Positions 1 to 64,000 of a stretch of DNA of 64,000 bases are shown here, one piece after another. Positions within the stretch are counted from its first letter, which is position 1. Each line of letters begins with the position of its first letter. The notes beneath the pieces were generated by a model that had not been told where the DNA came from, searched no databases, and was given only the letters and a program-made list of their open reading frames with translations. Made by a program: the position numbers and the translations under genes. The DNA is from Natronolimnobius baerhuensis. GTDB taxonomy: Archaea; Halobacteriota; Halobacteria; Halobacteriales; Natrialbaceae. Location of the stretch: contig NZ_MWPH01000002.1 of NCBI RefSeq assembly GCF_002177135.1, forward strand, positions 1,054,001 to 1,118,000. Reading direction: 5' to 3'.

Positions 1-218
1 GCGACGACGACGCCGAACTCGGTAGTCGCATCATCGTCTTCAAGCGAAAACGCGGCTCGAACGAGCGAATCGGCTGGCTGGCCGACGAAGTGTATCAGGT
101 ACAGGAAGTCAGAACGGACGCCGTCGATACGTCGGTCGATGGGGAGGGAATCGCCGGCGTCATCCGCCGCGAAGACGAGTTCGTCTTCTGGATCGATCCG
201 ACAAGCGTTCGCGTTTAG
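1..218 (+). CDS. CheW-like chemotaxis adaptor, C-terminal part
   Basis: Only the last 71 codons lie in the window, ending with TAG. The readable part runs from a DDDAELGSRIIVF stretch through GWLADEVYQV to FVFWIDPTSVRV. This matches the end of a CheW beta-barrel: the strand around 'IIVF', the 'G.L.D.V..V' strand and a short C-terminal strand. CheW proteins link transducers to the CheA kinase at the membrane-associated receptor array. It points toward the transducer gene that follows on the opposite strand, so the two are convergent. The 5' end is missing, so it could be a stand-alone CheW or the tail of a larger CheW-containing protein. Confidence 0.7.
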   Translation, partial: DDDAELGSRIIVFKRKRGSNERIGWLADEVYQVQEVRTDAVDTSVDGEGIAGVIRREDEFVFWIDPTSVRV

Positions 219-242
219 GTCTCGAGTCGGCGGGTGACTGTT

Positions 243-1817
243 CTATTCAGTATCGGTCTGTAACTCCTCGACACGCGCCACGAGGCCGTCGATGGTCTGT
301 TCTTGCTGGTCGGTCGCGCCAACGATCCGGTCGGCAGCAGCCTCGCTCTCTTCCGAGCGGTCGCGAACGGTTTCGATAGTCGCCGTGAGTTCTTCGACGC
401 TCGCGGACTGATCATCGATGACGCGTGCAACTTCCGAAATGCCGGACGCAGCCTCATCGACGGAGTCGTCGATCACGGCGAGTGAGCCGTGGACATCCTC
501 GAGTCGGGCATCCGCCTGTTCGATCCGCTCGTGTGAGCGTTCGACCGTCGCCGTCGTCGTTTCAGACTGGGCGTGCAGTGCCTCGAGACTGGCCGTGATG
601 TCGTCGGTGTGAGACTGTGTTTCGTCGGCCAGATCCTTGACGTGGTTCGCGACGACCGCGAAGCCATCGCCGCTCTCGCCGGCGCGTGCGGCTTCGATGT
701 TCGCATTGAGCGCAAGCAAGTTCGTCTCGTCGGCGACATCCGCGATGACGTCGACGACCTGCTCGATTTCGTCCATCTTCGATCCCAGCGCCTCGACGTG
801 CTCGAGCAGGTCATCACCGATTGCGACGACGTCGGCGGTCGCCTCGCGCGCGTCGTCACCCGCCTCGAGTCCCTCGGAAACGGCCGTCTGGGCGGCACTC
901 GCTGCCGTGTCGACCTCGTCGGCCTGGGCCGCGACTTCTTCCATCCCGGCCGCAAACGATTGCATCTCTCCGACGGCGTCCTCAAGTAAGTCGTGTTGCT
1001 CGGCGACGTTGCCGGCGATTTCGTCGGCCGCCGCGCTCGTCTCGTCGACGCTCGCTTGCATCTCGCTCGTCTGGGCGGTGACGCGGCCGGTCAGCGTCTC
1101 GAGGCTGTTGGCCATGTCGTTGACGGCGTCGATGACGGCCAGCAGATCGTCATCGAGGACGGCGAACGCGTCATCGTGGTGTGCGCGAGCGGTGAGGTCG
1201 CCGCCGCTGATTTCGTCTGCGGTTGCCGTAATCTCCGTGACGAGGTCGGCCGTCCTGTCGCGCTCGGTGACGATCTCGGTCTGGTCGACGACGACTTCGA
1301 TGACGCCGATCAGTTCGTCGCCGTCGTATAGCGGCGTCGCCGAAAAGTCGATGTGTTTCTCGTCGCCGTGGCGGTCGACCATCGTGCTGGTATCGCCGTA
1401 TCGGTTGCAGGACGGATCACGCTGTTCGACGCCGAACTCGAGGTGGGCGCGCTCGGGTTCCTGTAACACCTTATCGGCGAGCGTGTCGGCGCGGCGGCCA
1501 TCCGGGTAGAAGTGCTCGGAGGCGTGTTCGTGGCCGAGTGCGTCCTCGCGTGAGACGCCAGTCAGATCGGCGAGTGCATTGTTCCACTCGATGATGACGC
1601 CGTCAGCGTCCAGAATAAACGTTGGGACGCCGGTCCCATCGAACAGTTGTTGATAGCCGGCGCGCCGGATCGTCTCAGGTTGTGCAGTCGCGTCAGAAGC
1701 GCTGTCCGCCTGTGGCTGTGTGTCCCCGTCACCATCGCCTGTCGATTCCCCAGAATCTGCCACTCGAGACGCATGACTCGAGTCGTCAGCCCGATCACGT
1801 CCCCGGTGTTGTGACAT
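243..1817 (-). CDS. soluble methyl-accepting transducer with PAS domain (Htr family)
   Basis: The 524-residue product has an acidic low-complexity N terminus (1-50), a PAS domain (about 55-180, with [13 protein letters not shown]), a HAMP-like segment (about 190-245) and a long MCP signalling coiled coil. The conserved hairpin tip is at about 360-390 ([18 protein letters not shown]). No transmembrane segment is visible, so it should be a cytoplasmic sensor, perhaps of redox or a metabolite through the PAS domain; the ligand is unknown. It would work with the CheW/CheA genes next to it. A TATA-like CTTTACTTTGC (minus strand) lies about 33 bases before the ATG. The family is certain, the stimulus is not. 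Confidence 0.93.
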
Positions 1818-1897
1818 TGTGAGTCAATATCATGACTCGGGGAGAGCAAAGTAAAGCTGATGGCAACGTGACAGCGTGACAAACAGACGAATCCAGT

Positions 1898-3028
1898 CTA
1901 CGCGCGTTGTTCGTGACCGATCTCGCCGACGCCGTGGTCCATGTTCGTATTCTCGATAAGTTTGTCCACAGCGAGCCACGCGACGAGTGTCGTTTCGCCG
2001 TCGACTTCCTTTTTGATGATGCCGTCAACGAACTCGTGGTGGCTGGTACCGCCGTCCATGACCGAACCCGTTTCATCGATCTGGGACTCGCGGTAGGTCA
2101 CAGCCTGTGAGACGTCCGTGACGCGAATGCCGAGTTTCTGCGTGTCGTCATCACGCTCTAAGACGACGATGTAGTGATCGTCGGATGGCTCGTTGCGCTC
2201 GACATCGAGCATCGCCGTCGGATCGAGGACGCCCGTAATCTCGCCGCGAAGGTCGGTCACGCCGTCGATGGCGTCCGGCCCGCGCGGGAAGCGCGTGATT
2301 TCTTTCATCTCGACAATCGCGCTGATCCGGTCGATTTCGATGGCGTAGCGGTTTTCGTTCAGATAAAACTCGAGCATCTGAAGCGTCTCCTCACCATTGT
2401 GTGCTGACGCGATTAACGAAGACTCACGGTCGAACACCTGCTCGTCTTCGGCTGCTGCTTCGCCGTAGGTGTTTGCTCCCTGGCCGATTGCCGTCGCATC
2501 GACAGTCGCCTCACCAACCCGTTCGTCGATGGTGACCGTATCGGACATCCCCGCGATTGCGCCCTCGAGTGACGCGACTGCGGCACCGTCTGCCTCCTGC
2601 GTGGTTGTCGCGGACTCGAGGTTGCGTTCGTCGTACGAAACCGTCTCGCCCTCGCTGTCGGCAGCGGAATCGGACTCGGTGGTCGCCTCGTCCGCGGCCG
2701 TCAAATCGTCGCTGTCGCCGCCAGTAGCGTTAGCATCGCCGTCACCATCGTCGACACCGTCCTGTGCGGTCTCGTCAGCGTCCGCCGCAATGGCCTCATC
2801 CTCGCTCGAGGCGACGGCGTCCGCGTCGTCGGTCGTCTCAGTGGCGGCTGGCTCGCGATCCGGTTCCGCAGCGTCGCCGCTCGAGTCGGCTGCGGTGTCA
2901 ACATCCGATTCGGCCGGTGTGTCGGACTGTCCGTCCTCATCGATGTCATCGGCCGTGTCGTCAGCATCGTCCGCGCCGCTCGTTCGATTCCGAATGTTTC
3001 GAATCCGTTCTGCTCTGTCGTCACTCAT
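1898..3028 (-). CDS. cheW: CheW-domain protein with long acidic N-terminal region
   Basis: The product is 376 residues. Residues 1 to about 210 are rich in Asp, Glu, Ala, Ser and Thr and look disordered. Residues about 215-365 form a CheW domain (LEFYLNENRYAIEIDRIS, then GVTDLRGEITGVLD and LGIRVTDVSQ). CheW couples transducers to CheA. The start codon overlaps the stop of the upstream ParA gene by four bases (ATGA), which indicates translational coupling. The acidic extension roughly doubles the usual CheW length and could act as a tether. It shares an operon with the ParA gene only. Confidence 0.88.
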   Translation of the reverse strand: MSDDRAERIRNIRNRTSGADDADDTADDIDEDGQSDTPAESDVDTAADSSGDAAEPDREPAATETTDDADAVASSEDEAIAADADETAQDGVDDGDGDANATGGDSDDLTAADEATTESDSAADSEGETVSYDERNLESATTTQEADGAAVASLEGAIAGMSDTVTIDERVGEATVDATAIGQGANTYGEAAAEDEQVFDRESSLIASAHNGEETLQMLEFYLNENRYAIEIDRISAIVEMKEITRFPRGPDAIDGVTDLRGEITGVLDPTAMLDVERNEPSDDHYIVVLERDDDTQKLGIRVTDVSQAVTYRESQIDETGSVMDGGTSHHEFVDGIIKKEVDGETTLVAWLAVDKLIENTNMDHGVGEIGHEQRA

Positions 3029-3819
3029 GCCGGCACCTCGTGTCTCTGAACGCGTGTTTCAATCGTATCAGCCATTGTTTTGAACTCCGCTTGCATATCG
3101 ACGTCTTCTTCGACCGCAAACACCGACGAGCCGGCCTCGAACGCCCGCTGCAGTGCAACCCGCTTGCGGATCTCGAACAGTGGCACGTCCGGCAGGGCCT
3201 GGTCGAACCACTCGAGCATCGCTGTCGCCTGATTCGTGTGTTCGACGCGGTTCGCGACGAGTGCAACCGGCTCGATCTGTACGTCGTGGTCCATCTCGAG
3301 CGAGCCGACGTAATCGAACAGCAACTCGAGCGAGCGCTTGCTCGTCGATTCAGCCAGTGCGGGGATCACGAGGTTTTCGGTCGCACAGAGTGCGTTGTCC
3401 GTGATCAGCCCGAGCTGTGGTGGGCAGTCGACGATGATAGTATCGTAGCCACGGCTCTGCTCGAGCGAACTGAGAAGCGCGTCGAGTTGCATCTCGGCGT
3501 CGTCCAGTGGGACGAGCGCAGAGTGAGCGGCGTTCATATCGACGTTACTCGCGATCACATCCATCTCGGGATGGTCGTAGACGAGGTCGTCGTGGTCGAC
3601 AGCGCCCGGATCGACGAGGGCGTCGAGGATCGTCGGTGGCTCGGCGTCGTAGGCCTCGAGCAAGCCGAGTCCCTCGGTTGCGTTGCCCTGCGGATCCAGG
3701 TCGACGAACAGCACGTCCTGTCCGCGTTCGTTCAACGCACCGGCGAGGTTGATCGCCACGGTCGTCTTGCCGACACCTCCTTTCTGATTTGTCACACACA
3801 GCCGAGCAGATCCCGCCAT
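3025..3819 (-). CDS. ParA/MinD-type ATPase coupled to a CheW gene
   Basis: This 264-residue ParA-family ATPase has a deviant Walker A (KGGVGKTT, residues 13-20), FVDLDPQGN after strand 2 and a Walker B-like IIVDCPPQLG. ParA proteins form ATP-dependent dimers that position DNA or large protein complexes. I take the ATG at the MAGSARL sequence because a TATA-like GAGTTATGTAGG lies about 30 bases upstream; an in-frame TTG would add six residues. No parB or centromere-like repeats are seen. The four-base overlap with a cheW gene suggests that the cargo is a chemosensory array, as for ParC of Vibrio and PpfA of Rhodobacter. That role is inferred. Confidence 0.85.
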   Translation of the reverse strand: MAGSARLCVTNQKGGVGKTTVAINLAGALNERGQDVLFVDLDPQGNATEGLGLLEAYDAEPPTILDALVDPGAVDHDDLVYDHPEMDVIASNVDMNAAHSALVPLDDAEMQLDALLSSLEQSRGYDTIIVDCPPQLGLITDNALCATENLVIPALAESTSKRSLELLFDYVGSLEMDHDVQIEPVALVANRVEHTNQATAMLEWFDQALPDVPLFEIRKRVALQRAFEAGSSVFAVEEDVDMQAEFKTMADTIETRVQRHEVPA

Positions 3820-4322
3820 TCGCTTGGGTCGTTTCAACTCTGCCTACATAACTCACACGGCCAACTGGGCCGAACGGGCGGGATTTCTGCCGGATACGGG
3901 AAATCGTGTGTGCGCGATCTGAGGACTCCTGCATTCCTGAAATAAATCGGAGAAATAAACCGAGTCGGCCGAATTCTTTATGCGGCGAACATCACAACGC
4001 AGTTCCATGGCAGTGAACGGATCGACCGTCGACACAAACGAGACGACCGCGCGCAGGCGTCACTTCCAGCGACAGTCGCTGGCGAGTGCAATCGGTCGCA
4101 CCGGCATCGCCCGGATCCGTCGACGGCATCGACACAACTGCCAGATCGGAATCGACCGAGGACCAGTATGATACGTCTCGTCGTCACCACCACCTCACGA
4201 CAGCATCGCCCGACCCCCGTCGCCACGCCCGACAGCACCGCTGTCGGCACGCGCGGGACGGCAACTACACACCCGGCGTCCGCTACCGAGGCGACCGAGC
4301 GCCACTGGACAGGCCAGCACTG
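3820..4322. other. intergenic region between parA and cheB
   Basis: This is about 500 bases without a convincing gene. Near the left end is the parA promoter (minus strand, GAGTTATGTAGG). A plus-strand AT-rich box GAATTCTTTATG near 3970 could drive the cheB-cheA operon with a long leader. One small reading frame (ATG at 4168, stop TGA at 4321-4323) has GC-rich third positions and overlaps the cheB start as TGATG, but its 51-residue product is basic and His-rich, unlike haloarchaeal proteins. It may be a decayed gene or leader. The Arg-rich frames here look spurious. Confidence 0.4.
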
Positions 4323-5387
4323 ATGGTCCGGGCCGTCATCGCTGACGATTCTGCAGTCATGCGCGAAACGCTCGGGAAGATTCTCGAGGCGGGCGGACTG
4401 GACGTCGTCGGTCGGGCGAAAAACGGCACCGAGGCCGTCACGCTCATCACCGATCTCGAGCCTGACGTTGCCACAATCGACATCCAGATGCCGGGGCTGA
4501 CGGGCCACGAGGTGATCGAACAGGTGATGGCCCGGAAGCCGACGCCGATGCTGGTTATCAGTTCACAGACGACGAAAAACGCGGATGCGACGTTCGACGC
4601 GCTCGAGGCGGGCGCGGTCGACTTTATCGCGAAGCCGTCTGGGGACAATTCGGTCGATATCTGGTCGAAACAGGACGAGATCGTCGATCAGGTGCGAGCG
4701 GTCGCACAGGCAGATGTCGGGACGGTCGAGCGACAATCGAAGCCGCAAAACGAGACCCAGCGTCCCGAGTCGACAACGATTGCTGTCACGGACGAGTTCC
4801 CGAACGATCCGACGCTGGTCATCGGTGCATCGACCGGCGGCCCGCGGGTCGTCGAGCAAGTGCTGTCCGAACTTCCCGCGCGAGCAGGGTTACGAATTCT
4901 GGTAGTTCAACATATGGCTGATCATTATACGGAACGGTTTGCGAAGCGACTGAACGAACGAACGACCTACGACATCCGAGAGGCCCGCGAGACCGAGACA
5001 GTCGGTCCGGGCGAGGCGCTCCTAGCGAAAGGCGGCACACACATGGCCGTCACTGACTGGTCCCGGGGCGAACTGACGGTGGTCCACGACGACGGACCCC
5101 AGCGACACAACGTCAAGCCGGCAATCGACGTGACGATGGAGACGGCCGCTGACACCGTCCGCGGCAATCTCGCAGGCGTCATCATGACCGGCATGGGCGC
5201 AGACGGTGCCGACGGGTTGGCTGATATCAAAGCCGCCGGCGGCAAGGCCATCGTCCAGGACGAGGCCACCTCTCGTGTCTACGGCATGCCAAAAGTCGCC
5301 GCCGAGCGCGTCGACGTGGATATGACCCTGCCCAAAAGTCGTCTCGCCGAGGGCGTCGTCAACGCCTTCCGGGGGTGGTCCGCATGA
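4323..5387 (+). CDS. cheB: CheB: chemotaxis response regulator / glutamate methylesterase
   Basis: The product is 354 residues. The N-terminal receiver has the acidic pair D8/D9, phospho-acceptor D53 and K104. The C-terminal methylesterase has catalytic S170 (GASTGGP), H197 (VVQHM) and the Asp of GMGADGADG. Phosphorylated CheB removes methyl groups from, or deamidates, transducer glutamates and so resets the receptors. An upstream in-frame extension exists, but the ATG at MVRAVIADDS gives the normal receiver start. The gene overlaps cheA by four bases (ATGA). The partner methyltransferase cheR and the deamidase cheD are not in this window. Confidence 0.97.
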   Translation: MVRAVIADDSAVMRETLGKILEAGGLDVVGRAKNGTEAVTLITDLEPDVATIDIQMPGLTGHEVIEQVMARKPTPMLVISSQTTKNADATFDALEAGAVDFIAKPSGDNSVDIWSKQDEIVDQVRAVAQADVGTVERQSKPQNETQRPESTTIAVTDEFPNDPTLVIGASTGGPRVVEQVLSELPARAGLRILVVQHMADHYTERFAKRLNERTTYDIREARETETVGPGEALLAKGGTHMAVTDWSRGELTVVHDDGPQRHNVKPAIDVTMETAADTVRGNLAGVIMTGMGADGADGLADIKAAGGKAIVQDEATSRVYGMPKVAAERVDVDMTLPKSRLAEGVVNAFRGWSA

Positions 5388-7375
5388 GCGACGCCATGAG
5401 TACGTTCGTCCAGGAAAGTCAGGAGGATATCCGCAAACTCAACAACGCCTTGCTCGACCTCGAGGACGACCCCTCGAGTTCGGACGCCATCGAGACGGTG
5501 TTCCGGGTTGCACACAACCTGAAGGGCAACTTCGGCGTGATGGGCTATACGGAAGCGAGCAATCAGGCCCACGCAATCGAGGACTTACTCGACTGCATCC
5601 GAGATGGCGAACTCGCTGTCACCGGCGAGCGGATGGACCTCATTTTCCGCGGCGTCGACAATCTCGAGGCGATGGTCAACGAGATTTCGGCGGACGGCGA
5701 GACCCAGACGAACCCCAAAGAGGCGATCTCGGAAATTCGTGCCTCGATTGAGGCGGGCGACGACGGCGACGAGGCTGTTGCCGAAGCCGACGATGAGGCC
5801 GAATCGGGAGCCGACGGACACGAGGTCCCACTCGAGACCCTCGCCGACGAGGTCGACCTCGAGGACGAGGCGCAACTGTACCGCGCGGTCATCGACATCG
5901 ACAACGAAGATGCGCCACACGTTGACGCGATGTTCGTCCTCGACGCGACTAACGACGAGTACGACCTCGTCCGGACGGTCCCCGGGGACGACACCCTCGA
6001 GTCCGACGAGTTCGGCGGCGTCTTCGATGCGTACCTGCTGACCGATTCGGTCGTCACCGCGGGCGATATCGAGGGCTTTTACGAGGAAAGTCGCTACGTC
6101 GGCGACGTTAGCGTCGAGTCCGTCACGGACGACGTCCTCGAGGGGCCGGCCGACGAGAGCGACGACGCGGACGAGCAAGACGCGGACGACGACAGTTCCG
6201 CCAGTAGCAGTTCCGCCGCCTCACAGGGCTCCCAGGAAGTCGAATCCATCCGCGTCGACGTCGACCAGGTCGATCAACTCTACAACCAGGTCGAAGAGAT
6301 GGTTACCAGCCGGATCAAACTCCGCAAGATCATCGAGGAACACGACCTCGTCGAAGCCGAAGACGAACTCGAGGAACACGGCAAGATCACCGCGAGTCTC
6401 CAGGATACCGTCCTCGAGATTCGCCTGGTTCCCCTGAAGAAGATCGTCGGCAACTTCCCTCGAGTCGTCCGCGATATCTCGCGCGATCAGGGCAAGGAGA
6501 TCGACTTCCAGATGGACGGCGTCGACATCGAGATGGATCGCTCGATCCTGAACGAACTGAGCGATCCGCTGATGCACCTCATTCGGAATGCGGTCGATCA
6601 CGGGATCGAATCGCCCGACGAGCGTGAGGCAAACGGCAAGTCACGCGAAGGAACGATCAAACTCATCGGTGAGCGCGAACGCGACCGCGTCTCGATCACC
6701 GTCGAAGACGATGGCAAGGGCCTCGAGGTCGAAGAGATCCGAGAGAAGGCAGTCGAGCAAGGCGTCAAAACGGAAGAGGAAGCCGCCGTGCTCGACGACT
6801 CGGAAGTCTATGACCTCATTTTCCACCCCGGATTCTCGACGACCGAGGAGGTGACTGAGGTCAGTGGACGCGGCGTCGGCATGGACGTCGTGAATCAGGT
6901 CGTCCGCGGCGTCGACGGCTCGATTAACGTCGAGAGCGAGCCCGGCGAGGGGACGAGTATCACGCTGATGCTACCGGTTAGCGTCGCTATTGTCCGCGTC
7001 CTGTTCGTTACAGTGGGCAACGAAACCTACGGCGTTCCGATCAAGAACATCGACGAAATTTCGGAGTTTTCGGACGTCTCGGTCGAATCAGTCGAGGGGC
7101 GACCAACGATCACCCACGACGGCAACGTCTTCCCGCTGCTCTCACTCGGCGAGCATCTCGATGTGCCCGAAATGAACCCCGGCGAGGATGACATGGTCAT
7201 CCGAATCAAGGATTCAGTCAGACAGGTCTGTCTGCGCTGTTCCGATGTCGTCGGTCAGGAAGAGGTCGTCATCAAGCCGTTCGAGGGCATCCTGAGTGGC
7301 GCACCCGGCATCAGCGGCGCGTCAGTGCTCGGCGAGGGAGAGGTCGTGATGATCCTCGACGTCGAAACGCTATAG
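5384..7375 (+). CDS. cheA: CheA: chemotaxis histidine kinase
   Basis: The product is 663 residues. A P1 phosphotransfer domain carries the phospho-accepting H44 (VAHNLKGNFG). An acidic spacer with a P2-like segment follows to about residue 285, then the P3 dimerisation helices. The P4 ATPase has the N box (IRNAVDHGIE), G1 (DDGKGL) and G2 (GRGVGMDVV), and the C-terminal P5 is CheW-like (LFVTVGNETYGVPI). CheA phosphorylates CheY and CheB in response to the transducers. I chose the ATG that overlaps the cheB stop rather than a GTG nine bases upstream. Length and domain order are normal for archaeal CheA. Confidence 0.97.
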   Translation: MSDAMSTFVQESQEDIRKLNNALLDLEDDPSSSDAIETVFRVAHNLKGNFGVMGYTEASNQAHAIEDLLDCIRDGELAVTGERMDLIFRGVDNLEAMVNEISADGETQTNPKEAISEIRASIEAGDDGDEAVAEADDEAESGADGHEVPLETLADEVDLEDEAQLYRAVIDIDNEDAPHVDAMFVLDATNDEYDLVRTVPGDDTLESDEFGGVFDAYLLTDSVVTAGDIEGFYEESRYVGDVSVESVTDDVLEGPADESDDADEQDADDDSSASSSSAASQGSQEVESIRVDVDQVDQLYNQVEEMVTSRIKLRKIIEEHDLVEAEDELEEHGKITASLQDTVLEIRLVPLKKIVGNFPRVVRDISRDQGKEIDFQMDGVDIEMDRSILNELSDPLMHLIRNAVDHGIESPDEREANGKSREGTIKLIGERERDRVSITVEDDGKGLEVEEIREKAVEQGVKTEEEAAVLDDSEVYDLIFHPGFSTTEEVTEVSGRGVGMDVVNQVVRGVDGSINVESEPGEGTSITLMLPVSVAIVRVLFVTVGNETYGVPIKNIDEISEFSDVSVESVEGRPTITHDGNVFPLLSLGEHLDVPEMNPGEDDMVIRIKDSVRQVCLRCSDVVGQEEVVIKPFEGILSGAPGISGASVLGEGEVVMILDVETL

Positions 7376-7547
7376 ATCAACCCGTTTTCACGAAATCGAC
7401 CGACAGCGTCGACTCACCATCTGAGTTGAGCGCAACCGCTATTTGACCGGTTCACGCATGATAGCAGTATATGTTCGAGGCGATGCGACGTAGTCACCCG
7501 CTGTGTGAGAGTGAGCGACGAGGACGCCGGTATCCAGGAGGGTGCTA

Positions 7548-7874
7548 ATGGTCGACGTGCCGAAACAACTTGCACCCGCAGATATCGACATCGAAGCTCG
7601 AGAACCCCGCCATCGCCTCGATGATCCGGTCTTGCTGGCATGGGTCGTCTCCGAAGCGGAAGTCATCGAGTGGGCGGTCGACCTCTCAGACGATGGCATC
7701 GCACACGTCGTCTGTCGTGACAGCTACGACAAATCGACACCCGAGAGCGTGACGAGCGAGGCAATTCCGGCGACAGAGCCGATTCCACAGCAGTTGGCAC
7801 TGGCATTGACAGCGTACTCGGGCCAATTTAGCCCAATCGAGGCGGTCGTCAATCCGGTTGCCTCGAGCGAGTGA
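7548..7874 (+). CDS. small haloarchaeal protein of unknown function in the che cluster
   Basis: This is a 108-residue acidic protein without a recognised domain, signal or membrane segment. It reads PVLLAWVVSEAEVIEWAVDLSDDGIAHVVCRD in its middle part, given here only as a landmark of alternating hydrophobic and acidic residues. The start is supported by a strong Shine-Dalgarno-like AGGAGGG five bases before the ATG, unusual here because most genes in the window lack one. It lies between cheA and cheY on the same strand, with about 170-base gaps on each side, so it may be transcribed from cheBA. A chemotaxis role is inferred from position only. Confidence 0.6.
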   Translation: MVDVPKQLAPADIDIEAREPRHRLDDPVLLAWVVSEAEVIEWAVDLSDDGIAHVVCRDSYDKSTPESVTSEAIPATEPIPQQLALALTAYSGQFSPIEAVVNPVASSE

Positions 7875-7992
7875 GTCCGCAGTTCCGTTCAAACCGGTCG
7901 CACAAGTGACTGTTCGTCGGCTACTCGAGTCCGGTTCACACACAGGTGCTGACGGGAAGTAATTTCGAAGTCTAAATTCACAGAATAAAAAC

Positions 7993-8019
7993 TGCCAATC
8001 GGGCAACATTGTTAAGTTA
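7993..8019 (+). promoter_or_regulatory. cheY promoter with upstream inverted repeat
   Basis: An inverted repeat TGCC-AATCG-GGCA sits directly before an AT-rich TTAAGTTAT box, about 22-30 bases upstream of the cheY ATG. That spacing fits a TATA box of a leaderless archaeal transcript. The GGCA half and TTAAG box weakly resemble the archaellin promoter motif further right. cheY therefore probably has its own promoter in addition to any read-through from cheBA. Confidence 0.4.
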
Positions 8020-8040
8020 TCTGGGTGTATTGAACCGTTC

Positions 8041-8397
8041 ATGGACGTACTGATTACGGATGATTCTGGGTTTATGCGGGATCTCCTCCGCGAAATCCTC
8101 GAAGAGGATCATACAATCGTTGGTGAAGCCGAAAACGGTGTTGAAGCGGTCGAACTGTATCAGGAAGCATCGCCGGATATTGTCTTTATGGACATCGTGA
8201 TGCCGATCAAAGACGGCATCGAGGCAACTGACGAGATCACGGATCTGGACCCGAACGCGAAAGTCGTGATGTGTACCAGTGTCGAGCAGGCCGAGCAGAT
8301 GAAAGACTCGATCAAAGCCGGTGCCGAGGGGTATATCACGAAGCCGTTCCAGAAGGAGAGCGTGCTCGAGGAACTCAACAGCATCGTCGCTGGGTAA
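8041..8397 (+). CDS. cheY: CheY: single-domain chemotaxis response regulator
   Basis: This is a 118-residue receiver domain with all key residues: D7/D8, phospho-acceptor D51 (FMDIVMP), T79 and K101 (TKPF). CheA phosphorylates it. In haloarchaea CheY-P acts on the archaellum motor through CheF, both of whose paralogues are encoded in this window. The gene has its own TATA-like box and is followed six bases later by cheC, whose product removes the phosphate, so kinase output and its termination are expressed together. Confidence 0.97.
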   Translation: MDVLITDDSGFMRDLLREILEEDHTIVGEAENGVEAVELYQEASPDIVFMDIVMPIKDGIEATDEITDLDPNAKVVMCTSVEQAEQMKDSIKAGAEGYITKPFQKESVLEELNSIVAG

Positions 8398-8403
8398 TCC
8401 GCC

Positions 8404-9618
8404 ATGGAAATCGATATTCGGGAACTCGAGACCTACCAGGAACTCGCACACGACGGCGCACAGGCGGCTGCGGACTCGCTGTCACAGCTAACGGGAATCA
8501 GCACGAACGTCCAGGTGACGAACGTCTCGTTGATGTCCTCATCGGATCTGCAGTATGAATTTATCGGCGACGAGTTCGCCGGCGTCAACATCGACCTCTC
8601 AGGGGAAATCGAAGGTGAGGTCGTCCTCGCGTTCGACGAGCAGGGCCGACGCGCGATCACCGACGAACTCGTTCCGGCTGATGACCCCGAAAAGAAACGC
8701 AGCAGCATCGAGGAAGTCGGCAACATCATGTCGAGTGGCTTCGTCGACGGCTGGGCGAACTACCTCAACGCGAAGATCAAGAACTCGCCGCCGACGTACA
8801 TCGAAGGCACCGGGACGGACGTGCTTCCGACGTCGGCGACCGAAGATGATACCCACCTGTTCGTCTTCCGCAGCCGCGTCGAAGCCGCCCAAGGCGATGT
8901 CAACGAACCCGTCGACTTCCGCATTCTGCTCGTCCCCGAAGCGGATTCACTCGGCCAGACACTCGAGCCACGGACCGAGGGCGGCGTCTCCTTCGAGAAA
9001 CTCGAGGTCTTTACGGATATGACCAAAGAGGGTGCAGAGAAGGCGGCGACGAACATTTCGTCGATGACCGGCATCGAGACGAACGTCAACATCAGCCGGA
9101 TGACGCTGTTGCCGATCGAAGACATTCCACGCGAGGTCGGCAACAAACGCTACGTCGGCAACGTCATGGAGTTCGAGGGGAAACTCAGTGGCCACCTCGT
9201 GATTCTGTTCGATCAGCCCTCGGGCCGGGCCGTCGTCGACTCGCTGGTCCCGATGGAAACCGACGGCGAGTGGGGCAGCACGGAACAGGGCGCACTCAAG
9301 GAACTCGGCAACATCATGACGAGTGGCTTCATCGACGGCTGGGCGAACGTCCTCGATGCCGAGATCAAGCACAAGCCACCGGAGTTCGTCGCCGACACTG
9401 GCGAATCGATTCTGAGCCCGATCACCGCAAAGATCGCCGAAAGCGACGATCACGCGTTCATGCTCGACTCGAGCATTCAGACCAACAGCGATCAGGTGTT
9501 CACCTGCCAGATGCTTGCGCTCCCGCGACGAGACGAACTCGAGGACGCGCTCAAAGACCTGCTGGTCGAGAACTCACAGAATACGCGCGTCGATCCGAAA
9601 GAACTGTTCGACCGGTAA
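8404..9618 (+). CDS. cheC: CheC: CheY-P phosphatase with two CheC domains
   Basis: The product is 404 residues with two tandem CheC domains. Each has the phosphatase signature: E104/N107 (EEVGNIMSSGFVDGWAN) and E300/N303 (KELGNIMTSGFIDGWAN). CheC and CheX proteins dephosphorylate CheY-P, and CheC also binds CheD. Single-domain CheC is about 200 residues, so this is a duplication or fusion in one chain. Both active-site motifs are intact. It lies six bases after cheY. No cheD partner follows it here. Confidence 0.93.
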   Translation: MEIDIRELETYQELAHDGAQAAADSLSQLTGISTNVQVTNVSLMSSSDLQYEFIGDEFAGVNIDLSGEIEGEVVLAFDEQGRRAITDELVPADDPEKKRSSIEEVGNIMSSGFVDGWANYLNAKIKNSPPTYIEGTGTDVLPTSATEDDTHLFVFRSRVEAAQGDVNEPVDFRILLVPEADSLGQTLEPRTEGGVSFEKLEVFTDMTKEGAEKAATNISSMTGIETNVNISRMTLLPIEDIPREVGNKRYVGNVMEFEGKLSGHLVILFDQPSGRAVVDSLVPMETDGEWGSTEQGALKELGNIMTSGFIDGWANVLDAEIKHKPPEFVADTGESILSPITAKIAESDDHAFMLDSSIQTNSDQVFTCQMLALPRRDELEDALKDLLVENSQNTRVDPKELFDR

Positions 9619-9777
9619 CCACGCTCTGCTTCTGTTCGCAGTCGTTTGGACGGCGATTTGGTGCCCCAGCGTAGGCAGTCCGCTCGAGTGTGTACAGCAA
9701 AAGCGGTCTGTATCCAAGCGGAGGGTCGAACCCGCCCACCCCTCCATCACGGCGTACGCTGGGCTCGTCCGTGCTGG

Positions 9778-10701
9778 CTACCGATTGTTCGCTCGAGTCT
9801 CCTCTAACGCCTCGAGTGTGCCGCCGGCGTTGACGTCTTCGATGCGTTGGCTGACGATGATCCGGCCGGTGGCCGTCAGCGAGATGCCCGAGCCGTTCTC
9901 GACGATCAGGCCCTTGTTCTTGACGGAGTTCAGGACGTTCGTCACGTAGGCCGGGTCGCCGTCGAGCATGTTCGTAAAGTCGATGTCGCCGCCGGTTGCG
10001 TGGACGCCGACGAGGACGCGCTTTTCGGGATTGGAAAGTTCGATATCTTCGGTTTCCTCGCGCAGTGCATCGTACTCGAGACGGAGGAATCTGGCGAGGA
10101 GGTTGACGTACTGGCTTTTCGCGGGTGCGATCAGCGAGGTGGTCGTCTTGCCCGTGTCGGGGTCGGCGTGTTTGACGACGAGCGTCACGCGGTCGTTGCT
10201 GCCGATTTTGTTCGTTCGGTCGATCTGCATGACGGTTTCGACGTCGAATCCGAATGTGCCGCCTTTCGAGCGGACCTCGATCCGGTGGTCATCAAGGCGG
10301 ATCTTGCCCGGAACGACCGGCGAGTCTTTGACGCGGCCACCGACTCGAGCGGGGTGTTTGACGGCGACTTTTTGCCCGTTGAGCAGACACCGAAACAAGA
10401 TTGCGACGAAGCCGTCGACGGTCTCGCCACGGCTTTCGATGACGGCGCTTTGCGTTCCCTCGTCGGTTTTGTACCCAATCGTCAGTGTATCGTCGAAGAA
10501 CTGCTTGACGTGGGTTGGGACGGTGCCGACGTTAATGTCGATGACCCGTGAGAGTGGAACGGTCTCTTTGGCGTCCTCTGCGACAAGGACGAGACGTTTT
10601 TTCGTCGCGATAACCCGGCCAGTAAGTGGCGTTCCATCGCCGTCACTTCCCCGCGTGAAGAAAAAGCGGCCGGTGAAATCGGCGACGACATCCTCGGTCA
10701 T
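9778..10701 (-). CDS. cheF: CheF (DUF439), CheY-archaellum adaptor, first copy
   Basis: This 307-residue protein belongs to the archaeal DUF439 family, shown in Halobacterium to bind CheY, the CheC-type proteins and archaellum accessory proteins and so link chemotaxis to motor switching. The N-terminal two-thirds is beta-rich (TPLTGRVIATKKRLVLV, then VPLSRVIDINVG). The last ~80 residues form a winged-helix-like part (NPEKRVLVGVHATGGDID). A homologous protein of 287 residues is encoded at 27.7-28.6 kb. The gene is 78 bases downstream of arlI on the same strand and is probably the last gene of the arlCE-arlH-arlI unit. Confidence 0.9.
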   Translation of the reverse strand: MTEDVVADFTGRFFFTRGSDGDGTPLTGRVIATKKRLVLVAEDAKETVPLSRVIDINVGTVPTHVKQFFDDTLTIGYKTDEGTQSAVIESRGETVDGFVAILFRCLLNGQKVAVKHPARVGGRVKDSPVVPGKIRLDDHRIEVRSKGGTFGFDVETVMQIDRTNKIGSNDRVTLVVKHADPDTGKTTTSLIAPAKSQYVNLLARFLRLEYDALREETEDIELSNPEKRVLVGVHATGGDIDFTNMLDGDPAYVTNVLNSVKNKGLIVENGSGISLTATGRIIVSQRIEDVNAGGTLEALEETRANNR

Positions 10702-10779
10702 ATGTGTGGTACTCGAGTGAAGTCTCTTAGCCGTTAGGTATCCGTCCGCGAGATGACTGGTACATGCATCGGTGGGTCA

Positions 10780-12453
10780 TTAGTCCGGGCGAGTGATGTG
10801 GAACGGCAGCCCTTCGACGCCGTCGCGCTGGAAGCCCTCAATCGCCGCGTTGACCTCGTGGTACTCGAGGATGTTCTCCTGAATCATGCGCTCCATGATG
10901 TCGGCGCGGAATCGCAGGTCGTCGTAGATGTCCCGCGTTTCGGCGTAGCCCAGCAGCGTTGCGATCTGGTCCTCGAGGACGTAGGAGTTGTTCATCCCCT
11001 GGAAGACGATTTCGTCCTCGACGGGGTCCCAGTAGAACACCTGCCGGGTGACGACGCCGTCCATCTGCTCGGAGTAGCCTTCGATCTCCTGGACCGACGT
11101 GACGCGGCGCAGGACGTCGTCGCCCTGTTTGACCCGATTCTGGAACAGCGCCACGTCGGCGTTGTCCATGAACGTCTCGGGAACGTTAATCGGGTCGCCG
11201 GTGAATCGCTGGATCATCGAGACGATATCGCTCGCGTGGAACGTCAGCATGACGGGGTGGCCGGTCTGGGCCGCCTGGAACGCCATCCGGCCCTCCTCAC
11301 CACGAACCTCACCCACGACGATGTACTCGGGGCGAGAACGCAGCGCCGCCTCGACCAGTTTGAACATGTCCACGTCAACGCTGTCTTCGCTCTGGCTCTC
11401 ACGGGTCAGGAGCTGTTGCCAGGTGTCGTGCGGTGGCAACACCTCGGCGGTGTCCTCTGCCGTGTAAATCTTCGAATCTCGCGGGATGAACGACATGATC
11501 GAGTTCAGCGTCGTCGTCTTCCCCGACGCCGTCTCGCCGACGACGAACACCGTCTGCTCGTTCTCGAGGCAGAGCCACAGGTACGCCGCGAGTTCGGGCG
11601 ACAGCGTCCCCCAGTTCGTAATCTGGGCAATAGACAGTGGCACCTCGGTCCCCTGACGAATCGTTAGCGAGGGTCCTTTGACACTCACGTCCTCGCTGTA
11701 GATGACGTTCAGACGCGAGCCATCCGGCAGCGTCGAGTCGACAATCGGCTCAGCATCGGTCATCGGATTGCCGATTCGCTCACCCATATTCGAGAGCCAC
11801 CGGTCGAACTGCTCGCGAGTGCCGAAATCAATCGAGGTCTCGACCATCCCGAACACACCGTGATCGACGTAACACTCGCTCGGGCCGATCACGTGAATGT
11901 CCTCGTTCTCCGGGTCACGCATTACCGGCTCGAGCGGTCCGAGACCGACGATATCCCGATTCAGCCGGTAGCGAATATTCTCGTAGGTCTCCTGTGGAAC
12001 CTCCTCGATGCCGGGGTGATAGCGGACTTTCAGCTCCTCGAGAAGGTTGTTCGTTTCTTCGCCCTTGATGTGGGTCGATTCTCGCAGCAGTTCTTCGATG
12101 CGGTCGTCGTACTCGGCATCTTTCTCCGGGGCTTTCTTCGAGGCGCTGCGGCGAAGGAGTGAGTCTTTGACGTTCTCGAAGACGGACTGTTCTTCCTCCG
12201 AGAGCGTCGGTTCGACCGCAAAGTACTGCATTTTCGTCCCGACATCGCCGTAGACGTGGCTGAAAATCGGTCCGCCAACCGGATACAGCACGTTCGGATG
12301 GGCGACTTCATGTTCCGAGGACGGCTCGTCGACTAACTGCGGAAACTCGCCGGTGATCTGTCTAAATTTCTTTAGATGCTCCCGGAGATGCGGGCGGCGG
12401 GCAGCGATCTCCTGAAGTTCGTCGGACGGCTTCGGCGTTCCCATTTCGGTCAT
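10780..12453 (-). CDS. arlI: ArlI (FlaI): archaellum motor ATPase
   Basis: The product is 557 residues, a secretion-type hexameric ATPase. It shows Walker A (GETASGKTTT), an Asp box/Walker B region (EYIVVGEVRGEEGRMAFQAA) and the conserved His of the TGHPVMLTFHA segment. It powers both assembly and rotation of the archaellum at the cytoplasmic face, together with ArlJ in the membrane and ArlH. The N-terminal ~120 residues are the usual haloarchaeal extension. It starts 15 bases after arlH in the same operon. Confidence 0.97.
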   Translation of the reverse strand: MTEMGTPKPSDELQEIAARRPHLREHLKKFRQITGEFPQLVDEPSSEHEVAHPNVLYPVGGPIFSHVYGDVGTKMQYFAVEPTLSEEEQSVFENVKDSLLRRSASKKAPEKDAEYDDRIEELLRESTHIKGEETNNLLEELKVRYHPGIEEVPQETYENIRYRLNRDIVGLGPLEPVMRDPENEDIHVIGPSECYVDHGVFGMVETSIDFGTREQFDRWLSNMGERIGNPMTDAEPIVDSTLPDGSRLNVIYSEDVSVKGPSLTIRQGTEVPLSIAQITNWGTLSPELAAYLWLCLENEQTVFVVGETASGKTTTLNSIMSFIPRDSKIYTAEDTAEVLPPHDTWQQLLTRESQSEDSVDVDMFKLVEAALRSRPEYIVVGEVRGEEGRMAFQAAQTGHPVMLTFHASDIVSMIQRFTGDPINVPETFMDNADVALFQNRVKQGDDVLRRVTSVQEIEGYSEQMDGVVTRQVFYWDPVEDEIVFQGMNNSYVLEDQIATLLGYAETRDIYDDLRFRADIMERMIQENILEYHEVNAAIEGFQRDGVEGLPFHITRPD

Positions 12454-12468
12454 ACGCGACTCACCGTC

Positions 12469-13227
12469 TTAGGCAACACTGCGGTTCTCGATGACGATTC
12501 CAGTTCCCGAGCGGACCGAATAGCCCACTCGGTCACCGACCTGTTCACCCATGCCTGCAAACCGTTTGATGAACAACTGCCGGCGAATGTCGTTTCCAAC
12601 CTCGATCATCTCGAGTTCGATGAAGACATCAGCAATCGACCGGAACGGGCCAATCGCTTCCTCCCCGACAGTCGATGGGTCAACTGTGAGCACGACGACT
12701 TTTCCCTGTGAGATGATGTTCCGGAGGAACGAAATGATCTCGAGGGCAGCCTGTCGTTCGTCGTTCTGTCGGACCAGCGCCTCGAACTTCGGATCGTTTC
12801 GCAAGATTGCATCGAAGGTATCGATGACGATGACATCTGCAGACCAGAGCGTCTCCTCTTCCATCAGATCCGTCAGCAAGTCCTGACGATTGTCTTCCTC
12901 ACTCGAGGACGATAACACGCTGCCACTGTCGAGGTCGCCATGGAGAAAGAGCATGTTCTCGAACAACAGGTGTTCCTCGACGTTGTAGTTCAGCGAGTCC
13001 ATCTGATTGATAAATCCCTTAACCTCGAGTTCGGTCGAGAGGACGGTGACGGACTTGCCGGTCTCACAGAGCCCGTAGGCAAAGCGCTGTGAAATTGCGC
13101 TTTTGCCGGCCCCGTAGTCGCCTTCCATCAAAACGATACTTCCAGTCGGAATACCGCCACCAAGTTCCTTATTCAGGCGGTCGCGGTCGTCCAGTCCAAT
13201 AGAGAAGATGTTGTTTGCTTTACTCAT
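12469..13227 (-). CDS. arlH: ArlH (FlaH): KaiC-like ATP-binding motor regulator
   Basis: The product is 252 residues with a RecA/KaiC fold. Walker A is GDYGAGKSA and the Walker B strand is ADVIVIDTFDAIL. ArlH forms a ring that binds ArlI; its nucleotide-bound state gates motor assembly and switching. The first residues after the start (ANNIFSIGLDDRDRLN) match the family N terminus. It lies six bases downstream of the large arlC/E-type gene and 15 bases upstream of arlI. Confidence 0.96.
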   Translation of the reverse strand: MSKANNIFSIGLDDRDRLNKELGGGIPTGSIVLMEGDYGAGKSAISQRFAYGLCETGKSVTVLSTELEVKGFINQMDSLNYNVEEHLLFENMLFLHGDLDSGSVLSSSSEEDNRQDLLTDLMEEETLWSADVIVIDTFDAILRNDPKFEALVRQNDERQAALEIISFLRNIISQGKVVVLTVDPSTVGEEAIGPFRSIADVFIELEMIEVGNDIRRQLFIKRFAGMGEQVGDRVGYSVRSGTGIVIENRSVA

Positions 13228-13233
13228 AGTCGG

Positions 13234-15681
13234 TCACTGCTGGTCTGTGTCCTCATCGTGTACGAGCAACAACTGCACGGACTCGAGTGTGACCTCGCCG
13301 TTTTCATCCGGGATGAACAATGGCTTGAGATGGTCTTCACGTGAGTCTTGTGTATCGACCGTGGTCGACCCGACGCTGCCAGTGCGACGCGACCGGCGCG
13401 TAAACTCACGCGTATTGTAGCGCTCGAGGCCCGCTTCCGAGAGCACGACGTCCGAGTCGACCCAGATCATCTGGCCGTTCTCGGTGGCGTCGTCAGTCTC
13501 TCCGCGTTCGCGAAGGACGGTTGTGTTGTCCGTCCAGGTCGGGTCCTCGCTCGAGTCCGCAACCGCTTCGGTCGCCGCTGTCGCGGCCACATCCGAATCT
13601 GTACGGGAGTCATCGATCTGAATCGTCTGTGGACTCGAGTCGCCGTCTGCCAGCGACCCGTCGTGCGTCTCGTCCTCGGGCACAGGATCGCTCGAGGCGG
13701 CGTCCGTCTCAGCTGGAACGTCAGGGGTCGTCGCTGCGTCGGACGCCTGAGTTGCCTCGTCGTCGGTTACGTCCTCGACCGTTTCGACTGCCGTGTACTC
13801 GAGTTCCTGTGACTCGTCGACGACAGCAGCGTCAGTTACAGTGTTGGTTTCATCTGCCGTGTCAGTTACATCTGCATCGTCGGACGAGGCTGCCACGACG
13901 TCCTCGGCATCCGCGTCGTCTGTCGTCTCGTCTCCATCGGCGACAGCGTCGTCCGCATCTCCAACAGCGTCGTCAACGGTGTCCTCGAGTGCCGCCTCGA
14001 GTGCGTCGATAGCGGCCTCGTCGCCAGTGTCGTCCTCAACGTGCACATTGCCAGTATCGTCCTCGGCGTTCGCATCGTCGGTGTCGTCGGCCTCTGCGTC
14101 TTCAATATACTCGACAGCGACGTCGTCAGCGTCGCGTTCGTCGGGGTCGTCGTCTTCCTCCTCCGCAACTGCATCGTCGTCGGACTCACCGAGTGCCATC
14201 CCAGCGATGCCTTCGGTCTCGAGCCACTCCTCGTAGGACTGCCGATCTTTCTCTGGCGTCTTGATCTGGCTGATTCGCCATAGGCTGCGTTTGTGGTCGA
14301 CTCCAAGTGCGGATCGCGGTTCTGGATCGTCGATGTCCGGCCCGCCGCCAAAGCCGTTCAGCGTCGTCTGGAGGTGTGCCGCAACCGGCGAACTCACCCA
14401 CTGGATCGACTCGTAAAACGAAATCGTCCGTGCCGCGCCGTTGAGCCCGGCCTCGCCGACGAGATAATCGAGCCAGTCCATGACCGCAAACTGCGTCTCG
14501 TACTCCGAGGGAATCGACTCGAGGTACGGCCGGCCGCCATCATCCCACGGAATCTCGGCGTCCATCGCAGGCTCGGACTCGAGTGCGCTCGTCTCGGTCG
14601 CCGCTGACTCCTCCTCAAACAGCGGTTCGTCGTCGGCTGCATCAGCCTCGTCAAACTCGAGCGTGTCATCGTCCGCGGGCGCACCCGCGTCCATCGCTGC
14701 ATCCGCGCTTCCGTCGCTACTGTCGTCGTCGAACAGGTCCTCACCCGCGTCTCCCTCGGACTCGGTTGCGGCCTCGTCGGCGTCGTCACCCCATTCTGCA
14801 TCACCCGAATCAAACTCCGATTTGAGGTCGTCGAACGACAGATCGCCATCATCTGTGCCACCAGCATCGCTGTCGTCTGTACCGCCATCGTCCTCGAGGT
14901 CACCGAAGTCGTCGTCATCCTCGAGGTCGTCGTCCATGTCGTCAAACGCGAAGTCATCGTCCTCGTCGTCGTCTCCGTCGGCAATACTCTCATCGAGGAA
15001 GTCCTCCGCTTCAGCGTCGGCGATGTCCTCGTCGATATCCTCGTCTTCGTCATCGTCGATATCGCTGTCGAAGAGACTCTCACCGCCGAAACTTCCTGAC
15101 CCTTGCGCACCGCCTTCGCCGCCACCACCGCCGCTGCCGTGCTGGAACGAGTCACTCAGTGAGTCACCTTCCACGAACGGGTTGACACCCTGGGTGACCA
15201 TCTCGTAGACCTCGAGTAGTTTGCGGATGTCCTCTTCGATTTCGCCGAGTGAGTCGCTGATCTTCTCGTTTTCGCTCTGGACGGTGTTGACCGTCGAGGA
15301 GAGTGAGCCGACCTCGTTTTCGATCTCGTCGACGCGGGACTGGAGTTCACTCGATGCACCGCCATCGTCTCCCATCTCATCCATGGACATCTGACCGCCC
15401 ATGTCGTCCATCCCCCCCATCTCGTCCATCCCGCCCATGCCGTCACCGAGGAAATCATCGTCGCCGCCACCGCCCCCGCCATCGAGGAGGTCGTCCCCAC
15501 CGCCCGATCCGCCGCCAGTGTTCGCGCCGGGCATCAATCCCTGATCGCCCGTCCCCCCGGCGAGATCGCCACCGTCACCGCCCATGAGGCCATCATCCCC
15601 GCCACTCGAGTCGGACCCGGAGCCACTATCTCGCCCGTTGCCGTCGTCGCCGAGTAAATTACCGATTATGGACAGTAACAT
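13234..15681 (-). CDS. arlCE: very large ArlC/E-type archaellum cytosolic ring protein
   Basis: The product is 815 residues. It begins with a Gly/Asp/Met-rich stretch (about 1-115), then a coiled coil (RVDEIENEVGSLSSTVNTV, about 115-160) and the conserved VYEMVTQGVNPFV segment. An acidic linker follows, then the ArlD/E globular domain (PYLESIPSEYETQFAVMDWL to the AARTISFYESIQW region, about 385-485) and a second acidic region of about 230 residues. A distinct C-terminal block ends the protein (MIWVDSDVVLSEAGLERYNT). ArlC/D/E form a ring under the motor that docks CheF. It is far longer than typical family members because of the acidic linkers. It probably starts the arlCE-arlH-arlI-cheF operon. 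Confidence 0.88.
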   Translation of the reverse strand: MLLSIIGNLLGDDGNGRDSGSGSDSSGGDDGLMGGDGGDLAGGTGDQGLMPGANTGGGSGGGDDLLDGGGGGGDDDFLGDGMGGMDEMGGMDDMGGQMSMDEMGDDGGASSELQSRVDEIENEVGSLSSTVNTVQSENEKISDSLGEIEEDIRKLLEVYEMVTQGVNPFVEGDSLSDSFQHGSGGGGGEGGAQGSGSFGGESLFDSDIDDDEDEDIDEDIADAEAEDFLDESIADGDDDEDDDFAFDDMDDDLEDDDDFGDLEDDGGTDDSDAGGTDDGDLSFDDLKSEFDSGDAEWGDDADEAATESEGDAGEDLFDDDSSDGSADAAMDAGAPADDDTLEFDEADAADDEPLFEEESAATETSALESEPAMDAEIPWDDGGRPYLESIPSEYETQFAVMDWLDYLVGEAGLNGAARTISFYESIQWVSSPVAAHLQTTLNGFGGGPDIDDPEPRSALGVDHKRSLWRISQIKTPEKDRQSYEEWLETEGIAGMALGESDDDAVAEEEDDDPDERDADDVAVEYIEDAEADDTDDANAEDDTGNVHVEDDTGDEAAIDALEAALEDTVDDAVGDADDAVADGDETTDDADAEDVVAASSDDADVTDTADETNTVTDAAVVDESQELEYTAVETVEDVTDDEATQASDAATTPDVPAETDAASSDPVPEDETHDGSLADGDSSPQTIQIDDSRTDSDVAATAATEAVADSSEDPTWTDNTTVLRERGETDDATENGQMIWVDSDVVLSEAGLERYNTREFTRRSRRTGSVGSTTVDTQDSREDHLKPLFIPDENGEVTLESVQLLLVHDEDTDQQ

Positions 15682-15960
15682 GGTACACTCACCACCATCG
15701 CCACAGCGCAGTCTCGTACAGCCCGCTCGGGCTGGCTCCCGCTCGACCGGAGAAAGGTACGTCCCGATACGGACTGCAACGAGTAGTCATCGATGAATGC
15801 TATATGAACGAACCTATTAAGCAATTATGGCTGTTTGACCCCTTTGACCGAACAGTCTATGCTGTCAGCATATTCAGATGAACACACTCGTGATCGACCG
15901 ATGGCAACGGACAAAGCATTCTTTTTCCTGTATCTCCAACGGGTCTAGTAGTGGCTGGCT
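15682..15960. promoter_or_regulatory. divergent promoter region of the archaellum motor operon
   Basis: These 279 bases separate arlCE (minus) from an unknown gene (plus). The centre is AT-rich. On the minus strand, GCTTAATAGG near 15823-15832 and CATATAGC near 15800 are TATA candidates, giving a leader of about 90-120 bases. On the plus strand, GCATTCTTTTTCC near 15917-15929 is about 30-40 bases before the rightward ATG. The archaellin-type repeated motif was not found here, so motor and filament genes seem to have different promoters. Confidence 0.4.
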
Positions 15961-16752
15961 ATGACACAGAATAACGAGGACGAGGACCCAAAGGCGAACG
16001 CGGACGTTCCACCCGTCCTGCCGAACGAACAACAACCGTCCTCGACCTCGCGGTCGCGCGGCGCACTCTCGCCGGATGATCTCGATTTCACCGACAGTCC
16101 CTATGTCGACGAAATCGACGACGGCCGATACGTCGTCTCTGCGGATCGACGGCCATCCAGCGGATCGCCTGCCCAGCAAACCAGAAGCGCCGCGTCCGGA
16201 CATCAGGAGTCGAACGCAAACGCGACTGCCGGCGAGACAGCCGCTGAGAGTGCCGCAACTCCACGTGCTCGAGACAGCACGGAGACGGCGGAGCAGACGC
16301 CCGAGGAGCCGTCACAGTCACAGCCAGCAGCCGCCGACTCGAGCGAGGAACTGCAGACCCCGACGCGCGAGCCAGCCCCGTCACAGTCGCCCCAGAGCGT
16401 CCACGAGACACAGGCGACTTCACAGAGTCCCGAAGCCGCACGGTCACTGCTCGCCAGCGAACTCGAGCACGCCGAGGCGCGCTATGCAATCGACATTATC
16501 TCGCGCTTCGACGACGAGACGGCACGCCACCGAACGGCCTCTGATGACGTCGTCGGCACGTTCAACAGCCTCCTGTTCTGGTACGCCCGACACGTGTCCG
16601 GGCAGACTCCAACGAACCGCGCAGCGTCGCTGTTGCTCGAGAAATCTGATTTTACACCCGCACTCTCGACACAGCAGGTCGAACAGGCGATGCGAACCCA
16701 CGGACTTGAGGAATCGAGCAGTCTCGGCGAGTTACTCGAGGCCCTCGAGTAG
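15961..16752 (+). CDS. acidic protein of unknown function inside the archaellum cluster
   Basis: The product is 263 residues. Residues 1 to about 155 are Ser/Thr/Glu/Ala/Gln-rich and disordered. Residues about 160-263 look like a compact helical domain (LLASELEHAEARYAIDIISR through WYARHVSGQTPTN to SLGELLEALE). There is no signal peptide or membrane segment, so it is cytoplasmic. It is the only rightward gene between the arlCE operon and the arlF-G-D-J unit. A role in archaellum assembly or regulation is inferred from position only. Confidence 0.7.
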   Translation: MTQNNEDEDPKANADVPPVLPNEQQPSSTSRSRGALSPDDLDFTDSPYVDEIDDGRYVVSADRRPSSGSPAQQTRSAASGHQESNANATAGETAAESAATPRARDSTETAEQTPEEPSQSQPAAADSSEELQTPTREPAPSQSPQSVHETQATSQSPEAARSLLASELEHAEARYAIDIISRFDDETARHRTASDDVVGTFNSLLFWYARHVSGQTPTNRAASLLLEKSDFTPALSTQQVEQAMRTHGLEESSSLGELLEALE

Positions 16753-16778
16753 GTCGGTTAGACTACTGTTCTCCCGAG

Positions 16779-16919
16779 TCAGGCCGCTGCGCCGTTGAGG
16801 AAGATCACGACTGCCATAAACAGCGACAGCAAGATTGCAAAGCCAAACAGCAATGCAGCACTGTGAGCAGAACTGATCGCTCGAGTCGAGCGCATAAATT
16901 GTGGCCGAGTTACAGACAT
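16779..16919 (-). CDS. 46-residue single-pass membrane peptide after arlJ
   Basis: The reading frame starts with ATG (MSVTRPQFMRSTRAIS) and ends with TGA. It has a basic N terminus (three Arg) followed by one strongly hydrophobic helix (LLFGFAILLSLFMAVVIF, about residues 23-40) and a short Asn-Gly-Ala tail, the pattern of an N-in membrane peptide. It lies 56 bases downstream of arlJ on the same strand, so it is probably the last gene of the arlF-G-D-J unit. Codon use fits the neighbours. It could be a small motor-associated membrane subunit; no family is recognised. Confidence 0.55.
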   Translation of the reverse strand: MSVTRPQFMRSTRAISSAHSAALLFGFAILLSLFMAVVIFLNGAAA

Positions 16920-16975
16920 CGTAGACGGTGATTTTGCCTCGAGGATGTTTGCTCTTGTGGCCCGCTCACACTCGG

Positions 16976-18703
16976 TTAGAGGTCAATCGTGATGAGCGCA
17001 TCGACGAGTCGTTCAGTCGCAGCGCCGGTAACCGCACCGAGCCAGAGCAACGCAGTGAAGTGGATATAGGAGTTGCCGAAGTGACCGCCATCAGCCACAC
17101 GAAGCATGAGCGAGGAGATGAGTGCGTTGAAAATTAACACGAGGACCAGCAGGTACCGCAACACGAGGATATCGTACTGTTCCGTGTGAATGAGTCCGCC
17201 GCCGATGTTCTGCCCGCCGGTATCGATATCGAAACTCGAGAGCATGACGGCGAGTTCCAACCCGATGTAGAACGCAAACGCCGAGGCGACCGTAATCCCG
17301 TAGAGGACGCCAATAAGCGTCATTGTCTGCTGTTGGCGCTCTTCACGCAGGTTGATGATCTCGCTCATGTTGTTGCTGATGAGTTCGCCCAGTCGTTTCG
17401 GACCGCCACCCATCTCACGGCCAACGAGGTACATCTCACTGAACTTCTGGATCAGGAACGAACTCGCATCGCCAGTGAAGTACCGCCAGGACTTCTCGGT
17501 GCTCAGGCGCATATTCAGTCGACAGTAGAGGTCGTCGACGTTCTCGGTCAGTGGCCCGAAGTCTTTCGAGCGCAGCGTCGAGAGGACCTCCGAGGTCGTA
17601 CTCTGGCGGGCACTCTCGCTCGTCCCAAGCGCCCGGATGAAGTTCGGAAACGCCCGGTCTCGGTTGAACGTCTTGCGCTCTTCGTGCCAGAAGACGACAC
17701 CGGGAATCAACAGCGGACTCGTCGCAAGCGGCAAGTAAAGCAACAGCGGCAGCCGGTGAATGTACGACTGGCCGGGCAGGACGTTGAACGAAACGAGCGT
17801 CATGATGAGCACGAAGAAACTGCTCAGGCTCACGCCGGCCAGCACGGAACCGAGCATGATCTTCTTCGTCCGCGTCCGATACCCCTCCTCGAGATACCAG
17901 AGTGGGTCGTCGGGGACGACCGCACGGACGACGAACAGGAAGCCAAGCTGGACGAACACGAACAGGACGATCACGAGCGTCACGGTGAGCGTTGGATCGG
18001 TACCTGTCAGCAGCGGCAGGACGACCGCGAACACGAGCGCGAACGTCATCGAAATAACCAGCGCGAGATAGAGGTCCTTGAGGACGTCCAGATTGCTCAG
18101 TGACTGTCTGTAGACCGTCGAGTACTGTTCGACGAGGACTTCCTGTTCCTGATGCAGGAACTCATCGAGGCCCTGTCCCGCGTTGAGGGTGTAGGCCATC
18201 CGCTCTAAGAGGTCAGAGACCGAATCGCTCGGAACCTCTTTCGCACGGCGGCGACAGGCATCGTCTAAGCTCAAGTGCCAGACGTCGACTAAGTCGACGA
18301 CGCGTTGCATTTCAGCTGCGAGTTCACCGTATTCCTCCTCGCGCGCGAGATGGCGAATCACTTCCATGCGGTCGATGTTCGTCGTCGACAGCACCGTCAT
18401 GTGGATGACGAACAGGTGGAAGCGATTCTCCATCTCGATCCGGCGGCTGTCGACAGCCAGTCGCGGATAGCCGATTGCAGAGCCAAGCGCCAACAGGCCA
18501 AACACCGGAATGAGCAACTTGACGAACAACAGCGCATCGATCAGGATCGCTGCGACGATTGTGCCGATGAAAAACAGCGTCGCCGGGAGCAACACTGCCA
18601 GGAGGTAGAGCCGTACCGGCAGCTCCATCTCGTCGTACGCGCGGATAATCGACCGACTGAAATCGGTGATCCCTGCCCTGTCTGTCGCCGTGCTCGTAGC
18701 CAT
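16976..18703 (-). CDS. arlJ: ArlJ (FlaJ): polytopic archaellum platform protein
   Basis: The product is 575 residues of the GspF/TadC-like platform family. Hydrophobic helices lie near residues 35-85, 205-265, 280-345 and 470-570, with the conserved cytoplasmic loops between them (LAREEEYGELAAEMQRV in the first, VGREMGGGPKRLGELISNN in the second). It anchors the motor ATPase ArlI and the rotating filament in the membrane. It lies about 100 bases after the arlD-type gene, in one unit with arlF and arlG. Confidence 0.96.
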   Translation of the reverse strand: MATSTATDRAGITDFSRSIIRAYDEMELPVRLYLLAVLLPATLFFIGTIVAAILIDALLFVKLLIPVFGLLALGSAIGYPRLAVDSRRIEMENRFHLFVIHMTVLSTTNIDRMEVIRHLAREEEYGELAAEMQRVVDLVDVWHLSLDDACRRRAKEVPSDSVSDLLERMAYTLNAGQGLDEFLHQEQEVLVEQYSTVYRQSLSNLDVLKDLYLALVISMTFALVFAVVLPLLTGTDPTLTVTLVIVLFVFVQLGFLFVVRAVVPDDPLWYLEEGYRTRTKKIMLGSVLAGVSLSSFFVLIMTLVSFNVLPGQSYIHRLPLLLYLPLATSPLLIPGVVFWHEERKTFNRDRAFPNFIRALGTSESARQSTTSEVLSTLRSKDFGPLTENVDDLYCRLNMRLSTEKSWRYFTGDASSFLIQKFSEMYLVGREMGGGPKRLGELISNNMSEIINLREERQQQTMTLIGVLYGITVASAFAFYIGLELAVMLSSFDIDTGGQNIGGGLIHTEQYDILVLRYLLVLVLIFNALISSLMLRVADGGHFGNSYIHFTALLWLGAVTGAATERLVDALITIDL

Positions 18704-18801
18704 CTATAGGTGCTCCAGTCTCGAGTGACTGCTCGTCGAACAGTCACCACTCCGTAGCCCGACGTTCTTATGCACCCGATACAAAACTTCTGGCCCCACT
18801 G

Positions 18802-19923
18802 TTACTCCGTGACAGCGTCAACCAGTCCATCATCGGCCTCCTCGATCAACCCTGGCTTTCGCTCCGGCGTCGCAATCCACGCGATATACTGCAGACTGCG
18901 TTTGTGTTCGGCCGGAGTGAGCACAGATCGCGCCTCGAGGTCGTCAGTCTCCAGATCGTCCTGGTCACTGAACCCATGCAGCAACGACAGCAGGTAGGTC
19001 TCAACACCGTCCGAGAGCCACTCGACTGACCGGTAGTACGCAATCGTCCGTGCCGCCCCCTCGAGTCCGGCCGTATCGACCAGGTAGCGAACCCACTCGA
19101 GGGTCACGATTTCGGCGTCAGGCCGGGATGGGTGACGAACCAGATACGGTGGCTCACCGATCTCGCCGTTCTCGCCGAGTTCGACCGCTGGAGTTGGCTC
19201 AGTAGCAGTCGGTTCCTCCTCAAGTGTCTCCTCGAGTTCGGGGCCACCGTCGTCGTCGGCGAGTGCCGCCTCGAAATCGTCGTCTTCGGGTTCGGGCTCG
19301 GCATCGACAGTCTCGTCGGTATCGTCCTCGAGATCGTCAGCAGCGAACTCGTCATCCAGTGGCTCGTCCTTGAGTTCGTCTTCGTCCTCGAGGTCCTCAC
19401 CGAACGGATCGTCTGACTCAACTTCCTCGACGTCCTCGGCAAACTCGTCGTCAAAGTCGTCGCTCTCGCCGTCCTCGAGGTCGTCATCGAGGAAGTCCTC
19501 TGCCTCGGAGTTCATGATATCGTCGTCGATATCGTCTTCCGGGTTGTCGCCGCCGAAGACGCCGCCTTCGGTTGCCGTCTCGAAGGCGTTACCGATCTCC
19601 TGGTCGCCGACAAAGGGGTTGATCCCCTGCGTGACGATTTCGTACATATCGACGAGGCGGTCGACGTTTCGCTCGACGGTTTGAATCGAGTCGCTGATCT
19701 TCTCGTTTTCCCCGCGGACGGTTTCGACTTTGCCTGAGAGGGAGTCGATCTCTTTTTCGACCTCATCGAGACGGTAGGTAAGTTCATCCTCGTCGTCCTC
19801 GTCGTCGCCATCGTCGGCGAACATCGCGTCGTCGCCCATCAGACCGTCATCAGCGCCGCCCAAGAGGTCGTCGCCGTCGCTGTCCTCGTCATCGATGCCG
19901 TCGTCGTCGAGTAGTCCGCTCAT
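18802..19923 (-). CDS. arlD: ArlD/E-type archaellum cytosolic protein
   Basis: The product is 373 residues. An acidic N terminus is followed by a coiled coil (about 48-95, LDEVEKEIDSLSGKVETV), the MYEIVTQGINPFVG segment, a long Asp/Glu-rich linker and a C-terminal ArlD/E domain (about 265-360, PPYLVRHPSRPDAEIVTLEW to YRSVEWLSDGVETY). It is a paralogue of the 815-residue arlCE product: same coiled coil, same domain, shorter linkers. The family forms the cytoplasmic ring that links the motor to CheF. It lies 15 bases downstream of arlG. Confidence 0.88.
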   Translation of the reverse strand: MSGLLDDDGIDDEDSDGDDLLGGADDGLMGDDAMFADDGDDEDDEDELTYRLDEVEKEIDSLSGKVETVRGENEKISDSIQTVERNVDRLVDMYEIVTQGINPFVGDQEIGNAFETATEGGVFGGDNPEDDIDDDIMNSEAEDFLDDDLEDGESDDFDDEFAEDVEEVESDDPFGEDLEDEDELKDEPLDDEFAADDLEDDTDETVDAEPEPEDDDFEAALADDDGGPELEETLEEEPTATEPTPAVELGENGEIGEPPYLVRHPSRPDAEIVTLEWVRYLVDTAGLEGAARTIAYYRSVEWLSDGVETYLLSLLHGFSDQDDLETDDLEARSVLTPAEHKRSLQYIAWIATPERKPGLIEEADDGLVDAVTE

Positions 19924-19938
19924 TGTGTGCTCACCTTC

Positions 19939-20442
19939 TTACTCCGTCTCTTCCTCGCCGTTGTCTCCAGCGTAGAACGCAATCGTATCCTCGTTGCCCG
20001 TGACGATGACCGTCACGCGCGTATCGCCCTCGACCGTGTAGCCGTTCGTCTGCTCGAGGTCAATCGTCACCTCGACGACGCCGCCAGAGCGCCACGAACT
20101 GCCCTCGACATCGACCCGTTCGACAGTCGTCGCATCGCTCGTCACGTAGCGCCCATCGAGAAGGATATCTAGTTGGCTGTCGCTGGCGTCCAAACTCGAG
20201 GAGCCGATATTCTTGACCAGCAGCGTCACCTCGCCAGCATCCGGATCGTAGATCGACTCGGCGTAGCCCTGATCGCTCGTAATCTCAATATCCGTCTCGA
20301 TCTCCTCGGCAACGTTCGAGCCACGCGTTTCGACCGCGTCGCTGAGGTTGTCCACCTCGAGAATGACCGTGCCCGCGATGCCAGCCGCGACGATCATGCT
20401 GGCGACGAACAGGATGATGTGGGAGGCCGGAACGCTCGCCAT
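19939..20442 (-). CDS. arlG: ArlG (FlaG): archaellum stator-type protein
   Basis: The product is 167 residues with an N-terminal membrane anchor (HIILFVASMIVAAGIAG, about residues 8-25) and a beta-rich domain outside the membrane (ITSDQGYAESIYDPDAGEVT onward). ArlG with ArlF forms a filament that binds the S-layer and acts as the stator of the archaellum. It directly abuts arlF with no spacer, so the two are coupled, and arlD follows 15 bases later. Confidence 0.93.
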   Translation of the reverse strand: MASVPASHIILFVASMIVAAGIAGTVILEVDNLSDAVETRGSNVAEEIETDIEITSDQGYAESIYDPDAGEVTLLVKNIGSSSLDASDSQLDILLDGRYVTSDATTVERVDVEGSSWRSGGVVEVTIDLEQTNGYTVEGDTRVTVIVTGNEDTIAFYAGDNGEEETE

Positions 20443-20997
20443 TTACTCGGCCCCCTCATCGTCGGTTGTCTCGATCTCGTCCGTTGCATCCGACAGCCCG
20501 GTCTCCGTGACCACCTTGACGCGCTCGAGTGGCTCGTCGTCACCGAACTCCGCGTCGATCAGCTCTTCGTCGACGTCGAACTCGAGGGCGGTTCCTGGCG
20601 GCCAGATATCCGTGTCGTCGCGTGGTTCCTCGTTGTCTCCATCCCGGTCGACGATCACTGTCGTCGTGACGTTGTCGTCAGTCTGTGCGATGAACGTTCC
20701 CTCGAGGAGGAGGTCGGTGTGTCGAACATCGAGGGTTGTCGTGCCGGTGTTTTCGACGGTGACGGTGACCGTTCCGTATGTCTCATCTTCGCCGTCCTCC
20801 GTCACTTCGTGGGACGCCTGCTCGGCGGTCGTAATGCCGACATCGCTGTTCGCCAGCGTTCGGGTGTTCTCCGCCTGGGCGGCAAACGCATCACCGGTGT
20901 CAGCACCGGCGGTAAAGATAGTGGGGAAAATAACGCTCGCTGCAACGAGAAACGCGATGAGCATAATTGCTGCAGCGCCGCTCGTACTGAACCCCAT
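20443..20997 (-). CDS. arlF: ArlF (FlaF): archaellum stator-type protein
   Basis: The product is 184 residues with an archaellin-like hydrophobic N terminus (MGFSTSGAAAIMLIAFLVAAS) and an outer beta-sandwich domain. ArlF binds the S-layer in the pseudo-periplasm and holds the stator. It is the first gene of arlF-arlG-arlD-arlJ. The 261 bases upstream (20998-21258) contain no gene and no clear copy of the archaellin promoter motif. Read-through from the archaellin genes, which are on the same strand, is possible. Confidence 0.92.
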   Translation of the reverse strand: MGFSTSGAAAIMLIAFLVAASVIFPTIFTAGADTGDAFAAQAENTRTLANSDVGITTAEQASHEVTEDGEDETYGTVTVTVENTGTTTLDVRHTDLLLEGTFIAQTDDNVTTTVIVDRDGDNEEPRDDTDIWPPGTALEFDVDEELIDAEFGDDEPLERVKVVTETGLSDATDEIETTDDEGAE

Positions 20998-21258
20998 TAC
21001 GTCGGGGGAAGCAAGCCACGTGCAAAAACGCTCTGGCCGGAGTGACAGTCACTGACGGCGACCAGTCCACGCCAGTGGCGCGTTCTCGAGTGGCCATACT
21101 CGAGTCTCGCTCCCTGTCTGCAATCGCGTCAGGTCACTCGTCGAACCCCCGTGACAGCTGCCTCGAGTCACCATCGAATCGGTTCGAACGAGCAACTCAC
21201 TGGCGCAGACGCTGGGGGAAGAGACACGACACACCATTAGTTGGCGACACGCCAGGCG

Positions 21259-21822
21259 TCAGAGACGCACACTCGAGCCCTCTGACTCGAGCGTGCTGGG
21301 GACGGTAATCGTCGCCGTGGTCTGGACGCCCTGGCCGGTCATAATCGTCACCGACGCGTCGTCATCGGCCTCGAGCGGTCCGGCGGCCTCCTCGAGATTG
21401 ATCGACAGCGTGGCGCGGTCGGAGCCGCGCTCGAGGACAGTGCCATCCGCGCCGTCGACGGTAATATCCTCGTCATCGAGGACGAGATACGCCTGCCCGC
21501 CGGAGCCGACGTAGTTGATCGTCGCCTCCTCGAGATCGATTGCGCTCGAGCCGGCCCCGGGGCCGACGGTGATCTCTATGGTTGGGATGTTGTTGTTCTC
21601 GTCGATGGTCCCAACGGCGGTGTAGACGTCGAGGTTGTCGGAGACCTGGGCGGTGCTTTCGGCACCGGTCGCTTCGGCCTGTGCCTGCAACGCACCGGCG
21701 GTATTGAGCAGCACGGCTGCTGCGAGTGCCGCGACGAGCACCATGGCTATGAATATGATCAGCGTTCCAATGCCAACCTGGGCTCGAGTCGCACGTGGCT
21801 CGTCGGTGTCCGGCACTCTCAT
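21259..21822 (-). CDS. short archaellin
   Basis: The product is 187 residues. The N terminus (DEPRATRA then [20 protein letters not shown]) is a class III signal peptide cut by the prepilin peptidase PibD before QVG, followed by the filament-core helix. The rest is a small beta domain without the insertion of the longer archaellins. It lies 32 bases downstream of a long archaellin gene and is probably cotranscribed with it, since no separate promoter motif fits in the gap. Its GC-rich codon use is uniform, unlike the four long paralogues. It could be a minor or cap-proximal filament subunit. Confidence 0.9.
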   Translation of the reverse strand: MRVPDTDEPRATRAQVGIGTLIIFIAMVLVAALAAAVLLNTAGALQAQAEATGAESTAQVSDNLDVYTAVGTIDENNNIPTIEITVGPGAGSSAIDLEEATINYVGSGGQAYLVLDDEDITVDGADGTVLERGSDRATLSINLEEAAGPLEADDDASVTIMTGQGVQTTATITVPSTLESEGSSVRL

Positions 21823-21854
21823 CGATTACTGAAATAGAAGGTCGAATGACCTAT

Positions 21855-22811
21855 TTAGAGTGTAACTGCGGAGGACTCCGTCAGCGTCGAGGGAGCCATC
21901 AGCAGTTCAACGGTCTGGGAGCCGTCTGCAGTCGTGATCAGGAACTCAGCGTTCTCACCAGACTGAAGGACGGAGAAGTCGTCATCTCCCTCCAGGTCGA
22001 GTCTGATCTCGAGTTGCGTGTCGGACTCGAGAATGGCGTCGAACTCCGGATCATCGGCGTAGCTCGCACCGTTCTCGAGTTCGTAGATCTCGAGGTCGGT
22101 GAGTTCGTCAGCCGTTCCGCGCTCGGTGTTGTCACCGACGTACTCGAAGGTTGCAGCTTTCAGGTCAACAGGATCGGAGCCAGGTCCGAGCGAGACCATC
22201 AGCGACGCGCTGGTTACTGCGTGTTCGCTGGTGTAGTGGTCTTCATCGAATTCTTCAACACCGGTCCCAGAAGCAGCAAGTTCTGGATCGTCATCAGAAT
22301 CAGGACTAATCTGAATCTCTACGTTATCTGTGTCAGTGACACCAATCTCGAGTGTTGCAGTTTCGTCATGGTTATATGTCGTTCCATCCCCATCAGTCGT
22401 ATCCGTTACAGTGACTTCAACTGTAGAGCCATTGGTGAAGTCTGCACTTACTTCATCCCCCGTCTCCAGGCCGCTAATAGTACCGTAGTCTTCACCCCCA
22501 ATAGTTACTTCTGCCTCTGTAATATCATCCTGACTATCTGTGAAGTCAACAGTGACATCTGTGAACTCTTCGATGTCATCTTCGTTTACCCAGTCAGTTA
22601 CATCCCCAGTAGCCGAATCAATTTGGACGACGTTGGAAACCTGTGCCGTACTTTCCTGCCCCGTTGCCTCTGCCTGCGACTGGAGGAGTCCAGCGGTGTT
22701 GATCAGTACCCCTGCCGCAATCGCTGCGACAAGCACCATCGCGATGAACACGATGAGCGTCCCGATACCCACCTGACCGCGTTCTTCCTCATCTGTTACT
22801 CGTTCGAACAT
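21855..22811 (-). CDS. arlA: long archaellin 1 (318 residues)
   Basis: The gene starts at the ATG of [12 protein letters not shown]; an upstream in-frame extension is not needed. The leader ends at DEERG before [18 protein letters not shown], the PibD site and core helix. N- and C-terminal parts are almost identical to those of the three paralogues to the right. The middle (about residues 70-185) is divergent, AT-richer and contains the sequon NGS within TNGSTVEV. Archaellins polymerise outside the cell into the rotating filament and are usually N-glycosylated. The promoter region carries three 16-bp motif copies. Confidence 0.95.
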
Positions 22812-22906
22812 AGTTGTGTATTTCGTTGCGACCAGCACCACGACAGCACTTACACGTGCTCTCGCTGGATAGACTGGCGCGTACACATTCGTTCTAACTA
22901 ACGTGT

Positions 22907-22980
22907 CTTAAGTCTGTTCGCCATTTCTGACACTACTTAAATCTACTTGCCGATCAAACTACTACATAAATCTACTTGCC
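22907..22980 (-). promoter_or_regulatory. three-unit 16-bp motif array upstream of archaellin 1
   Basis: Units start at 22907, 22936 and 22965, exactly 29 bases apart. In the gene's sense they read GGCGAACAGACTTAAG (proximal), GGCAAGTAGATTTAAG and GGCAAGTAGATTTATG. The proximal unit ends 96 bases before the ATG and has GGCGAA, the distal units GGCAAG. Its TTAAG part may be the TATA box, giving a leader of about 60-70 bases. The distal units look like binding sites of an activator or repressor. Confidence 0.7.
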
Positions 22981-23098
22981 AACGTGTCTCGGCGGCGAAT
23001 AGCAGCATTTCTACCAACAGTCCACTACTAAAAAGAACGTGTGTCAGAAAAGAAATACATACGCGATTCGCCAGTCACAAGCTGGAACGGATAGCCCG

Positions 23099-24028
23099 TT
23101 ACAGCGTGACTGCGGATTCTTCAGTGAGCGTCGATGGAGCCATCAGGAGCTCAACCGTCTGTGCGCCATCCGCGGTCGTGATCATGAACTGGGCATCCTC
23201 GCCCGATTTGATCGTCGAGAACTCCTCGTTACCGAGTTCCAGTTCGATCTCTAACTGCGTGTCCGACTGGAGAATTGCGTCAAACTCGTCGTCAGTTTCG
23301 TAGGTTTCGCCATTCTCGAGTTCTTTGATCGAGAGGAAGTTCAGTTCGTCAACGGTACCGCGCTGGGTACGGTCGCCAACGTACTCGAAGGTCGCTGCGC
23401 TGAGGTCAACTGGATCGGAGCCAGGGCCAAGAGAGACCATGACGGAAGCTTGGTCAACGACATGTTCGCCGCTGAGGTCGTGATCCGCTAATTCTTCACC
23501 ATCGCCTGTATCAGCATCAAGACTAAAGGAATTGGTATTCACATTGATATTAATATTACCATCTGCTGTGTCAGTTACGACATCAACTCTTTCAACTTCT
23601 CCGATATCACTGTCAGTGCCTGAATCAAGGACCTCAACAACAACAGTAGATCCGTTTGCTACATCGAGATCGTTAAATGTATGATCACCATTTCCTATTT
23701 CGATATCTTCCTCATAGAGAGTATCTTGAATACTCACTAAGACTTCTAAATCAGAGTCGGTACCTCCGTCGGTAAAGGTGACATCAATATCCTCGTTCAC
23801 CTGCCCCATCTGTCCAACATCACCAGTCGAGGAATCGATCTGGACGACATTCGAAACCTGTGCCGTACTTTCCTGTCCCGTTGCCTCTGCTTGCGACTGC
23901 AGCAAGCCAGCCGTGTTGAGCAGCACACCGGCTGCAATCGCTGCGACAAGCACCATTGCGATGAACACGATGAGGGTCCCGATACCCACCTGACCGCGTT
24001 CGTCATCATCTGTTACGCGTTCGAACAT
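23099..24028 (-). CDS. arlA: long archaellin 2 (309 residues)
   Basis: It has the same architecture as archaellin 1: leader [12 protein letters not shown], core helix starting QVGIG, and conserved tail ending [11 protein letters not shown]. Residues about 70-180 are divergent and AT-rich and include the sequon NGS in [12 protein letters not shown] stretch of Asn/Ile codons (NINVNTNSF) near the middle is unlike normal haloarchaeal usage. The 287-base spacers before this gene and the next two paralogues are nearly equal, which points to tandem duplication of gene plus promoter. Confidence 0.95.
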
Positions 24029-24120
24029 TGTTTGTGTAGGTTATTGCGTCCGATCACGCTGAATCGCTCAAATGAGCGTTCGCTGGACCGGAACGTGTGA
24101 AACCGGTCTCACCATCGTGT

Positions 24121-24194
24121 ATTAAATCTATTCGCCATTTCTGACACTACTTAACTCTACTTGCCGTTTGGCCTCCCACATAAATCTACTTGCC
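24121..24194 (-). promoter_or_regulatory. three-unit 16-bp motif array upstream of archaellin 2
   Basis: Units start at 24121, 24150 and 24179, again exactly 29 bases apart. In the gene's sense they are GGCGAATAGATTTAAT (proximal), GGCAAGTAGAGTTAAG and GGCAAGTAGATTTATG. The proximal unit lies 93 bases before the ATG. The distal unit is identical to the distal unit of archaellin 1. The bases between units 1 and 2 (TGTCAGAAAT, sense strand) are also shared with the archaellin 1 array. Confidence 0.7.
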
Positions 24195-24316
24195 GAACGG
24201 TAATAGCGTACGTATCGAGCGTTTTCAGACAGGAGTCTCAGACCACTCATTTACGCTAAGAATTCAGATATATTGTGGGTGACCGCAAGCGAAGCGGTCA
24301 CTAGTTGCGTCGGCTG

Positions 24317-25255
24317 TTACAGCGTGACTGCGGATTCTTCGGTCAGCGTCGATGGGGCCATCAGCAACTCCACCGTCTGCGATCCATCCGCGGTCGTGAT
24401 CAAGAACTGCGCAGTGTCACCGGAGTGAATCGTCGAGAATTCACCCTGGCCAAGTTCCAGGTTGATCTCGAGTTGGTTGCCAGAGTCGAGGATTCCGTCA
24501 ACGTCTGGGTCCTCACCGTAGGCTGCACCGTTCTCGAGTTCCGTGATCGAGAGGTTGTTCAGTTCGTCAACGGTACCGCGCTCGGTGCGGTCACCGACGT
24601 ATTCGAACGTGGCTGCGCTGAGGTCAACTGGATCAGAGCCAGGACCGAGCGAGACCATCATCGAGACGTCTTCGACTGCGTGGTCTCCGCTCAGATCGTG
24701 GCCATCTAGTTCCGATGCGTCCTGCTGTACATTGAGATCAAGATTGGTACCATCGCCTGCCAATTGGATGTCAACTGTCGGGTCATTGAGATTGCCATCA
24801 ATAACGATGTCTACGGTTTCGATTGTACCTTCAATATCTGCTCCATCTGCGTCAATGACTTCGACGAGAACGGTCGAACCATTCCGGAGTTCAAGGCCGT
24901 CTTCACTAAAGGTGCCAATATCTCCAGAGCTTATTTGTTCATTGTATATATTGTCTTGAACAGTTAAGTACATCTCGTCGATATTATTGTTAGTATCATC
25001 TAGTTGAAACGTAACATCCTCATGAAGTTGACCCGTTTGAGAGACATCACCTGTCGCTGAATCGATCTGGACGATGTTCGATACCTGTGCTGTACTCTCT
25101 TGGCCAGTTGCTTCAGCTTGGGACTGCAACAATCCGGCCGTATTGATCAGTACCCCTGCCGCAATCGCAGCGACGAGTACCATTGCGATGAACACGATGA
25201 GGGTCCCGATACCCACCTGACCGCGTTCGTCGTCGGTTCTGGTTGTGTTGAACAT
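24317..25255 (-). CDS. arlA: long archaellin 3 (312 residues)
   Basis: The start is the ATG of [12 protein letters not shown]; the leader differs from the other copies (NTTRT instead of ERVT), so recombination broke before the core helix. The core helix ([18 protein letters not shown]) and the C-terminal third match the paralogues. The middle (about residues 65-185) is divergent and AT-rich, with sequon NGS ([11 protein letters not shown]); a second sequon NLS lies near [14 protein letters not shown]. It is predicted to be an exported, glycosylated filament subunit. Confidence 0.95.
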
Positions 25256-25343
25256 GGTTGGTTGTGTCCAGCGAGCACTGTGGCCTCCCGACACGGGAGA
25301 CTAGCGAGTCGCTGAAACGTACAGTCTGTTGCAACTCACCAAT

Positions 25344-25415
25344 AATAAGTCTATTCGCCATTTTGACACTATTTAAGTGTTGTTGCCAACTCGAGAATTG
25401 TAATACGGAATTGCT
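25344..25415 (-). promoter_or_regulatory. two clear and one weak 16-bp motif upstream of archaellin 3
   Basis: Units at 25344 (sense GGCGAATAGACTTATT) and 25372 (GGCAACAACACTTAAA) are 28 bases apart. A third, weak candidate at 25400 has AGCAATTCCGTATTAC. The proximal unit is 89 bases before the ATG, as in the other arrays, and keeps the GGCGAA form. This is the most degenerate of the four arrays, so archaellin 3 may be less responsive or weaker. Confidence 0.55.
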
Positions 25416-25542
25416 ACGCGTCTCTCGAGTGTTTTCTAGCTGTATAGAAACTAAATATAAACGATGAAACTAACTGGAAATCTGATGGGTTCTAAAACAC
25501 AACGAAAAACCGAAAAACGACAGCCGGGTTATGCTCCGACGA

Positions 25543-26469
25543 TTAGAGCGTAACCGACGATTCTTCAGTGAGCGTCGATGGAGCCATCAGGAGCTCAACC
25601 GTCTGTGCGCCATCGGCGGTCGTGATCGTGAACTGAGCAGAGTCACCAGGCTCGAGATGCGTGAACTCGCCCTGACCGAGTGCGAGGTTGACTTCGAGCT
25701 GATTGTCAGACTGGAGGATTGCGTCAAAGTTCGGATCCTCCTCGTAGGAGGCTCCGTTCTCGAGTTCCGTAATCGAGAGGCTGTGGAGTTGGTCGACAGT
25801 ACCGCGCTCGGTGCGGTCGCCGACGTACTCGAAGGTTGCCGAACTCAGGTCAACTGGGTCGGAACCTGGGCCGAGCGAGACCATTAGCGAGGCTTCATCG
25901 ATGATGTAGTCGCCAGCGAGGTTTTCGCCACTGTACTCAACAGCATCAGAAGTAACAGTTAGTTGAAGGTCATCACCAGAACCACCATCACCGACACCGA
26001 TGTCAACCGACGTTGGATTATCATCGGTATACACGATATCAACTGTTTCTACTTGCCCCTCTAAGTCATCAGAATCAGATTCGACAACTTCAATCGTAAC
26101 TGTAGATCCATTTGCCACAGTCAAGGAACTTTCTGTGTCATCTAGGTTTATCTCTTCCTGGTATAGTGCACCTTGTACACTCGCATAAATTGTATCAACA
26201 TTGGTCTGAGCATCGTTGAAATTAATATCGACTTCATATTCCTGACCTAACTGAGCAACATCTCCAGTCGAGGAATCCACTTGAATCGCATTCGAGACCT
26301 GCGCTGTACTTTCCTGACCAGTTGCCTCTGCCTGGGACTGCAGAAGTCCTGCCGTGTTGAGTAATACACCTGCCGCAATCGCTGCGACGAGCACCATAGC
26401 GATGAACACGATGAGGGTACCGATTCCCACCTGACCGCGTTCCTCGTCATCTGTAAGTCGTTCGAACAT
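25543..26469 (-). CDS. arlA: long archaellin 4 (308 residues)
   Basis: The start is the ATG of [12 protein letters not shown], with the same PibD site before QVGIG. The central region (about 70-180) is divergent and AT-rich with the sequon NGS ([11 protein letters not shown]), and the C terminus is conserved ([10 protein letters not shown]). It is the upstream-most archaellin gene and has the longest promoter array. Its product may be the major filament protein, but expression level cannot be read from sequence. Confidence 0.95.
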
Positions 26470-26560
26470 TGTTGTAATTGTCTGCGACCGACACCCTTCC
26501 GACCACCACACCGTGGTACAGACGTTGCCGGCGCGTACACTCCGCTTCTAACTACCCGTT

Positions 26561-26695
26561 ATTAAACTTGTTCGCCAACCTGACACTATATAAGTCCACT
26601 TGCCGACCACCCATTACTGATAAAGCTACTTGCCGATATTCCGTCCCCCTACTTAGGTATTCTTGCCGTTTCTCCCCGCCCTAAGTTTCCTCTCC
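26561..26695 (-). promoter_or_regulatory. four to five 16-bp motifs upstream of archaellin 4
   Basis: Units start at 26561 (sense GGCGAACAAGTTTAAT), 26589 (GGCAAGTGGACTTATA), 26619 (GGCAAGTAGCTTTATC), 26652 (GGCAAGAATACCTAAG) and, degenerate, 26680 (GGAGAGGAAACTTAGG). Spacings are 28, 30, 33 and 28 bases. The proximal unit is 92 bases before the ATG. Together with 26696-26801, which holds the rightward promoter of the next gene, this accounts for the 332-base gap here. Confidence 0.65.
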
Positions 26696-26767
26696 GATTA
26701 GAATTTGGACACGAATCCCACAGATTGCTTACGAGAATCGCCAGCCGCCGCGGACCCAGTGGCCGAG

Positions 26768-26776
26768 ACACTTATC
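26768..26776 (+). promoter_or_regulatory. TATA-like box of the small zinc-protein gene
   Basis: The AT-containing stretch CACTTATCC sits about 26-34 bases before the ATG of the following gene, the spacing expected for a leaderless haloarchaeal transcript. No Shine-Dalgarno sequence is seen. Confidence 0.35.
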
Positions 26777-26801
26777 CCACTCCTCAGACCATATCTCCAG
26801 C

Positions 26802-26996
26802 ATGAACATTATCGATGGGGAGAAGGTAGAATGTGGGCGCTGTGAAGACGTGATCTCACTCGAGGATGCAAACGTCCTCGGGAAGGCCAACAATCGCTCC
26901 TATGCAAAGCCACTGTGTGATGGCTGTCTCAAGAAGGTTGGCGTTCCGAAGGGGTACGAACTCGAGCGTGACGTGAGCTATCTCATCGAAAATTAA
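26802..26996 (+). CDS. small zinc-binding protein (two CxxC pairs)
   Basis: The product is 64 residues with C11-x2-C14 and C39-x2-C42, a zinc-ribbon-like arrangement, and a conserved end (PKGYELERDVSYLIEN). Small zinc-finger proteins are common in haloarchaea and several affect motility or biofilm formation. It is divergent from archaellin 4 and shares the intergenic region with that gene's motif array. It is therefore a candidate for autoregulation or archaellin control, but DNA binding is not shown by the sequence. Confidence 0.75.
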   Translation: MNIIDGEKVECGRCEDVISLEDANVLGKANNRSYAKPLCDGCLKKVGVPKGYELERDVSYLIEN

Positions 26997-27084
26997 CGAC
27001 GGACAGTTCTCGAGACGCCGTTTTCGCACTGCTCGATCACGTCGCGGACGATGCTATGAGGGTGACCAACACTACTGACCAAGT

Positions 27085-27369
27085 TCAATCGTCACCGGGT
27101 TTGTACGCTCCGCTGCGGCGCTCAATCGTGTAAATATCCAAAATTTTCGCGTCGTGATCGCAGTTCGCACCGAGACGAAACTGTCCGATACGGAGTTGCG
27201 AGTGCGGGACACCAGTCAACGGCTCGAGGTAGTCGCTGGGATCACGCCATCGGTCAGTCACGATTTCGTCGAGTTTGTCCGTAATACGACTCTGTGCATG
27301 CTCCTCGAGACTATCGTACGTTCGCTTTGCTGGGCTTCAAAACTGCCATGTCCACTCCTCGTTACTCAT
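27085..27369 (-). pseudogene. RelE/ParE-type toxin with in-frame stop at codon 11
   Basis: Reading from an ATG that overlaps the end of the antitoxin gene gives MSNEEWTWQF, then TGA (27337-27339), then 83 further codons in the same frame (SPAKRTYDSLEEHAQ, DYLEPLTGVPHSQLRIGQFRLG, ERRSGAYK) to a normal TGA. This is a full-length RelE/ParE-type toxin in every other respect. A single substitution (for example TCA to TGA) explains the break. No ATG follows the stop close enough to restart. Either the toxin is dead, or the base is a sequencing error. Confidence 0.7.
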
Positions 27370-27637
27370 CGTCGGCCAGAATCTCTTCGCGCGAAAACGA
27401 CTCAGGTTCACCGGTCCGCCGTGCGTGCTCGACGGCTGCGATTTCCTTCCAGCTTTCACGGGTTAGATCCGGATGGCGAACGGCATCCCGGAGTGCCTCA
27501 CGAATAAATTCGCTCCGGCTGTTGTATCCCTCGTCCGCCCACGTTGCGTCAATATCCTCGAGAAATGCCTCCGTGAGACGGATGTTGATGTTCGTCTTTT
27601 CGGGTTCATCGCCACCGTTTGTATCTGTACTCGACAT
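27362..27637 (-). CDS. ribbon-helix-helix antitoxin (CopG/ParD type)
   Basis: The product is 91 residues. The ribbon-helix-helix part is at about 15-60 (TNINIRLTEAFLEDIDATWA, then SRSEFIREALRDAV), with an acidic C-terminal tail for toxin binding (EPESFSREEILADDE). It overlaps the start of the RelE-type toxin by eight bases, the classic antitoxin-first order. The toxin frame is interrupted, so this antitoxin may be an orphan. Palindromes over its start codon suggest that it represses itself. Confidence 0.8.
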   Translation of the reverse strand: MSSTDTNGGDEPEKTNINIRLTEAFLEDIDATWADEGYNSRSEFIREALRDAVRHPDLTRESWKEIAAVEHARRTGEPESFSREEILADDE

Positions 27638-27660
27638 ACATATGTATTACACCGTGGTGT
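27636..27660 (-). promoter_or_regulatory. palindromic operator at the antitoxin start
   Basis: A perfect 12-bp palindrome ATACATATGTAT covers the start codon region of the antitoxin gene and is followed two bases later by the inverted repeat ACACC-GT-GGTGT. Ribbon-helix-helix antitoxins bind such short palindromes near their promoter, so these are probable autoregulatory sites. Confidence 0.5.
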
Positions 27661-27719
27661 GCATAAACGTTCGTCTCACGCAAAACGATTCTCGAGCACT
27701 TTGCAGTCTCAAACCCAGC

Positions 27720-28583
27720 TCACTTGCTGTTCATCGCTTCGCTCGCGATATTCCGCCCGCGTGGTTTCAACGCGACTTCGCGTCGAACCCGCACTTCCTC
27801 TAAGACGTCCAACTCGATCAGGCGCTCGTAGATCTCCTCGACTTCGTCGGTATTGATGTCCAGAAACTCGGGGACTTCGAACGGCGAGACACCCGAATAG
27901 ATGGCCATCAGCACCTCCTCTTCCTTACCAGAGAGATCGATCTGCGAGGCGTTTTTCTCGGCCCCCCGATCCAGCACGGACTTCATGACGGCGCAGTTCT
28001 GTGAGCCCCCGGAGATGTACGTTTGGACACTCGAGCCGTCATCGGTGTGTTCGGCTTCGATGACGGGCCGCTCTTGCGAGAGAACGGTTCGTTCCTCGCT
28101 GGTGACGGTGCCGACGTCGTCGACTTCGATCTGGACAAACGAGCCGTTTTCGACGGCGAAGTTCGCAACGCCAGTATCGATTTTGACGCGGGCTTTGCTC
28201 CAGTCGGTGTCCTGGACGACGCCGCCTTTGACGGCAGGGTGTTTGAGCAGGACGATTTCGCCGTCGAGTAAGGCCTTCTGAATCTGGAGTTCGAACTCGT
28301 TGACCTCGGCCATCGAGATCAGGTGGACGTCTGCTCCGGAGTTAATGCTGATGTAGTCAGAGACTTTCGCAACGGTCTGGTTGACATCGTAGCGGCCCTT
28401 GATCGAGAGGATCTCCGAGAGCGGAATCGTCTGCTTGCCGTCGTTGCTCGCGATCACCAGTCGCTTGTTCGAGAGGACGATTCGGCCGTTCGTCCAGTTG
28501 GTATCCGACAGCTTCCGGCCATCGCGCAGTACCTGCGTGAACTTCCCCGTCACATCTGCGAGTTTCTGTTCGGACTTACTCAT
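27720..28583 (-). CDS. cheF: CheF (DUF439), second copy
   Basis: The product is 287 residues and homologous to the CheF at 9.8-10.7 kb. It has the same beta-rich N part (NGRIVLSNKRLVIASNDGK, TIPLSEILSIKG) and a C-terminal winged-helix region (KEEEVLMAIYSGVSPFEVPE). CheF proteins bind CheY and the archaellum ArlC/D/E ring. Its start overlaps the stop of the HEAT-repeat gene by four bases. In Halobacterium, two DUF439 proteins and one HEAT-repeat protein form exactly this connection between chemotaxis and motor, so both copies are probably functional. Confidence 0.9.
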   Translation of the reverse strand: MSKSEQKLADVTGKFTQVLRDGRKLSDTNWTNGRIVLSNKRLVIASNDGKQTIPLSEILSIKGRYDVNQTVAKVSDYISINSGADVHLISMAEVNEFELQIQKALLDGEIVLLKHPAVKGGVVQDTDWSKARVKIDTGVANFAVENGSFVQIEVDDVGTVTSEERTVLSQERPVIEAEHTDDGSSVQTYISGGSQNCAVMKSVLDRGAEKNASQIDLSGKEEEVLMAIYSGVSPFEVPEFLDINTDEVEEIYERLIELDVLEEVRVRREVALKPRGRNIASEAMNSK

Positions 28584-29851
28584 GCGAAGTCACCACTCAT
28601 CGCGCCTGCACCGCCCAGTTTCGACAGCGCGGAAAAGCCACGCTTTCGCAGTCGGTCACTCTCAGTTCGGTCGACGAACGACGAAATTCGGTTGCGAGAC
28701 TGTTCGCCCCCAATTTTCCCCAGCACGAACAGCGCCTTGACGCGCGTCTCCTCGGCGCGATGATCGTCTTCGATCAACTCGAGGAGTCGCTTCTCGAGGT
28801 CGTCCCCATCGAGCAACGAGAGGCTGGTCGCGGCGAATTTCGAGGTCATCTCGTCGTCGTCTGCGAGCGTCTCGATCAGTGCGTCTTGTGCGACAGATCG
28901 GTACTCTTCGTTTGCAATTCGGCCGAGCAGCCAGGCCGCATTCCGACGCTGTGCGGTTTCGGTACTCCGGTCAAGAATGTCGATCAGCGGCTCGATTGCC
29001 TCGCTGGCGTTTGCCTGCTCGAGTTCGCCGACGATCTTTTCGCGGACTTTGTGGCTCGCAGATGCCGGCGCTTCGGAGAGCAACTGTACGAGCGAGAACA
29101 TCGCGGTTCGTCGAACGGAGTCGGAGTCGTCTCGCAGCGCTTCGGCGAGGATTTCGACTGCACGGACGCTGCCGAGTCGACCGAGGGCGTCAACAGCGAT
29201 TCGTCGAACCGTTTCGTCCTCGTCGTTTGCGACGTCGATCAGTTCGCGGAGGGCGTTGTTCGTGCCGATATCCGCGAGTGCGTATGCAATCTCGATACGC
29301 ACGTCGTACTGATCCTCGTGGAGTCGCTGTGAGAGTGCGGGCACGGATTCGGGGGATTCGATTCGCCCGAGTGCGCGTGCAACCCGTTTTCGAACCCGTG
29401 GGTCCGGATCGGAGAGGCGCTCGACGAGGGCCTTCAAAACGTTGTCTTCGCCGATTCGCCCGAGACCGGTCGCTGCCGCCATCCGCAGTTCGGGACGGTC
29501 AGCATCGAGGCCGCGAGCAAGCAACTTCGCTTTCTTCCATTCGGCGATGTTGTCGATATCCTGTCCGGATACCTCGCCGATAAACTGCTCGAGAGCGTCC
29601 TGACCGAACTGATCGAGCGCGTCGATGGCGGCCGCACGGACCCCATCAGCCTCGTCTTCCTGTGAGACCTCGACGAGGACGTCGATGATATCCCCACGAG
29701 GATAGCCATAGTCCTCACCATCGCTGGTTTTGGACTCGAGGCTGCCAATGATTTCGGCCGCACGCTGGCGAATATCGTCGGTTGGACTCTCCTCGAGATA
29801 GGTGAGGAGTTGCTCGAAATCAGCGTTGCGCTCGAGTTCGAATAGCGTCAT
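28580..29851 (-). CDS. HEAT-repeat protein of the chemotaxis-archaellum link
   Basis: The product is 423 residues made of about ten HEAT/PBS-lyase-type repeats (for example DPDPRVRKRVARALGRIES and DEDETVRRIAVDALGRLGS), a helical solenoid for protein binding. There is no signal peptide. It is translationally coupled to cheF. The Halobacterium counterpart OE2401F was found in the same interaction network as its two DUF439 proteins, CheY and the archaellum accessory proteins. Its role is therefore probably as a scaffold between CheF and the ArlC/D/E ring. Confidence 0.87.
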   Translation of the reverse strand: MTLFELERNADFEQLLTYLEESPTDDIRQRAAEIIGSLESKTSDGEDYGYPRGDIIDVLVEVSQEDEADGVRAAAIDALDQFGQDALEQFIGEVSGQDIDNIAEWKKAKLLARGLDADRPELRMAAATGLGRIGEDNVLKALVERLSDPDPRVRKRVARALGRIESPESVPALSQRLHEDQYDVRIEIAYALADIGTNNALRELIDVANDEDETVRRIAVDALGRLGSVRAVEILAEALRDDSDSVRRTAMFSLVQLLSEAPASASHKVREKIVGELEQANASEAIEPLIDILDRSTETAQRRNAAWLLGRIANEEYRSVAQDALIETLADDDEMTSKFAATSLSLLDGDDLEKRLLELIEDDHRAEETRVKALFVLGKIGGEQSRNRISSFVDRTESDRLRKRGFSALSKLGGAGAMSGDFA

Positions 29852-29930
29852 GCTGCGAGATCACCTGCGCAAACCGGAGTGGCGAACACCGGTCGCCAGG
29901 CAACGCGTGTGCGGATGGCCCGCCAACCGG

Positions 29931-30638
29931 TTACGCACCGCCATCGTGCTCCTCGTCATCAGTTTCAGCGATGGCGCTGTCGTCGCCAGCAACAGTATCT
30001 TCACCATCAGCGCCAGCACCGTCCTCGTGGTCCTCGTCGTCGTAGGCTTTCGTCTCGGCAATCGTGCTCCAGAGCTGTTGGTCGGTGATTTCACCTTCCT
30101 GGAACAGTTCAACCCACTCAGACTGGATTCCCCAGCCGACAACTTGGCCGTCGAAGCCGTCAACGACTTCCGTATACAGCGCCTCGATATCCGAGCCGCC
30201 CTCGAGGAGACCGCTCATGTAGACCTGAAAGATGAGCCCAATTTCCTCGTCAGATTCAACGGCATCAGTTGCGCTGGACTCATAAAAGAGACTCAGCGTG
30301 TTCTCGGATGGATTGTGATAGAGTTCCTCGACGACGATATCGTTTCGCTCGAGATACGTGTAGAACTCACCGGGGGTCCCGGTTGGCTCGTCACCGGTTG
30401 GTTCAGGGTCGACACTTGTTTGTCCACCCGTCACCGACGCAATCGAGTCGAGACAGCCGGCGGTCACCCCGAGTGCAAATGTTCCCGCGCCGGCGAGTGC
30501 GTGTCGGCGACTCAGGCCAGCACCGTTGTTCGTGGTTTGGGTGTTCGACGTGTCACCATGCGCACATCGGTTCCCAGAACCATCGCCATCCCCTGCACCG
30601 TCGCGTTTGCCCAGCGTATTCACAGGACCCGTTGGCAT
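29931..30638 (-). CDS. Tat-exported lipoprotein of unknown function
   Basis: The product is 235 residues. A twin-arginine signal (SRRHALAGAGTFALG, RR at 44-45) ends in the lipobox TAGC with Cys62, so the mature protein should be lipid-anchored outside the cell. The mature domain (about 75-200) has no motif I recognise, and the C-terminal 40 residues are Asp/Glu/Ala-rich. Its start could lie further downstream than the first ATG. It lies 79 bases from the HEAT gene on the same strand and may share its transcript. Confidence 0.75.
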   Translation of the reverse strand: MPTGPVNTLGKRDGAGDGDGSGNRCAHGDTSNTQTTNNGAGLSRRHALAGAGTFALGVTAGCLDSIASVTGGQTSVDPEPTGDEPTGTPGEFYTYLERNDIVVEELYHNPSENTLSLFYESSATDAVESDEEIGLIFQVYMSGLLEGGSDIEALYTEVVDGFDGQVVGWGIQSEWVELFQEGEITDQQLWSTIAETKAYDDEDHEDGAGADGEDTVAGDDSAIAETDDEEHDGGA

Positions 30639-30774
30639 CGTTACGATATCGTCACACCAATCAGTGAAAAGCGCGTCGGCCGTCCCTGTGGGTTCCTCTC
30701 ACGATTTGTGACTTATTTGCCCAGAGAGTATATTACAGACCCGCACAAAACTTTCCGACAGACTGGTGCCGTCC

Positions 30775-33528
30775 ATGAACGCGAATTCAAGTGTCCGCTC
30801 ATTGATCAACAGGATTTCGATCCTCATAGATCAAATAGTGGAACCACTTCTTGGTTGCTTTCCTACCACTATTTCTGATCATCAGATCGATTGGGTTTCA
30901 CTAAGGAACATGCTGGCAGTAGTATGGGTTGTAATTCTGGTTGGGGCGCTTGGATTTAGTATCATCGGGAGCGATATTGTGTCCGGAGCTACAGAACCGA
31001 ACCACGTACTAACAGCCGGCGAAACTGAACGAGAACCGACAGCACTGATAGATGATATAAATCAAAAAACAATCATTTCCGGCCCCCAGATTTCGTTCAC
31101 AGACCCGATCAACACACAATCCTCTCAACCCAGTGAAGACGATGTTGTCGTTCGATTTGAGGATGACCATGTTGTCACTGGCGCTGCTATCGATGGTTTT
31201 CCAGATACTCTTCCCCCAGACCCACATATTAGAACAGAAGGAGGTGAGAAAATCATTATCGATGAACACGACGACTTTGACCTTCCAGTTGTCCAGACAA
31301 CAGCGGGCGAACCTGTCAGAGTCGGTGATTCTGAGGACGGGGCAGTAGTACATCGAGTTACTGGTGATCCCGATCTTGTTGTCTTCGGGAACGAGACAGT
31401 TGACGATGAGTTAGAAGTAGTTCGAAATAGTGAGAACGGGGTCGTACAGACAGTCAATGGGAATAAGAATTTGGTTGTCGGTGACGACCTTTTGGTCTAC
31501 CCAGAACATAACACGCTTGATTTTGGTATAGAAATTATTGATATTGATGAAGCTAACGAAGGAGAAACGCTAAGTGTTTCTGCAACAATCAAGAATTTCC
31601 GATGGGCACATGCCTCAGATGCGGATGTTGAAGCATATCTTCGGGTTTTAGAGGATGGAGCGCTTCTTGATGATGGGGAAACCACAAGCCAAAGTATCAG
31701 CATTGATGGTGGAGAGTCAACCGAGCAGACATTCACTTATGATACAAAAACAGGAGACTACCTCGCTGATGAAATTAAAGTTGAAATTGAAGATGACGAC
31801 TATATTGATGGAGATGCCGATACAGCAAGTGTTTCAATTGGTGCAGCGGGAGCGGCTGCCACGATAACAGACACAAACGTCCCAATTGAGGAGTCAACGT
31901 TGACCGTAACCGCCGATATCAACCGTTACGGTAATATACCTGAAGGAACACAGAACTATCCAATTAGCCTCTTTGTCGACGGTACAGAAGAACAAACAGA
32001 AGTACTCTCCCTTGCGCCTGGTTCGTCAACAACGCAAGTATTTACTTACGATACCGACAGTGACGACGTCCCCGAGGTTGACATCGAAATTTCAAGCCGT
32101 ACTGACTCAAGTGAAACCACTGTCCAAGTAATTTCACGGGCAGAGCATGAGGACAACATTGACCCAACCATTACGAATGCCGCGTTCGGAAATATAACTG
32201 ATCAATTGGAGGTCGATGTTGCATTCGATTACGATGGCGATCTCCCTGACGGTGAAACACAAGTAGGTGCAAACTTCAGCGTCGATGAGGTGCTTTCAGA
32301 GCAGCGAAACATAACGCTCGACGACACATCAACGATCAACGAAACGTTCACACATAATCGAGAAGCGACCGATCCACCAATACGTAATGCTACGATCAAG
32401 ACACCAGGTGGAAACGAGACAATCTCGTTTAATCATACCACTGATCTCACGTTCTCGAACGTCACCGACCCAGCCGCGCGAAACGAGACCCTCTCAGCGA
32501 CTGTCACGCTCGAGAACACTGGCGAAGTCCCAGGCCAAGAAACGCTCAAGATTTCGGCGCTGAATCCATCGGCTGTCTACTCGGATTCAACGGTCGAGTC
32601 AACTGCTGTGTTGAATCCGGGCGAATCTGTAAGTAGAGATGTTACATTTGAGTTGAGCGACAACGCACCGCCGCAGGTCGAGTTAGAAGCGACGACGGGG
32701 ACGACGACCGAGACGACGACGGTCGAGGTGCGCGATAACGAACCCGAGTTCGAGATTACAGACACGAGCGTCACGGAAGCCGACGGCGGCGACGAGAACG
32801 CGACGCTGCTGACCGTCGGCGCAACTGTCGAGAACACTGGTGGCGTTGCGGGCACACAGGACGTCGCGCTCAGTTTCGACGGTGAAACGGTTCACACGGA
32901 AACAGTCTCGCTCGAGCCTGACGACGAGCAGACGATTTCGACTGATGTCGAAGTGACGGAGGAGCAGACGTACGCCTACGGCAGCACAACCGAGGACGAT
33001 TCGGTCAGCGAGACGACCGACGTCGTGAGCCCGGATACCGGCGACTCGAGTGGTATCCTGAGTGCGATTTCGCTCGATACGCTCCTCATGCCGTTGCTCG
33101 CGCTCTCGGTGCTTGGCGCGCTCGTCGTCGGTGGCGCGGTGATCAAACAACGGGCTGATCCAGCCGACTTGCCTGACGGGCTTCAGGGTCGTATGGCAGC
33201 ACTGCAGCCTGCAGCACAGCGCCTACAAAATGCTGCTCGGAACCTCGTCTCGAGCGATGGGACTGGAACCGTCGTCGTCCAGAACAACCTTCCACGCGAA
33301 GCACTGGTTCGAATTCGCGTCCGCTCGGACGACGAGATTCAGTTCCTCGAGGATTTCGAACTCGCCGCCGAGGAACGCCGAAGCCTCGAGTGTTTGCCGT
33401 CCGGCTCCGAGTTCGAGGTTGGCTCGGGCGTCGACGATATCGCCGCCCACGAAGAACGCTTCGGTGGCGACACGAGCGAGGTCGGCGTGATCCTTCGGCC
33501 GGAAGGGATTACGATCAAAGCGCTGTAG
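30775..33528 (+). CDS. 917-residue surface protein with CARDB-like repeats and mosaic base composition
   Basis: An N-terminal helix (about 46-66, LAVVWVVILVGALGF) exports the chain. The outside part contains several Ig/CARDB-like beta domains with the recurring pattern 'ENTG..PG..T' and many N-glycosylation sequons. A C-terminal helix (LLMPLLALSVLGALVVGG, about 760-780) is followed by a cytoplasmic or membrane-proximal domain of about 130 residues. Codons 1 to about 555 are AT-rich; from about base 32,440 the gene turns to typical GC-rich usage. An adhesin or S-layer-associated role is likely. A GTG three codons upstream or the ATG at residue 46 are alternative starts. Confidence 0.75.
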   Translation: MNANSSVRSLINRISILIDQIVEPLLGCFPTTISDHQIDWVSLRNMLAVVWVVILVGALGFSIIGSDIVSGATEPNHVLTAGETEREPTALIDDINQKTIISGPQISFTDPINTQSSQPSEDDVVVRFEDDHVVTGAAIDGFPDTLPPDPHIRTEGGEKIIIDEHDDFDLPVVQTTAGEPVRVGDSEDGAVVHRVTGDPDLVVFGNETVDDELEVVRNSENGVVQTVNGNKNLVVGDDLLVYPEHNTLDFGIEIIDIDEANEGETLSVSATIKNFRWAHASDADVEAYLRVLEDGALLDDGETTSQSISIDGGESTEQTFTYDTKTGDYLADEIKVEIEDDDYIDGDADTASVSIGAAGAAATITDTNVPIEESTLTVTADINRYGNIPEGTQNYPISLFVDGTEEQTEVLSLAPGSSTTQVFTYDTDSDDVPEVDIEISSRTDSSETTVQVISRAEHEDNIDPTITNAAFGNITDQLEVDVAFDYDGDLPDGETQVGANFSVDEVLSEQRNITLDDTSTINETFTHNREATDPPIRNATIKTPGGNETISFNHTTDLTFSNVTDPAARNETLSATVTLENTGEVPGQETLKISALNPSAVYSDSTVESTAVLNPGESVSRDVTFELSDNAPPQVELEATTGTTTETTTVEVRDNEPEFEITDTSVTEADGGDENATLLTVGATVENTGGVAGTQDVALSFDGETVHTETVSLEPDDEQTISTDVEVTEEQTYAYGSTTEDDSVSETTDVVSPDTGDSSGILSAISLDTLLMPLLALSVLGALVVGGAVIKQRADPADLPDGLQGRMAALQPAAQRLQNAARNLVSSDGTGTVVVQNNLPREALVRIRVRSDDEIQFLEDFELAAEERRSLECLPSGSEFEVGSGVDDIAAHEERFGGDTSEVGVILRPEGITIKAL

Positions 33529-33543
33529 GCAGTCATCAGTGTG

Positions 33544-33789
33544 TTAGTGCGTCAGTACAAGCAGTTTCTCAGCAGTTCTGGCGAGACAGAAGGGCCGGTC
33601 CGGCGGCGTCTCGAACGATTCCGTCTGGCGCTCGGTCACAAAGAGGCGGTCGAACGCCTGATCGCAGGCGGGACAGCGCAAGTCCTTTCGATTCTCGAGT
33701 GTGCGCGTCTCACCGGTGTCGGTGAGGAGTTTCATCCGAGACCGGTAATCGTGGATACTAAAGCCATCGGTGAGGTCGATCCGTGCCAT
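33544..33789 (-). CDS. small zinc-ribbon-like protein of the haloarchaeal flagella cluster type
   Basis: The product is 81 residues. It has a CPAC pair (CxxC, about residues 39-42) and a later Cys in PFCLAR that could complete a metal site, between short beta segments (FSIHDYRSRMKLLTDTGET; EKLLVLTH). From memory, similar proteins in other haloarchaea are annotated as flagella cluster proteins, which fits the position at the edge of the motility island. A plus-strand reading frame across the same bases is Arg-rich and less likely. Function is unknown. Confidence 0.65.
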   Translation of the reverse strand: MARIDLTDGFSIHDYRSRMKLLTDTGETRTLENRKDLRCPACDQAFDRLFVTERQTESFETPPDRPFCLARTAEKLLVLTH

Positions 33790-34259
33790 ACACGCGTATT
33801 CGGCGGAAGTGGTTCATAGCCATCGGCCGAGAGCCGATAGCGCGGGGACGTCACAGCGACACCTCATGCAAAGACCGTGACTATGACTGGATCCGCCTGT
33901 GCGCCCGAGTCCAAAATCATGTCGTCTTTCCCACCGTCTGGCCACAACCTTATTATACACAGAAGAGAAGTCCGAAAAAGACACTGATTCTATTATAAAA
34001 CATCACTAAATAAGACATGTCTTCTATTTTCGGCCTCATTTTACGCATCTATCGCACATTCACCGAGAAATTGAGTTATTATGTCCGAACAGACGGCTTG
34101 AACTATCGGAAATCATGACGTTCTCTTCCCTGTGGTTTAATATCTGTCAGTCTAACCGATTTAGTCGTCGTGCGGGATTGCGCACTCGAGTCAATTCGGC
34201 TGTGTGTGGCCGACATGTGACGTGAGCCCGCCTACGAACAACCCCCATGGTGAACGGTA
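33790..34259. other. AT-rich intergenic region before the PadR-type gene
   Basis: These 470 bases contain no convincing gene on either strand. Base composition drops sharply from about 33,945 to 34,150. A perfect 12-bp palindrome AAGACATGTCTT at 34012-34023 has near-symmetric flanks (AAAT and ATTT). GTTTAATATC near 34136-34145 is a TATA candidate for the rightward regulator gene, with a leader of about 90 bases. The palindrome may be an operator. Confidence 0.4.
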
Positions 34260-34766
34260 ATGCGTGAGGAGACAGCTAATACATCGTCCGTGTTCGACGA
34301 ACTATCGAATGCGGCAGGAGACGCTCAATCGGAATCGTACGAAAGCGCCCTCGGCTCACTCGAGGGACAAACAAATACCACTGAAACGGTCGAACAGGAA
34401 CTCGAGGGCCTGATGGAGCAGGTCAACGGGACGCTCTCGACCGAGGACGTGCAGTTCGATGAAGCGATGGTCAAGGAGAATCTCGACGAGATTCTGCTCT
34501 TGCTCATCGCGTTTCGCGGCGAAGCGCACGGAAAAGAGTTGCTTTCAGATCTCTCGCAGTTGTTCGATGCGACGCTCAGTCCGGGAACGGTCTATCCCGC
34601 ACTGCATGCATTGAACGAAGACGACGTGCTGGCGCTGCACACCAAAGTCCGAACGAAAGAGTACTCGATCAACGACGGTGCGCACGTCCGAAACACGGTC
34701 GAGCAAACAATGGTACAGCACCTGGCGTTTGGCCTCTTGCTGTATGCATTTCTTGGCCGACTCTAG
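34260..34766 (+). CDS. PadR-family winged-helix regulator
   Basis: The product is 168 residues. The N-terminal ~75 residues are acidic and helical. Residues about 80-145 are a PadR-type winged helix (HGKELLSDLSQLFDATLSPG, then TVYPALHALNEDDVLALHTK), and a hydrophobic helix ends the chain (MVQHLAFGLLLYAFLGRL). PadR proteins usually repress and often regulate themselves. Its place at the right edge of the motility island, behind a long AT-rich region, makes it a candidate archaellum or surface-protein regulator. This is an inference from position. Confidence 0.75.
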   Translation: MREETANTSSVFDELSNAAGDAQSESYESALGSLEGQTNTTETVEQELEGLMEQVNGTLSTEDVQFDEAMVKENLDEILLLLIAFRGEAHGKELLSDLSQLFDATLSPGTVYPALHALNEDDVLALHTKVRTKEYSINDGAHVRNTVEQTMVQHLAFGLLLYAFLGRL

Positions 34767-34849
34767 GGCGGTCGACGCTCTCTTTCACTCACTCAGTGAG
34801 TGATATCTCGAGAGAGGACCCGACCTGACTCCAAATGACTCGACCGGAC

Positions 34850-35290
34850 TTATTCGTCGCTCTCGAGTCCCTTCGCGATATCGCTCAGGCTCTTGCTCGG
34901 TGGCTCGTAGGCGTCGTAGTAGTTCGTCTCGCCGGGTTCGCGGAGCCCGTAATAAAAGTCGGGTTCGATCACGTCGACGAGAATCGAGCCACCCGGTGTG
35001 ATGCCGTGGTCGGCAGTCCAGTCGGCGAGCAGGTCGATGCCGCCGCTTGGGTCGCGGGCGGTATCGGGCGTCTCGTAGATGCCAGGAATCGACAGCCCGT
35101 CACCGGTGAGCGGGCGTTCGACGCGAGCAAAGCACTCGTCGCGGTCAACTGCGACGCGGACGACCTCGTCAGTCGGGAACGCATCACGGTCTTCGGCAGG
35201 CAGTTCGATGCGGACACCGGTTGCTGTCTCCGTACACGTTGCACGGACGGTCTGGACTGATGGATGGTCGCTTGCAATTCGGTCTGCCAT
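34850..35290 (-). CDS. haloarchaeal conserved protein next to S6e
   Basis: The product is 146 residues, taken from the ATG of MADRIASDHPSVQT; an upstream in-frame part is out of character. It reads as an alpha/beta protein with a Pro/Gly-rich centre (GIYETPDTARDPSGGIDLLADW) and an aromatic patch (DFYYGLREPGETNYYDAYEP). It has no known motif, signal or membrane segment. It follows rps6e on the same strand with 25 bases between, so it may be cotranscribed. Function is unknown. Confidence 0.65.
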   Translation of the reverse strand: MADRIASDHPSVQTVRATCTETATGVRIELPAEDRDAFPTDEVVRVAVDRDECFARVERPLTGDGLSIPGIYETPDTARDPSGGIDLLADWTADHGITPGGSILVDVIEPDFYYGLREPGETNYYDAYEPPSKSLSDIAKGLESDE

Positions 35291-35315
35291 GGGAAAAGTG
35301 ACGAAATCGGCGTCG

Positions 35316-35711
35316 TTACTCGTCGTCGCCGTCGCCGAGCAGTTCGTCGACGTCGGTGCTGCCACGGGCGACAATCGAGGCGTTGATCTGTGCAACGGCG
35401 TCAGAGACTTCCTTTCCACGAACCGTGATACGGCGACGCTCGCCATCACGGGATGGCTTGTAGCCAGTCTGACGACCAGTCATCAGCACTTCGCTCAGGT
35501 TTGCACCGGCGGCATCTGGGTTGAGCGGGCGTCCAGCATCGTCCGATCCACCGGTGATCTCGAGCGTGTAGCCCTCGAGACCGACCGCGGAGCCGTCGAC
35601 TTCCTCGCCGATGGACTTGCCAATGAACCGGTTTGCATCCTGTTCTTCTGCCTCGAGCTGGTGGGACGACCCGGATTCTGGGTCGCCAACGACGACAGTG
35701 AAACTTGCCAT
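35316..35711 (-). CDS. rps6e: 30S ribosomal protein S6e
   Basis: The product is 131 residues, started at [14 protein letters not shown]. The family pattern is clear: [20 protein letters not shown], then the Gly-rich [19 protein letters not shown] and [20 protein letters not shown]6e binds 16S rRNA in the small subunit. It lacks the C-terminal extension of eukaryotic S6, as expected for archaea. An adjacent upstream ATG nine codons earlier is probably not used. Confidence 0.96.
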
Positions 35712-35806
35712 GTGAAACGGAAGACGGTCACTGCTCAAAAGAACATCGATAAAACGTCGCTGGTCGGACTCGAAGACTCAAGTGCTGTGAACCCCTCACA
35801 TAGGGC

Positions 35807-36085
35807 GTGTCTCTCGATCTCGAGCGACTGACAGATCAGTTGTGCCACCGCTTTGGTGGGAGCGACGGCGAAGCCCGAGTCGTTGCCCGGCAGGCGAGCG
35901 ATCTTGCCGATTCCGGCCACTATGAGACGACTGTCGGCACCCCACTGACAGCCGAGATCGTTCTCGAAGAACTTGCGGACGCCCCCGATGGAACGCCAGC
36001 AGATCGGTGGAACTGGTGGATCGGTGCACTCGAGATCGCGTATGGCGGCTACAGCCAGTTTGGGGTCCGACAGTATCAGAGGTGA
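35807..36085 (+). CDS. small conserved haloarchaeal protein
   Basis: The product is 92 residues from a GTG start. The N-terminal half is helical (LERLTDQLCHRFGGSDGEAR) and resembles UBA-like or helical-bundle domains. The C terminus has a striking aromatic stretch (DRWNWWIGALEIAYGGYSQF). The strong Trp/Tyr content and normal codon bias support a real gene over the opposite-strand frames. It is divergent from rps6e. Function is unknown. Confidence 0.6.
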   Translation: MSLDLERLTDQLCHRFGGSDGEARVVARQASDLADSGHYETTVGTPLTAEIVLEELADAPDGTPADRWNWWIGALEIAYGGYSQFGVRQYQR

Positions 36086-36105
36086 CAACCTGTACGAACG
36101 AAACG

Positions 36106-36135
36106 ACTTTTATGGGTCCCTGACCAAATAGTCAG
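36106..36135 (+). promoter_or_regulatory. TATA box and inverted-repeat operator of the TetR-type gene
   Basis: A TATA-like CTTTTATGG at 36107-36115 lies about 25-30 bases before the GTG start, implying a leaderless transcript. Between them is the inverted repeat CTGAC-CAAATA-GTCAG (36120-36135). A repressor bound there would block RNA polymerase, so the TetR-type product probably represses its own operon. Confidence 0.55.
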
Positions 36136-36138
36136 CTA

Positions 36139-36843
36139 GTGACCGATCCCGACGTTCGCAACGCGATTATGACAGCGACCTACGAAGCCCTGTGTGAACA
36201 CGGCTACACAGACCTGACGGCACAGGATATCGCCGACAGGACGGACAAGAGCAAGTCGCTGCTGTTCTATCACTACGACTCCAAGGAAGACCTGGTCGCG
36301 GACTTCCTGGTGTTCTTGCGTGAGTTGTTCGAAGAGCGATTCGACGAAACCGACGACCACCCGCCATCGGATCGACTCGCCATGTTCGTCGACTGGTACC
36401 TCTACGGCTCGACCGACGGCGACGAACGCCAGTCGTTTCACACGGCCATGCTCGAGTTGCGAACACAGGCACCGTACAACGACCAGTTCCGACAGGAGCT
36501 CCGGAAAACGGACGACGACCTTCGAGACATTCTCGAGGCCATCCTCCGGGATGGGATCGACACGGGCGAGTTTACCGACCACGACCCGGAGGAGACGGCT
36601 GCGTTGCTTATCGCGGCAATCGATGGCGCACGGACGCGACAGCTCACACTGGATCGCGACGAATACCTCGGTGCCGTTCGCTCGGCTATCGTGACCCGCG
36701 TTATCGACGACCTGCTGGCAGGCGACCGTTCGTTCCCAACGGAACCGTTCTCGAATGAGTTGAGTCAGGCCCGTCTTGAGGCCACCGCCGACTCCTCTCC
36801 GGCGACGACGCGATCAACTGATGAATCCACTGACGAATCATGA
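36139..36843 (+). CDS. TetR/AcrR-family repressor
   Basis: The product is 234 residues from a GTG start. The N-terminal helix-turn-helix is canonical (TATYEALCEHGYTDLTAQDI, DRTDKSKSLLFYHYDSKEDL). The C-terminal ligand-binding part is helical (about 60-210) with a Ser/Thr tail. TetR proteins release DNA when they bind a small hydrophobic ligand. The inverted repeat three bases before the start is its probable operator. The next gene overlaps by four bases and is likely cotranscribed; no efflux pump is adjacent, although haloarchaeal members often have one. Confidence 0.92.
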   Translation: MTDPDVRNAIMTATYEALCEHGYTDLTAQDIADRTDKSKSLLFYHYDSKEDLVADFLVFLRELFEERFDETDDHPPSDRLAMFVDWYLYGSTDGDERQSFHTAMLELRTQAPYNDQFRQELRKTDDDLRDILEAILRDGIDTGEFTDHDPEETAALLIAAIDGARTRQLTLDRDEYLGAVRSAIVTRVIDDLLAGDRSFPTEPFSNELSQARLEATADSSPATTRSTDESTDES

Positions 36844-37850
36844 CTGACTACCCCCAAACAGCAGTATCCGACGCTCAACACGCCCGCGACCCACCAGCAG
36901 TCGAGAAGTCATTTGCTAGCCTCTCACCAACGGTTCGAGCAATCGCAGTCGACGCAGTGGGTCCGCGTGAGCACTCGGTCCCCGTTGCACTCTGTGCGCT
37001 TGCGAGTGCAACCGCCACCCACCACGACAGCGGAATCGAACTCAGTATGACACCACTCACAGACACCTCCTCGAGCGACCGTGATCAAATGCCGTTCCTC
37101 GAGGACTCCGAAGTTGAGGGTCTCGAGCACCTTATCGACGCCGTCTCGCTGCTCGAGGGCTATGTCCGGATCCGCGCGGAGTTGCTGACTGGCGACCGAT
37201 ACAACGACGCCGACCAGCGCGACGCCGCCGTGCTGGCAAGTGATTTCCTGCACGCTGCTGCCTACGAACCGATTGCGGACATTCCCATTCCTGACCACCG
37301 TGCGACTGAACTGTATCGCATTCTCGCAACCGGCTCCGGTGCGCTTGCAGTCCAGTTCATGCACGCAGCGCCAGCGAAAGAGCGGGCAGTCACTGCGGCC
37401 AACTCGAATGCAGGAACAACGCCACAGACACCGGCCGACGAGAGCACCGACACCGAAACCACACCCGCCGCGACTGCCTCCGGTTCACTCCCACCTACGG
37501 CAGTCCTCGCCGGTACTGCCGCCACACTCGGTGCGACCGCTGTCGGTGCCTCGACAGAAATTCGGACGACACTCGAGACCTACGCCCACTCGTTGACAGG
37601 GGCACTGTCTGTTGCCTCGACAGGCGAGACAGGGGAAGATCCACGCGAAACGACGGTTCACGTCCTCGCTGGTGAGACGAACGTCTCCCATGCGGTCGAG
37701 AGCGAGCCGTGTGAAACCACCACAACGCATCTCGAGCGCGCACGCGAGGCCTGCCAGACACTCGAGGACCGTCTTGAGGCGACGACAGAGTGTGACGCAC
37801 TACACCGACTCGAGCGGGCAACACGTATCCCGTTCCACGCCAACCCCTAG
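36840..37850 (+). CDS. degenerate polyprenyl-synthase-like protein
   Basis: The product is 336 residues. The segment from about residue 100 to 185 (LLEGYVRIRAELLTGDRYND; AAVLASDFLHAAAYEPIADI; LYRILATGSGALAVQFM) resembles the helices around the first active site of isoprenyl diphosphate synthases (LAGD-L---A). The metal-binding DDxxD motifs are absent. The C-terminal part is Thr/Ala-rich with a hydrophobic segment (about 215-240). The gene is coupled to the TetR-type gene by an ATGA overlap. It may bind an isoprenoid rather than make one. Moderate confidence in the fold, low in the role. Confidence 0.55.
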   Translation: MTDYPQTAVSDAQHARDPPAVEKSFASLSPTVRAIAVDAVGPREHSVPVALCALASATATHHDSGIELSMTPLTDTSSSDRDQMPFLEDSEVEGLEHLIDAVSLLEGYVRIRAELLTGDRYNDADQRDAAVLASDFLHAAAYEPIADIPIPDHRATELYRILATGSGALAVQFMHAAPAKERAVTAANSNAGTTPQTPADESTDTETTPAATASGSLPPTAVLAGTAATLGATAVGASTEIRTTLETYAHSLTGALSVASTGETGEDPRETTVHVLAGETNVSHAVESEPCETTTTHLERAREACQTLEDRLEATTECDALHRLERATRIPFHANP

Positions 37851-37867
37851 TACGAGGGACTTACGCC

Positions 37868-38206
37868 ATGACAGACAGTTCTCGCCCGATCTGGCCCGCG
37901 TACCTGCTTACCGTCTTCGCCGCCGGGCTCGGCCACTGCTATCTCGGCCAGTGGAAACGCGGCGGGAGCTGGTTCGGCCTCTATCTCATCGCACTTGCGT
38001 TCTTGAGCGCACGGACGCTCACGGGCGCACTCGAGCCGGGCGAGCCGTTCGTCATCACTGCCCTTCAGTTCGAGTCGGTCGAGTACGTCGACGTTGCCGT
38101 CCCGCTTGCAGTCATGATCGTCTGCGTGCTCGATATCTACCTTATTGGGCTGACACGGCGGAGCGAACTCGCGGCCAACGGCAACGGCGGCACCATCGCC
38201 GAGTAA
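37868..38206 (+). CDS. small TM2-like membrane protein
   Basis: The product is 112 residues with about three hydrophobic helices (15-30, 38-53 and 78-97). The first hairpin contains GLGHCYLGQWKRGGSWFG, the Gly/Tyr-rich pattern of TM2-type membrane domains. It starts 17 bases after the preceding gene on the same strand. Function is unknown. The ATG at MTDSSRPIWPAY places the first helix normally. Confidence 0.7.
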   Translation: MTDSSRPIWPAYLLTVFAAGLGHCYLGQWKRGGSWFGLYLIALAFLSARTLTGALEPGEPFVITALQFESVEYVDVAVPLAVMIVCVLDIYLIGLTRRSELAANGNGGTIAE

Positions 38207-38257
38207 GCACGCGCCGAACGCGAAGACCCAAACCCCTCGAGTGGCTACGATGAGTGA

Positions 38258-39496
38258 ATGGAGGTCGAGTTTCTCGGTGGGGCGGGTGAGATCGGGCGGA
38301 GCGCGATCCTGATTGATGAGACGCTGTTGCTCGATTACGGGATGGACTCGGGGAATCCGCCGGCGTTCCCACTCGGTGACGTCGACCCCGAGGCGGTCAT
38401 CGTCAGTCACGGCCACCTCGATCACGTCGGCTCGATTCCCTCGCTGCTTTCCGGTGAGTCGCGACCGCCGATCCACTGGACACCGCCGACATACGAACTG
38501 ACGATGACGCTCGCGCGCGATACGCTCAAACTCCACGGCGGCACCTACGACTGTCCCTTCACCGAGGCGGAGTTGGCCCGCGTGACGCAAGTGTCTGAAA
38601 CACACGGCTACCGCGAGTCCTTCGAGGCTGCAGGGTACGAGATCACCTTCTTCGAGGCCGGCCACGTCCCCGGCAGCGCACACGTCCTCATCTCGGACGG
38701 CGAGACGCGCTTGCTCTACTCCGGCGACTTCCACACCGAAGACCAACAACTCCTCTCGGGGACGACCGCCCGCCCCGACGCCGACGTCGTCATCTGCGAG
38801 AGTACGTACGCAGACACAACGCGACGGCCCCGCGACACAATCGAAGCCGAGTTCGCCGACAGCCTCGAGCAGACGATCTGGAGCGGCGGCACCGTCGTCG
38901 TCCCCGCGTTCGCAATCGGGCGAACCCAGGAGATGCTCTGTCTGTGCGAGGAACACGACCTCGAGTGCTACGTCGACGGGATGGGAAAACGCGTGACGGA
39001 GATTTTCCTGCGCGAGGGGAATCGGGAGTACCTCCGCGATCCCGACCTGTTACGTCGGGCGAAAGGCAATGCCCGGTTCGTCGACGGCCGCGACGGCCAG
39101 CGCAAACGAATTGCAGACCAGAACACCGTCATCGTCACCACCAGCGGCATGCTCCACGGCGGCCCCGCAATGACGTACATTCCAGAAATTCGCTCGCATC
39201 CGACGAACAAAATTGCCATGACAGGCTACCAGGTCGAGGGCACACCTGGGCGCAGCCTCCTCGAGACCGGCAGCGCCGAAATCGACGGGCGCATGATGCG
39301 CGTCAGCGCGCAGGTCGAACAGTACGACTTCTCCGCCCACGCCGACCGCGAGGGGGTGCTCGCGTTCCTCGAGTCCTACCGGGACAGCAAAGTGCTGGTT
39401 AATCACGGCGACCGCTGTGACGCGTTCGCCGAGGAACTGCGCGCCGACGGCTTCGAGGCGCGAGCGCCGGAACTCGGGGACCGACTCGAAATATAA
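38258..39496 (+). CDS. metallo-beta-lactamase / beta-CASP ribonuclease
   Basis: The product is 412 residues. The metallo-beta-lactamase core has HGHLDH (about 52-57), the His of FEAGHVPGSAH and the Asp of LYSGDFH. The beta-CASP part has ESTYAD, a FAIGRTQE segment, and the final FSAHADREG and LVNHGD motifs. Such enzymes cut RNA in mRNA 3'-end formation or decay (aCPSF2/RNase J type). It lacks the N-terminal KH domains of aCPSF1. The gene stands alone, 51 bases after the membrane-protein gene. Confidence 0.9.
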   Translation: MEVEFLGGAGEIGRSAILIDETLLLDYGMDSGNPPAFPLGDVDPEAVIVSHGHLDHVGSIPSLLSGESRPPIHWTPPTYELTMTLARDTLKLHGGTYDCPFTEAELARVTQVSETHGYRESFEAAGYEITFFEAGHVPGSAHVLISDGETRLLYSGDFHTEDQQLLSGTTARPDADVVICESTYADTTRRPRDTIEAEFADSLEQTIWSGGTVVVPAFAIGRTQEMLCLCEEHDLECYVDGMGKRVTEIFLREGNREYLRDPDLLRRAKGNARFVDGRDGQRKRIADQNTVIVTTSGMLHGGPAMTYIPEIRSHPTNKIAMTGYQVEGTPGRSLLETGSAEIDGRMMRVSAQVEQYDFSAHADREGVLAFLESYRDSKVLVNHGDRCDAFAEELRADGFEARAPELGDRLEI

Positions 39497-39546
39497 TCCG
39501 CACAAAAAGTTTAACCATCTAACCTGTATTAGTGTGAATAATACCA

Positions 39547-39975
39547 ATGGATCAGTACGCCCTTCCAGCGGTTGGTGCCATCGTCGCGCTGATCGCCGCA
39601 GTGAACGGCCGCGTAATCAACGTCTTCATGGAATTTTCCTCGAGTATGCCGACGGATACGACGACAATCACGCAGGTGACACTCGGCGGGCGGTTCGTCA
39701 CGTTTGTGTTCGTCTACGGCGTCTTATTCGGCTTCGCGTACGTTGTCGGGACCCGATTCGAGGATGTTGACATCGAACCGTTGGTCCTCCTGACCGGGGC
39801 CGTCGCAGCCCTCGCCTCACTCGTCGGGACCGTCTTCCTCGATTGGTGGGCCGATGTTGACTATACGAACCTGTGGCACGTGACCCTCTCGATTGTCGGC
39901 GGGTCGGTCGGCACTGGCATCCAGCTCGCTGTCGTCGCGTTCGCGGGCATCGCGCTGGCCCAACGACGCACCTGA
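39547..39975 (+). CDS. four-helix integral membrane protein
   Basis: The product is 142 residues with four predicted membrane helices (about 5-22, 47-65, 76-97 and 114-136). It has no catalytic motif. A TATA-like AGTTTAACC about 35 bases before the ATG suggests its own promoter with a very short leader, and AT content drops before the gene. Function is unknown. Confidence 0.65.
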   Translation: MDQYALPAVGAIVALIAAVNGRVINVFMEFSSSMPTDTTTITQVTLGGRFVTFVFVYGVLFGFAYVVGTRFEDVDIEPLVLLTGAVAALASLVGTVFLDWWADVDYTNLWHVTLSIVGGSVGTGIQLAVVAFAGIALAQRRT

Positions 39976-40123
39976 TCGCGACACTGGTGCGACGTCAACT
40001 CCTGGCGCCGGTGGGATTTGATAGCCCTCGGCGGAGAAGGGGTCGTATGTCGCCACTCGAGTACGCATCACGTTCGTTCCACCGACGCGTTCGACCGACC
40101 GCCCGCTCCGTACGAGGTGCGCC

Positions 40124-40663
40124 ATGAGCCGCGTCCTCGTCGCCTCCGGCTCGAGCGAGGGCCAGACGACGACGATTGCCGAACGGATCGGCGACGTGCT
40201 CGCCGAGGAGGGCCACGAGCCGACGCTCGTCCACCTGAAACATCCACCAGCCGACCTCAACGTCGAGTCGTACGACGGGGTAATCATCGGCGCGTCGATT
40301 CACGCGGGGACTCACCAGCGATACGTGACCGCGTTCGTCCGCGAGCACCGGGCGGTGCTGAACCGACTGCCCACTGCGTTTTACTCGGTGAGCCTCACCG
40401 CGGCATCAGCCGATCCGGAGAGCCAGGCAACGGCCAGGGAACTGCTCGAGGAGTTTCTCGAGGAAACAGAGTGGGACCCAGACGTGACGCTGCCGGTCGC
40501 GGGCGCGCTCAGGTACAGCCAGTACGGCCTGCTCAAGCGCGTCGTCATGCGCCGGATCGCGGGCAAAGAGAGCGGTGATACCGACACCTCGCGGGACTAC
40601 GAGTACACCAACTGGGACGACGTGGCGATGTTCGCGCGGCAGTTCTCGGCGTTGGTACGGTGA
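40124..40663 (+). CDS. hemG: flavodoxin-like protein, HemG (protoporphyrinogen oxidase) type
   Basis: The product is 179 residues with a flavodoxin fold. The FMN phosphate loop is ASGSSEGQTTTIA (about 7-19), then DGVIIGASIHAGTHQRY and the HemG-like segment FYSVSLTAASADPESQ. The C-terminal part has GALRYSQYGLLKRVVMRRIA, typical of HemG. HemG oxidises protoporphyrinogen IX in haem synthesis, using menaquinone as acceptor. No haem genes lie nearby, and other haloarchaeal homologues are called simply flavodoxin, so the substrate is uncertain. Confidence 0.75.
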   Translation: MSRVLVASGSSEGQTTTIAERIGDVLAEEGHEPTLVHLKHPPADLNVESYDGVIIGASIHAGTHQRYVTAFVREHRAVLNRLPTAFYSVSLTAASADPESQATARELLEEFLEETEWDPDVTLPVAGALRYSQYGLLKRVVMRRIAGKESGDTDTSRDYEYTNWDDVAMFARQFSALVR

Positions 40664-40689
40664 CCTACTGGGGATGTACCCGCCTCGCG

Positions 40690-42051
40690 CTACAGAAGGC
40701 CGACCGATCCGAGCACGAACAGCGCGAACAAAAGCGCCACGAGTACGCTCCCGGCCGCCAGCGCCACGTTCTCGCCGGCTTTCTCGTGAATCGCCATATC
40801 CTCGTACTCCTCGCGGAAGCGCTCGAGATTCGCTTCGTCGTAGAAGTACTTCGTCTTCAGCGCGAAGCGTTCGGTGACCGCACAGCCCGTACAGACCGGC
40901 TCGTTCTCGAGGCGTTCCGTCCGGATGTGGTCGTCGCAGTTGATGCTCCCGCAGTTGGCACAGTAGGTGTAACTGCCGTCGTCACTGGCGCAGTGGACGC
41001 ACTCGTGGAACTCGTTCGCCGTGGTCGCTCTCGAGGGGCCGGCGGCGTAGTAGGCGAACTCGTAGTCGTACTCACCGAGTGCGAGCTGTGAGCGGACGTG
41101 CGGGACGTAGACGGGGTCAATATCTCGAACAGTAACGTCCGAAACCTTCGGTGTGCATGTCTTCTCGTAGTCGACGTTGTTCCCACCCGTGTAGTGGACC
41201 GTCGTCGTGTGTGCCTGCCGGAGTCGCTCGACCGCCCACTCCTTGTACTCGGTCTCGGTCTGGCCGAATCGCTTGCGCTCGCACAGATCGAACCGGGTCT
41301 CGAGGTCGTGCTCCTCAAGTGCAATCCGTGCGCTCCGGCTCTCGGCACCGGTCACGAGTGACTGGACGGTCGCGCCGGGAACTCGAGGCAAGTCGCCATC
41401 GGCCAGCAACACGAGGTCGTCCGTTTCGTCTATGCTGTGGATCACGCCCACGGAGGTCTCGAACGTCGCGTTCGTGTCCGCCGAGACCGTGACAGTCGGC
41501 TCGAGGACGAGCGCCGTATCGGGCGTCGGAATCGTCGCCGGCTCGAGGTTTTCGACGGGTTGGACGGCTTCGAAAACGGGTGCGTTCCGGTCGGCGGTGG
41601 GGTGAGTCGGCCGGAGGGATTCGTCACAGAGGATTTCGATCCGGCCGTTGTAGAGGTCCATCCCGATCTCGTCGCCGATCTCGCGGAGGTCGGTGCCGTC
41701 AAGCAGTTCGATGCCGCCCGCTGTCGTGCCGCCAAGGTCGGCTGCGTACTCCCGCGCTGGGGCGGTAAAACGCCCGGTCGTGACGACCATGCCCCGCTTC
41801 GGGCCGTCGTAGTCGTAGGTCGCGACCGCCGAGTGGAGTTTCTGGACGACCGGTCTGCTGACCGTCTCGGTGTGTTTGCACTCGACGACGACGGCTCGGC
41901 GGCGGCCGTCGACGACTTCCTCCATCAGAATATCCCGTCCCTCGTCTGCGCCTCGAGCCGACTGGCGAACGTTCTCGTAGCCCAGATGCCGAAACACGTC
42001 CTCCATCAGATCCTCGAATTCGTACCCCGAAAGCTCGTCGAGCAGCGCCAT
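40690..42051 (-). CDS. Mrr-type nuclease with zinc ribbon and C-terminal membrane anchor
   Basis: The product is 453 residues. The N-terminal Mrr_cat domain (1 to about 120) has GYEFEDLMEDVF, the catalytic GRDILM and VVVECKH, that is the D-(E)xK pattern of PD-(D/E)XK nucleases. The middle (about 140-340) is beta-rich and unassigned. A zinc-ribbon pair follows (CVHCASDD, CANCGSINC, CTGC), and the C terminus has a hydrophobic segment (NVALAAGSVLVALLFALFVL). I chose the ATG at MALLDELSG over an upstream TTG. Mrr enzymes cut modified DNA; membrane tethering is unusual. No methylase is adjacent. Confidence 0.8.
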   Translation of the reverse strand: MALLDELSGYEFEDLMEDVFRHLGYENVRQSARGADEGRDILMEEVVDGRRRAVVVECKHTETVSRPVVQKLHSAVATYDYDGPKRGMVVTTGRFTAPAREYAADLGGTTAGGIELLDGTDLREIGDEIGMDLYNGRIEILCDESLRPTHPTADRNAPVFEAVQPVENLEPATIPTPDTALVLEPTVTVSADTNATFETSVGVIHSIDETDDLVLLADGDLPRVPGATVQSLVTGAESRSARIALEEHDLETRFDLCERKRFGQTETEYKEWAVERLRQAHTTTVHYTGGNNVDYEKTCTPKVSDVTVRDIDPVYVPHVRSQLALGEYDYEFAYYAAGPSRATTANEFHECVHCASDDGSYTYCANCGSINCDDHIRTERLENEPVCTGCAVTERFALKTKYFYDEANLERFREEYEDMAIHEKAGENVALAAGSVLVALLFALFVLGSVGLL

Positions 42052-42216
42052 TCGTTCACCGGAACCTTTCAATCACTCGTAAATAATGGTTCGGGCAGAC
42101 GAACGAGTGGCGACGGGCTCGAGTAGTATCGCTACGTAGCATCCCTGCCGCCAACCAAAACCGGCAGCCGTTGCCGCCCCTGGAACGTCTTTTGAGCCGG
42201 TCGTGGTCCGAGCGCT

Positions 42217-42732
42217 ATGTCTCCCGATGCAGATAACGGTCCCGGCGACAGCACAGACCCCGACCTCGAGTCCCTCGAGTTGAGCGAGGCCGAAGAGGCT
42301 GCCTTACACGACCTGCAACTCGGCATCGAGCACGTCCACCGCGCCTACGGCACCTTACTCGAGTTTCACCACCAACTCGGCCACGCGATGGATCGGATGG
42401 GAAACGCCGAGGACGAACTGCGCGAGGCCGGCCACGAGCGGTGGGCGAATCGCCTGCGCGACGAGCACCTTCCTGCGGGCGCGATCAGCGATCAGTGGAC
42501 CTACGAACTCGTCGAGGAGTTCTCCGCGGAGTTTCTCGAGGACGTCGACGCCTTCGAGAGCACGGTCAGAGACGAACTGGCCGACGGCATCGATCACGTG
42601 AGCGAGCGCAAACAGCAGCGACGGCTCCGGGAGCGAATGCAGGGCGAGCGACGAGTCGTGACCGACCGCCGGAGACACCGCTTTGCGCGTGAAGCCACAG
42701 GACCGGGCCGCCTCGCCGGCTGCAGTGAGTGA
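42217..42732 (+). CDS. haloarchaeal helical protein of unknown function
   Basis: The product is 171 residues, acidic and mostly helical. It has conserved His/Trp-containing helices (GIEHVHRAYGTLLEFHHQLG; AGHERWANRLRDEHLPAGAI) and a basic C-terminal helix (RKQQRRLRERMQGERRV). It has no signal or membrane segment. The many His and Glu residues on one helix could bind metal, but this is speculative. It stands between the divergent Mrr gene and the oxidase gene. Confidence 0.65.
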   Translation: MSPDADNGPGDSTDPDLESLELSEAEEAALHDLQLGIEHVHRAYGTLLEFHHQLGHAMDRMGNAEDELREAGHERWANRLRDEHLPAGAISDQWTYELVEEFSAEFLEDVDAFESTVRDELADGIDHVSERKQQRRLRERMQGERRVVTDRRRHRFAREATGPGRLAGCSE

Positions 42733-42767
42733 GAAGTATTTTCGCAGCCCTCGTTGTATCGCCGTCC

Positions 42768-43940
42768 ATGAGCGACCAGTACGACGTCATCGTCATCGGG
42801 GTCGGCGGTATGGGCAGTGCAACCGTCGCCCACCTCGCAGCCCGTGGCGTCGACGTGCTCGGGCTCGAGCGCCGCGATATACCCCACAGCTACGGGTCGT
42901 CTCACGGGCACTCGCGCATCTTCCGACTCGCCTACGCCGAGAATCCTGCCTACGTCCCGCTCCTCCAGCGCGCCGAGGAACTGTGGGACACCCTCGAGGA
43001 GAGTCACGACCGACAGCTCCTGCATCGAACCGGCTCGGTCGACGCGGGCCCGCCAGACTCGGCCCTCCTCGAGGGCTCGGCACAGTCCTGTGAGGAACAC
43101 GGCCTCGAGTACGAACGCCTCTCGAGTGCCGAGCTTACGGAGCGCGCTCCCGGCTACGACCTTCCCGACGAGTACGAAGCGATCTATCAGCCCGACGGTG
43201 GCTTTCTCGCGCCCGAGGAGTGTACCGTCGCCCACGTCAATCGCGCCCACGAGGCCGGGGCGACGATTCGTGCCCGCGAACGCGTCGTCGACTGGCGGAC
43301 GCTCGAGGAAGACGGTGGCGACGCGGACGGCGACAGTAACGACACCGGCGGCGTTCGCGTCGAGACCGACCACGACGCCTACGAGGCCGACAAACTCGTA
43401 ATTACAGCGGGCGCGTGGACCGCCCGTTTCGTCGACACACTCGAGGACGTGCTGGTTCCCGAGCGACAGGTGACGGCGCGACTGCAGCCGACCGAGCCCG
43501 ACCAGTTCGACCGCGAGCAGTTCCCCGTCTGGAATCTGGCGGTGCCCGACGGGCGTTACTACGGCTTTCCCGTCCACGACGTTCCTGGGTTCAAATTCGG
43601 CCGGTACCATCACCGCGAGGAGGCGGTCGCCCCCGACGCCTTCGAGCGCGAACCGACGCAAGCCGACGAACGATTACTTCGGAAGTTCGCAGAGATGTAC
43701 TTCCCGGCCGGTGCCGGGCCGACGATGGGACTGGAAACCTGCCTCTTTACGAACACGCCCGACGAGGATTTCGTCCTCGATACCCTCCCCGAGCACCCAC
43801 AGGTTGCCGTCGGCGCGGGCTTTTCGGGCCATGGCTTCAAGTTCGCCAGCGTCGTCGGCGAGATCCTGGCCGATCTGGCACTCGAGGGCGAGACCGACTA
43901 CGATATCTCGATGTTCGCGCTAGATCGGTTCGAGGAGTAG
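42768..43940 (+). CDS. sarcosine oxidase / N-methyltryptophan oxidase-like FAD enzyme
   Basis: The product is 390 residues of the DAO superfamily. The FAD-binding GxGxxG is at the N terminus (DVIVIGVGGMGSATVAHLA), followed by IPHSYGSSHGHSRIFRLAYA, typical of the monomeric sarcosine oxidase/SolA group. The C-terminal FAD contact is GFSGHGFKFASVVGEILADL. It oxidises an N-methyl amino acid to the amine with formaldehyde and peroxide. The ATG before SDQYDV is used; the frame opens 39 bases earlier. The exact substrate cannot be decided. Confidence 0.88.
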   Translation: MSDQYDVIVIGVGGMGSATVAHLAARGVDVLGLERRDIPHSYGSSHGHSRIFRLAYAENPAYVPLLQRAEELWDTLEESHDRQLLHRTGSVDAGPPDSALLEGSAQSCEEHGLEYERLSSAELTERAPGYDLPDEYEAIYQPDGGFLAPEECTVAHVNRAHEAGATIRARERVVDWRTLEEDGGDADGDSNDTGGVRVETDHDAYEADKLVITAGAWTARFVDTLEDVLVPERQVTARLQPTEPDQFDREQFPVWNLAVPDGRYYGFPVHDVPGFKFGRYHHREEAVAPDAFEREPTQADERLLRKFAEMYFPAGAGPTMGLETCLFTNTPDEDFVLDTLPEHPQVAVGAGFSGHGFKFASVVGEILADLALEGETDYDISMFALDRFEE

Positions 43941-43982
43941 GTGAGACACGTTGATCGGGCCGTCGAATCGCTCGAGAGAGCG

Positions 43983-44924
43983 TTAGAACTCGCCCATCAC
44001 GTCGTCGACGAAGCGGTCGATAGTCTCGGGGTCGTTCTTCGGGACGCCGATCTGGAAGCGGTCGACATCGAGCGCTTGGTACTCCTCAATGCCAGCAGCG
44101 ACCTCCGCCGGTGTCCCGATGAGTCCCCGGAACTCGTCTCGAGGCGTCGTGTCTTCGTCAGTTTCCTCGAGGAGGTCCTCATAGACCTCGTGTGCGGCGT
44201 CAGTGTCGTCGCGGATGATGGTCGGAATCGTGACCGTCGTCTCGATTTCGTCGTAATCGCGGCCGGCGTTTTCGCAGTGCTCTCGGAGGACGGAGAGCTT
44301 GTGGTCGTACTCCTCGGGCGTGACGCCCGGGAGGTTCCACCAGTCGGCGTACTCCGCGGTCAGCCGGAGGGTGAGCTGTTCGCCGCCACCACCGACCAGC
44401 ACGGGGATGTCATCGGGTTTCGGGTTTAGATAGAGATCATCGACGTCGTAGTACTCTCCGTCATAACTCGCCGGTGAGTCTTCGGTCCAGACGGTTTCAC
44501 AGAGCTGGATCGCGTCCCGAAGTTGCCGAATCCGCTCGTCGGCCGGCGGGAATTCCATATCCATGGCGTCGTACTCGTCTTCGTACCAGCCCGCACCGAT
44601 TCCCAGCACCGCGCGTCCCTCCGAGAGTGCGTCAAGCGAACTGACGACCTTCGCGAGATAGACCGGATTCCGGTAGTGAACGCAGGTCACGAGCGCGCTC
44701 AGCGTGATTTCATCCGTCACGGCCGCGACCGCCGAGAGTCCCGAGTAGCACTCCACGAACGCCTCGTCCCGATGCCCGTGAAAGGGGAGTTGCCAGAGGT
44801 GGTCCATCAGCGAGAGCCACTCGAAACCGTCGTCCTCGAGTCGCTGTGCTCTGTCGACGAGCGCCGCTGCGGGGGAGCGGTCGTCGTGCGTCGCGAACGA
44901 ACTGTGGTGGTAGCCAAACTCCAT
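43983..44924 (-). CDS. LLM-class (F420-dependent) oxidoreductase
   Basis: The product is 313 residues with a bacterial-luciferase-like TIM barrel. It shows GFEWLSLMDHLWQLPF, TLSALVTCVHYRNPVYLAKV, LSEGRAVLGIGAGWYEDEY and PVLVGGGGEQLTLRLTAEYA, the pattern of F420-dependent reductases and dehydrogenases such as Mer and Fgd. Archaeal members usually use F420 as hydride carrier. The substrate is unknown. The 178 bases to its right (44925-45102) contain no gene. Confidence 0.88.
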   Translation of the reverse strand: MEFGYHHSSFATHDDRSPAAALVDRAQRLEDDGFEWLSLMDHLWQLPFHGHRDEAFVECYSGLSAVAAVTDEITLSALVTCVHYRNPVYLAKVVSSLDALSEGRAVLGIGAGWYEDEYDAMDMEFPPADERIRQLRDAIQLCETVWTEDSPASYDGEYYDVDDLYLNPKPDDIPVLVGGGGEQLTLRLTAEYADWWNLPGVTPEEYDHKLSVLREHCENAGRDYDEIETTVTIPTIIRDDTDAAHEVYEDLLEETDEDTTPRDEFRGLIGTPAEVAAGIEEYQALDVDRFQIGVPKNDPETIDRFVDDVMGEF

Positions 44925-45102
44925 GGTTAGTCATCCACCACGAGACAGTAATACGGTCGGGAGGGGGCAAGACCGTCGCGGGCAACACAGCGTGAATTCG
45001 AACGTCGCGACGAGTACGTGCAATACACGTCTGGTGGTCCGACAGCATCAATGGTGGTCCGAGACAGCGTGACTGACACTCGAGTCGTGGCGGTCGCAGT
45101 CG

Positions 45103-46797
45103 TTACTCCTGAGTAGATGCGTTTGTATCCGACGCCACCGCAGCAGCGTCGCTATCGTCAGTCACCCGGTGAGGTTCCTCGAGAACCTCATCGAGAACGT
45201 CGAAGGCGAGTGCATCGAGTTCCGCAGCATAGTCGGTGCTCGCTGTGGGGCTCGTGACCGCCTCGGATCCGGACTCCATCGATTCGATCTCCTCGGCCGT
45301 CAGCACGGCTGGACGGTCGTCGAGCGCGTTCGTGCGCTCCGAAACGAGATTGGCAATCGACGGGTTGGTGGTATGAATCTCGAGGACCGCATCAACGTCG
45401 GCCGCTGCGTTTGCGTCCGTGTGCTCGGTTTCGGCCGTTTCCTCGGCGTCGGTGGAGGCTCTCGAGTCGGCCATCGCACTGTCAGCAGCGCTCGACTCAG
45501 CTGACGCCGACCCTGACTCGATTGGGTCCATTGTGAATCGGTCAGCTGACGCATCCGAATCAGTCGAATCGTCCAATCCGTCGGCTTCATCCTCGTCGTG
45601 GGCCATCGTGGACGGAGAATCATAGATGACAATTCCGTCCGTCGGATCGTCCCCGCGTAGCGGCTCATCTGCCGAGTCAGATGTCAACACCGGTGGTTCA
45701 AAGATGTAGCACAGGCCGTCGTGGGTGACGACATACTGACCCGACCGCTGATCGAACCTGACTGGTTCGCCACTGTCGATTCCAAGCGCTGTGAGCGCCG
45801 CGAGCGACTCGACGTACGCGTGCTCACCCTCGAGCGCTGACGGCGGCAGTTCAGCGGCCGTGATCATATCCTCGAACTCGGCCCGATCTGAGCGGTATGT
45901 AAGCCACTCGTTTTCATCTGGTGTCGGTTTTTGGACGCGCGAATCGCCAATCCAGGTGCCGACGGCGCCGAGCAGTCCGAGTGCCACGAAGACGAGTCCG
46001 AGCGTGGAGCGATTGTCCCCCTCAGAGGCGGGAACGGTGACCATCTCGGTGGTCTCGTCGGGTTCGTCGTACGACTCCGCATCGTCGATGTCGTACGCCG
46101 ATCCAGCGTCGGTGATCGGGATCTGGTACTGGTCGCTTGCCGTCCGGTGTTCGCCGTCGATCATCCCGGTCACCTCCCGAGTTACCTCGAGTCCGCGTTT
46201 GGTCTCGCCGGGACTCGCCCCAAGTTCCGACTCGATGTCGTCGATTCGGTCATCGAGCGCTGATACGTTGAGCGTAAACGGCGCCGCGACCAGTTCGCCG
46301 GGTTCGACGCCCGTTTCGCTGGTCGCAGCAAGGGACTCTCGCTCACTCCAGTAGACTGTCTCCTCGCTGGCGTCGACTGAGCGGTAGTAGAGATCAACCT
46401 CGAGAGTTACTTCAACGTCATCTCCCGTCTCCGCGTGATAGCCACCGACGAACTCACCCTCGAGTTCCGGTGTGATCGACGTGTAGTACAGCGGTTGGTC
46501 CTCGAGGACGTCCCCAGCATCGTAGAGCGATGTTGACTCCGCGACTGTCGCCTCGTGAGAGAATCCGCCTGTAGCCGTCCAGCGGTGCTCGAGTTGTTCA
46601 TCGGTTTCAGTCGCCGGAGCAGCGTAGGCGGTGTAACTCAGCCAGCCACCGAGGAGGATCACCAGCACAAAAGCGACGAGCAGGTGTCTCCGATACGCTA
46701 CAAACAACTTGCGGAGACGGAGTCGTCGCTCCAGTTGTTGCTCGTCGGGTCTCCGTTTGCCGGTCGAATCGCCGTCTGTCTCGAGTCTCGAGTTCAC
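45103..46797 (-). CDS. DUF5305-type membrane protein of a secretion module
   Basis: The product is 564 residues, starting at a GTG one base after the signal peptidase stop (an ATG further upstream would overlap that gene). A first helix (about 33-55, HLLVAFVLVILLGGWLSYTA) is followed by a large outer domain (about 60-260, with YYRSVDASEETVYWSERESL), a second helix (LGLVFVALGLLGAVGTW) and an acidic cytoplasmic tail. The outer domain matches DUF5305, a family next to SipW-like peptidases in archaea. It probably assists export or assembly of the secreted proteins nearby. Confidence 0.8.
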   Translation of the reverse strand: MNSRLETDGDSTGKRRPDEQQLERRLRLRKLFVAYRRHLLVAFVLVILLGGWLSYTAYAAPATETDEQLEHRWTATGGFSHEATVAESTSLYDAGDVLEDQPLYYTSITPELEGEFVGGYHAETGDDVEVTLEVDLYYRSVDASEETVYWSERESLAATSETGVEPGELVAAPFTLNVSALDDRIDDIESELGASPGETKRGLEVTREVTGMIDGEHRTASDQYQIPITDAGSAYDIDDAESYDEPDETTEMVTVPASEGDNRSTLGLVFVALGLLGAVGTWIGDSRVQKPTPDENEWLTYRSDRAEFEDMITAAELPPSALEGEHAYVESLAALTALGIDSGEPVRFDQRSGQYVVTHDGLCYIFEPPVLTSDSADEPLRGDDPTDGIVIYDSPSTMAHDEDEADGLDDSTDSDASADRFTMDPIESGSASAESSAADSAMADSRASTDAEETAETEHTDANAAADVDAVLEIHTTNPSIANLVSERTNALDDRPAVLTAEEIESMESGSEAVTSPTASTDYAAELDALAFDVLDEVLEEPHRVTDDSDAAAVASDTNASTQE

Positions 46798-46798
46798 G

Positions 46799-47971
46799 TT
46801 AGTACCACCTCCGAATAAGCGCCCGCAGTCGGCCGCAACCGTCGCCACCGCGCTGTCGAACAGCCTGTCGCTTCGCTCGCTGATCGCCCGTCCCCAACAG
46901 CAGTCGGCTCACGCCATAGAATCCGCCGCCGAGCAGTGAGAGAATCGTGAGCCAGGGAAGCCACGGATGAACGTCGTAGAGTGCGTCGATAACCGACACC
47001 GGGAGCACGTGCAGATAGCGATATTCAGTGACGTAGATCGGATAGTAGCCGGTCTCGTCCGGTGCCGTGACCGAGAGTGAGACAGTCTCGGTCGCCCGTG
47101 CGTCGACCGCCGTCGGGCCTGACTCAGCGCGTATCGGCTCACTGCCGGATTCGACGTAGGAGACGACGGGGACGTAGCCACCGTTGGGAATCGTATGCAC
47201 GATCTCATCGGTTGTCCCCTGTTCGATGATCTGTGGCTGCTCGGATTCGAACTCCGCGCTGATGAGATCGTACGACTGAGTGCCCGCGGGAGCCACCATC
47301 GCCGCCGTCGCTGCGACGACGACCAGCAACGCAAACCCGCCGGCCAGGAGTTGCGGATCGAGTGCATCATCGCCATCGTCCGCAGCCGACGACCGTCGAG
47401 TCGTCTGCCGGCGTTCTCGAACCGTCTCGAGGGCGTACAGACCACCCGAAAGGACGAGGAGGAGATACGCCAGCCCCGTCGACCCGAGAAACGCCTGCAC
47501 GCCGACTGTGGTTGCAAGCCAGGTCTGTCCACGCTCGAGCGTCTCGCCGAGCGTCATGATGGCGGTTCCGAGGTGTGGAATCGTCACGACACCATCGTTC
47601 ACTTGCCACGCGCTCGCGACGATTTGGCCGTCTTGGACGGGTGGCTCGTCGCTATCCTGATCAGTAAATGGGTTCGCGTCACCGCGTGTCACGTACCCCT
47701 GCTCGGTCTCCTCGACGATTCGGTGTGTGGTCAACCCCCCGCCCTCGAGTTCCTCGGCATCGAACACGACGACATCACCCGGTTCCGGGTCGCCAGTCAG
47801 GTCACTTGGCACCGCGACGAACCCATCACCCGTTTCGATAGTCGGTTCCATGCTTCCAGTTTCGACAAACCCGAGCAACACCGGCTGTCCGAGAAGCTGT
47901 CCGACGATCAACGCCCCGAGTACGACAAGGACAGTTCCCTGTACTCCCCACGCTATCCCCCGACGAATCAT
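46799..47971 (-). CDS. signal peptidase I, Sec11/SipW type, with C-terminal extension
   Basis: The product is 390 residues. An N-terminal helix (9-35) is followed by the S26B catalytic core: S40 in ETGSMEPTIETGD, H83 in TTHRIVEE and D98 in TRGDANPFTD. This is the Ser-His-Asp type of archaeal, ER and SipW peptidases. Three more helices and an outer domain follow, making it more than twice the usual length. It is transcribed with the DUF5305-type gene. The neighbouring secreted proteins are likely substrates. TATA-like AT-rich sequence lies 30-45 bases before the ATG. Confidence 0.88.
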   Translation of the reverse strand: MIRRGIAWGVQGTVLVVLGALIVGQLLGQPVLLGFVETGSMEPTIETGDGFVAVPSDLTGDPEPGDVVVFDAEELEGGGLTTHRIVEETEQGYVTRGDANPFTDQDSDEPPVQDGQIVASAWQVNDGVVTIPHLGTAIMTLGETLERGQTWLATTVGVQAFLGSTGLAYLLLVLSGGLYALETVRERRQTTRRSSAADDGDDALDPQLLAGGFALLVVVAATAAMVAPAGTQSYDLISAEFESEQPQIIEQGTTDEIVHTIPNGGYVPVVSYVESGSEPIRAESGPTAVDARATETVSLSVTAPDETGYYPIYVTEYRYLHVLPVSVIDALYDVHPWLPWLTILSLLGGGFYGVSRLLLGTGDQRAKRQAVRQRGGDGCGRLRALIRRWY

Positions 47972-48301
47972 TCTTTCCTAGCTAGCATATTATAATTGAA
48001 TTATTTGTATATTTGGGAAGAGGATATCTACTCGTTACTGAAATTTGTATGCTGGACTGTCGGATACAGCACAGCCCGCACGATTCGAGACGGCATGTCA
48101 GCGAGGCCTCTGGCGCGTTCCGATCACCACCACTCTCCTGTTCAGCCACCGACAACAGAGCGCTCGACGCTGAATTGGATACATAGTTGGTAGCAGAAAA
48201 GTCGGGTTATGGTGTCAGCGATGATGTACAAGGCCACACATTATACAGCGATACCGGAGACAGCGACAGTGAAATTCGGCGGTGAACCGACTCGCTCGAG
48301 G
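47972..48301. other. intergenic region before the signal peptidase gene
   Basis: These 330 bases have no convincing gene. The left 50 bases are very AT-rich and contain minus-strand TATA candidates (AAATATACAAAT near 48004-48015 and TTATAATATG nearer the gene) for the signal peptidase operon. The rest would be the 3' region of the secreted-protein genes; no clear terminator hairpin was seen. Confidence 0.4.
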
Positions 48302-49063
48302 TTACGAGTCACCCAGGTCCTGCAGTGCCTGATTGATCGTGTCCTCGGTCAGGTCTTGGCCAGTCAGATCGAACTCGATGTTTGCCATGTTTTCGTAGCT
48401 ACTGAGCGAGAGCGATCCACTCCACGCCGAGTCAGAGTCGTATCCATCAGCATCGCCCGTCACGACAAACTCGTCGTTGACCTCGACACTGCCGACCGCG
48501 CTGCTTGGAAGCGCCACCGCGACCAGACCGAACCGGAGCGAATCGCCCGGGCTCAGACCCCTGATCCCGATGAGCGAGATATCCTCCGGATACGGAATGC
48601 CAGGCCAGATGACTCCCCAGTCGATCTCGACGCCGAGTCGGTCCGCGTTCTGTGGAACCAGTAACACGGCGAGTGCCCCATCGAGGTTCGGCGGGAACAG
48701 ATCGGCGTCGATATCGCCGAACGCGAGTGGTGACACCGCGCCGTCGATCTCCTGTGTCCCCTGATTTCGGATCTGGAACACGTCGGCAATCGTCGTCACC
48801 GCGTTCGTGTTGATTCCCTCACCGACGAGGTTGTCGTTGCTCCCAGTGAGGTTGACCGCGAGCGCGTCGTTGTCCGTCGTGTCGACGTAGTCACCGTTAG
48901 GCCCGTCCCCGGGCTGAATGCCGAGGTACGCACTGGCGTCGTCGGCAACCGTCACACCGACGTCTCGCTCAGCCTCGACGCTGCTGAACGCGCCGGTTCC
49001 GAGCGCGAGACTCCCCCCACCGGCGAGCGCGCCAACACTTAGGACGAATTTGCGTCTATCCAT
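48302..49063 (-). CDS. secreted TasA/SipW-like substrate protein 1
   Basis: The product is 253 residues. The signal peptide has MDRRKFVLSVGALAGGGSLA and ends in GTGAFSSVEAERDVGV, the SipW-cognate/haloarchaeal pattern in which a 'GAFSSV' block follows the hydrophobic core. The mature part is beta-rich (DDASAYLGIQPGD; NAVTTIADVFQIRNQGTQEI). It is a paralogue of the next gene and shares the 'FQIRNQGTQE' / 'FEISNQGAQE' strand that TasA-type proteins use around their donor-strand groove. It may form a fibre or matrix component. Confidence 0.75.
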   Translation of the reverse strand: MDRRKFVLSVGALAGGGSLALGTGAFSSVEAERDVGVTVADDASAYLGIQPGDGPNGDYVDTTDNDALAVNLTGSNDNLVGEGINTNAVTTIADVFQIRNQGTQEIDGAVSPLAFGDIDADLFPPNLDGALAVLLVPQNADRLGVEIDWGVIWPGIPYPEDISLIGIRGLSPGDSLRFGLVAVALPSSAVGSVEVNDEFVVTGDADGYDSDSAWSGSLSLSSYENMANIEFDLTGQDLTEDTINQALQDLGDS

Positions 49064-49078
49064 TATCAGTCACTCCAG

Positions 49079-49618
49079 TTACGCGTCCGCGTTGAAGGTT
49101 ACCGTATCGAGCAACTCGTCGCCGTCGCCGACATCTGCATCTCTCGTGTCGATCTCGAGCGAGACCGTCGTGGTCTCCCCAGTACCGAGCGTCACACCGT
49201 CACCGCTGAGCGAATCGCCGTCGTAGGCTTCGTTCGCCGAGTAGAACGAGACGAGGTCGGCGTTGTCGCCGTCTTTGGTGAGAGAGACTGAAACCTCCTG
49301 TGCCCCCTGGTTCGAGATTTCGAACAGGTCGTCGATCTGCGTGACCGCGTTCGGGTTCACACCCTCACCCCCACCTGCAACATCGTCATTGCTCGAGCTG
49401 AGGTCAATCGTGAGCGTCTCATCAGTGCCGTCCTCGGTAACGTAATCCGAGTTCGCCCCACCGGCACCTCGGAGTCCCAGGTACGCACTCGAGTCGTCGG
49501 CAACCTCAACGTCGATATCTCGAGTCGCAGTCACGCTCGAGAATGCGCCGGTACCGACCGCAGCCGCAGTTCCAGATGCCAATGCTCCCAGTCCGATGAC
49601 GAATTTGCGTCGTTCCAT
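49079..49618 (-). CDS. secreted TasA/SipW-like substrate protein 2
   Basis: The product is 179 residues from the ATG of MERRKFVIGLGALASG; an upstream in-frame extension is unlikely. The signal ends in GTGAFSSVTATRDIDV, followed by DDSSAYLGLRG and a compact beta domain (TLTIDLSSSNDDVAG; FEISNQGAQEVSVSLTKDGD; TTTVSLEIDTRDAD). Size and fold pattern resemble TasA/CalY and the archaeal bundling pilin AbpA. It is the first gene of a two-gene unit 15 bases upstream of its paralogue, so it may be the major subunit. Confidence 0.78.
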   Translation of the reverse strand: MERRKFVIGLGALASGTAAAVGTGAFSSVTATRDIDVEVADDSSAYLGLRGAGGANSDYVTEDGTDETLTIDLSSSNDDVAGGGEGVNPNAVTQIDDLFEISNQGAQEVSVSLTKDGDNADLVSFYSANEAYDGDSLSGDGVTLGTGETTTVSLEIDTRDADVGDGDELLDTVTFNADA

Positions 49619-50124
49619 GATTGGATGCTCCGTATTGTCTTTCGCGAGCGACGACACGTCGATTCGCACGTCGTCTCGTCGCTGATCCCGTCGACGGGGA
49701 TCACAGTTCATCGGTGGGTTGTATGGGTTATTGTAATACAGACGTGGAGTTAATTCCAATAAGTATTGACCCAAACTCAACAGGAGACAGACCGAGTCGA
49801 GACACGAGTACACGAGCAGTTGACTCGACAGCAACTGGCAGGCGGATGGAAAATCAGAGGTACAGCCGGCATTGACTCGCGGTCAACCAGTGGATATCGA
49901 CACCCAAAACCAGTATCGAACCACTTGACTGGCGTCAATCCCGGCCAGAACCAGCATGGATTGCCGGTAGTAACCGATCAATACTGTGCTCGGATCTCTC
50001 TCCTCGGACGAGTATTTTTTACTCGAAAAGTAAATACTATTTTCCACCCCGGTCGTGACCTATTTCCCGGCAGGTAAGTATTTGTATACAAACTATTTTG
50101 GTGTCGGATTGAAATGTATTCTCT
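49619..50124. other. divergent regulatory region of the secretion module
   Basis: These 506 bases contain no convincing gene. Besides the inverted repeats listed separately, a minus-strand TATA candidate (TATTACAATA near 49728-49737) could serve the secreted-protein genes, and TTGTATACAAAC near 50083-50094 is a plus-strand candidate 30-40 bases before the regulator gene. AT content is highest in the 120 bases before that gene. Confidence 0.45.
49766..49938. promoter_or_regulatory. cluster of inverted TTGAC repeats
   Basis: Two perfect inverted repeats are TTGAC-TCGCG-GTCAA (49872-49886) and TTGAC-TGGC-GTCAA (49925-49938), 53 bases apart. A related CAGTTG-N9-CAACTG is at 49817-49837, and a single TTGAC followed by CTCAA is at 49766. 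They lie between the secreted-protein genes and the winged-helix regulator gene, so they are likely binding sites of that regulator or another dimeric factor. Confidence 0.55.
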
Positions 50125-50781
50125 ATGGGGGCAACTCATGCAGAGCCAACTGGGGGCACTGATACACCCGACCCGAATCAGGAGGGTAACACACTCTCGA
50201 GCGAGACGTTGACCGAAGACGAACTCTTCGAACTACTGTCTAACCGACGACGGCGGTATATCCTCCACGAACTCATGCGAGCGGATTGTCGCCTCGATAT
50301 TGGAAGTCTCTCGCAGGAAATTGCCGCCTGCGAAGACGAAGTCGACCTGCAGGAAGTTTCGAGCAGCGACCGGAAGCGAGTCTACACCGCGCTTCACCAG
50401 TCCCACCTCCCGAAGATGGACAAAGCAGGGGTCATCGACTTCGATCAGGATCGCGGGACGGTCGAACCCACGCCCGCACTCGAGAATATCGAGATTTACA
50501 TGGACGTTGTCCGAGGCCGTGAGATTCCCTGGAGTGACTACTATCTGGGCTTGACAGCCATCGCCGGCCTCGTGGTCGCAGCGTCGACGCTTGACATCGG
50601 GCCGTTCGCGGCGCTGCCATCGTCCGCCTGGGGCGTCTTCCTCATCGTCACGTTTGGCGTCTCCGCGATTGCTCATCGCTACTACGCCCGTCGCAACCGA
50701 CTCGGCATCGCCGGCGATCCCCCGGCATCCGACATCGAACTCGAGTACCACGAGTCGAACAGCCCCGGTCGAACCCAGTAA
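50125..50781 (+). CDS. membrane-bound winged-helix regulator
   Basis: The product is 218 residues. Residues about 28-115 are a winged helix of the haloarchaeal DUF7344 type (LTEDELFELLSNRRRRYILH; KRVYTALHQSHLPKMDKAGV; IDFDQDRGTVEPT). Two membrane helices follow (about 140-158 and 165-183) with a short charged tail. The DNA-binding part should face the cytoplasm, so it could sense a membrane or surface signal. It is divergent from the secreted-protein genes, with inverted repeats between, and probably controls the module. Confidence 0.82.
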   Translation: MGATHAEPTGGTDTPDPNQEGNTLSSETLTEDELFELLSNRRRRYILHELMRADCRLDIGSLSQEIAACEDEVDLQEVSSSDRKRVYTALHQSHLPKMDKAGVIDFDQDRGTVEPTPALENIEIYMDVVRGREIPWSDYYLGLTAIAGLVVAASTLDIGPFAALPSSAWGVFLIVTFGVSAIAHRYYARRNRLGIAGDPPASDIELEYHESNSPGRTQ

Positions 50782-50931
50782 AATGGGACACACTGCACAG
50801 GTCGCCCGTGCCGTCGGGTTCGGATACCCGTCCGGGACGTTCGGCCGCTCGAGTACAGTCGAACTCGAACAGGGGGTCGGGTTCGACTGCGCTCGAGACG
50901 AAACGAATGCGACCACCACCCACAGAAACGT

Positions 50932-52065
50932 ATGAAACAAACGAGACGAGCCGCACTGGCACTGTTTGCGGGATCGAGTGGACTGCTTGCCATCGATACG
51001 CTTGGCTACTCGAGTGGCCAACTCGAGCGAGAGGTCACGGTTGACGTGACCGGCGATGAAGCCGCGTATCTTGGCCTGGTCGACGACGATGCGACTGCGG
51101 ACGGCATCGAGACAAACGGCGTGCTCTTCGAGGACACCGCCAATACCGGACGATATCCACCCGTCTCGTTCGCTGTCGCCAATCAGGTCACCGAACAGAT
51201 CGCCGTGACACTCACACTCACAGACGACCGACTCAGGTTCGTGAGCCTGGATGCAGCGGGTGCAATCGACACCGATTACGGGTCGGAATTTACAGAATCT
51301 GCGGTATCACCCGGTGACACGCTCTCGCTTGCGGTCGACCAGAGAGTAGCGGAGCAGCAGTTAACAGATCTCGAGTCGCTCACGACCACACTGACAGTCC
51401 AAGCCGAAGGAGCAACAACGCAGATCGATGCGAAGCGGTCGTTGACAGTCATCTCAGACGTCTGTGCGGTCCTTGATCTGTGTCCCCAGCTTGGTGGGCT
51501 CGTTGTTGTTAGAAAACGAGCAGGCGAGACGGACCCGACCCTGGCTATCGAGTGGATCGACTGCGCTGACGGCCAGTCGGTGACACTTTTCCAGACCTCG
51601 ACCACCCCGTTCCCGACGTTCCACGTCTCGTTCCCGGCAGTGACCGATGTCGACAGCAAGCCTAATTCCAACTCCGACGCCGCTTCGGCCCAGTCGGACA
51701 ACGCGAGTCGCACACTACTCGAGGATGCCGAGGTGTACACCGCGTCCGGAGTTGACGTTACGCACAGCCCAAACGCACCCGCAGGGTCGAACGGGGAGCC
51801 ACGACCCAAAAACGCTGGGTCGAAGCCAGCACACGCCTCACAGTCGGACGACACAGTCCAGCCGCCATCACACTCTCGAGCAGCGAATCGATCACGTGCG
51901 GTATCCGAGACAGACGGAGACACCAGGGCTGCAGCCACTTCGGCTGGCGCGTCACCGGGTTTCAGTATCGAACTTGAATCCGATAGTTCCTCGAGGTCGG
52001 AGTCACAGTCAGTAGAAGTGATCGAGGTGCCGGTCGACCCCGATGGCGCAGTCGGCACCCGTTGA
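50932..52065 (+). CDS. secreted TasA/SipW-like protein 3 with long disordered tail
   Basis: The product is 377 residues. The N terminus (KQTRRAALALFAGSSGLLA, then TLGYSSGQLEREVTVDVTGD and EAAYLGLV) aligns with the two secreted paralogues to the left. Residues 40-240 form a beta-rich domain, and residues about 240-377 are Ser/Asp/Pro-rich and probably disordered. The RR in the signal suggests Tat export. It lies 150 bases downstream of the winged-helix gene. It could be a minor or cell-wall-linked component of the same fibre. Confidence 0.7.
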   Translation: MKQTRRAALALFAGSSGLLAIDTLGYSSGQLEREVTVDVTGDEAAYLGLVDDDATADGIETNGVLFEDTANTGRYPPVSFAVANQVTEQIAVTLTLTDDRLRFVSLDAAGAIDTDYGSEFTESAVSPGDTLSLAVDQRVAEQQLTDLESLTTTLTVQAEGATTQIDAKRSLTVISDVCAVLDLCPQLGGLVVVRKRAGETDPTLAIEWIDCADGQSVTLFQTSTTPFPTFHVSFPAVTDVDSKPNSNSDAASAQSDNASRTLLEDAEVYTASGVDVTHSPNAPAGSNGEPRPKNAGSKPAHASQSDDTVQPPSHSRAANRSRAVSETDGDTRAAATSAGASPGFSIELESDSSSRSESQSVEVIEVPVDPDGAVGTR

Positions 52066-52144
52066 GCAGGCCATCAACCCACTCTATTTCCGTCTGAAGT
52101 CGACCTCGAAGCAGTTGCGCGCTCGGACTGAGCCGTGTTCTTTC

Positions 52145-52224
52145 ATACTGCCGGACAAAACGAGTCACAGATTTCCGACCGAACGGGTGGTCGAAAATCG
52201 TTACTGACTTTTGTCCGACAGTAT
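52145..52224. repeat. palindromic MITE-like element, copy 1 (80 bp)
   Basis: Terminal inverted repeats are ATACTGCCGGACAAAA and TTTTGTCCGACAGTAT. Inside is a second imperfect hairpin (TTTCCGACC ... GGTCGAAA) around GAACGGGT. It lies between two convergent genes, 79 bases after the stop of one. A related copy is at 61607-61679. The structure suggests a non-autonomous transposon remnant that now may act as a bidirectional terminator. Confidence 0.6.
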
Positions 52225-53138
52225 CAGACCGAGTCGATAATCTCGTCTGCGAACTGCGAGAGCGCCGCTTCGCTATCGTCGTTGCCGAGTCCGACGATGA
52301 CGTGATCGACGCCGTAGTCTGCGAGTCGGCGGAAGTAGTCTCGGAACCACTCCACGCCGGCGCGATAGCCGAGATGGAGCTGTTCCGGCTGTGCCTCGGG
52401 ATCGTCGTCCAGTTCGACGCGAACCGCCATCGCGTAGGGCTTTGCGCCCGCTTTTTCGCGCCACTCGAAGAGGTAGTCCTCGAGCGTCCGCTCCGGAAGG
52501 TGATAGAAGAGCCAGCCGTCGCCGTGCTCGGCGATCCACTCGCGGGACTGGCGAGCGTTCCCCGTCGGCAGCATCGGAATCGTCTCCGTCGTCGGCTCTG
52601 GCACGACCGAGAGGTCGCCGTTTAGCGAGCCCCACTCGCCCTCGAGTGCGGGCGCATCCTCTCGCCAAAGCGTTCGAATCGCCTCGAAGCGTTCCCGAAA
52701 GGCATCGCCGCGAGTGGCTTTCTCGAGGCCGAAGGCAGGAAACTCGGGGTCCCGGTCGCCCGAGGCCACGCCGAGGACGAGTCGCCCGTCGGAGAGTTGG
52801 TCGACGGTCGCCGCCGACTTCGTGACGTGGATCGGATGCCGGAGCGTGAGGACGATGCTCGCTGTACCGAGTGCGATCTCGTCCGTGTGCGCGGCGACGT
52901 GAGAGAGCCACGGCCACGTATCGAACGTCTGGCCCGCATCGCCGAATTTCGGCCAGTAGGTCGGCACGTCTCGAGCCCACAGGCCATCGAAGCCGACCGC
53001 CTCGGCGTGTTTCGCGAGGTGGAGTTCGTCGCTGATATCGGGCGTGGAGCGATTCGTCCCCGTCAGCGGAAAGCTCGCGCCGAAGGTCATCTCCTCGGTC
53101 TCGAAGAGTAGCCGGTAGCCAGGGTTTTCGTGAGACAT
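52224..53138 (-). CDS. LLM-class oxidoreductase
   Basis: The product is 304 residues from the ATG of MSHENPGY, a luciferase-like TIM barrel (GFDGLWARDVPTYWPKFGD; LSDGRLVLGVASGDRDPEFP; PMLPTGNARQSREWIAEHGD). It is closer to the FMN-type group with 'RD...' than to the F420 enzyme at 44 kb, so it is not a recent duplicate. The substrate is unknown. The stop codon abuts the MITE-like element. Confidence 0.87.
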   Translation of the reverse strand: MSHENPGYRLLFETEEMTFGASFPLTGTNRSTPDISDELHLAKHAEAVGFDGLWARDVPTYWPKFGDAGQTFDTWPWLSHVAAHTDEIALGTASIVLTLRHPIHVTKSAATVDQLSDGRLVLGVASGDRDPEFPAFGLEKATRGDAFRERFEAIRTLWREDAPALEGEWGSLNGDLSVVPEPTTETIPMLPTGNARQSREWIAEHGDGWLFYHLPERTLEDYLFEWREKAGAKPYAMAVRVELDDDPEAQPEQLHLGYRAGVEWFRDYFRRLADYGVDHVIVGLGNDDSEAALSQFADEIIDSV

Positions 53139-53212
53139 GGATTCGCTCGAGTTACCGCCTCGCAACGAATGTCGCTACCGGTTCGCGCCGTTTATGAGTC
53201 GTCGGACATCAC

Positions 53213-54274
53213 TCAGATATCGACGGCGAACGGCGCGAACTCGCTGGCGCGATTCGCGAACCCGCCAAGCAGTGTCGCCACGTCCTCGAGGTCGTCGGTG
53301 TCGATCACCTCGACGGGGGTGTGCATGTACCGGTTCGGAACGGAGACGACCTGCGATGGGATCCCACCCGCTGCAGTGAAGAAGCCATCTGCATCCGTGC
53401 CCGTCCCGAGACCGAGCGCCTCGAGTTGCACATCGATCTCGCGGTCGGCGGCGACCGAACGCAATGCCTCGAAGAGCACGGGATGATTCGAACTGCCGCG
53501 GCCGAGCGCCGGTCCACCGCCGAGTTCCATCTGACTCGTCTTCTCACTCGGTGCGGAGGGATAGTCGACTGCGTGCCCGACGTCGACGACCACGACGGCA
53601 TCCGGCTCGAGATCGAACCCGACCATCTTCGCACCCTCGCGGCCGACCTCCTCCTGAACGGTTGAGACGGCGTAGACGGTCGCCTCGGTATCGTTCTCGA
53701 CCGCATTTCGAAAGCCCTCGGCAGCGGCCCACGTCCCGACTCGATTGTCGAGTCCGCGGGCGGCCAAGCGCGTCTCCGAGAGCCACGAAACCGTCGATGA
53801 GAACGTGATGGGGTCACCGATCTCGAGGCGCTCGCTCGCTTCAGTCTCACTTTCGGCGCCGATGTCGATCCAGAGGTCTGAGATCTCTGGGTCGTCGTCG
53901 CTCTCGTCACGAAGGTGGATCGCGGTCTGTCCGACGACCCCCTCGACGGGGCCGTCTGCGGCGTGAATCGTGACGTGTTGGCCCTGCGAGACCGACGGGT
54001 CGCTGCCGCCGATGCGGCCCGGTCGAACGAAGCCGTCGTCATCGATAGAGCGGACGATAAAGCCGATTTCATCGGCATGTCCCGTCAGGACGACCTCGGG
54101 TGCGTCGGGATCGCCCTCGTGGACGGCGATGGCGTTCCCGTACGCGTCCGTCCGCACGTCGTCCGCGAACTGGTCGACGTAGTCCAGCCAGACGCGCTGA
54201 CCGCGAGTTTCGTACCCTGATGGCGAGGGCGTCTCGAGCAGTTCGACGAGGAAGTCACGTGACGAAGCGTTCAT
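53213..54274 (-). CDS. M42-family metal-dependent aminopeptidase
   Basis: The product is 353 residues. The metal ligands and catalytic residues of M42 are visible: GHADEIGF, ARGLDNRVG (bridging Asp), STVQEEVGREGA (catalytic Glu-Glu), VVVDVGHA and the late NRYMHTPVEV His. M42 peptidases form dodecameric tetrahedral complexes that remove N-terminal residues from peptides after the proteasome. Length is normal. It is a single gene. Confidence 0.93.
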   Translation of the reverse strand: MNASSRDFLVELLETPSPSGYETRGQRVWLDYVDQFADDVRTDAYGNAIAVHEGDPDAPEVVLTGHADEIGFIVRSIDDDGFVRPGRIGGSDPSVSQGQHVTIHAADGPVEGVVGQTAIHLRDESDDDPEISDLWIDIGAESETEASERLEIGDPITFSSTVSWLSETRLAARGLDNRVGTWAAAEGFRNAVENDTEATVYAVSTVQEEVGREGAKMVGFDLEPDAVVVVDVGHAVDYPSAPSEKTSQMELGGGPALGRGSSNHPVLFEALRSVAADREIDVQLEALGLGTGTDADGFFTAAGGIPSQVVSVPNRYMHTPVEVIDTDDLEDVATLLGGFANRASEFAPFAVDI

Positions 54275-54371
54275 GGTCCATCCTTGCGGACAGCGTGTCG
54301 AATACGTGACGGTTCAAAACAGCAGTAGCTGACTGTCAGTGCAAAAAATCGAGTCGGTTCGGAAGCGCCGA

Positions 54372-56345
54372 TCAGTCGTCAGCCGGCGCCGCACCGGAGC
54401 CGCTCTCTTCGGCCTGTGCTTTCGTCCAGGCGAGTTTGCCACCGGCGGCGAGGATGTCGCGTTCGCGCTCGGAGGCGTCGAGGGTTGCGGTGTACTCCTC
54501 ACCGTTGACTTCGACCGTGAACTCCTCCTGCCCGGAGGTGACGGCCTCGTAGACGTCGTCGACGATTTCGATCTCGTCGCCCTGATCGATGTCGTCGTAG
54601 GTGTCTTCGTCAATCGTCAGCGGGACGATACCGAAGTTAAAGAGGTTCGCGCGGTGGATCCGAGCGAAACTCTGTGCGAGGACGCCCTCGATGCCGAGAT
54701 ACATCGGACACATCGCGGCGTGCTCTCGAGAGGAGCCCTGTCCGTAGTTCTCGCCAGCGACGAGGAAGCCGCCGTCGGCGTTGGCCGCGCGCTCGGCGAA
54801 GGTGTCGTCGACGCGCGAGAGGGTGAACTCGGAGAGTTTGTCGATGTTCGACCGGTACATCAGGATGTCCTGCGTCGCAGGGATGATGTGGTCGGTCGTG
54901 ATGTTGTCCGTCATCTTGAGGAGCGCGTCGCCCTCGATATCGGTGCCAAGTTGGTCTTTCAGCGGTACGTCGCCGATGTTCGGCCCCTTGATGAGTTCGT
55001 CGTCGACGGCCTCCTCAGGCGTGATGAGGTCCGTCTTCGAGCCGTCGTACTCGTCAGGAAGCTCGACGCCGGGCGCCTCGAGGTCGCCGACTTCGTCTGC
55101 CAGATTTCGTGGATCGATGATTTCGCCCTTGAGCGACGCCGCGGCGGCGACCTCTGGCGAGCAGAGGTAGACGTTGTCGTCTTCGATCCCGGATCGACCC
55201 TCGAAGTTACGGTTGAAGGTTCGCAGCGAAACGGAGTCCGAAGCCGGAACGTGACCGATGCCGATACAGGCACCGCACGTCGCCTCAGAGAAGTTGACGC
55301 CAGCGGCCATCATCTCCGCGACCCAGCCCTCACGGGCGAGCATCTCGGAGGCCTGCTTGGAACCGGGCGCAACAATCGTCTCGGTCTCCATCGAAGTCTC
55401 GCGACCCTCGAGCATCTTGGCAACGGGGAGGATGTCCTCGTAGCCGCCGTTCGTACAGGAGCCGACGATGACCTGCTCGACGGATTCGCCTTCGACTTCG
55501 CTGACGGGAACGACCTTGTCCGGCATCGACGGCTGTGCAATCAGTGGCTCGAGGTCCGAGAGGTCGACGACGATCTCGTCGTCGTACTCGGCGTCGTCGT
55601 CGGGCTGGAGCTCGACGTACTCGTCGCCGCGACCGACACGCTCGAGGTAATCTTCGGTCTGGTGGTCGGTTGGGAAGATCGACGTCGTCGCGCCGAGTTC
55701 GGTTCCCATGTTGGTGATCGTCATCCGCTCAGGTGCGGTGAGCGACTCGACGCCGGGGCCGGTGTACTCGAGAATCTTGCCGACGCCGCCCTTGACGCTC
55801 AGGCGTCGCAGCAGCTCCAAGATGACGTCCTTCGCGGTGGCCCACTCGGGGAGTTCGCCCTCGAGACGGACGCTGACGATCTCTGGCATCTCAATATAGT
55901 ACGGTGCGCCGCCCATGGCGACGGTGACGTCGATGCCGCCGGAGCCGATGGCGAGTTCGCCGATTCCGCCGGGGGTTGGCGTGTGACTGTCCGAGCCGAG
56001 CAGCGTCTTGCCGGGCGCGGCGAAGTTTTCGCGGTGAACGTTGTGACAGATACCGTTGCCGGGGCGAGAGAAATGTGCCCCGTAGGTACCGGCTGCAGAA
56101 CGCAGGAAACGGTGGTCGTCGGTGTTTTTAAAGTCGAATTGATACGTCTGGTGGTCGCAGTACTGGGCTGCGATCTCAGTCTGGACTTCGTCCAGTCCCA
56201 TCGCTTCGAACTGAAGCCAAACCATCGTCCCAGTCGTGTCCTGAGTCAGGACCTGGTCGATCTCGATCCCGATTTCCTCGCCAGTTTCGAGTTCGCCCTC
56301 GACGAGGTGGTCGTCAAGTACCTTTTCGGTGAGAGTCTGTCCCAT
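54372..56345 (-). CDS. acn: aconitate hydratase
   Basis: The product is 657 residues. Fe-S ligands are in GSCTNGG and ATCGACIGIGH. The active-site segments GSDSHTPTPGGIGELAIGSG and, in the swivel domain, AGENYGQGSSREHAAM are intact. It isomerises citrate to isocitrate in the TCA cycle. The length is near that of the short prokaryotic aconitases. The opposite strand is also open for 685 codons, but that frame is an antisense artefact of high GC. An AT-poor 285-base gap separates it from the next gene. Confidence 0.97.
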   Translation of the reverse strand: MGQTLTEKVLDDHLVEGELETGEEIGIEIDQVLTQDTTGTMVWLQFEAMGLDEVQTEIAAQYCDHQTYQFDFKNTDDHRFLRSAAGTYGAHFSRPGNGICHNVHRENFAAPGKTLLGSDSHTPTPGGIGELAIGSGGIDVTVAMGGAPYYIEMPEIVSVRLEGELPEWATAKDVILELLRRLSVKGGVGKILEYTGPGVESLTAPERMTITNMGTELGATTSIFPTDHQTEDYLERVGRGDEYVELQPDDDAEYDDEIVVDLSDLEPLIAQPSMPDKVVPVSEVEGESVEQVIVGSCTNGGYEDILPVAKMLEGRETSMETETIVAPGSKQASEMLAREGWVAEMMAAGVNFSEATCGACIGIGHVPASDSVSLRTFNRNFEGRSGIEDDNVYLCSPEVAAAASLKGEIIDPRNLADEVGDLEAPGVELPDEYDGSKTDLITPEEAVDDELIKGPNIGDVPLKDQLGTDIEGDALLKMTDNITTDHIIPATQDILMYRSNIDKLSEFTLSRVDDTFAERAANADGGFLVAGENYGQGSSREHAAMCPMYLGIEGVLAQSFARIHRANLFNFGIVPLTIDEDTYDDIDQGDEIEIVDDVYEAVTSGQEEFTVEVNGEEYTATLDASERERDILAAGGKLAWTKAQAEESGSGAAPADD

Positions 56346-56630
56346 AGCACCCAGAAATGCGCTTTCCGGCGTGATAAATCCAGCGTGTTACTATGAGGAT
56401 TGACCGTGTCAAACCCGTCCGCGGCGGGATTGTCTGCGCGTTACGCGCCCCAGAGGTGGACATTCATCCAATTTTATGTCTCGAGAACAGACTCGAGTGG
56501 ACAGTTGTATGATTGATGTATGATCGCTGCTGCCGTCGGAATCGAGGGAAACAACAGGCGGGACGCCTCGAGCGTGACCACAGGGACGAACGAACACGCT
56601 TTTTTAGCATCCATCCCGTCGGCTACGGAC

Positions 56631-57113
56631 ATGTTCCGTTCCGGTGCGTTCGTCGCGGACCACATCTCCCCGACGAGCGACGAGCAAGTCCAACCCAATG
56701 GGGTCGATTTGACCCTTGATATCGTCTTCGAACAACTCGAGCCAGGGCGCATCGACCGCGACGGCAAAGACATCGGTGAGCGCGTTGCCCGCCCACTCGA
56801 GGAACTCGAGAAGAAAGACCCAGATACGTACTACCTCCCGAAAGGTGCCTACGTCGCTCGCTACGGCGAGCGCATCGAGATTCCGGAGGGCCACGTCGGC
56901 TTTGTCTACCCGCGCTCGTCGCTGATGCGCAACTCGTGTATGCTGAACACCGCCGTCTGGGACGCCGGCTACGAGGGCCGCGGCGAGGGCCTCCTCCAGG
57001 TTCATCACGACATCCAGATCGAACGCGGCGCGCGAATCGCCCAGATCGTATTCGCTGAAGCGAGCCACGACGACGTCTACGACGGCAGCTATCAGGGCGA
57101 GAATCTCGAGTAA
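56631..57113 (+). CDS. dCTP deaminase / dUTPase-family protein
   Basis: The product is 160 residues from the ATG of MFRSGAFV; upstream in-frame codons are unlikely. The family motifs are QPNGVDLTLD, the nucleotide-binding YPRSSLMRNSCMLNTAVWDA and GYEGRGEGLLQVHHD. The fold makes a trimer that deaminates dCTP or hydrolyses dUTP to keep uracil out of DNA; sequence alone does not decide between them. The short archaeal form is usual. The 285 bases before it (56346-56630) contain no gene on the plus strand. Confidence 0.9.
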   Translation: MFRSGAFVADHISPTSDEQVQPNGVDLTLDIVFEQLEPGRIDRDGKDIGERVARPLEELEKKDPDTYYLPKGAYVARYGERIEIPEGHVGFVYPRSSLMRNSCMLNTAVWDAGYEGRGEGLLQVHHDIQIERGARIAQIVFAEASHDDVYDGSYQGENLE

Positions 57114-57192
57114 GGTGGCCGGTGACCCCAAGGGCGAGCACTCGAGTTTTTGCCCTTCGGCCCGAATGGACTGGTATGACTGGTGATCGGCC

Positions 57193-57753
57193 ATGATGGC
57201 GACGACACACGTTTTCGCTGCCCTTGCCGTCGTCGCGCCGGTCGCCTACGCCGCCCCCGAGTTGGCAACGCCGCTCGCTGTCGGCGCGCTCCTTGGCGGA
57301 CTCGCGCCCGACTTCGACTTGCCACTCGAGCATCGGCGCACCTTTCACTTCCCGATTCTCGGTCTCGCAGCCGCCGCGCTGGCCGTTGCAGTCGCCGCGA
57401 TTGCACCCTCGAGTCTCACCGCCGGCGTGGCGGCGTTCGCTGTCGGAGCCTGGCTCCACGCCGCAAGCGACGCACTCGGCGGCGGACCAGAGATGGACCC
57501 GTGGAACGGTCGGACCGAGCGCGCGGTGTACGATCACGTCCACGGACGCTGGATTCGCCCCCGGCGCTGGATTCGCTACGACGGCGCGCCCGAAGACGCC
57601 GCGCTGGCGGTTGCGCTCGCGGTTCCCGCACTGGTGGTCTTCGACGGCTGGCTTACTGCGCTCGTCCTCGGTGGCGTTGCCATCTCCGTGGGCTACGCGC
57701 TGGTTCGACGCCGCGTCGTCGACTGGACCGGCGAGTGGGACTGGCTCGAGTAG
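57193..57753 (+). CDS. membrane-bound metal-dependent hydrolase (YdjM/DUF457-like)
   Basis: The product is 186 residues with about four membrane helices. It has the family's His/Asp motifs: TTHVFAALA near the N terminus, LGGLAPDFDLPLEHRRTFHF and GAWLHAASDALGGGPE. YdjM-like proteins are putative metal-dependent membrane hydrolases. A second ATG one codon later is an alternative start. Confidence 0.8.
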   Translation: MMATTHVFAALAVVAPVAYAAPELATPLAVGALLGGLAPDFDLPLEHRRTFHFPILGLAAAALAVAVAAIAPSSLTAGVAAFAVGAWLHAASDALGGGPEMDPWNGRTERAVYDHVHGRWIRPRRWIRYDGAPEDAALAVALAVPALVVFDGWLTALVLGGVAISVGYALVRRRVVDWTGEWDWLE

Positions 57754-57828
57754 CTGGACCCCTCAATCGCAGGGACACATACAGACGCGAGTCGGAACGC
57801 TGATACCATCAGTGTCCGAGACACTCGT

Positions 57829-58293
57829 ATGGTCGATACGTTCCTCGCGCAGACAACACACCTGGTGTTTGCCGCGATCTGGGCCGGCAGCGTCTTTTAC
57901 GTCGCATTTGTCGTCCTGCCACTCGCCCGTGACGGCGAGTTCAACTCGACGAAACCGCTCGAGGTTATATCTGGAAAACTAACGATGATTTCGCGCGTGA
58001 GTGCGCTCGTGTTGTTACTCTCCGGCGGCCACCTCGCTGGGACGAGATACACGACTGAACGGCTCGTCGAGACGACGAACGGCCAACTCGTTATCCTGAT
58101 GGTCGTTCTCTGGCTCGTCCTCGCCGCACTCGTCGAAGTCGGAGCCAAGCGCTTCGAGTCGGGCCTCAATGGAAAGAAATTGCGCGAACCGGCGGCGAAC
58201 GCGCTGGGACTGTACCGTCTGGCAGCCGTCGTCGCAATTGCACTACTCGTCGTTGCCGGAGCGATTACGACGAATCTCGCGGCAGTGGTGTAG
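57829..58293 (+). CDS. CopD-like four-helix membrane protein
   Basis: The product is 154 residues with four membrane helices (about 10-31, 52-70, 85-105 and 130-150). The first helix contains THLVFAAIWAGSVFYVAFVV, close to the 'H..A...W.G...F' pattern of CopD-family proteins. These are found in copper handling and some b-type cytochromes. The role here is unknown. The 254 bases after it (58294-58547) contain only a TATA-like ATACTTAATGG at about 58517 for the next gene. Confidence 0.65.
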   Translation: MVDTFLAQTTHLVFAAIWAGSVFYVAFVVLPLARDGEFNSTKPLEVISGKLTMISRVSALVLLLSGGHLAGTRYTTERLVETTNGQLVILMVVLWLVLAALVEVGAKRFESGLNGKKLREPAANALGLYRLAAVVAIALLVVAGAITTNLAAVV

Positions 58294-58547
58294 CCGAATC
58301 GACCCGAACGACGCTCGAGGTGACTGGAATAGTACTCGTGTCGGTTCTACGTTGTTTTGGCAGCGAAAACGAGCATGAGCCATACTGTCACCGTGTCAGT
58401 CCAGCAGGTACAGGCCTCATAGGTCAACTACTCTGACGTGAGTGAGGTTCTCGAGTTACGAAGTGATCTTCCACATAGTTGTCACCCAGCCATAGAAACC
58501 GGACATTCTTGCGAAAGATACTTAATGGGTTACTGTAACGTACTCCC

Positions 58548-58985
58548 ATGATGCTCAGGGGAAAAGACGTTGCACTCTCGTTGCTCGCAGTTGGCACGGC
58601 CGCCGCCGCGGGCTACGTACTTCGGTCCGAGCACTCACAGCCGACCGCCGCGCACTCGAAAGCAGACCTCGGCGCACGAATCATCGAGTCACACGACGTC
58701 CCCAGTGGCGCAACCGTCGTCGAGGCCTCCTCCCAGCGACTCGACGACATTCCGGGCGCACGCCGCGCGCTCAAACGTGCGATCAGAAACGACGCTCGAG
58801 AGGAGTGGGAACACGTCACCCTCGAGCGCGAGGGTGCCTGGTCGGTCGTCGATGCCGTTCGCAGTTCGCTGCCGTACTACGACGGCAGTGGGACGGAGTA
58901 CAACGGCGTCTATGTTCGGTATCGTGACCAGGTCGTCGTACTCGATGCGATTGGCTGGGCGCATCTGCAGGAGCCACTGCAGTAA
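58548..58985 (+). CDS. exported or membrane-anchored protein of unknown function
   Basis: The product is 145 residues. An N-terminal hydrophobic segment (LSLLAVGTAAAAGYVL, about 10-25) is a signal or anchor without twin Arg. The rest is soluble (ASSQRLDDIPGARRALKRAI; YYDGSGTEYNGVYVRYRDQV). It has its own TATA-like box about 25-30 bases upstream. No family is recognised. Confidence 0.65.
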   Translation: MMLRGKDVALSLLAVGTAAAAGYVLRSEHSQPTAAHSKADLGARIIESHDVPSGATVVEASSQRLDDIPGARRALKRAIRNDAREEWEHVTLEREGAWSVVDAVRSSLPYYDGSGTEYNGVYVRYRDQVVVLDAIGWAHLQEPLQ

Positions 58986-59118
58986 CTGCCAGTCGCGCTC
59001 TGTCGATTTCGCTCTCGCCCTCGAGCGGACGAACCTTCTCTTTCACCCGCACACAGCCAACCGTTCTCCGCCACGGTGAATCACAACCACTACCTCCCAG
59101 CCCCGCAGAGGGGGTCGT

Positions 59119-60018
59119 ATGCAACTGGGCGTAATCGGACTCGGACGGATGGGACAGATCGTCGTCGACCGAACTCTCGAGGCAGGCCACGACGTCGTTG
59201 CCTTCGACCTCGATGCAGAAGCCGTTGCGACTGCGGCTGATGCCGGCGCGACGGCCGCAGACTCACTCGAGGACCTCCTCGAGCGCCTCGGCGACGAAAA
59301 GCGCATCTGGCTAATGGTCCCCGCAGGCAAGGCAGTCGACGTCACACTCGAGGAACTCGAGCCGCACCTCGACAGCGACGACGTGGTCATCGACGGCGGA
59401 AACTCCTACTTCGAGGACTCCGTGCGACGAGCGGAGGCCTGCCCCGCGGCGTATCTCGACTGTGGCACGTCCGGCGGTCCGGCGAGTGCGGAGTTTGGCT
59501 TCTCGCTCATGGTCGGCGGTCCCGAGTGGGCCTACGAGGAGTGTGTCCCCGTCTTCGACGTCGTCGCGACTGGACCGGACGGCCACGAGCGTATGGGTCC
59601 CGCAGGCTCGGGCCACTACGTGAAGATGATCCACAACGGCGTCGAGTACGCCCTGATGCAGACCTACGGCGAAGGCTTCGAACTCCTCCACGAGGGCCGC
59701 TACGATCTCGACCTCGAGAACGTCGCCTCAGTCTGGAACAACGGTGCGGTAATTCGCTCGTGGCTCCTCGAACTCTGCGAGGAAGCGTTCCGTGAGGAGG
59801 GCTCGGATCTGGGCGATGTCGCAGACCGGATCGAAGGCGGCTCGACCGGCACCTGGACGGTTCAGGAAGCTCTCGAGCAAGAGGTTCCTCTGCCGCTCAT
59901 CTACACGGCGTTGTCTGAGCGATTCGGCTCTCGAGCGGACGACGGACGGTTCTCGCGGCGGCTGGCGAACCGGCTGCGGTACGGCTTCGGTCGCCACGAA
60001 GTTCCACGACGCGAGTAG
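59119..60018 (+). CDS. gndA: 6-phosphogluconate dehydrogenase, short decarboxylating form
   Basis: The product is 299 residues. The Rossmann motif is GVIGLGRMGQ. Substrate and catalytic segments are DGGNSYFEDSVRRAE, DCGTSGGPAS, GPAGSGHYVKMIHNGVEYA (catalytic Lys) and GGSTGTWTVQEA. It oxidises 6-phosphogluconate to ribulose 5-phosphate with CO2 release, the route to pentoses in haloarchaea. The 300-residue length is the short type. Confidence 0.95.
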   Translation: MQLGVIGLGRMGQIVVDRTLEAGHDVVAFDLDAEAVATAADAGATAADSLEDLLERLGDEKRIWLMVPAGKAVDVTLEELEPHLDSDDVVIDGGNSYFEDSVRRAEACPAAYLDCGTSGGPASAEFGFSLMVGGPEWAYEECVPVFDVVATGPDGHERMGPAGSGHYVKMIHNGVEYALMQTYGEGFELLHEGRYDLDLENVASVWNNGAVIRSWLLELCEEAFREEGSDLGDVADRIEGGSTGTWTVQEALEQEVPLPLIYTALSERFGSRADDGRFSRRLANRLRYGFGRHEVPRRE

Positions 60019-60380
60019 CCGAACTGTCTCACTGTCTCGTTTTGCTCACTGTTCTCCCTCGAGTACGTGTCACCACTGGGTGAGAGACACCACTGTTGCA
60101 AGTGAAGCAGCAAGGAGAGGGGGAGGGGGTCAGGACTGAGAGCGTTGAGGAATTCATCGAGGAACTGCGGAAGTAGATGAACGGGTCGGCAAACGGCCTG
60201 TAGACAGAGATTGTGTGTTTGGCCCCTTCGAGAGATTTGTCAGCGCTTTAGATGAAATTCTGCACTGTTATTCACTAGTCCGTTCTCACAAACAGGTTCA
60301 CATGAAAGAGTGGTGTGTCTGAGTTCACTTGTATCAGATGAAAACATGGTTTTAAATAGTATATCTCTCTTGGTAGAGAT
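60019..60380. other. upstream part of a probable replication origin
   Basis: These 362 bases contain two 20-bp origin boxes: 60087-60106 (minus strand, TTCACTTGCAACAGTGGTGT) and 60297-60316 (plus, TTCACATGAAAGAGTGGTGT). A half-box TTCACTTG is at 60324. AT content rises to the right, ending in TTTTAAATAG at about 60350, the probable TATA box of orc1/cdc6. There is no gene. The box next to the promoter suggests that the Orc protein represses itself. Confidence 0.6.
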
Positions 60381-61607
60381 ATGCCGCGGTTCGAGCGGAA
60401 GCAGAATATCTTCCGAAACAAGGATGCGCTGGGGGAGTCGTACCAACCGGAACGGATCGAAGAACGGGACGAAGAGATCGAGGCGTACATGGACGCGCTT
60501 CAACCGATCATCGACGGCTGGGAGCCGAACAACGTCTTTCTCTACGGCAACACCGGTGTCGGAAAGACCGCCGTCACCGACTACCTGCTTGATGTGCTCC
60601 AGGAAGACGCCACCGAGTACGACGACATCGATCTCTCCGTCCTTAGCGTCAACTGCAAAACCCTGAACTCCTCCTATCAGGTCGCAATCGAACTCGTCAA
60701 CACGCTTCGCCCCGACGGCGCAGAGATCAGCACGACCGGCTACCCCCAACAGACTGTTTTCAAAAAACTCTACAGCGAACTCGAGGCCCTGGGCGGAACG
60801 GTTGTCATCGTCCTCGACGAAATCGACTCAATCGGTGACCGTGACGCACTCCTGTACGAACTCCCCCGCGCTCGCTCGAACGGCTACCTCGAGTCGGCAA
60901 AAGTCGGGCTCATCGGAATCAGTAACGACTTCAAATTCCGCGAACAACTCGATCCGCGGGTCCAAGATACGCTCTGTGAACGCGAACTGCAGTTTCCACC
61001 GTACGAAGCCTCCGAACTCACGAACATCCTCGAGTCGCGGGCAACCGTCGCAATCGCTGACGGCAGTTACGACAGCGGCGTCCTGAATCTCTGTGCAGCA
61101 CTCGCCGCTCGAGACAGCGGGAGTGCGCGACAGGCCCTCGACTTGCTGCGGCTCGCCGGCGAGGTCGCAGAGAACAACGACGAGGAGGTCATCGCGGAGA
61201 CACACGTCGATCAGGCGCGCTCGAAACTCGAGCAAGAACGCGTCGAAGAGGGCATGCGCGAGTTGACGACGCACGGGCGACTCGCCTTGCTCGCCGTCGT
61301 CTCGAAAGCCGCCAAAGAGTCGACACCCTGCCGAACACGGGAACTGTATCAGGAGTACGAGACGCTCTGTAAATCCTCGGGAACGGACTCGCTCGCCCAG
61401 CGGTCGGTTCATAATCACCTCTCGGATCTCCGGATGCTCGGCATCCTCTCGGCGAAAGAGAATCGCAGCGGCTCTCGCGGGAACTACTACAGCTACGAAC
61501 TCGACGTGCCGTTCTCGAGTGCGGTCGACGCGATGGCCGACGTGCTCTATCTCGACGACGAAATCGAGACGATCCGAGAAATCGCCCGGATGAACGGCGT
61601 GGCTTGA
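60381..61607 (+). CDS. orc1/cdc6: Orc1/Cdc6 replication initiator
   Basis: The product is 408 residues. AAA+ features are Walker A GNTGVGKT (56-63), Walker B VVIVLDEID (141-149) and sensor 1 IGISNDFKFRE. Arginine-rich sensor 2 (RDSGSARQALDLLRLA) and a C-terminal winged helix (QRSVHNHLSDLRMLGILSAK) follow. Orc1/Cdc6 binds origin boxes and loads the MCM helicase. Seven matching 20-bp boxes flank this gene, so it probably serves its own origin. Haloarchaea carry many orc paralogues with different boxes. Confidence 0.96.
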   Translation: MPRFERKQNIFRNKDALGESYQPERIEERDEEIEAYMDALQPIIDGWEPNNVFLYGNTGVGKTAVTDYLLDVLQEDATEYDDIDLSVLSVNCKTLNSSYQVAIELVNTLRPDGAEISTTGYPQQTVFKKLYSELEALGGTVVIVLDEIDSIGDRDALLYELPRARSNGYLESAKVGLIGISNDFKFREQLDPRVQDTLCERELQFPPYEASELTNILESRATVAIADGSYDSGVLNLCAALAARDSGSARQALDLLRLAGEVAENNDEEVIAETHVDQARSKLEQERVEEGMRELTTHGRLALLAVVSKAAKESTPCRTRELYQEYETLCKSSGTDSLAQRSVHNHLSDLRMLGILSAKENRSGSRGNYYSYELDVPFSSAVDAMADVLYLDDEIETIREIARMNGVA

Positions 61608-61679
61608 TACTGCCGGACAGTGGTAGAGTTTCGACCAAACGGGGGTCGAAACTCTGTACTGACTGTTGTCCAGTAGTAT
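61607..61679. repeat. palindromic MITE-like element, copy 2 (73 bp)
   Basis: The ends are ATACTGCCGGACA and TGTCCAGTAGTAT. The inner hairpin is a perfect 11-bp stem GAGTTTCGACC / GGTCGAAACTC around AAACGGG. The first base overlaps the stop codon of orc1/cdc6. It is related to the copy at 52145-52224, with the same ends and the same inner GACC...GGTC. It may now serve as a terminator between the initiator gene and the origin boxes. Confidence 0.6.
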
Positions 61680-61731
61680 GAGAACGCGAGTACTCTCACT
61701 CGAGACATCTCACAGTCCGTCACGTATCACC

Positions 61732-61952
61732 ACACCACTATTTCGAGTGAACAGACAAGCGTTACCACCACGCTCGCAGCCATATTCACTTGCAAGAGTG
61801 GTGTGGGACAGGTATCGAGCAGGCACCTGTGATCGTCAGAACCACACAAAGCTCCACCGACGACGACCAGGTGCATTCACGTGCAATGGTGGTGTGGGAA
61901 CTTCACATGCAGAGGTGGTGTCCCGTGAACAGTTCACATGAAACGGTGGTGT
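61732..61952. repeat. five origin recognition boxes downstream of orc1/cdc6
   Basis: Copies are at 61732-61751 (minus strand), 61785-61804, 61876-61895, 61902-61921 and 61933-61952 (all plus). The consensus with the two upstream copies is TTCACNTGNAANNGTGGTGT. The last three are 26 and 31 bases apart. No gene lies in 61608-62030, and the remaining bases show nothing else. The opposite orientation of the first and later boxes is typical of origin regions. Confidence 0.7.
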
Positions 61953-62030
61953 GGTCTGGACGAATTCGGTGTTTTGTCTCACAACGCATCCGACTCGAGG
62001 CAGACTCACCAAACGAAATCGAACACAGTC

Positions 62031-63272
62031 CTAGAGCGGGTCTCGCAACGCCCACACGTCCGCAGTCGGCTCGAGTCGGTGTGGCTCCGCCCCGCGCTCG
62101 GTCAGGATTCCCGTATGGTACAACATTGCCTTCAACTGGAAGACGGTCGGTGAGTGATAGACCGATCCGTCCTCGAGCGCTTCACGTCGAAGCTCTCCGT
62201 TCTCAGTAAGGACTCGACGGCGAGCATCGTCGGTCCCGCGGATGAACAACTCGACCGCCAGCGTCGGTTGGACTGTATGGAGGTGCACCACGAGATCAAC
62301 GAGCGACGGCTCGGGCTGCCAGTCGTCGTGCATCGTCTGGAGTTCCGTGACGAGCCACTCCGTCGCCGGGTATGCGAAGACGACCCGACGAGCGAGCTGT
62401 CCCCACGCGGGCGCGAGATCGATGAACCGCTTTCGGGAGCGATACCAGTCTTCGAACGCCTCGAGGGCGGCCTCGACAGACCCGTAGCGGCTCTTTCCAA
62501 AGCGGACCACCTCCGCGCCGAGGGAGGTGAGTTCGACGCGCGGGCCGTCCTCAATCAAGCCAAGAAACGCCGCTCCCTGTCGGGCGTCGTCGACCGCGCC
62601 GACGACCTTGTACGCCGACAGGAGTTCGGCGGTGTCGCCATCCGCGTAGTGTGCCAGCGGATAGCCCAGATAGTTCTTCGGATGGTTCAGTCCGAAGGAT
62701 TTGTCCGCAACACCCTGTGCACCGGCCTGAAACCGCAGCGCCGTCGCCTCGCTCGAAGTACGGTTCCCAACAACGCGGGCCGGCTCGAGAACGGCAACCT
62801 CCCCATCCAAATCGACACCCAGAACGCCGACGTTGAGTTCGCGTGCGAGCGTTCGGTCGGTTTCGGAGATTGCTTCCGACGGGGCGGCAACGTAGGCTGC
62901 GTTGGCTTCGTGAAGTCGGTCATAGGCTTGAACAATCCCCCGTTCCGTATCAACGCCAGCGCTCGTCACCCCTTTCGCCTCGATGGCGACCAGCGGTGAC
63001 TCGTCCCCGACGCGTTCGACCGCGAGTAATTCGGACTCGAGTGGTGAGACGCCGACGAGGTCGGGAAAGCCACCGCCGATCTCGACGTGGTTAAACGGCG
63101 CGAGGCAATCCCGAACAGCAGGCTCAATTGGCTGGCCGGGACGCCATTCGTCCTGTGAGAACTGCGTATCGGCGACGACGTACGACGACGGCTCGCTGTC
63201 GTCCGGAAAGAGCCGTCGCTTGGTGTGAGCCAACACCTGTGGTTCCGACAGCGGCCGGGCCGCGCTGCTCAT
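62031..63272 (-). CDS. predicted PD-(D/E)XK nuclease next to the origin
   Basis: The product is 413 residues from the ATG of MSSAARPLSE. The segment GGGFPDLVGVSPLESELL, followed by SPLVAIEAKGVTSAGVD, fits the D-x(n)-ExK signature of PD-(D/E)XK nucleases. Next comes AYDRLHEANAAYVAAPSE, as in restriction-like proteins. The C-terminal half (about 200-413) is helical with a possible winged helix (FLGLIEDGPRVELTSLGAE). It faces the origin boxes. A role in DNA repair or at the origin is only inferred from position. Confidence 0.65.
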   Translation of the reverse strand: MSSAARPLSEPQVLAHTKRRLFPDDSEPSSYVVADTQFSQDEWRPGQPIEPAVRDCLAPFNHVEIGGGFPDLVGVSPLESELLAVERVGDESPLVAIEAKGVTSAGVDTERGIVQAYDRLHEANAAYVAAPSEAISETDRTLARELNVGVLGVDLDGEVAVLEPARVVGNRTSSEATALRFQAGAQGVADKSFGLNHPKNYLGYPLAHYADGDTAELLSAYKVVGAVDDARQGAAFLGLIEDGPRVELTSLGAEVVRFGKSRYGSVEAALEAFEDWYRSRKRFIDLAPAWGQLARRVVFAYPATEWLVTELQTMHDDWQPEPSLVDLVVHLHTVQPTLAVELFIRGTDDARRRVLTENGELRREALEDGSVYHSPTVFQLKAMLYHTGILTERGAEPHRLEPTADVWALRDPL

Positions 63273-63371
63273 GGAACTGGAATGGCCGAGCTCGGCCAAT
63301 AATGTTCCGGCACGCAAGAGAGTCAGCCTGCTCGAGACCAAACGTTTGTATCTCGACCACGTACGACACCT

Positions 63372-63773
63372 ATGAGCGACACCGATACGGTACTCGTCTT
63401 CGACGACGACTGTGGCTTCTGTACGTGGTGGGCCGAGTACGTCGATGCCCGCTCGTCGATCCAACTCGTCGGCTTCTCCGAACTCTCTCCCGAGTTGCGC
63501 GAGCGCCTGCCGGAACACTACGAGGCCTGTTCGCATCTCGTGACCGACGACGAGGTCTACTCCTGTGGCCGCTCTATCGAGGAGGCTATCGCTCGTGTCG
63601 ATGACCACGGGCCGATCCGCAACTCGGTCGACTTCTTCCGAAACTTCGAAGACTACGAACGACTGCGTGAAACCGGCTACCGCTGGGTTGCAGACAACCG
63701 AGACAAGTGGGGCCAGGTCATGTCGAAGACCCCGCCCGTGCGCCGAGAGTCCGAATCCGAATCAGATCGGTGA
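63372..63773 (+). CDS. DCC-family (DUF393) thiol-disulfide oxidoreductase-like protein
   Basis: The product is 133 residues. The N-terminal DDDCGFCTWW (CxxC) is the signature of the DCC1/DUF393 family, a thioredoxin-like fold. A later Cys-containing segment (EVYSCGRSIEEAIA) matches the family. It may reduce or form disulfides in the cytoplasm; the partner is unknown. The C terminus is acidic. It is divergent from the nuclease gene with 99 bases between. Confidence 0.85.
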   Translation: MSDTDTVLVFDDDCGFCTWWAEYVDARSSIQLVGFSELSPELRERLPEHYEACSHLVTDDEVYSCGRSIEEAIARVDDHGPIRNSVDFFRNFEDYERLRETGYRWVADNRDKWGQVMSKTPPVRRESESESDR

Positions 63774-63830
63774 ATCCCCTGCCAGCCCGCTCGAGTCAGC
63801 CCCGACGACCGACACACAGTGTTGCAGATA

Positions 63831-64000
63831 CTACCGGAGCCGAACGGCAGTCCCGTAGGCCATCACTTCGGAGCCCCCATCGGTGATCTGTGAGGTCTCG
63901 AGGCGGACGTTGACGACGGCGTCTGCGCCCAGTCGCTCGGCGTCTTCTTCCATGCGCATCACAGCTTCGTCGCGGGCTTTCGAGAGCAGATCGGAGTAGG
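63831..64000 (-). CDS. YbjQ/UPF0145-family protein, 3' part
   Basis: The last 55 codons are readable on the minus strand: YSDLLSKARDEAVMRMEEDA, ERLGADAVVNVRLETSQI and EVMAYGTAVRLR, then TAG. This is the C-terminal half of the YbjQ family (about 105 residues), a pentameric fold of unknown function sometimes called heavy-metal-binding. The 5' half lies beyond the window. Confidence 0.85.
   Translation of the reverse strand, partial: YSDLLSKARDEAVMRMEEDAERLGADAVVNVRLETSQITDGGSEVMAYGTAVRLR

Follow-up and report, generated by a model that had tools for sequence, protein, structure and literature searches.

The window, a 64-kb stretch of Natronolimnobius baerhuensis DNA, contains a cluster of six genes. 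All six genes of the original prediction were recovered in place, and all of them belong to real families. The minus strand encodes an S26B (Sec11-type) signal peptidase of 390 aa (46799–47971), which scored above the TIGR02228 cut-off (53.7 versus 51.85). Its catalytic residues S40, H83, and D98 were invariant across the aligned relatives, and the Ser-His-Asp set was intact. The NCBIfam SipW model matched residues 29–137 only (E = 3e-9, 36.6 bits; cut-off, 190). The extra helices and the outer C-terminal domain (approximately residues 225–345, no Pfam match) that had been singled out in the original prediction are present but are not peculiar to this copy, since the same architecture is the rule among its relatives. 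Across the genome, one S26 match, the cluster peptidase, exceeded the family cut-off. One other, weak match lies in a 326-aa frame (C3), which may be a general signal peptidase.

The adjoining gene on the minus strand encodes a DUF5305 protein (45103–46797; Pfam PF17231, 180 bits, E = 5e-53). Its ORF is open to 46848 and overlaps the peptidase gene, and the likely start is a GTG at 46797, one base past the peptidase stop. Hydropathy analysis predicted two membrane helices flanking an outer domain of approximately 215 residues and a long acidic cytoplasmic tail. The DUF5305 gene adjoins the peptidase gene in nearly all relatives. The proposed pairing of a long Sec11/SipW-type peptidase with a DUF5305 membrane protein was borne out; to judge from gene position, we would guess that the latter works with the peptidase as its partner in assembly or anchoring.

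Two adjacent genes on the same strand encode putatively Tat-exported, pilin-like proteins of 253 aa (48302–49063) and 179 aa (49079–49618), the latter being the first gene past a divergent promoter. They had been described as paralogous secreted proteins with "GAFSSV" signals, and they shared 55% identity in their first 128 residues. The 253-aa protein has a 48-residue C-terminal tail missing from its orthologues (approximately 199–212 aa). As read from the signal sequences, these are twin-arginine signals (MDRRKFV and MERRKFV), and therefore export is expected via Tat and not via the Sec route of TasA. R3 and R4 were invariant among the aligned pilin relatives (33 and 37 rows), as were G24, A25, F26, and R33. 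The residues past the expected cut follow a pattern resembling a strand.

The PDB sequence search matched both proteins to 9p0a, "Structure of Natrinema sp. J7-2 Tafi pilus" (2025), with E values of 1.9e-12 for the 253-aa protein and 1.6e-9 for the 179-aa protein. Structure prediction gave models of moderate confidence (pLDDT 70.5 and 69.2). Foremost among their best Foldseek matches was 9p0a, which ranked first and fifth (TM-scores, 0.41–0.52); the others included AbpA (7ueg), the Sulfolobus thread (7pnb), and FimA. The 253-aa model matched 9p0a with E = 1.4e-4, 7ueg with E = 6.7e-4 (probability 1.00, TM 0.32–0.42), and 7pnb with E = 0.015, and the 179-aa model matched 9p0a, 7ueg (E = 2.2e-3), and FimA. 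The predicted folds are like AbpA, as had been anticipated; TasA was not among the 50 best fold matches listed, whereas the related AbpA was. Sequence and predicted fold alike make the two secreted proteins homologues of the solved Tafi pilin. Within the cluster, the NCBIfam scores were 63.7 (179 aa) and 63.1 (253 aa) for TafE against a cut-off of 155, 44.1 for TafA against 190, and 31.4 for TafC against 410. None of them passed, and the solved J7-2 pilin likewise falls below the cut-offs (TafE, 77.1 bits; TafA, 52.9 bits). The cluster is therefore placed in the broad tafi family and not in an NCBIfam Taf equivalog. The 179-aa protein also matched Pfam DUF1102 (34.6 bits). The 179- and 253-aa proteins are the only TafE-family members in the genome.

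Divergent from the pilin operon, the plus strand encodes a winged-helix protein (50125–50781; DUF7344, Pfam PF24035, 99 bits) with two predicted membrane helices (141–159 and 161–179), consistent with the membrane-bound winged-helix protein expected from the earlier reading. Given its gene position, it is our guess for the regulator of the cluster. Next on the plus strand is the third secreted protein, which had been regarded as related to the other two and proved to be TafC-like (50932–52065, 377 aa; NCBIfam TafC E = 1e-7 over residues 2–174). It carries a putative Tat signal (MKQTRR), and alignment showed a conserved N-terminal half of approximately 180 residues followed by a low-complexity Ser/Asp-rich tail. 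Its gene position leads us to guess at a tip or cap subunit. A search of the genome gave no TafF homologue, and control genomes were equally silent in it.

Two elements precede the pilin genes. The sequence GTATTACAATA (49729–49739, minus strand), a promoter/operator element, was invariant in 13 aligned species and had one exact copy in the genome; it is the invariant promoter element of the window's branch within Natrialbaceae. In the operon leader, alignment showed a conserved inverted repeat, TGATCCCCGTCGACGGGATCA (49683–49703, minus strand), which may be an RNA hairpin or a DNA operator. Because its covariation was no better than that of shuffles (167/500 as high), a DNA site would account for it just as well.

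The entire cluster lies in a cassette of 7.25 kb (44980–52233), which was delimited by blastn against a genome of the same genus (G104). The congener has an empty site, with homology of 87% up to 44979 and 91% from 52234 and 18 bp between, and it has no TafE or DUF5305 genes; the cluster copy of the peptidase is therefore not essential for the genus. An element of approximately 80 bp (52145–52224) with terminal inverted repeats TTTTGTCCGRCAGTAT marks the right-hand edge. A virus origin was rejected, with 0 matches in PHROGs and 0 peptidase relatives in viral contigs.

The gene neighborhood was surveyed in haloarchaea. When 40 loci were selected through DUF5305, all 40 had the peptidase, 38 had Taf-like proteins, and 33 had the winged helix. 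When 65 long loci were picked by the peptidase, every one contained Taf-like proteins, 63/65 contained DUF5305, and 60/65 contained the winged helix, and so the secreted proteins do co-occur with this peptidase in other genomes. Over 242 haloarchaeal genomes, 180 had both the TafE family and DUF5305, 43 had neither, and 2 and 17 had one only. The gene association is more than chance, and conservation of the cluster is high. Loci with TafA, TafC, and TafE matches over the cut-offs and a TafF match below it also contain this peptidase together with the DUF5305 and winged-helix genes, and the solved 9p0a pilin is encoded in such a locus in genome G091.

These results indicate that the cluster is very probably a haloarchaeal Tat-fimbria ("tafi") locus. 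A locus of tafi type that builds a thin surface fibre is the explanation that we consider likely by a good measure. The Foldseek ranking and the conserved neighborhood likewise support the predicted module, in which a dedicated peptidase serves a donor-strand-type fibre related to AbpA. The kind itself is already known, as the cluster falls among the Tat-fimbriae reported in 2025 (Galeva et al., iScience 2025, 28:111793, as cited in PMC12687288). What appears to be new, modestly, is a copy in a second, widespread branch that seems to be unstudied. Compared with the known tafi loci and 9p0a, the window has homologous twin-arginine pilins of the same predicted fold with peptidase, DUF5305, and winged-helix genes alongside, but it differs in a peptidase on a separate branch, two TafE-like pilins in tandem, its own promoter element, and TafF, which the search above did not detect here or in the control genomes. 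The Haloarcula-type TafC protein has a further domain where the window's TafC-like protein has its low-complexity tail.

Three other fibre systems have features in common with the cluster. The AbpA bundling pili of Pyrobaculum calidifontis (7ueg) have a fold similar to the predicted one (probability 0.99–1.00) and the donor-strand fibre type but no sequence similarity, the PDB search giving only 9p0a at E ≤ 10 with the 253-aa protein and at E ≤ 1 with the 179-aa protein. The Sulfolobus acidocaldarius thread (0406, 7pnb) resembles the predicted fold of the 253-aa protein; excerpts of PMC9715654 describe processing by signal peptidase I together with donor-strand complementation, and they describe no cluster peptidase. 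The thread subunit, unlike those here, is Sec-exported. Bacillus subtilis TasA/TapA/SipW likewise combines a dedicated S26B peptidase adjoining its fibre proteins with a donor-strand fibre, but export there is via Sec, the window peptidase is approximately twice as long with its outer domain, and the fold matches listed for the window's pilins place TasA outside the best.

Among the alternatives, the two pilin-like proteins could be TafE-like adapters, minor subunits, or surface-coat proteins that do not polymerise and are merely matured by the peptidase–DUF5305 pair. Both score higher on TafE, called an adapter, than on TafA, neither reaches the TafA cut-off, and the tail of the 253-aa protein is odd. 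However, the TafE label cannot separate adapter from pilin, because the solved pilin itself scores higher on TafE than on TafA; moreover, with only two TafE-family proteins in the genome, a locus that keeps a peptidase of its own would be left without a main subunit. We regard this reading as unlikely. A true SipW/TasA system with Sec-exported TasA-like fibres is very improbable. The weak SipW match of an S26B peptidase, a fold related to AbpA (itself structurally related to TasA), and a signal end, GTGAFSS, which resembles the SipW-dependent type, speak for it, but R3 and R4 are invariant among the aligned relatives, the SipW match is confined to the catalytic core far under the cut-off, and TasA is absent from the 50 best folds listed. 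Just as improbable is that the cluster holds a second signal-peptidase unit of general use, serving many envelope proteins, beside which the pilin genes merely happen to lie: the cluster enzyme is the sole S26 match over the family cut-off, but Taf-like proteins accompany it in all of the long loci, the congener with the empty site has no TafE or DUF5305 genes, and the general role may fall to the weak match at C3. A type IV pilus or archaellum, for which a class III signal and an assembly ATPase would be expected, was rejected, none of the six cluster genes encoding an ATPase (Pfam, NCBIfam). Archaellins (PF01917) were found elsewhere in the window, outside the cluster.

For the tafi-type locus, we propose that the pilins would fold in the cytoplasm, exit via Tat, and remain tethered through the signal helix. 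Cleavage past V-x-A, after A31 in GAFSSVEA/ER, would then fall to the cluster's own peptidase and would release an N-terminal strand (R-x-V-x-V-x-V followed by D42), which would enter the neighboring subunit by donor-strand exchange; cleavage would therefore feed fibre growth at the membrane. The DUF5305 protein, whose gene abuts the peptidase gene, may hold or anchor the growing fibre, the TafC-like protein may sit at its tip, and the membrane-bound DUF7344 winged helix may control the divergent promoter via GTATTACAATA. If true, this would be an unusual way of building a fibre, in which subunits would be exported through Tat in folded form, cut by their own peptidase, and then polymerised by strand exchange. 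The unknown-function domains DUF5305 and DUF7344, together with a DUF1102-type protein, are tied to fimbria loci in most haloarchaea, and their roles thereby become testable.

In the peptidase tree, the two kinds of locus for which Taf proteins have been characterised both fell outside the window's branch. Trees of DUF5305 and of the winged helix tracked the two peptidase branches for the most part, with 4 and 5 label changes versus 21 and 18 when shuffled, although they were not strictly concordant with them. With about equal room for belief and doubt, these branches may represent two old paralogous tafi classes. Class I would comprise the Haloarcula-type TafA/C/E/F loci and the J7-2 pilus; class II would comprise the window, whose genome would have no other class, and would be marked by a peptidase lineage, gene set, and promoter element of its own. 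It would make a distinct fibre, which in species such as the J7-2 relative might be produced alongside that of class I within one cell. The window would be a natural single-class test case: the cluster is single, the site is empty in a congener, and the promoter element is sharply defined. Both peptidase branches were present in the genome encoding the solved pilin.

The analysed stretch, G000:C2:1054001-1118000, comes from a haloarchaeal genome of 3.9 Mb and 99.5% completeness whose closest relatives are Natrialbaceae, and six genes were found within 44980-52233. Four of them lie on the minus strand: the first to be transcribed encodes a secreted protein of 179 aa and the second one of 253 aa, and the S26 signal peptidase (390 aa) and the DUF5305 protein come next. 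The plus strand encodes a DUF7344 winged helix protein and a 377-aa secreted protein. The original prediction had picked out this cluster, and its peptidase, DUF5305 protein, two GAFSSV proteins, third secreted protein, and winged helix protein were all confirmed as real. Judging from the sequence, DUF5305 more likely starts at a GTG at 46797, 1 base past the peptidase stop, than at the ORF opening at 46848.

The first 128 residues of the 179-aa and 253-aa proteins were 55% identical, and both proteins carry 'GTGAFSSV' and a twin-arginine signal, the arginines of which had previously been overlooked. In NCBIfam, both matched TafE (63.7 and 63.1 bits, respectively) and TafA, and the 377-aa protein matched TafC (31.4 bits). 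The sole entry matched in the PDB sequence search was 9p0a, 'Pilin' (E 1.6e-9 for the 179-aa protein and 1.9e-12 for the 253-aa protein), titled 'Structure of Natrinema sp. J7-2 Tafi pilus' in Foldseek and released on 2025-07-23. Among the Foldseek matches of the predicted models, 9p0a ranked first for the 253-aa and fifth for the 179-aa protein, and AbpA (7ueg) ranked second and third, respectively, bearing out the proposed link to AbpA-like fibres. For the 253-aa model the Sulfolobus thread (7pnb) came third; for the 179-aa model, FimA entries ranked high. Given the moderate confidence of the models (pLDDT 70.5 and 69.2) and TM-scores of 0.3–0.5, the structural match draws its weight from concurring with the sequence search. 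Tat-fimbriae (tafi) were reported by Galeva et al. (iScience 2025), as cited in PMC12687288; the window cluster is of this already described kind, and the family includes a relative of solved structure. An acidic tail of 48 residues (48302-48450) closes the 253-aa protein and is missing from close orthologues; it reflects either the loss of a stop or a genuine extension.

The curated NCBIfam Taf cut-offs were reached by none of the window's proteins. An ORF of genome G091, a 100% match to the solved J7-2 pilin across 109 residues, likewise fell below them (TafE 77.1 of 155, TafA 52.9 of 190); these cut-offs delimit close relatives of Haloarcula-type proteins, not tafi as a whole. At its locus (L193), the solved pilin gene adjoins one for a 394-aa CARDB-domain protein with a Sec-type start and a hydrophobic end; a 902-aa protein is encoded nearby.

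Conservation of the neighbourhood was assessed in two locus sets. In 40 regions from many genera, picked by DUF5305 (one by TafE), together with the window, the peptidase was present in 40/41, Taf-like proteins in 38/41, and the winged helix in 33/41. The survey that the original prediction had suggested gave co-occurrence of Taf-like proteins with the peptidase in all 65 long, named loci picked by peptidase (DUF5305 in 63/65, winged helix in 60/65). Across 242 genomes, the TafE family was found in 182, DUF5305 in 197, and both in 180. The window's gene order recurred in Natribaculum breve (L104), Halopiger djelfimassiliensis (L110), Haloterrigena salina (L108), and others. The same peptidase, DUF5305, and winged helix stand beside the Taf proteins of L065, L066, and L087, loci labelled Haloarcula type from family names; TafA and TafC exceeded the cut-offs in L065 and L087, TafE did so in L065 and L066, and L087 had a sub-cut-off TafF match.

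In the peptidase, S40, H83, and D98 were invariant in 14 aligned relatives, as were the outer-domain residues E316, R318, Y319, L323, P324, H335, and P336. The extra helices and outer domain that the original prediction pointed out are usual across this peptidase family and not a peculiarity of this copy. No Pfam model matched the outer domain. The only other archaeal-type S26 match in the genome was weak (C3:230871). A peptidase tree of 121 rows, built by a quick method, split into two branches (SH-aLRT 97 for each side of the midpoint root): 23 rows that include the J7-2 pilin locus along with the Haloarcula-type loci, and the window's branch of 98 rows, which is over-represented since the rows were fetched with a window-like query. 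DUF5305 and winged helix trees matched this division largely, not strictly. G091 has one locus per branch (L193, solved pilin; L194, window type); the window's genome has a single DUF5305 and therefore apparently the second branch only.

The divergent intergenic region (506 bp) contains GTATTACAATA at 49729-49739(-), invariant across 13 aligned species and present in 24 fetched loci, all Natrialbaceae where named. Chance expectation in the window was 0.08 matches with one mismatch allowed, and a longer form had a single exact occurrence genome-wide. In the peptidase tree, the GTATTACAATA-bearing loci fell inside one well-supported set. After GTATTACAATA, the pilin operon leader has an inverted repeat (49683-49703) kept in about ten Natrialbaceae, for which covariation was not decisive. 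Novelty may lie in the second branch and in its promoter element.

Sequence motifs and conserved linkage suggest that the folded pilin would be exported via Tat and that the peptidase encoded in the cluster would cut it after V-x-A. Given the kinship with 9p0a, AbpA, and the threads (for the threads, PMC9715654), the freed N-terminus could then act as the donor strand taken up by the following subunit. From gene position, DUF5305 may be a platform or anchor, the TafC-like protein a tip, and DUF7344 a regulator.

In a same-genus genome (G104), the cluster is absent and the two luciferase-like monooxygenase genes that flank it here lie side by side; homology ends at 44979 and restarts at 52234, with 18 bp between in G104. 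At the right-hand edge of the tafi cassette sits a MITE-like element (52145-52224), about 80 bp long and bearing the terminal inverted repeats TTTTGTCCGRCAGTAT; close to the left edge, 45036-45050 holds a degenerate end. A second window copy occupies 61605-61681, and the rest of the genome has about five more paired copies of 76-110 bp; the control pattern, read backwards, gave one match. Elsewhere in the window, the 460-aa product of 40690-42072 has an Mrr-type restriction domain (PF04471) and is hydrophobic at its C-terminal end, and a stretch of lower G+C (about 0.51) at 22000-28600 is an archaellum/chemotaxis region with three archaellins (PF01917) and CheF (PF04283).
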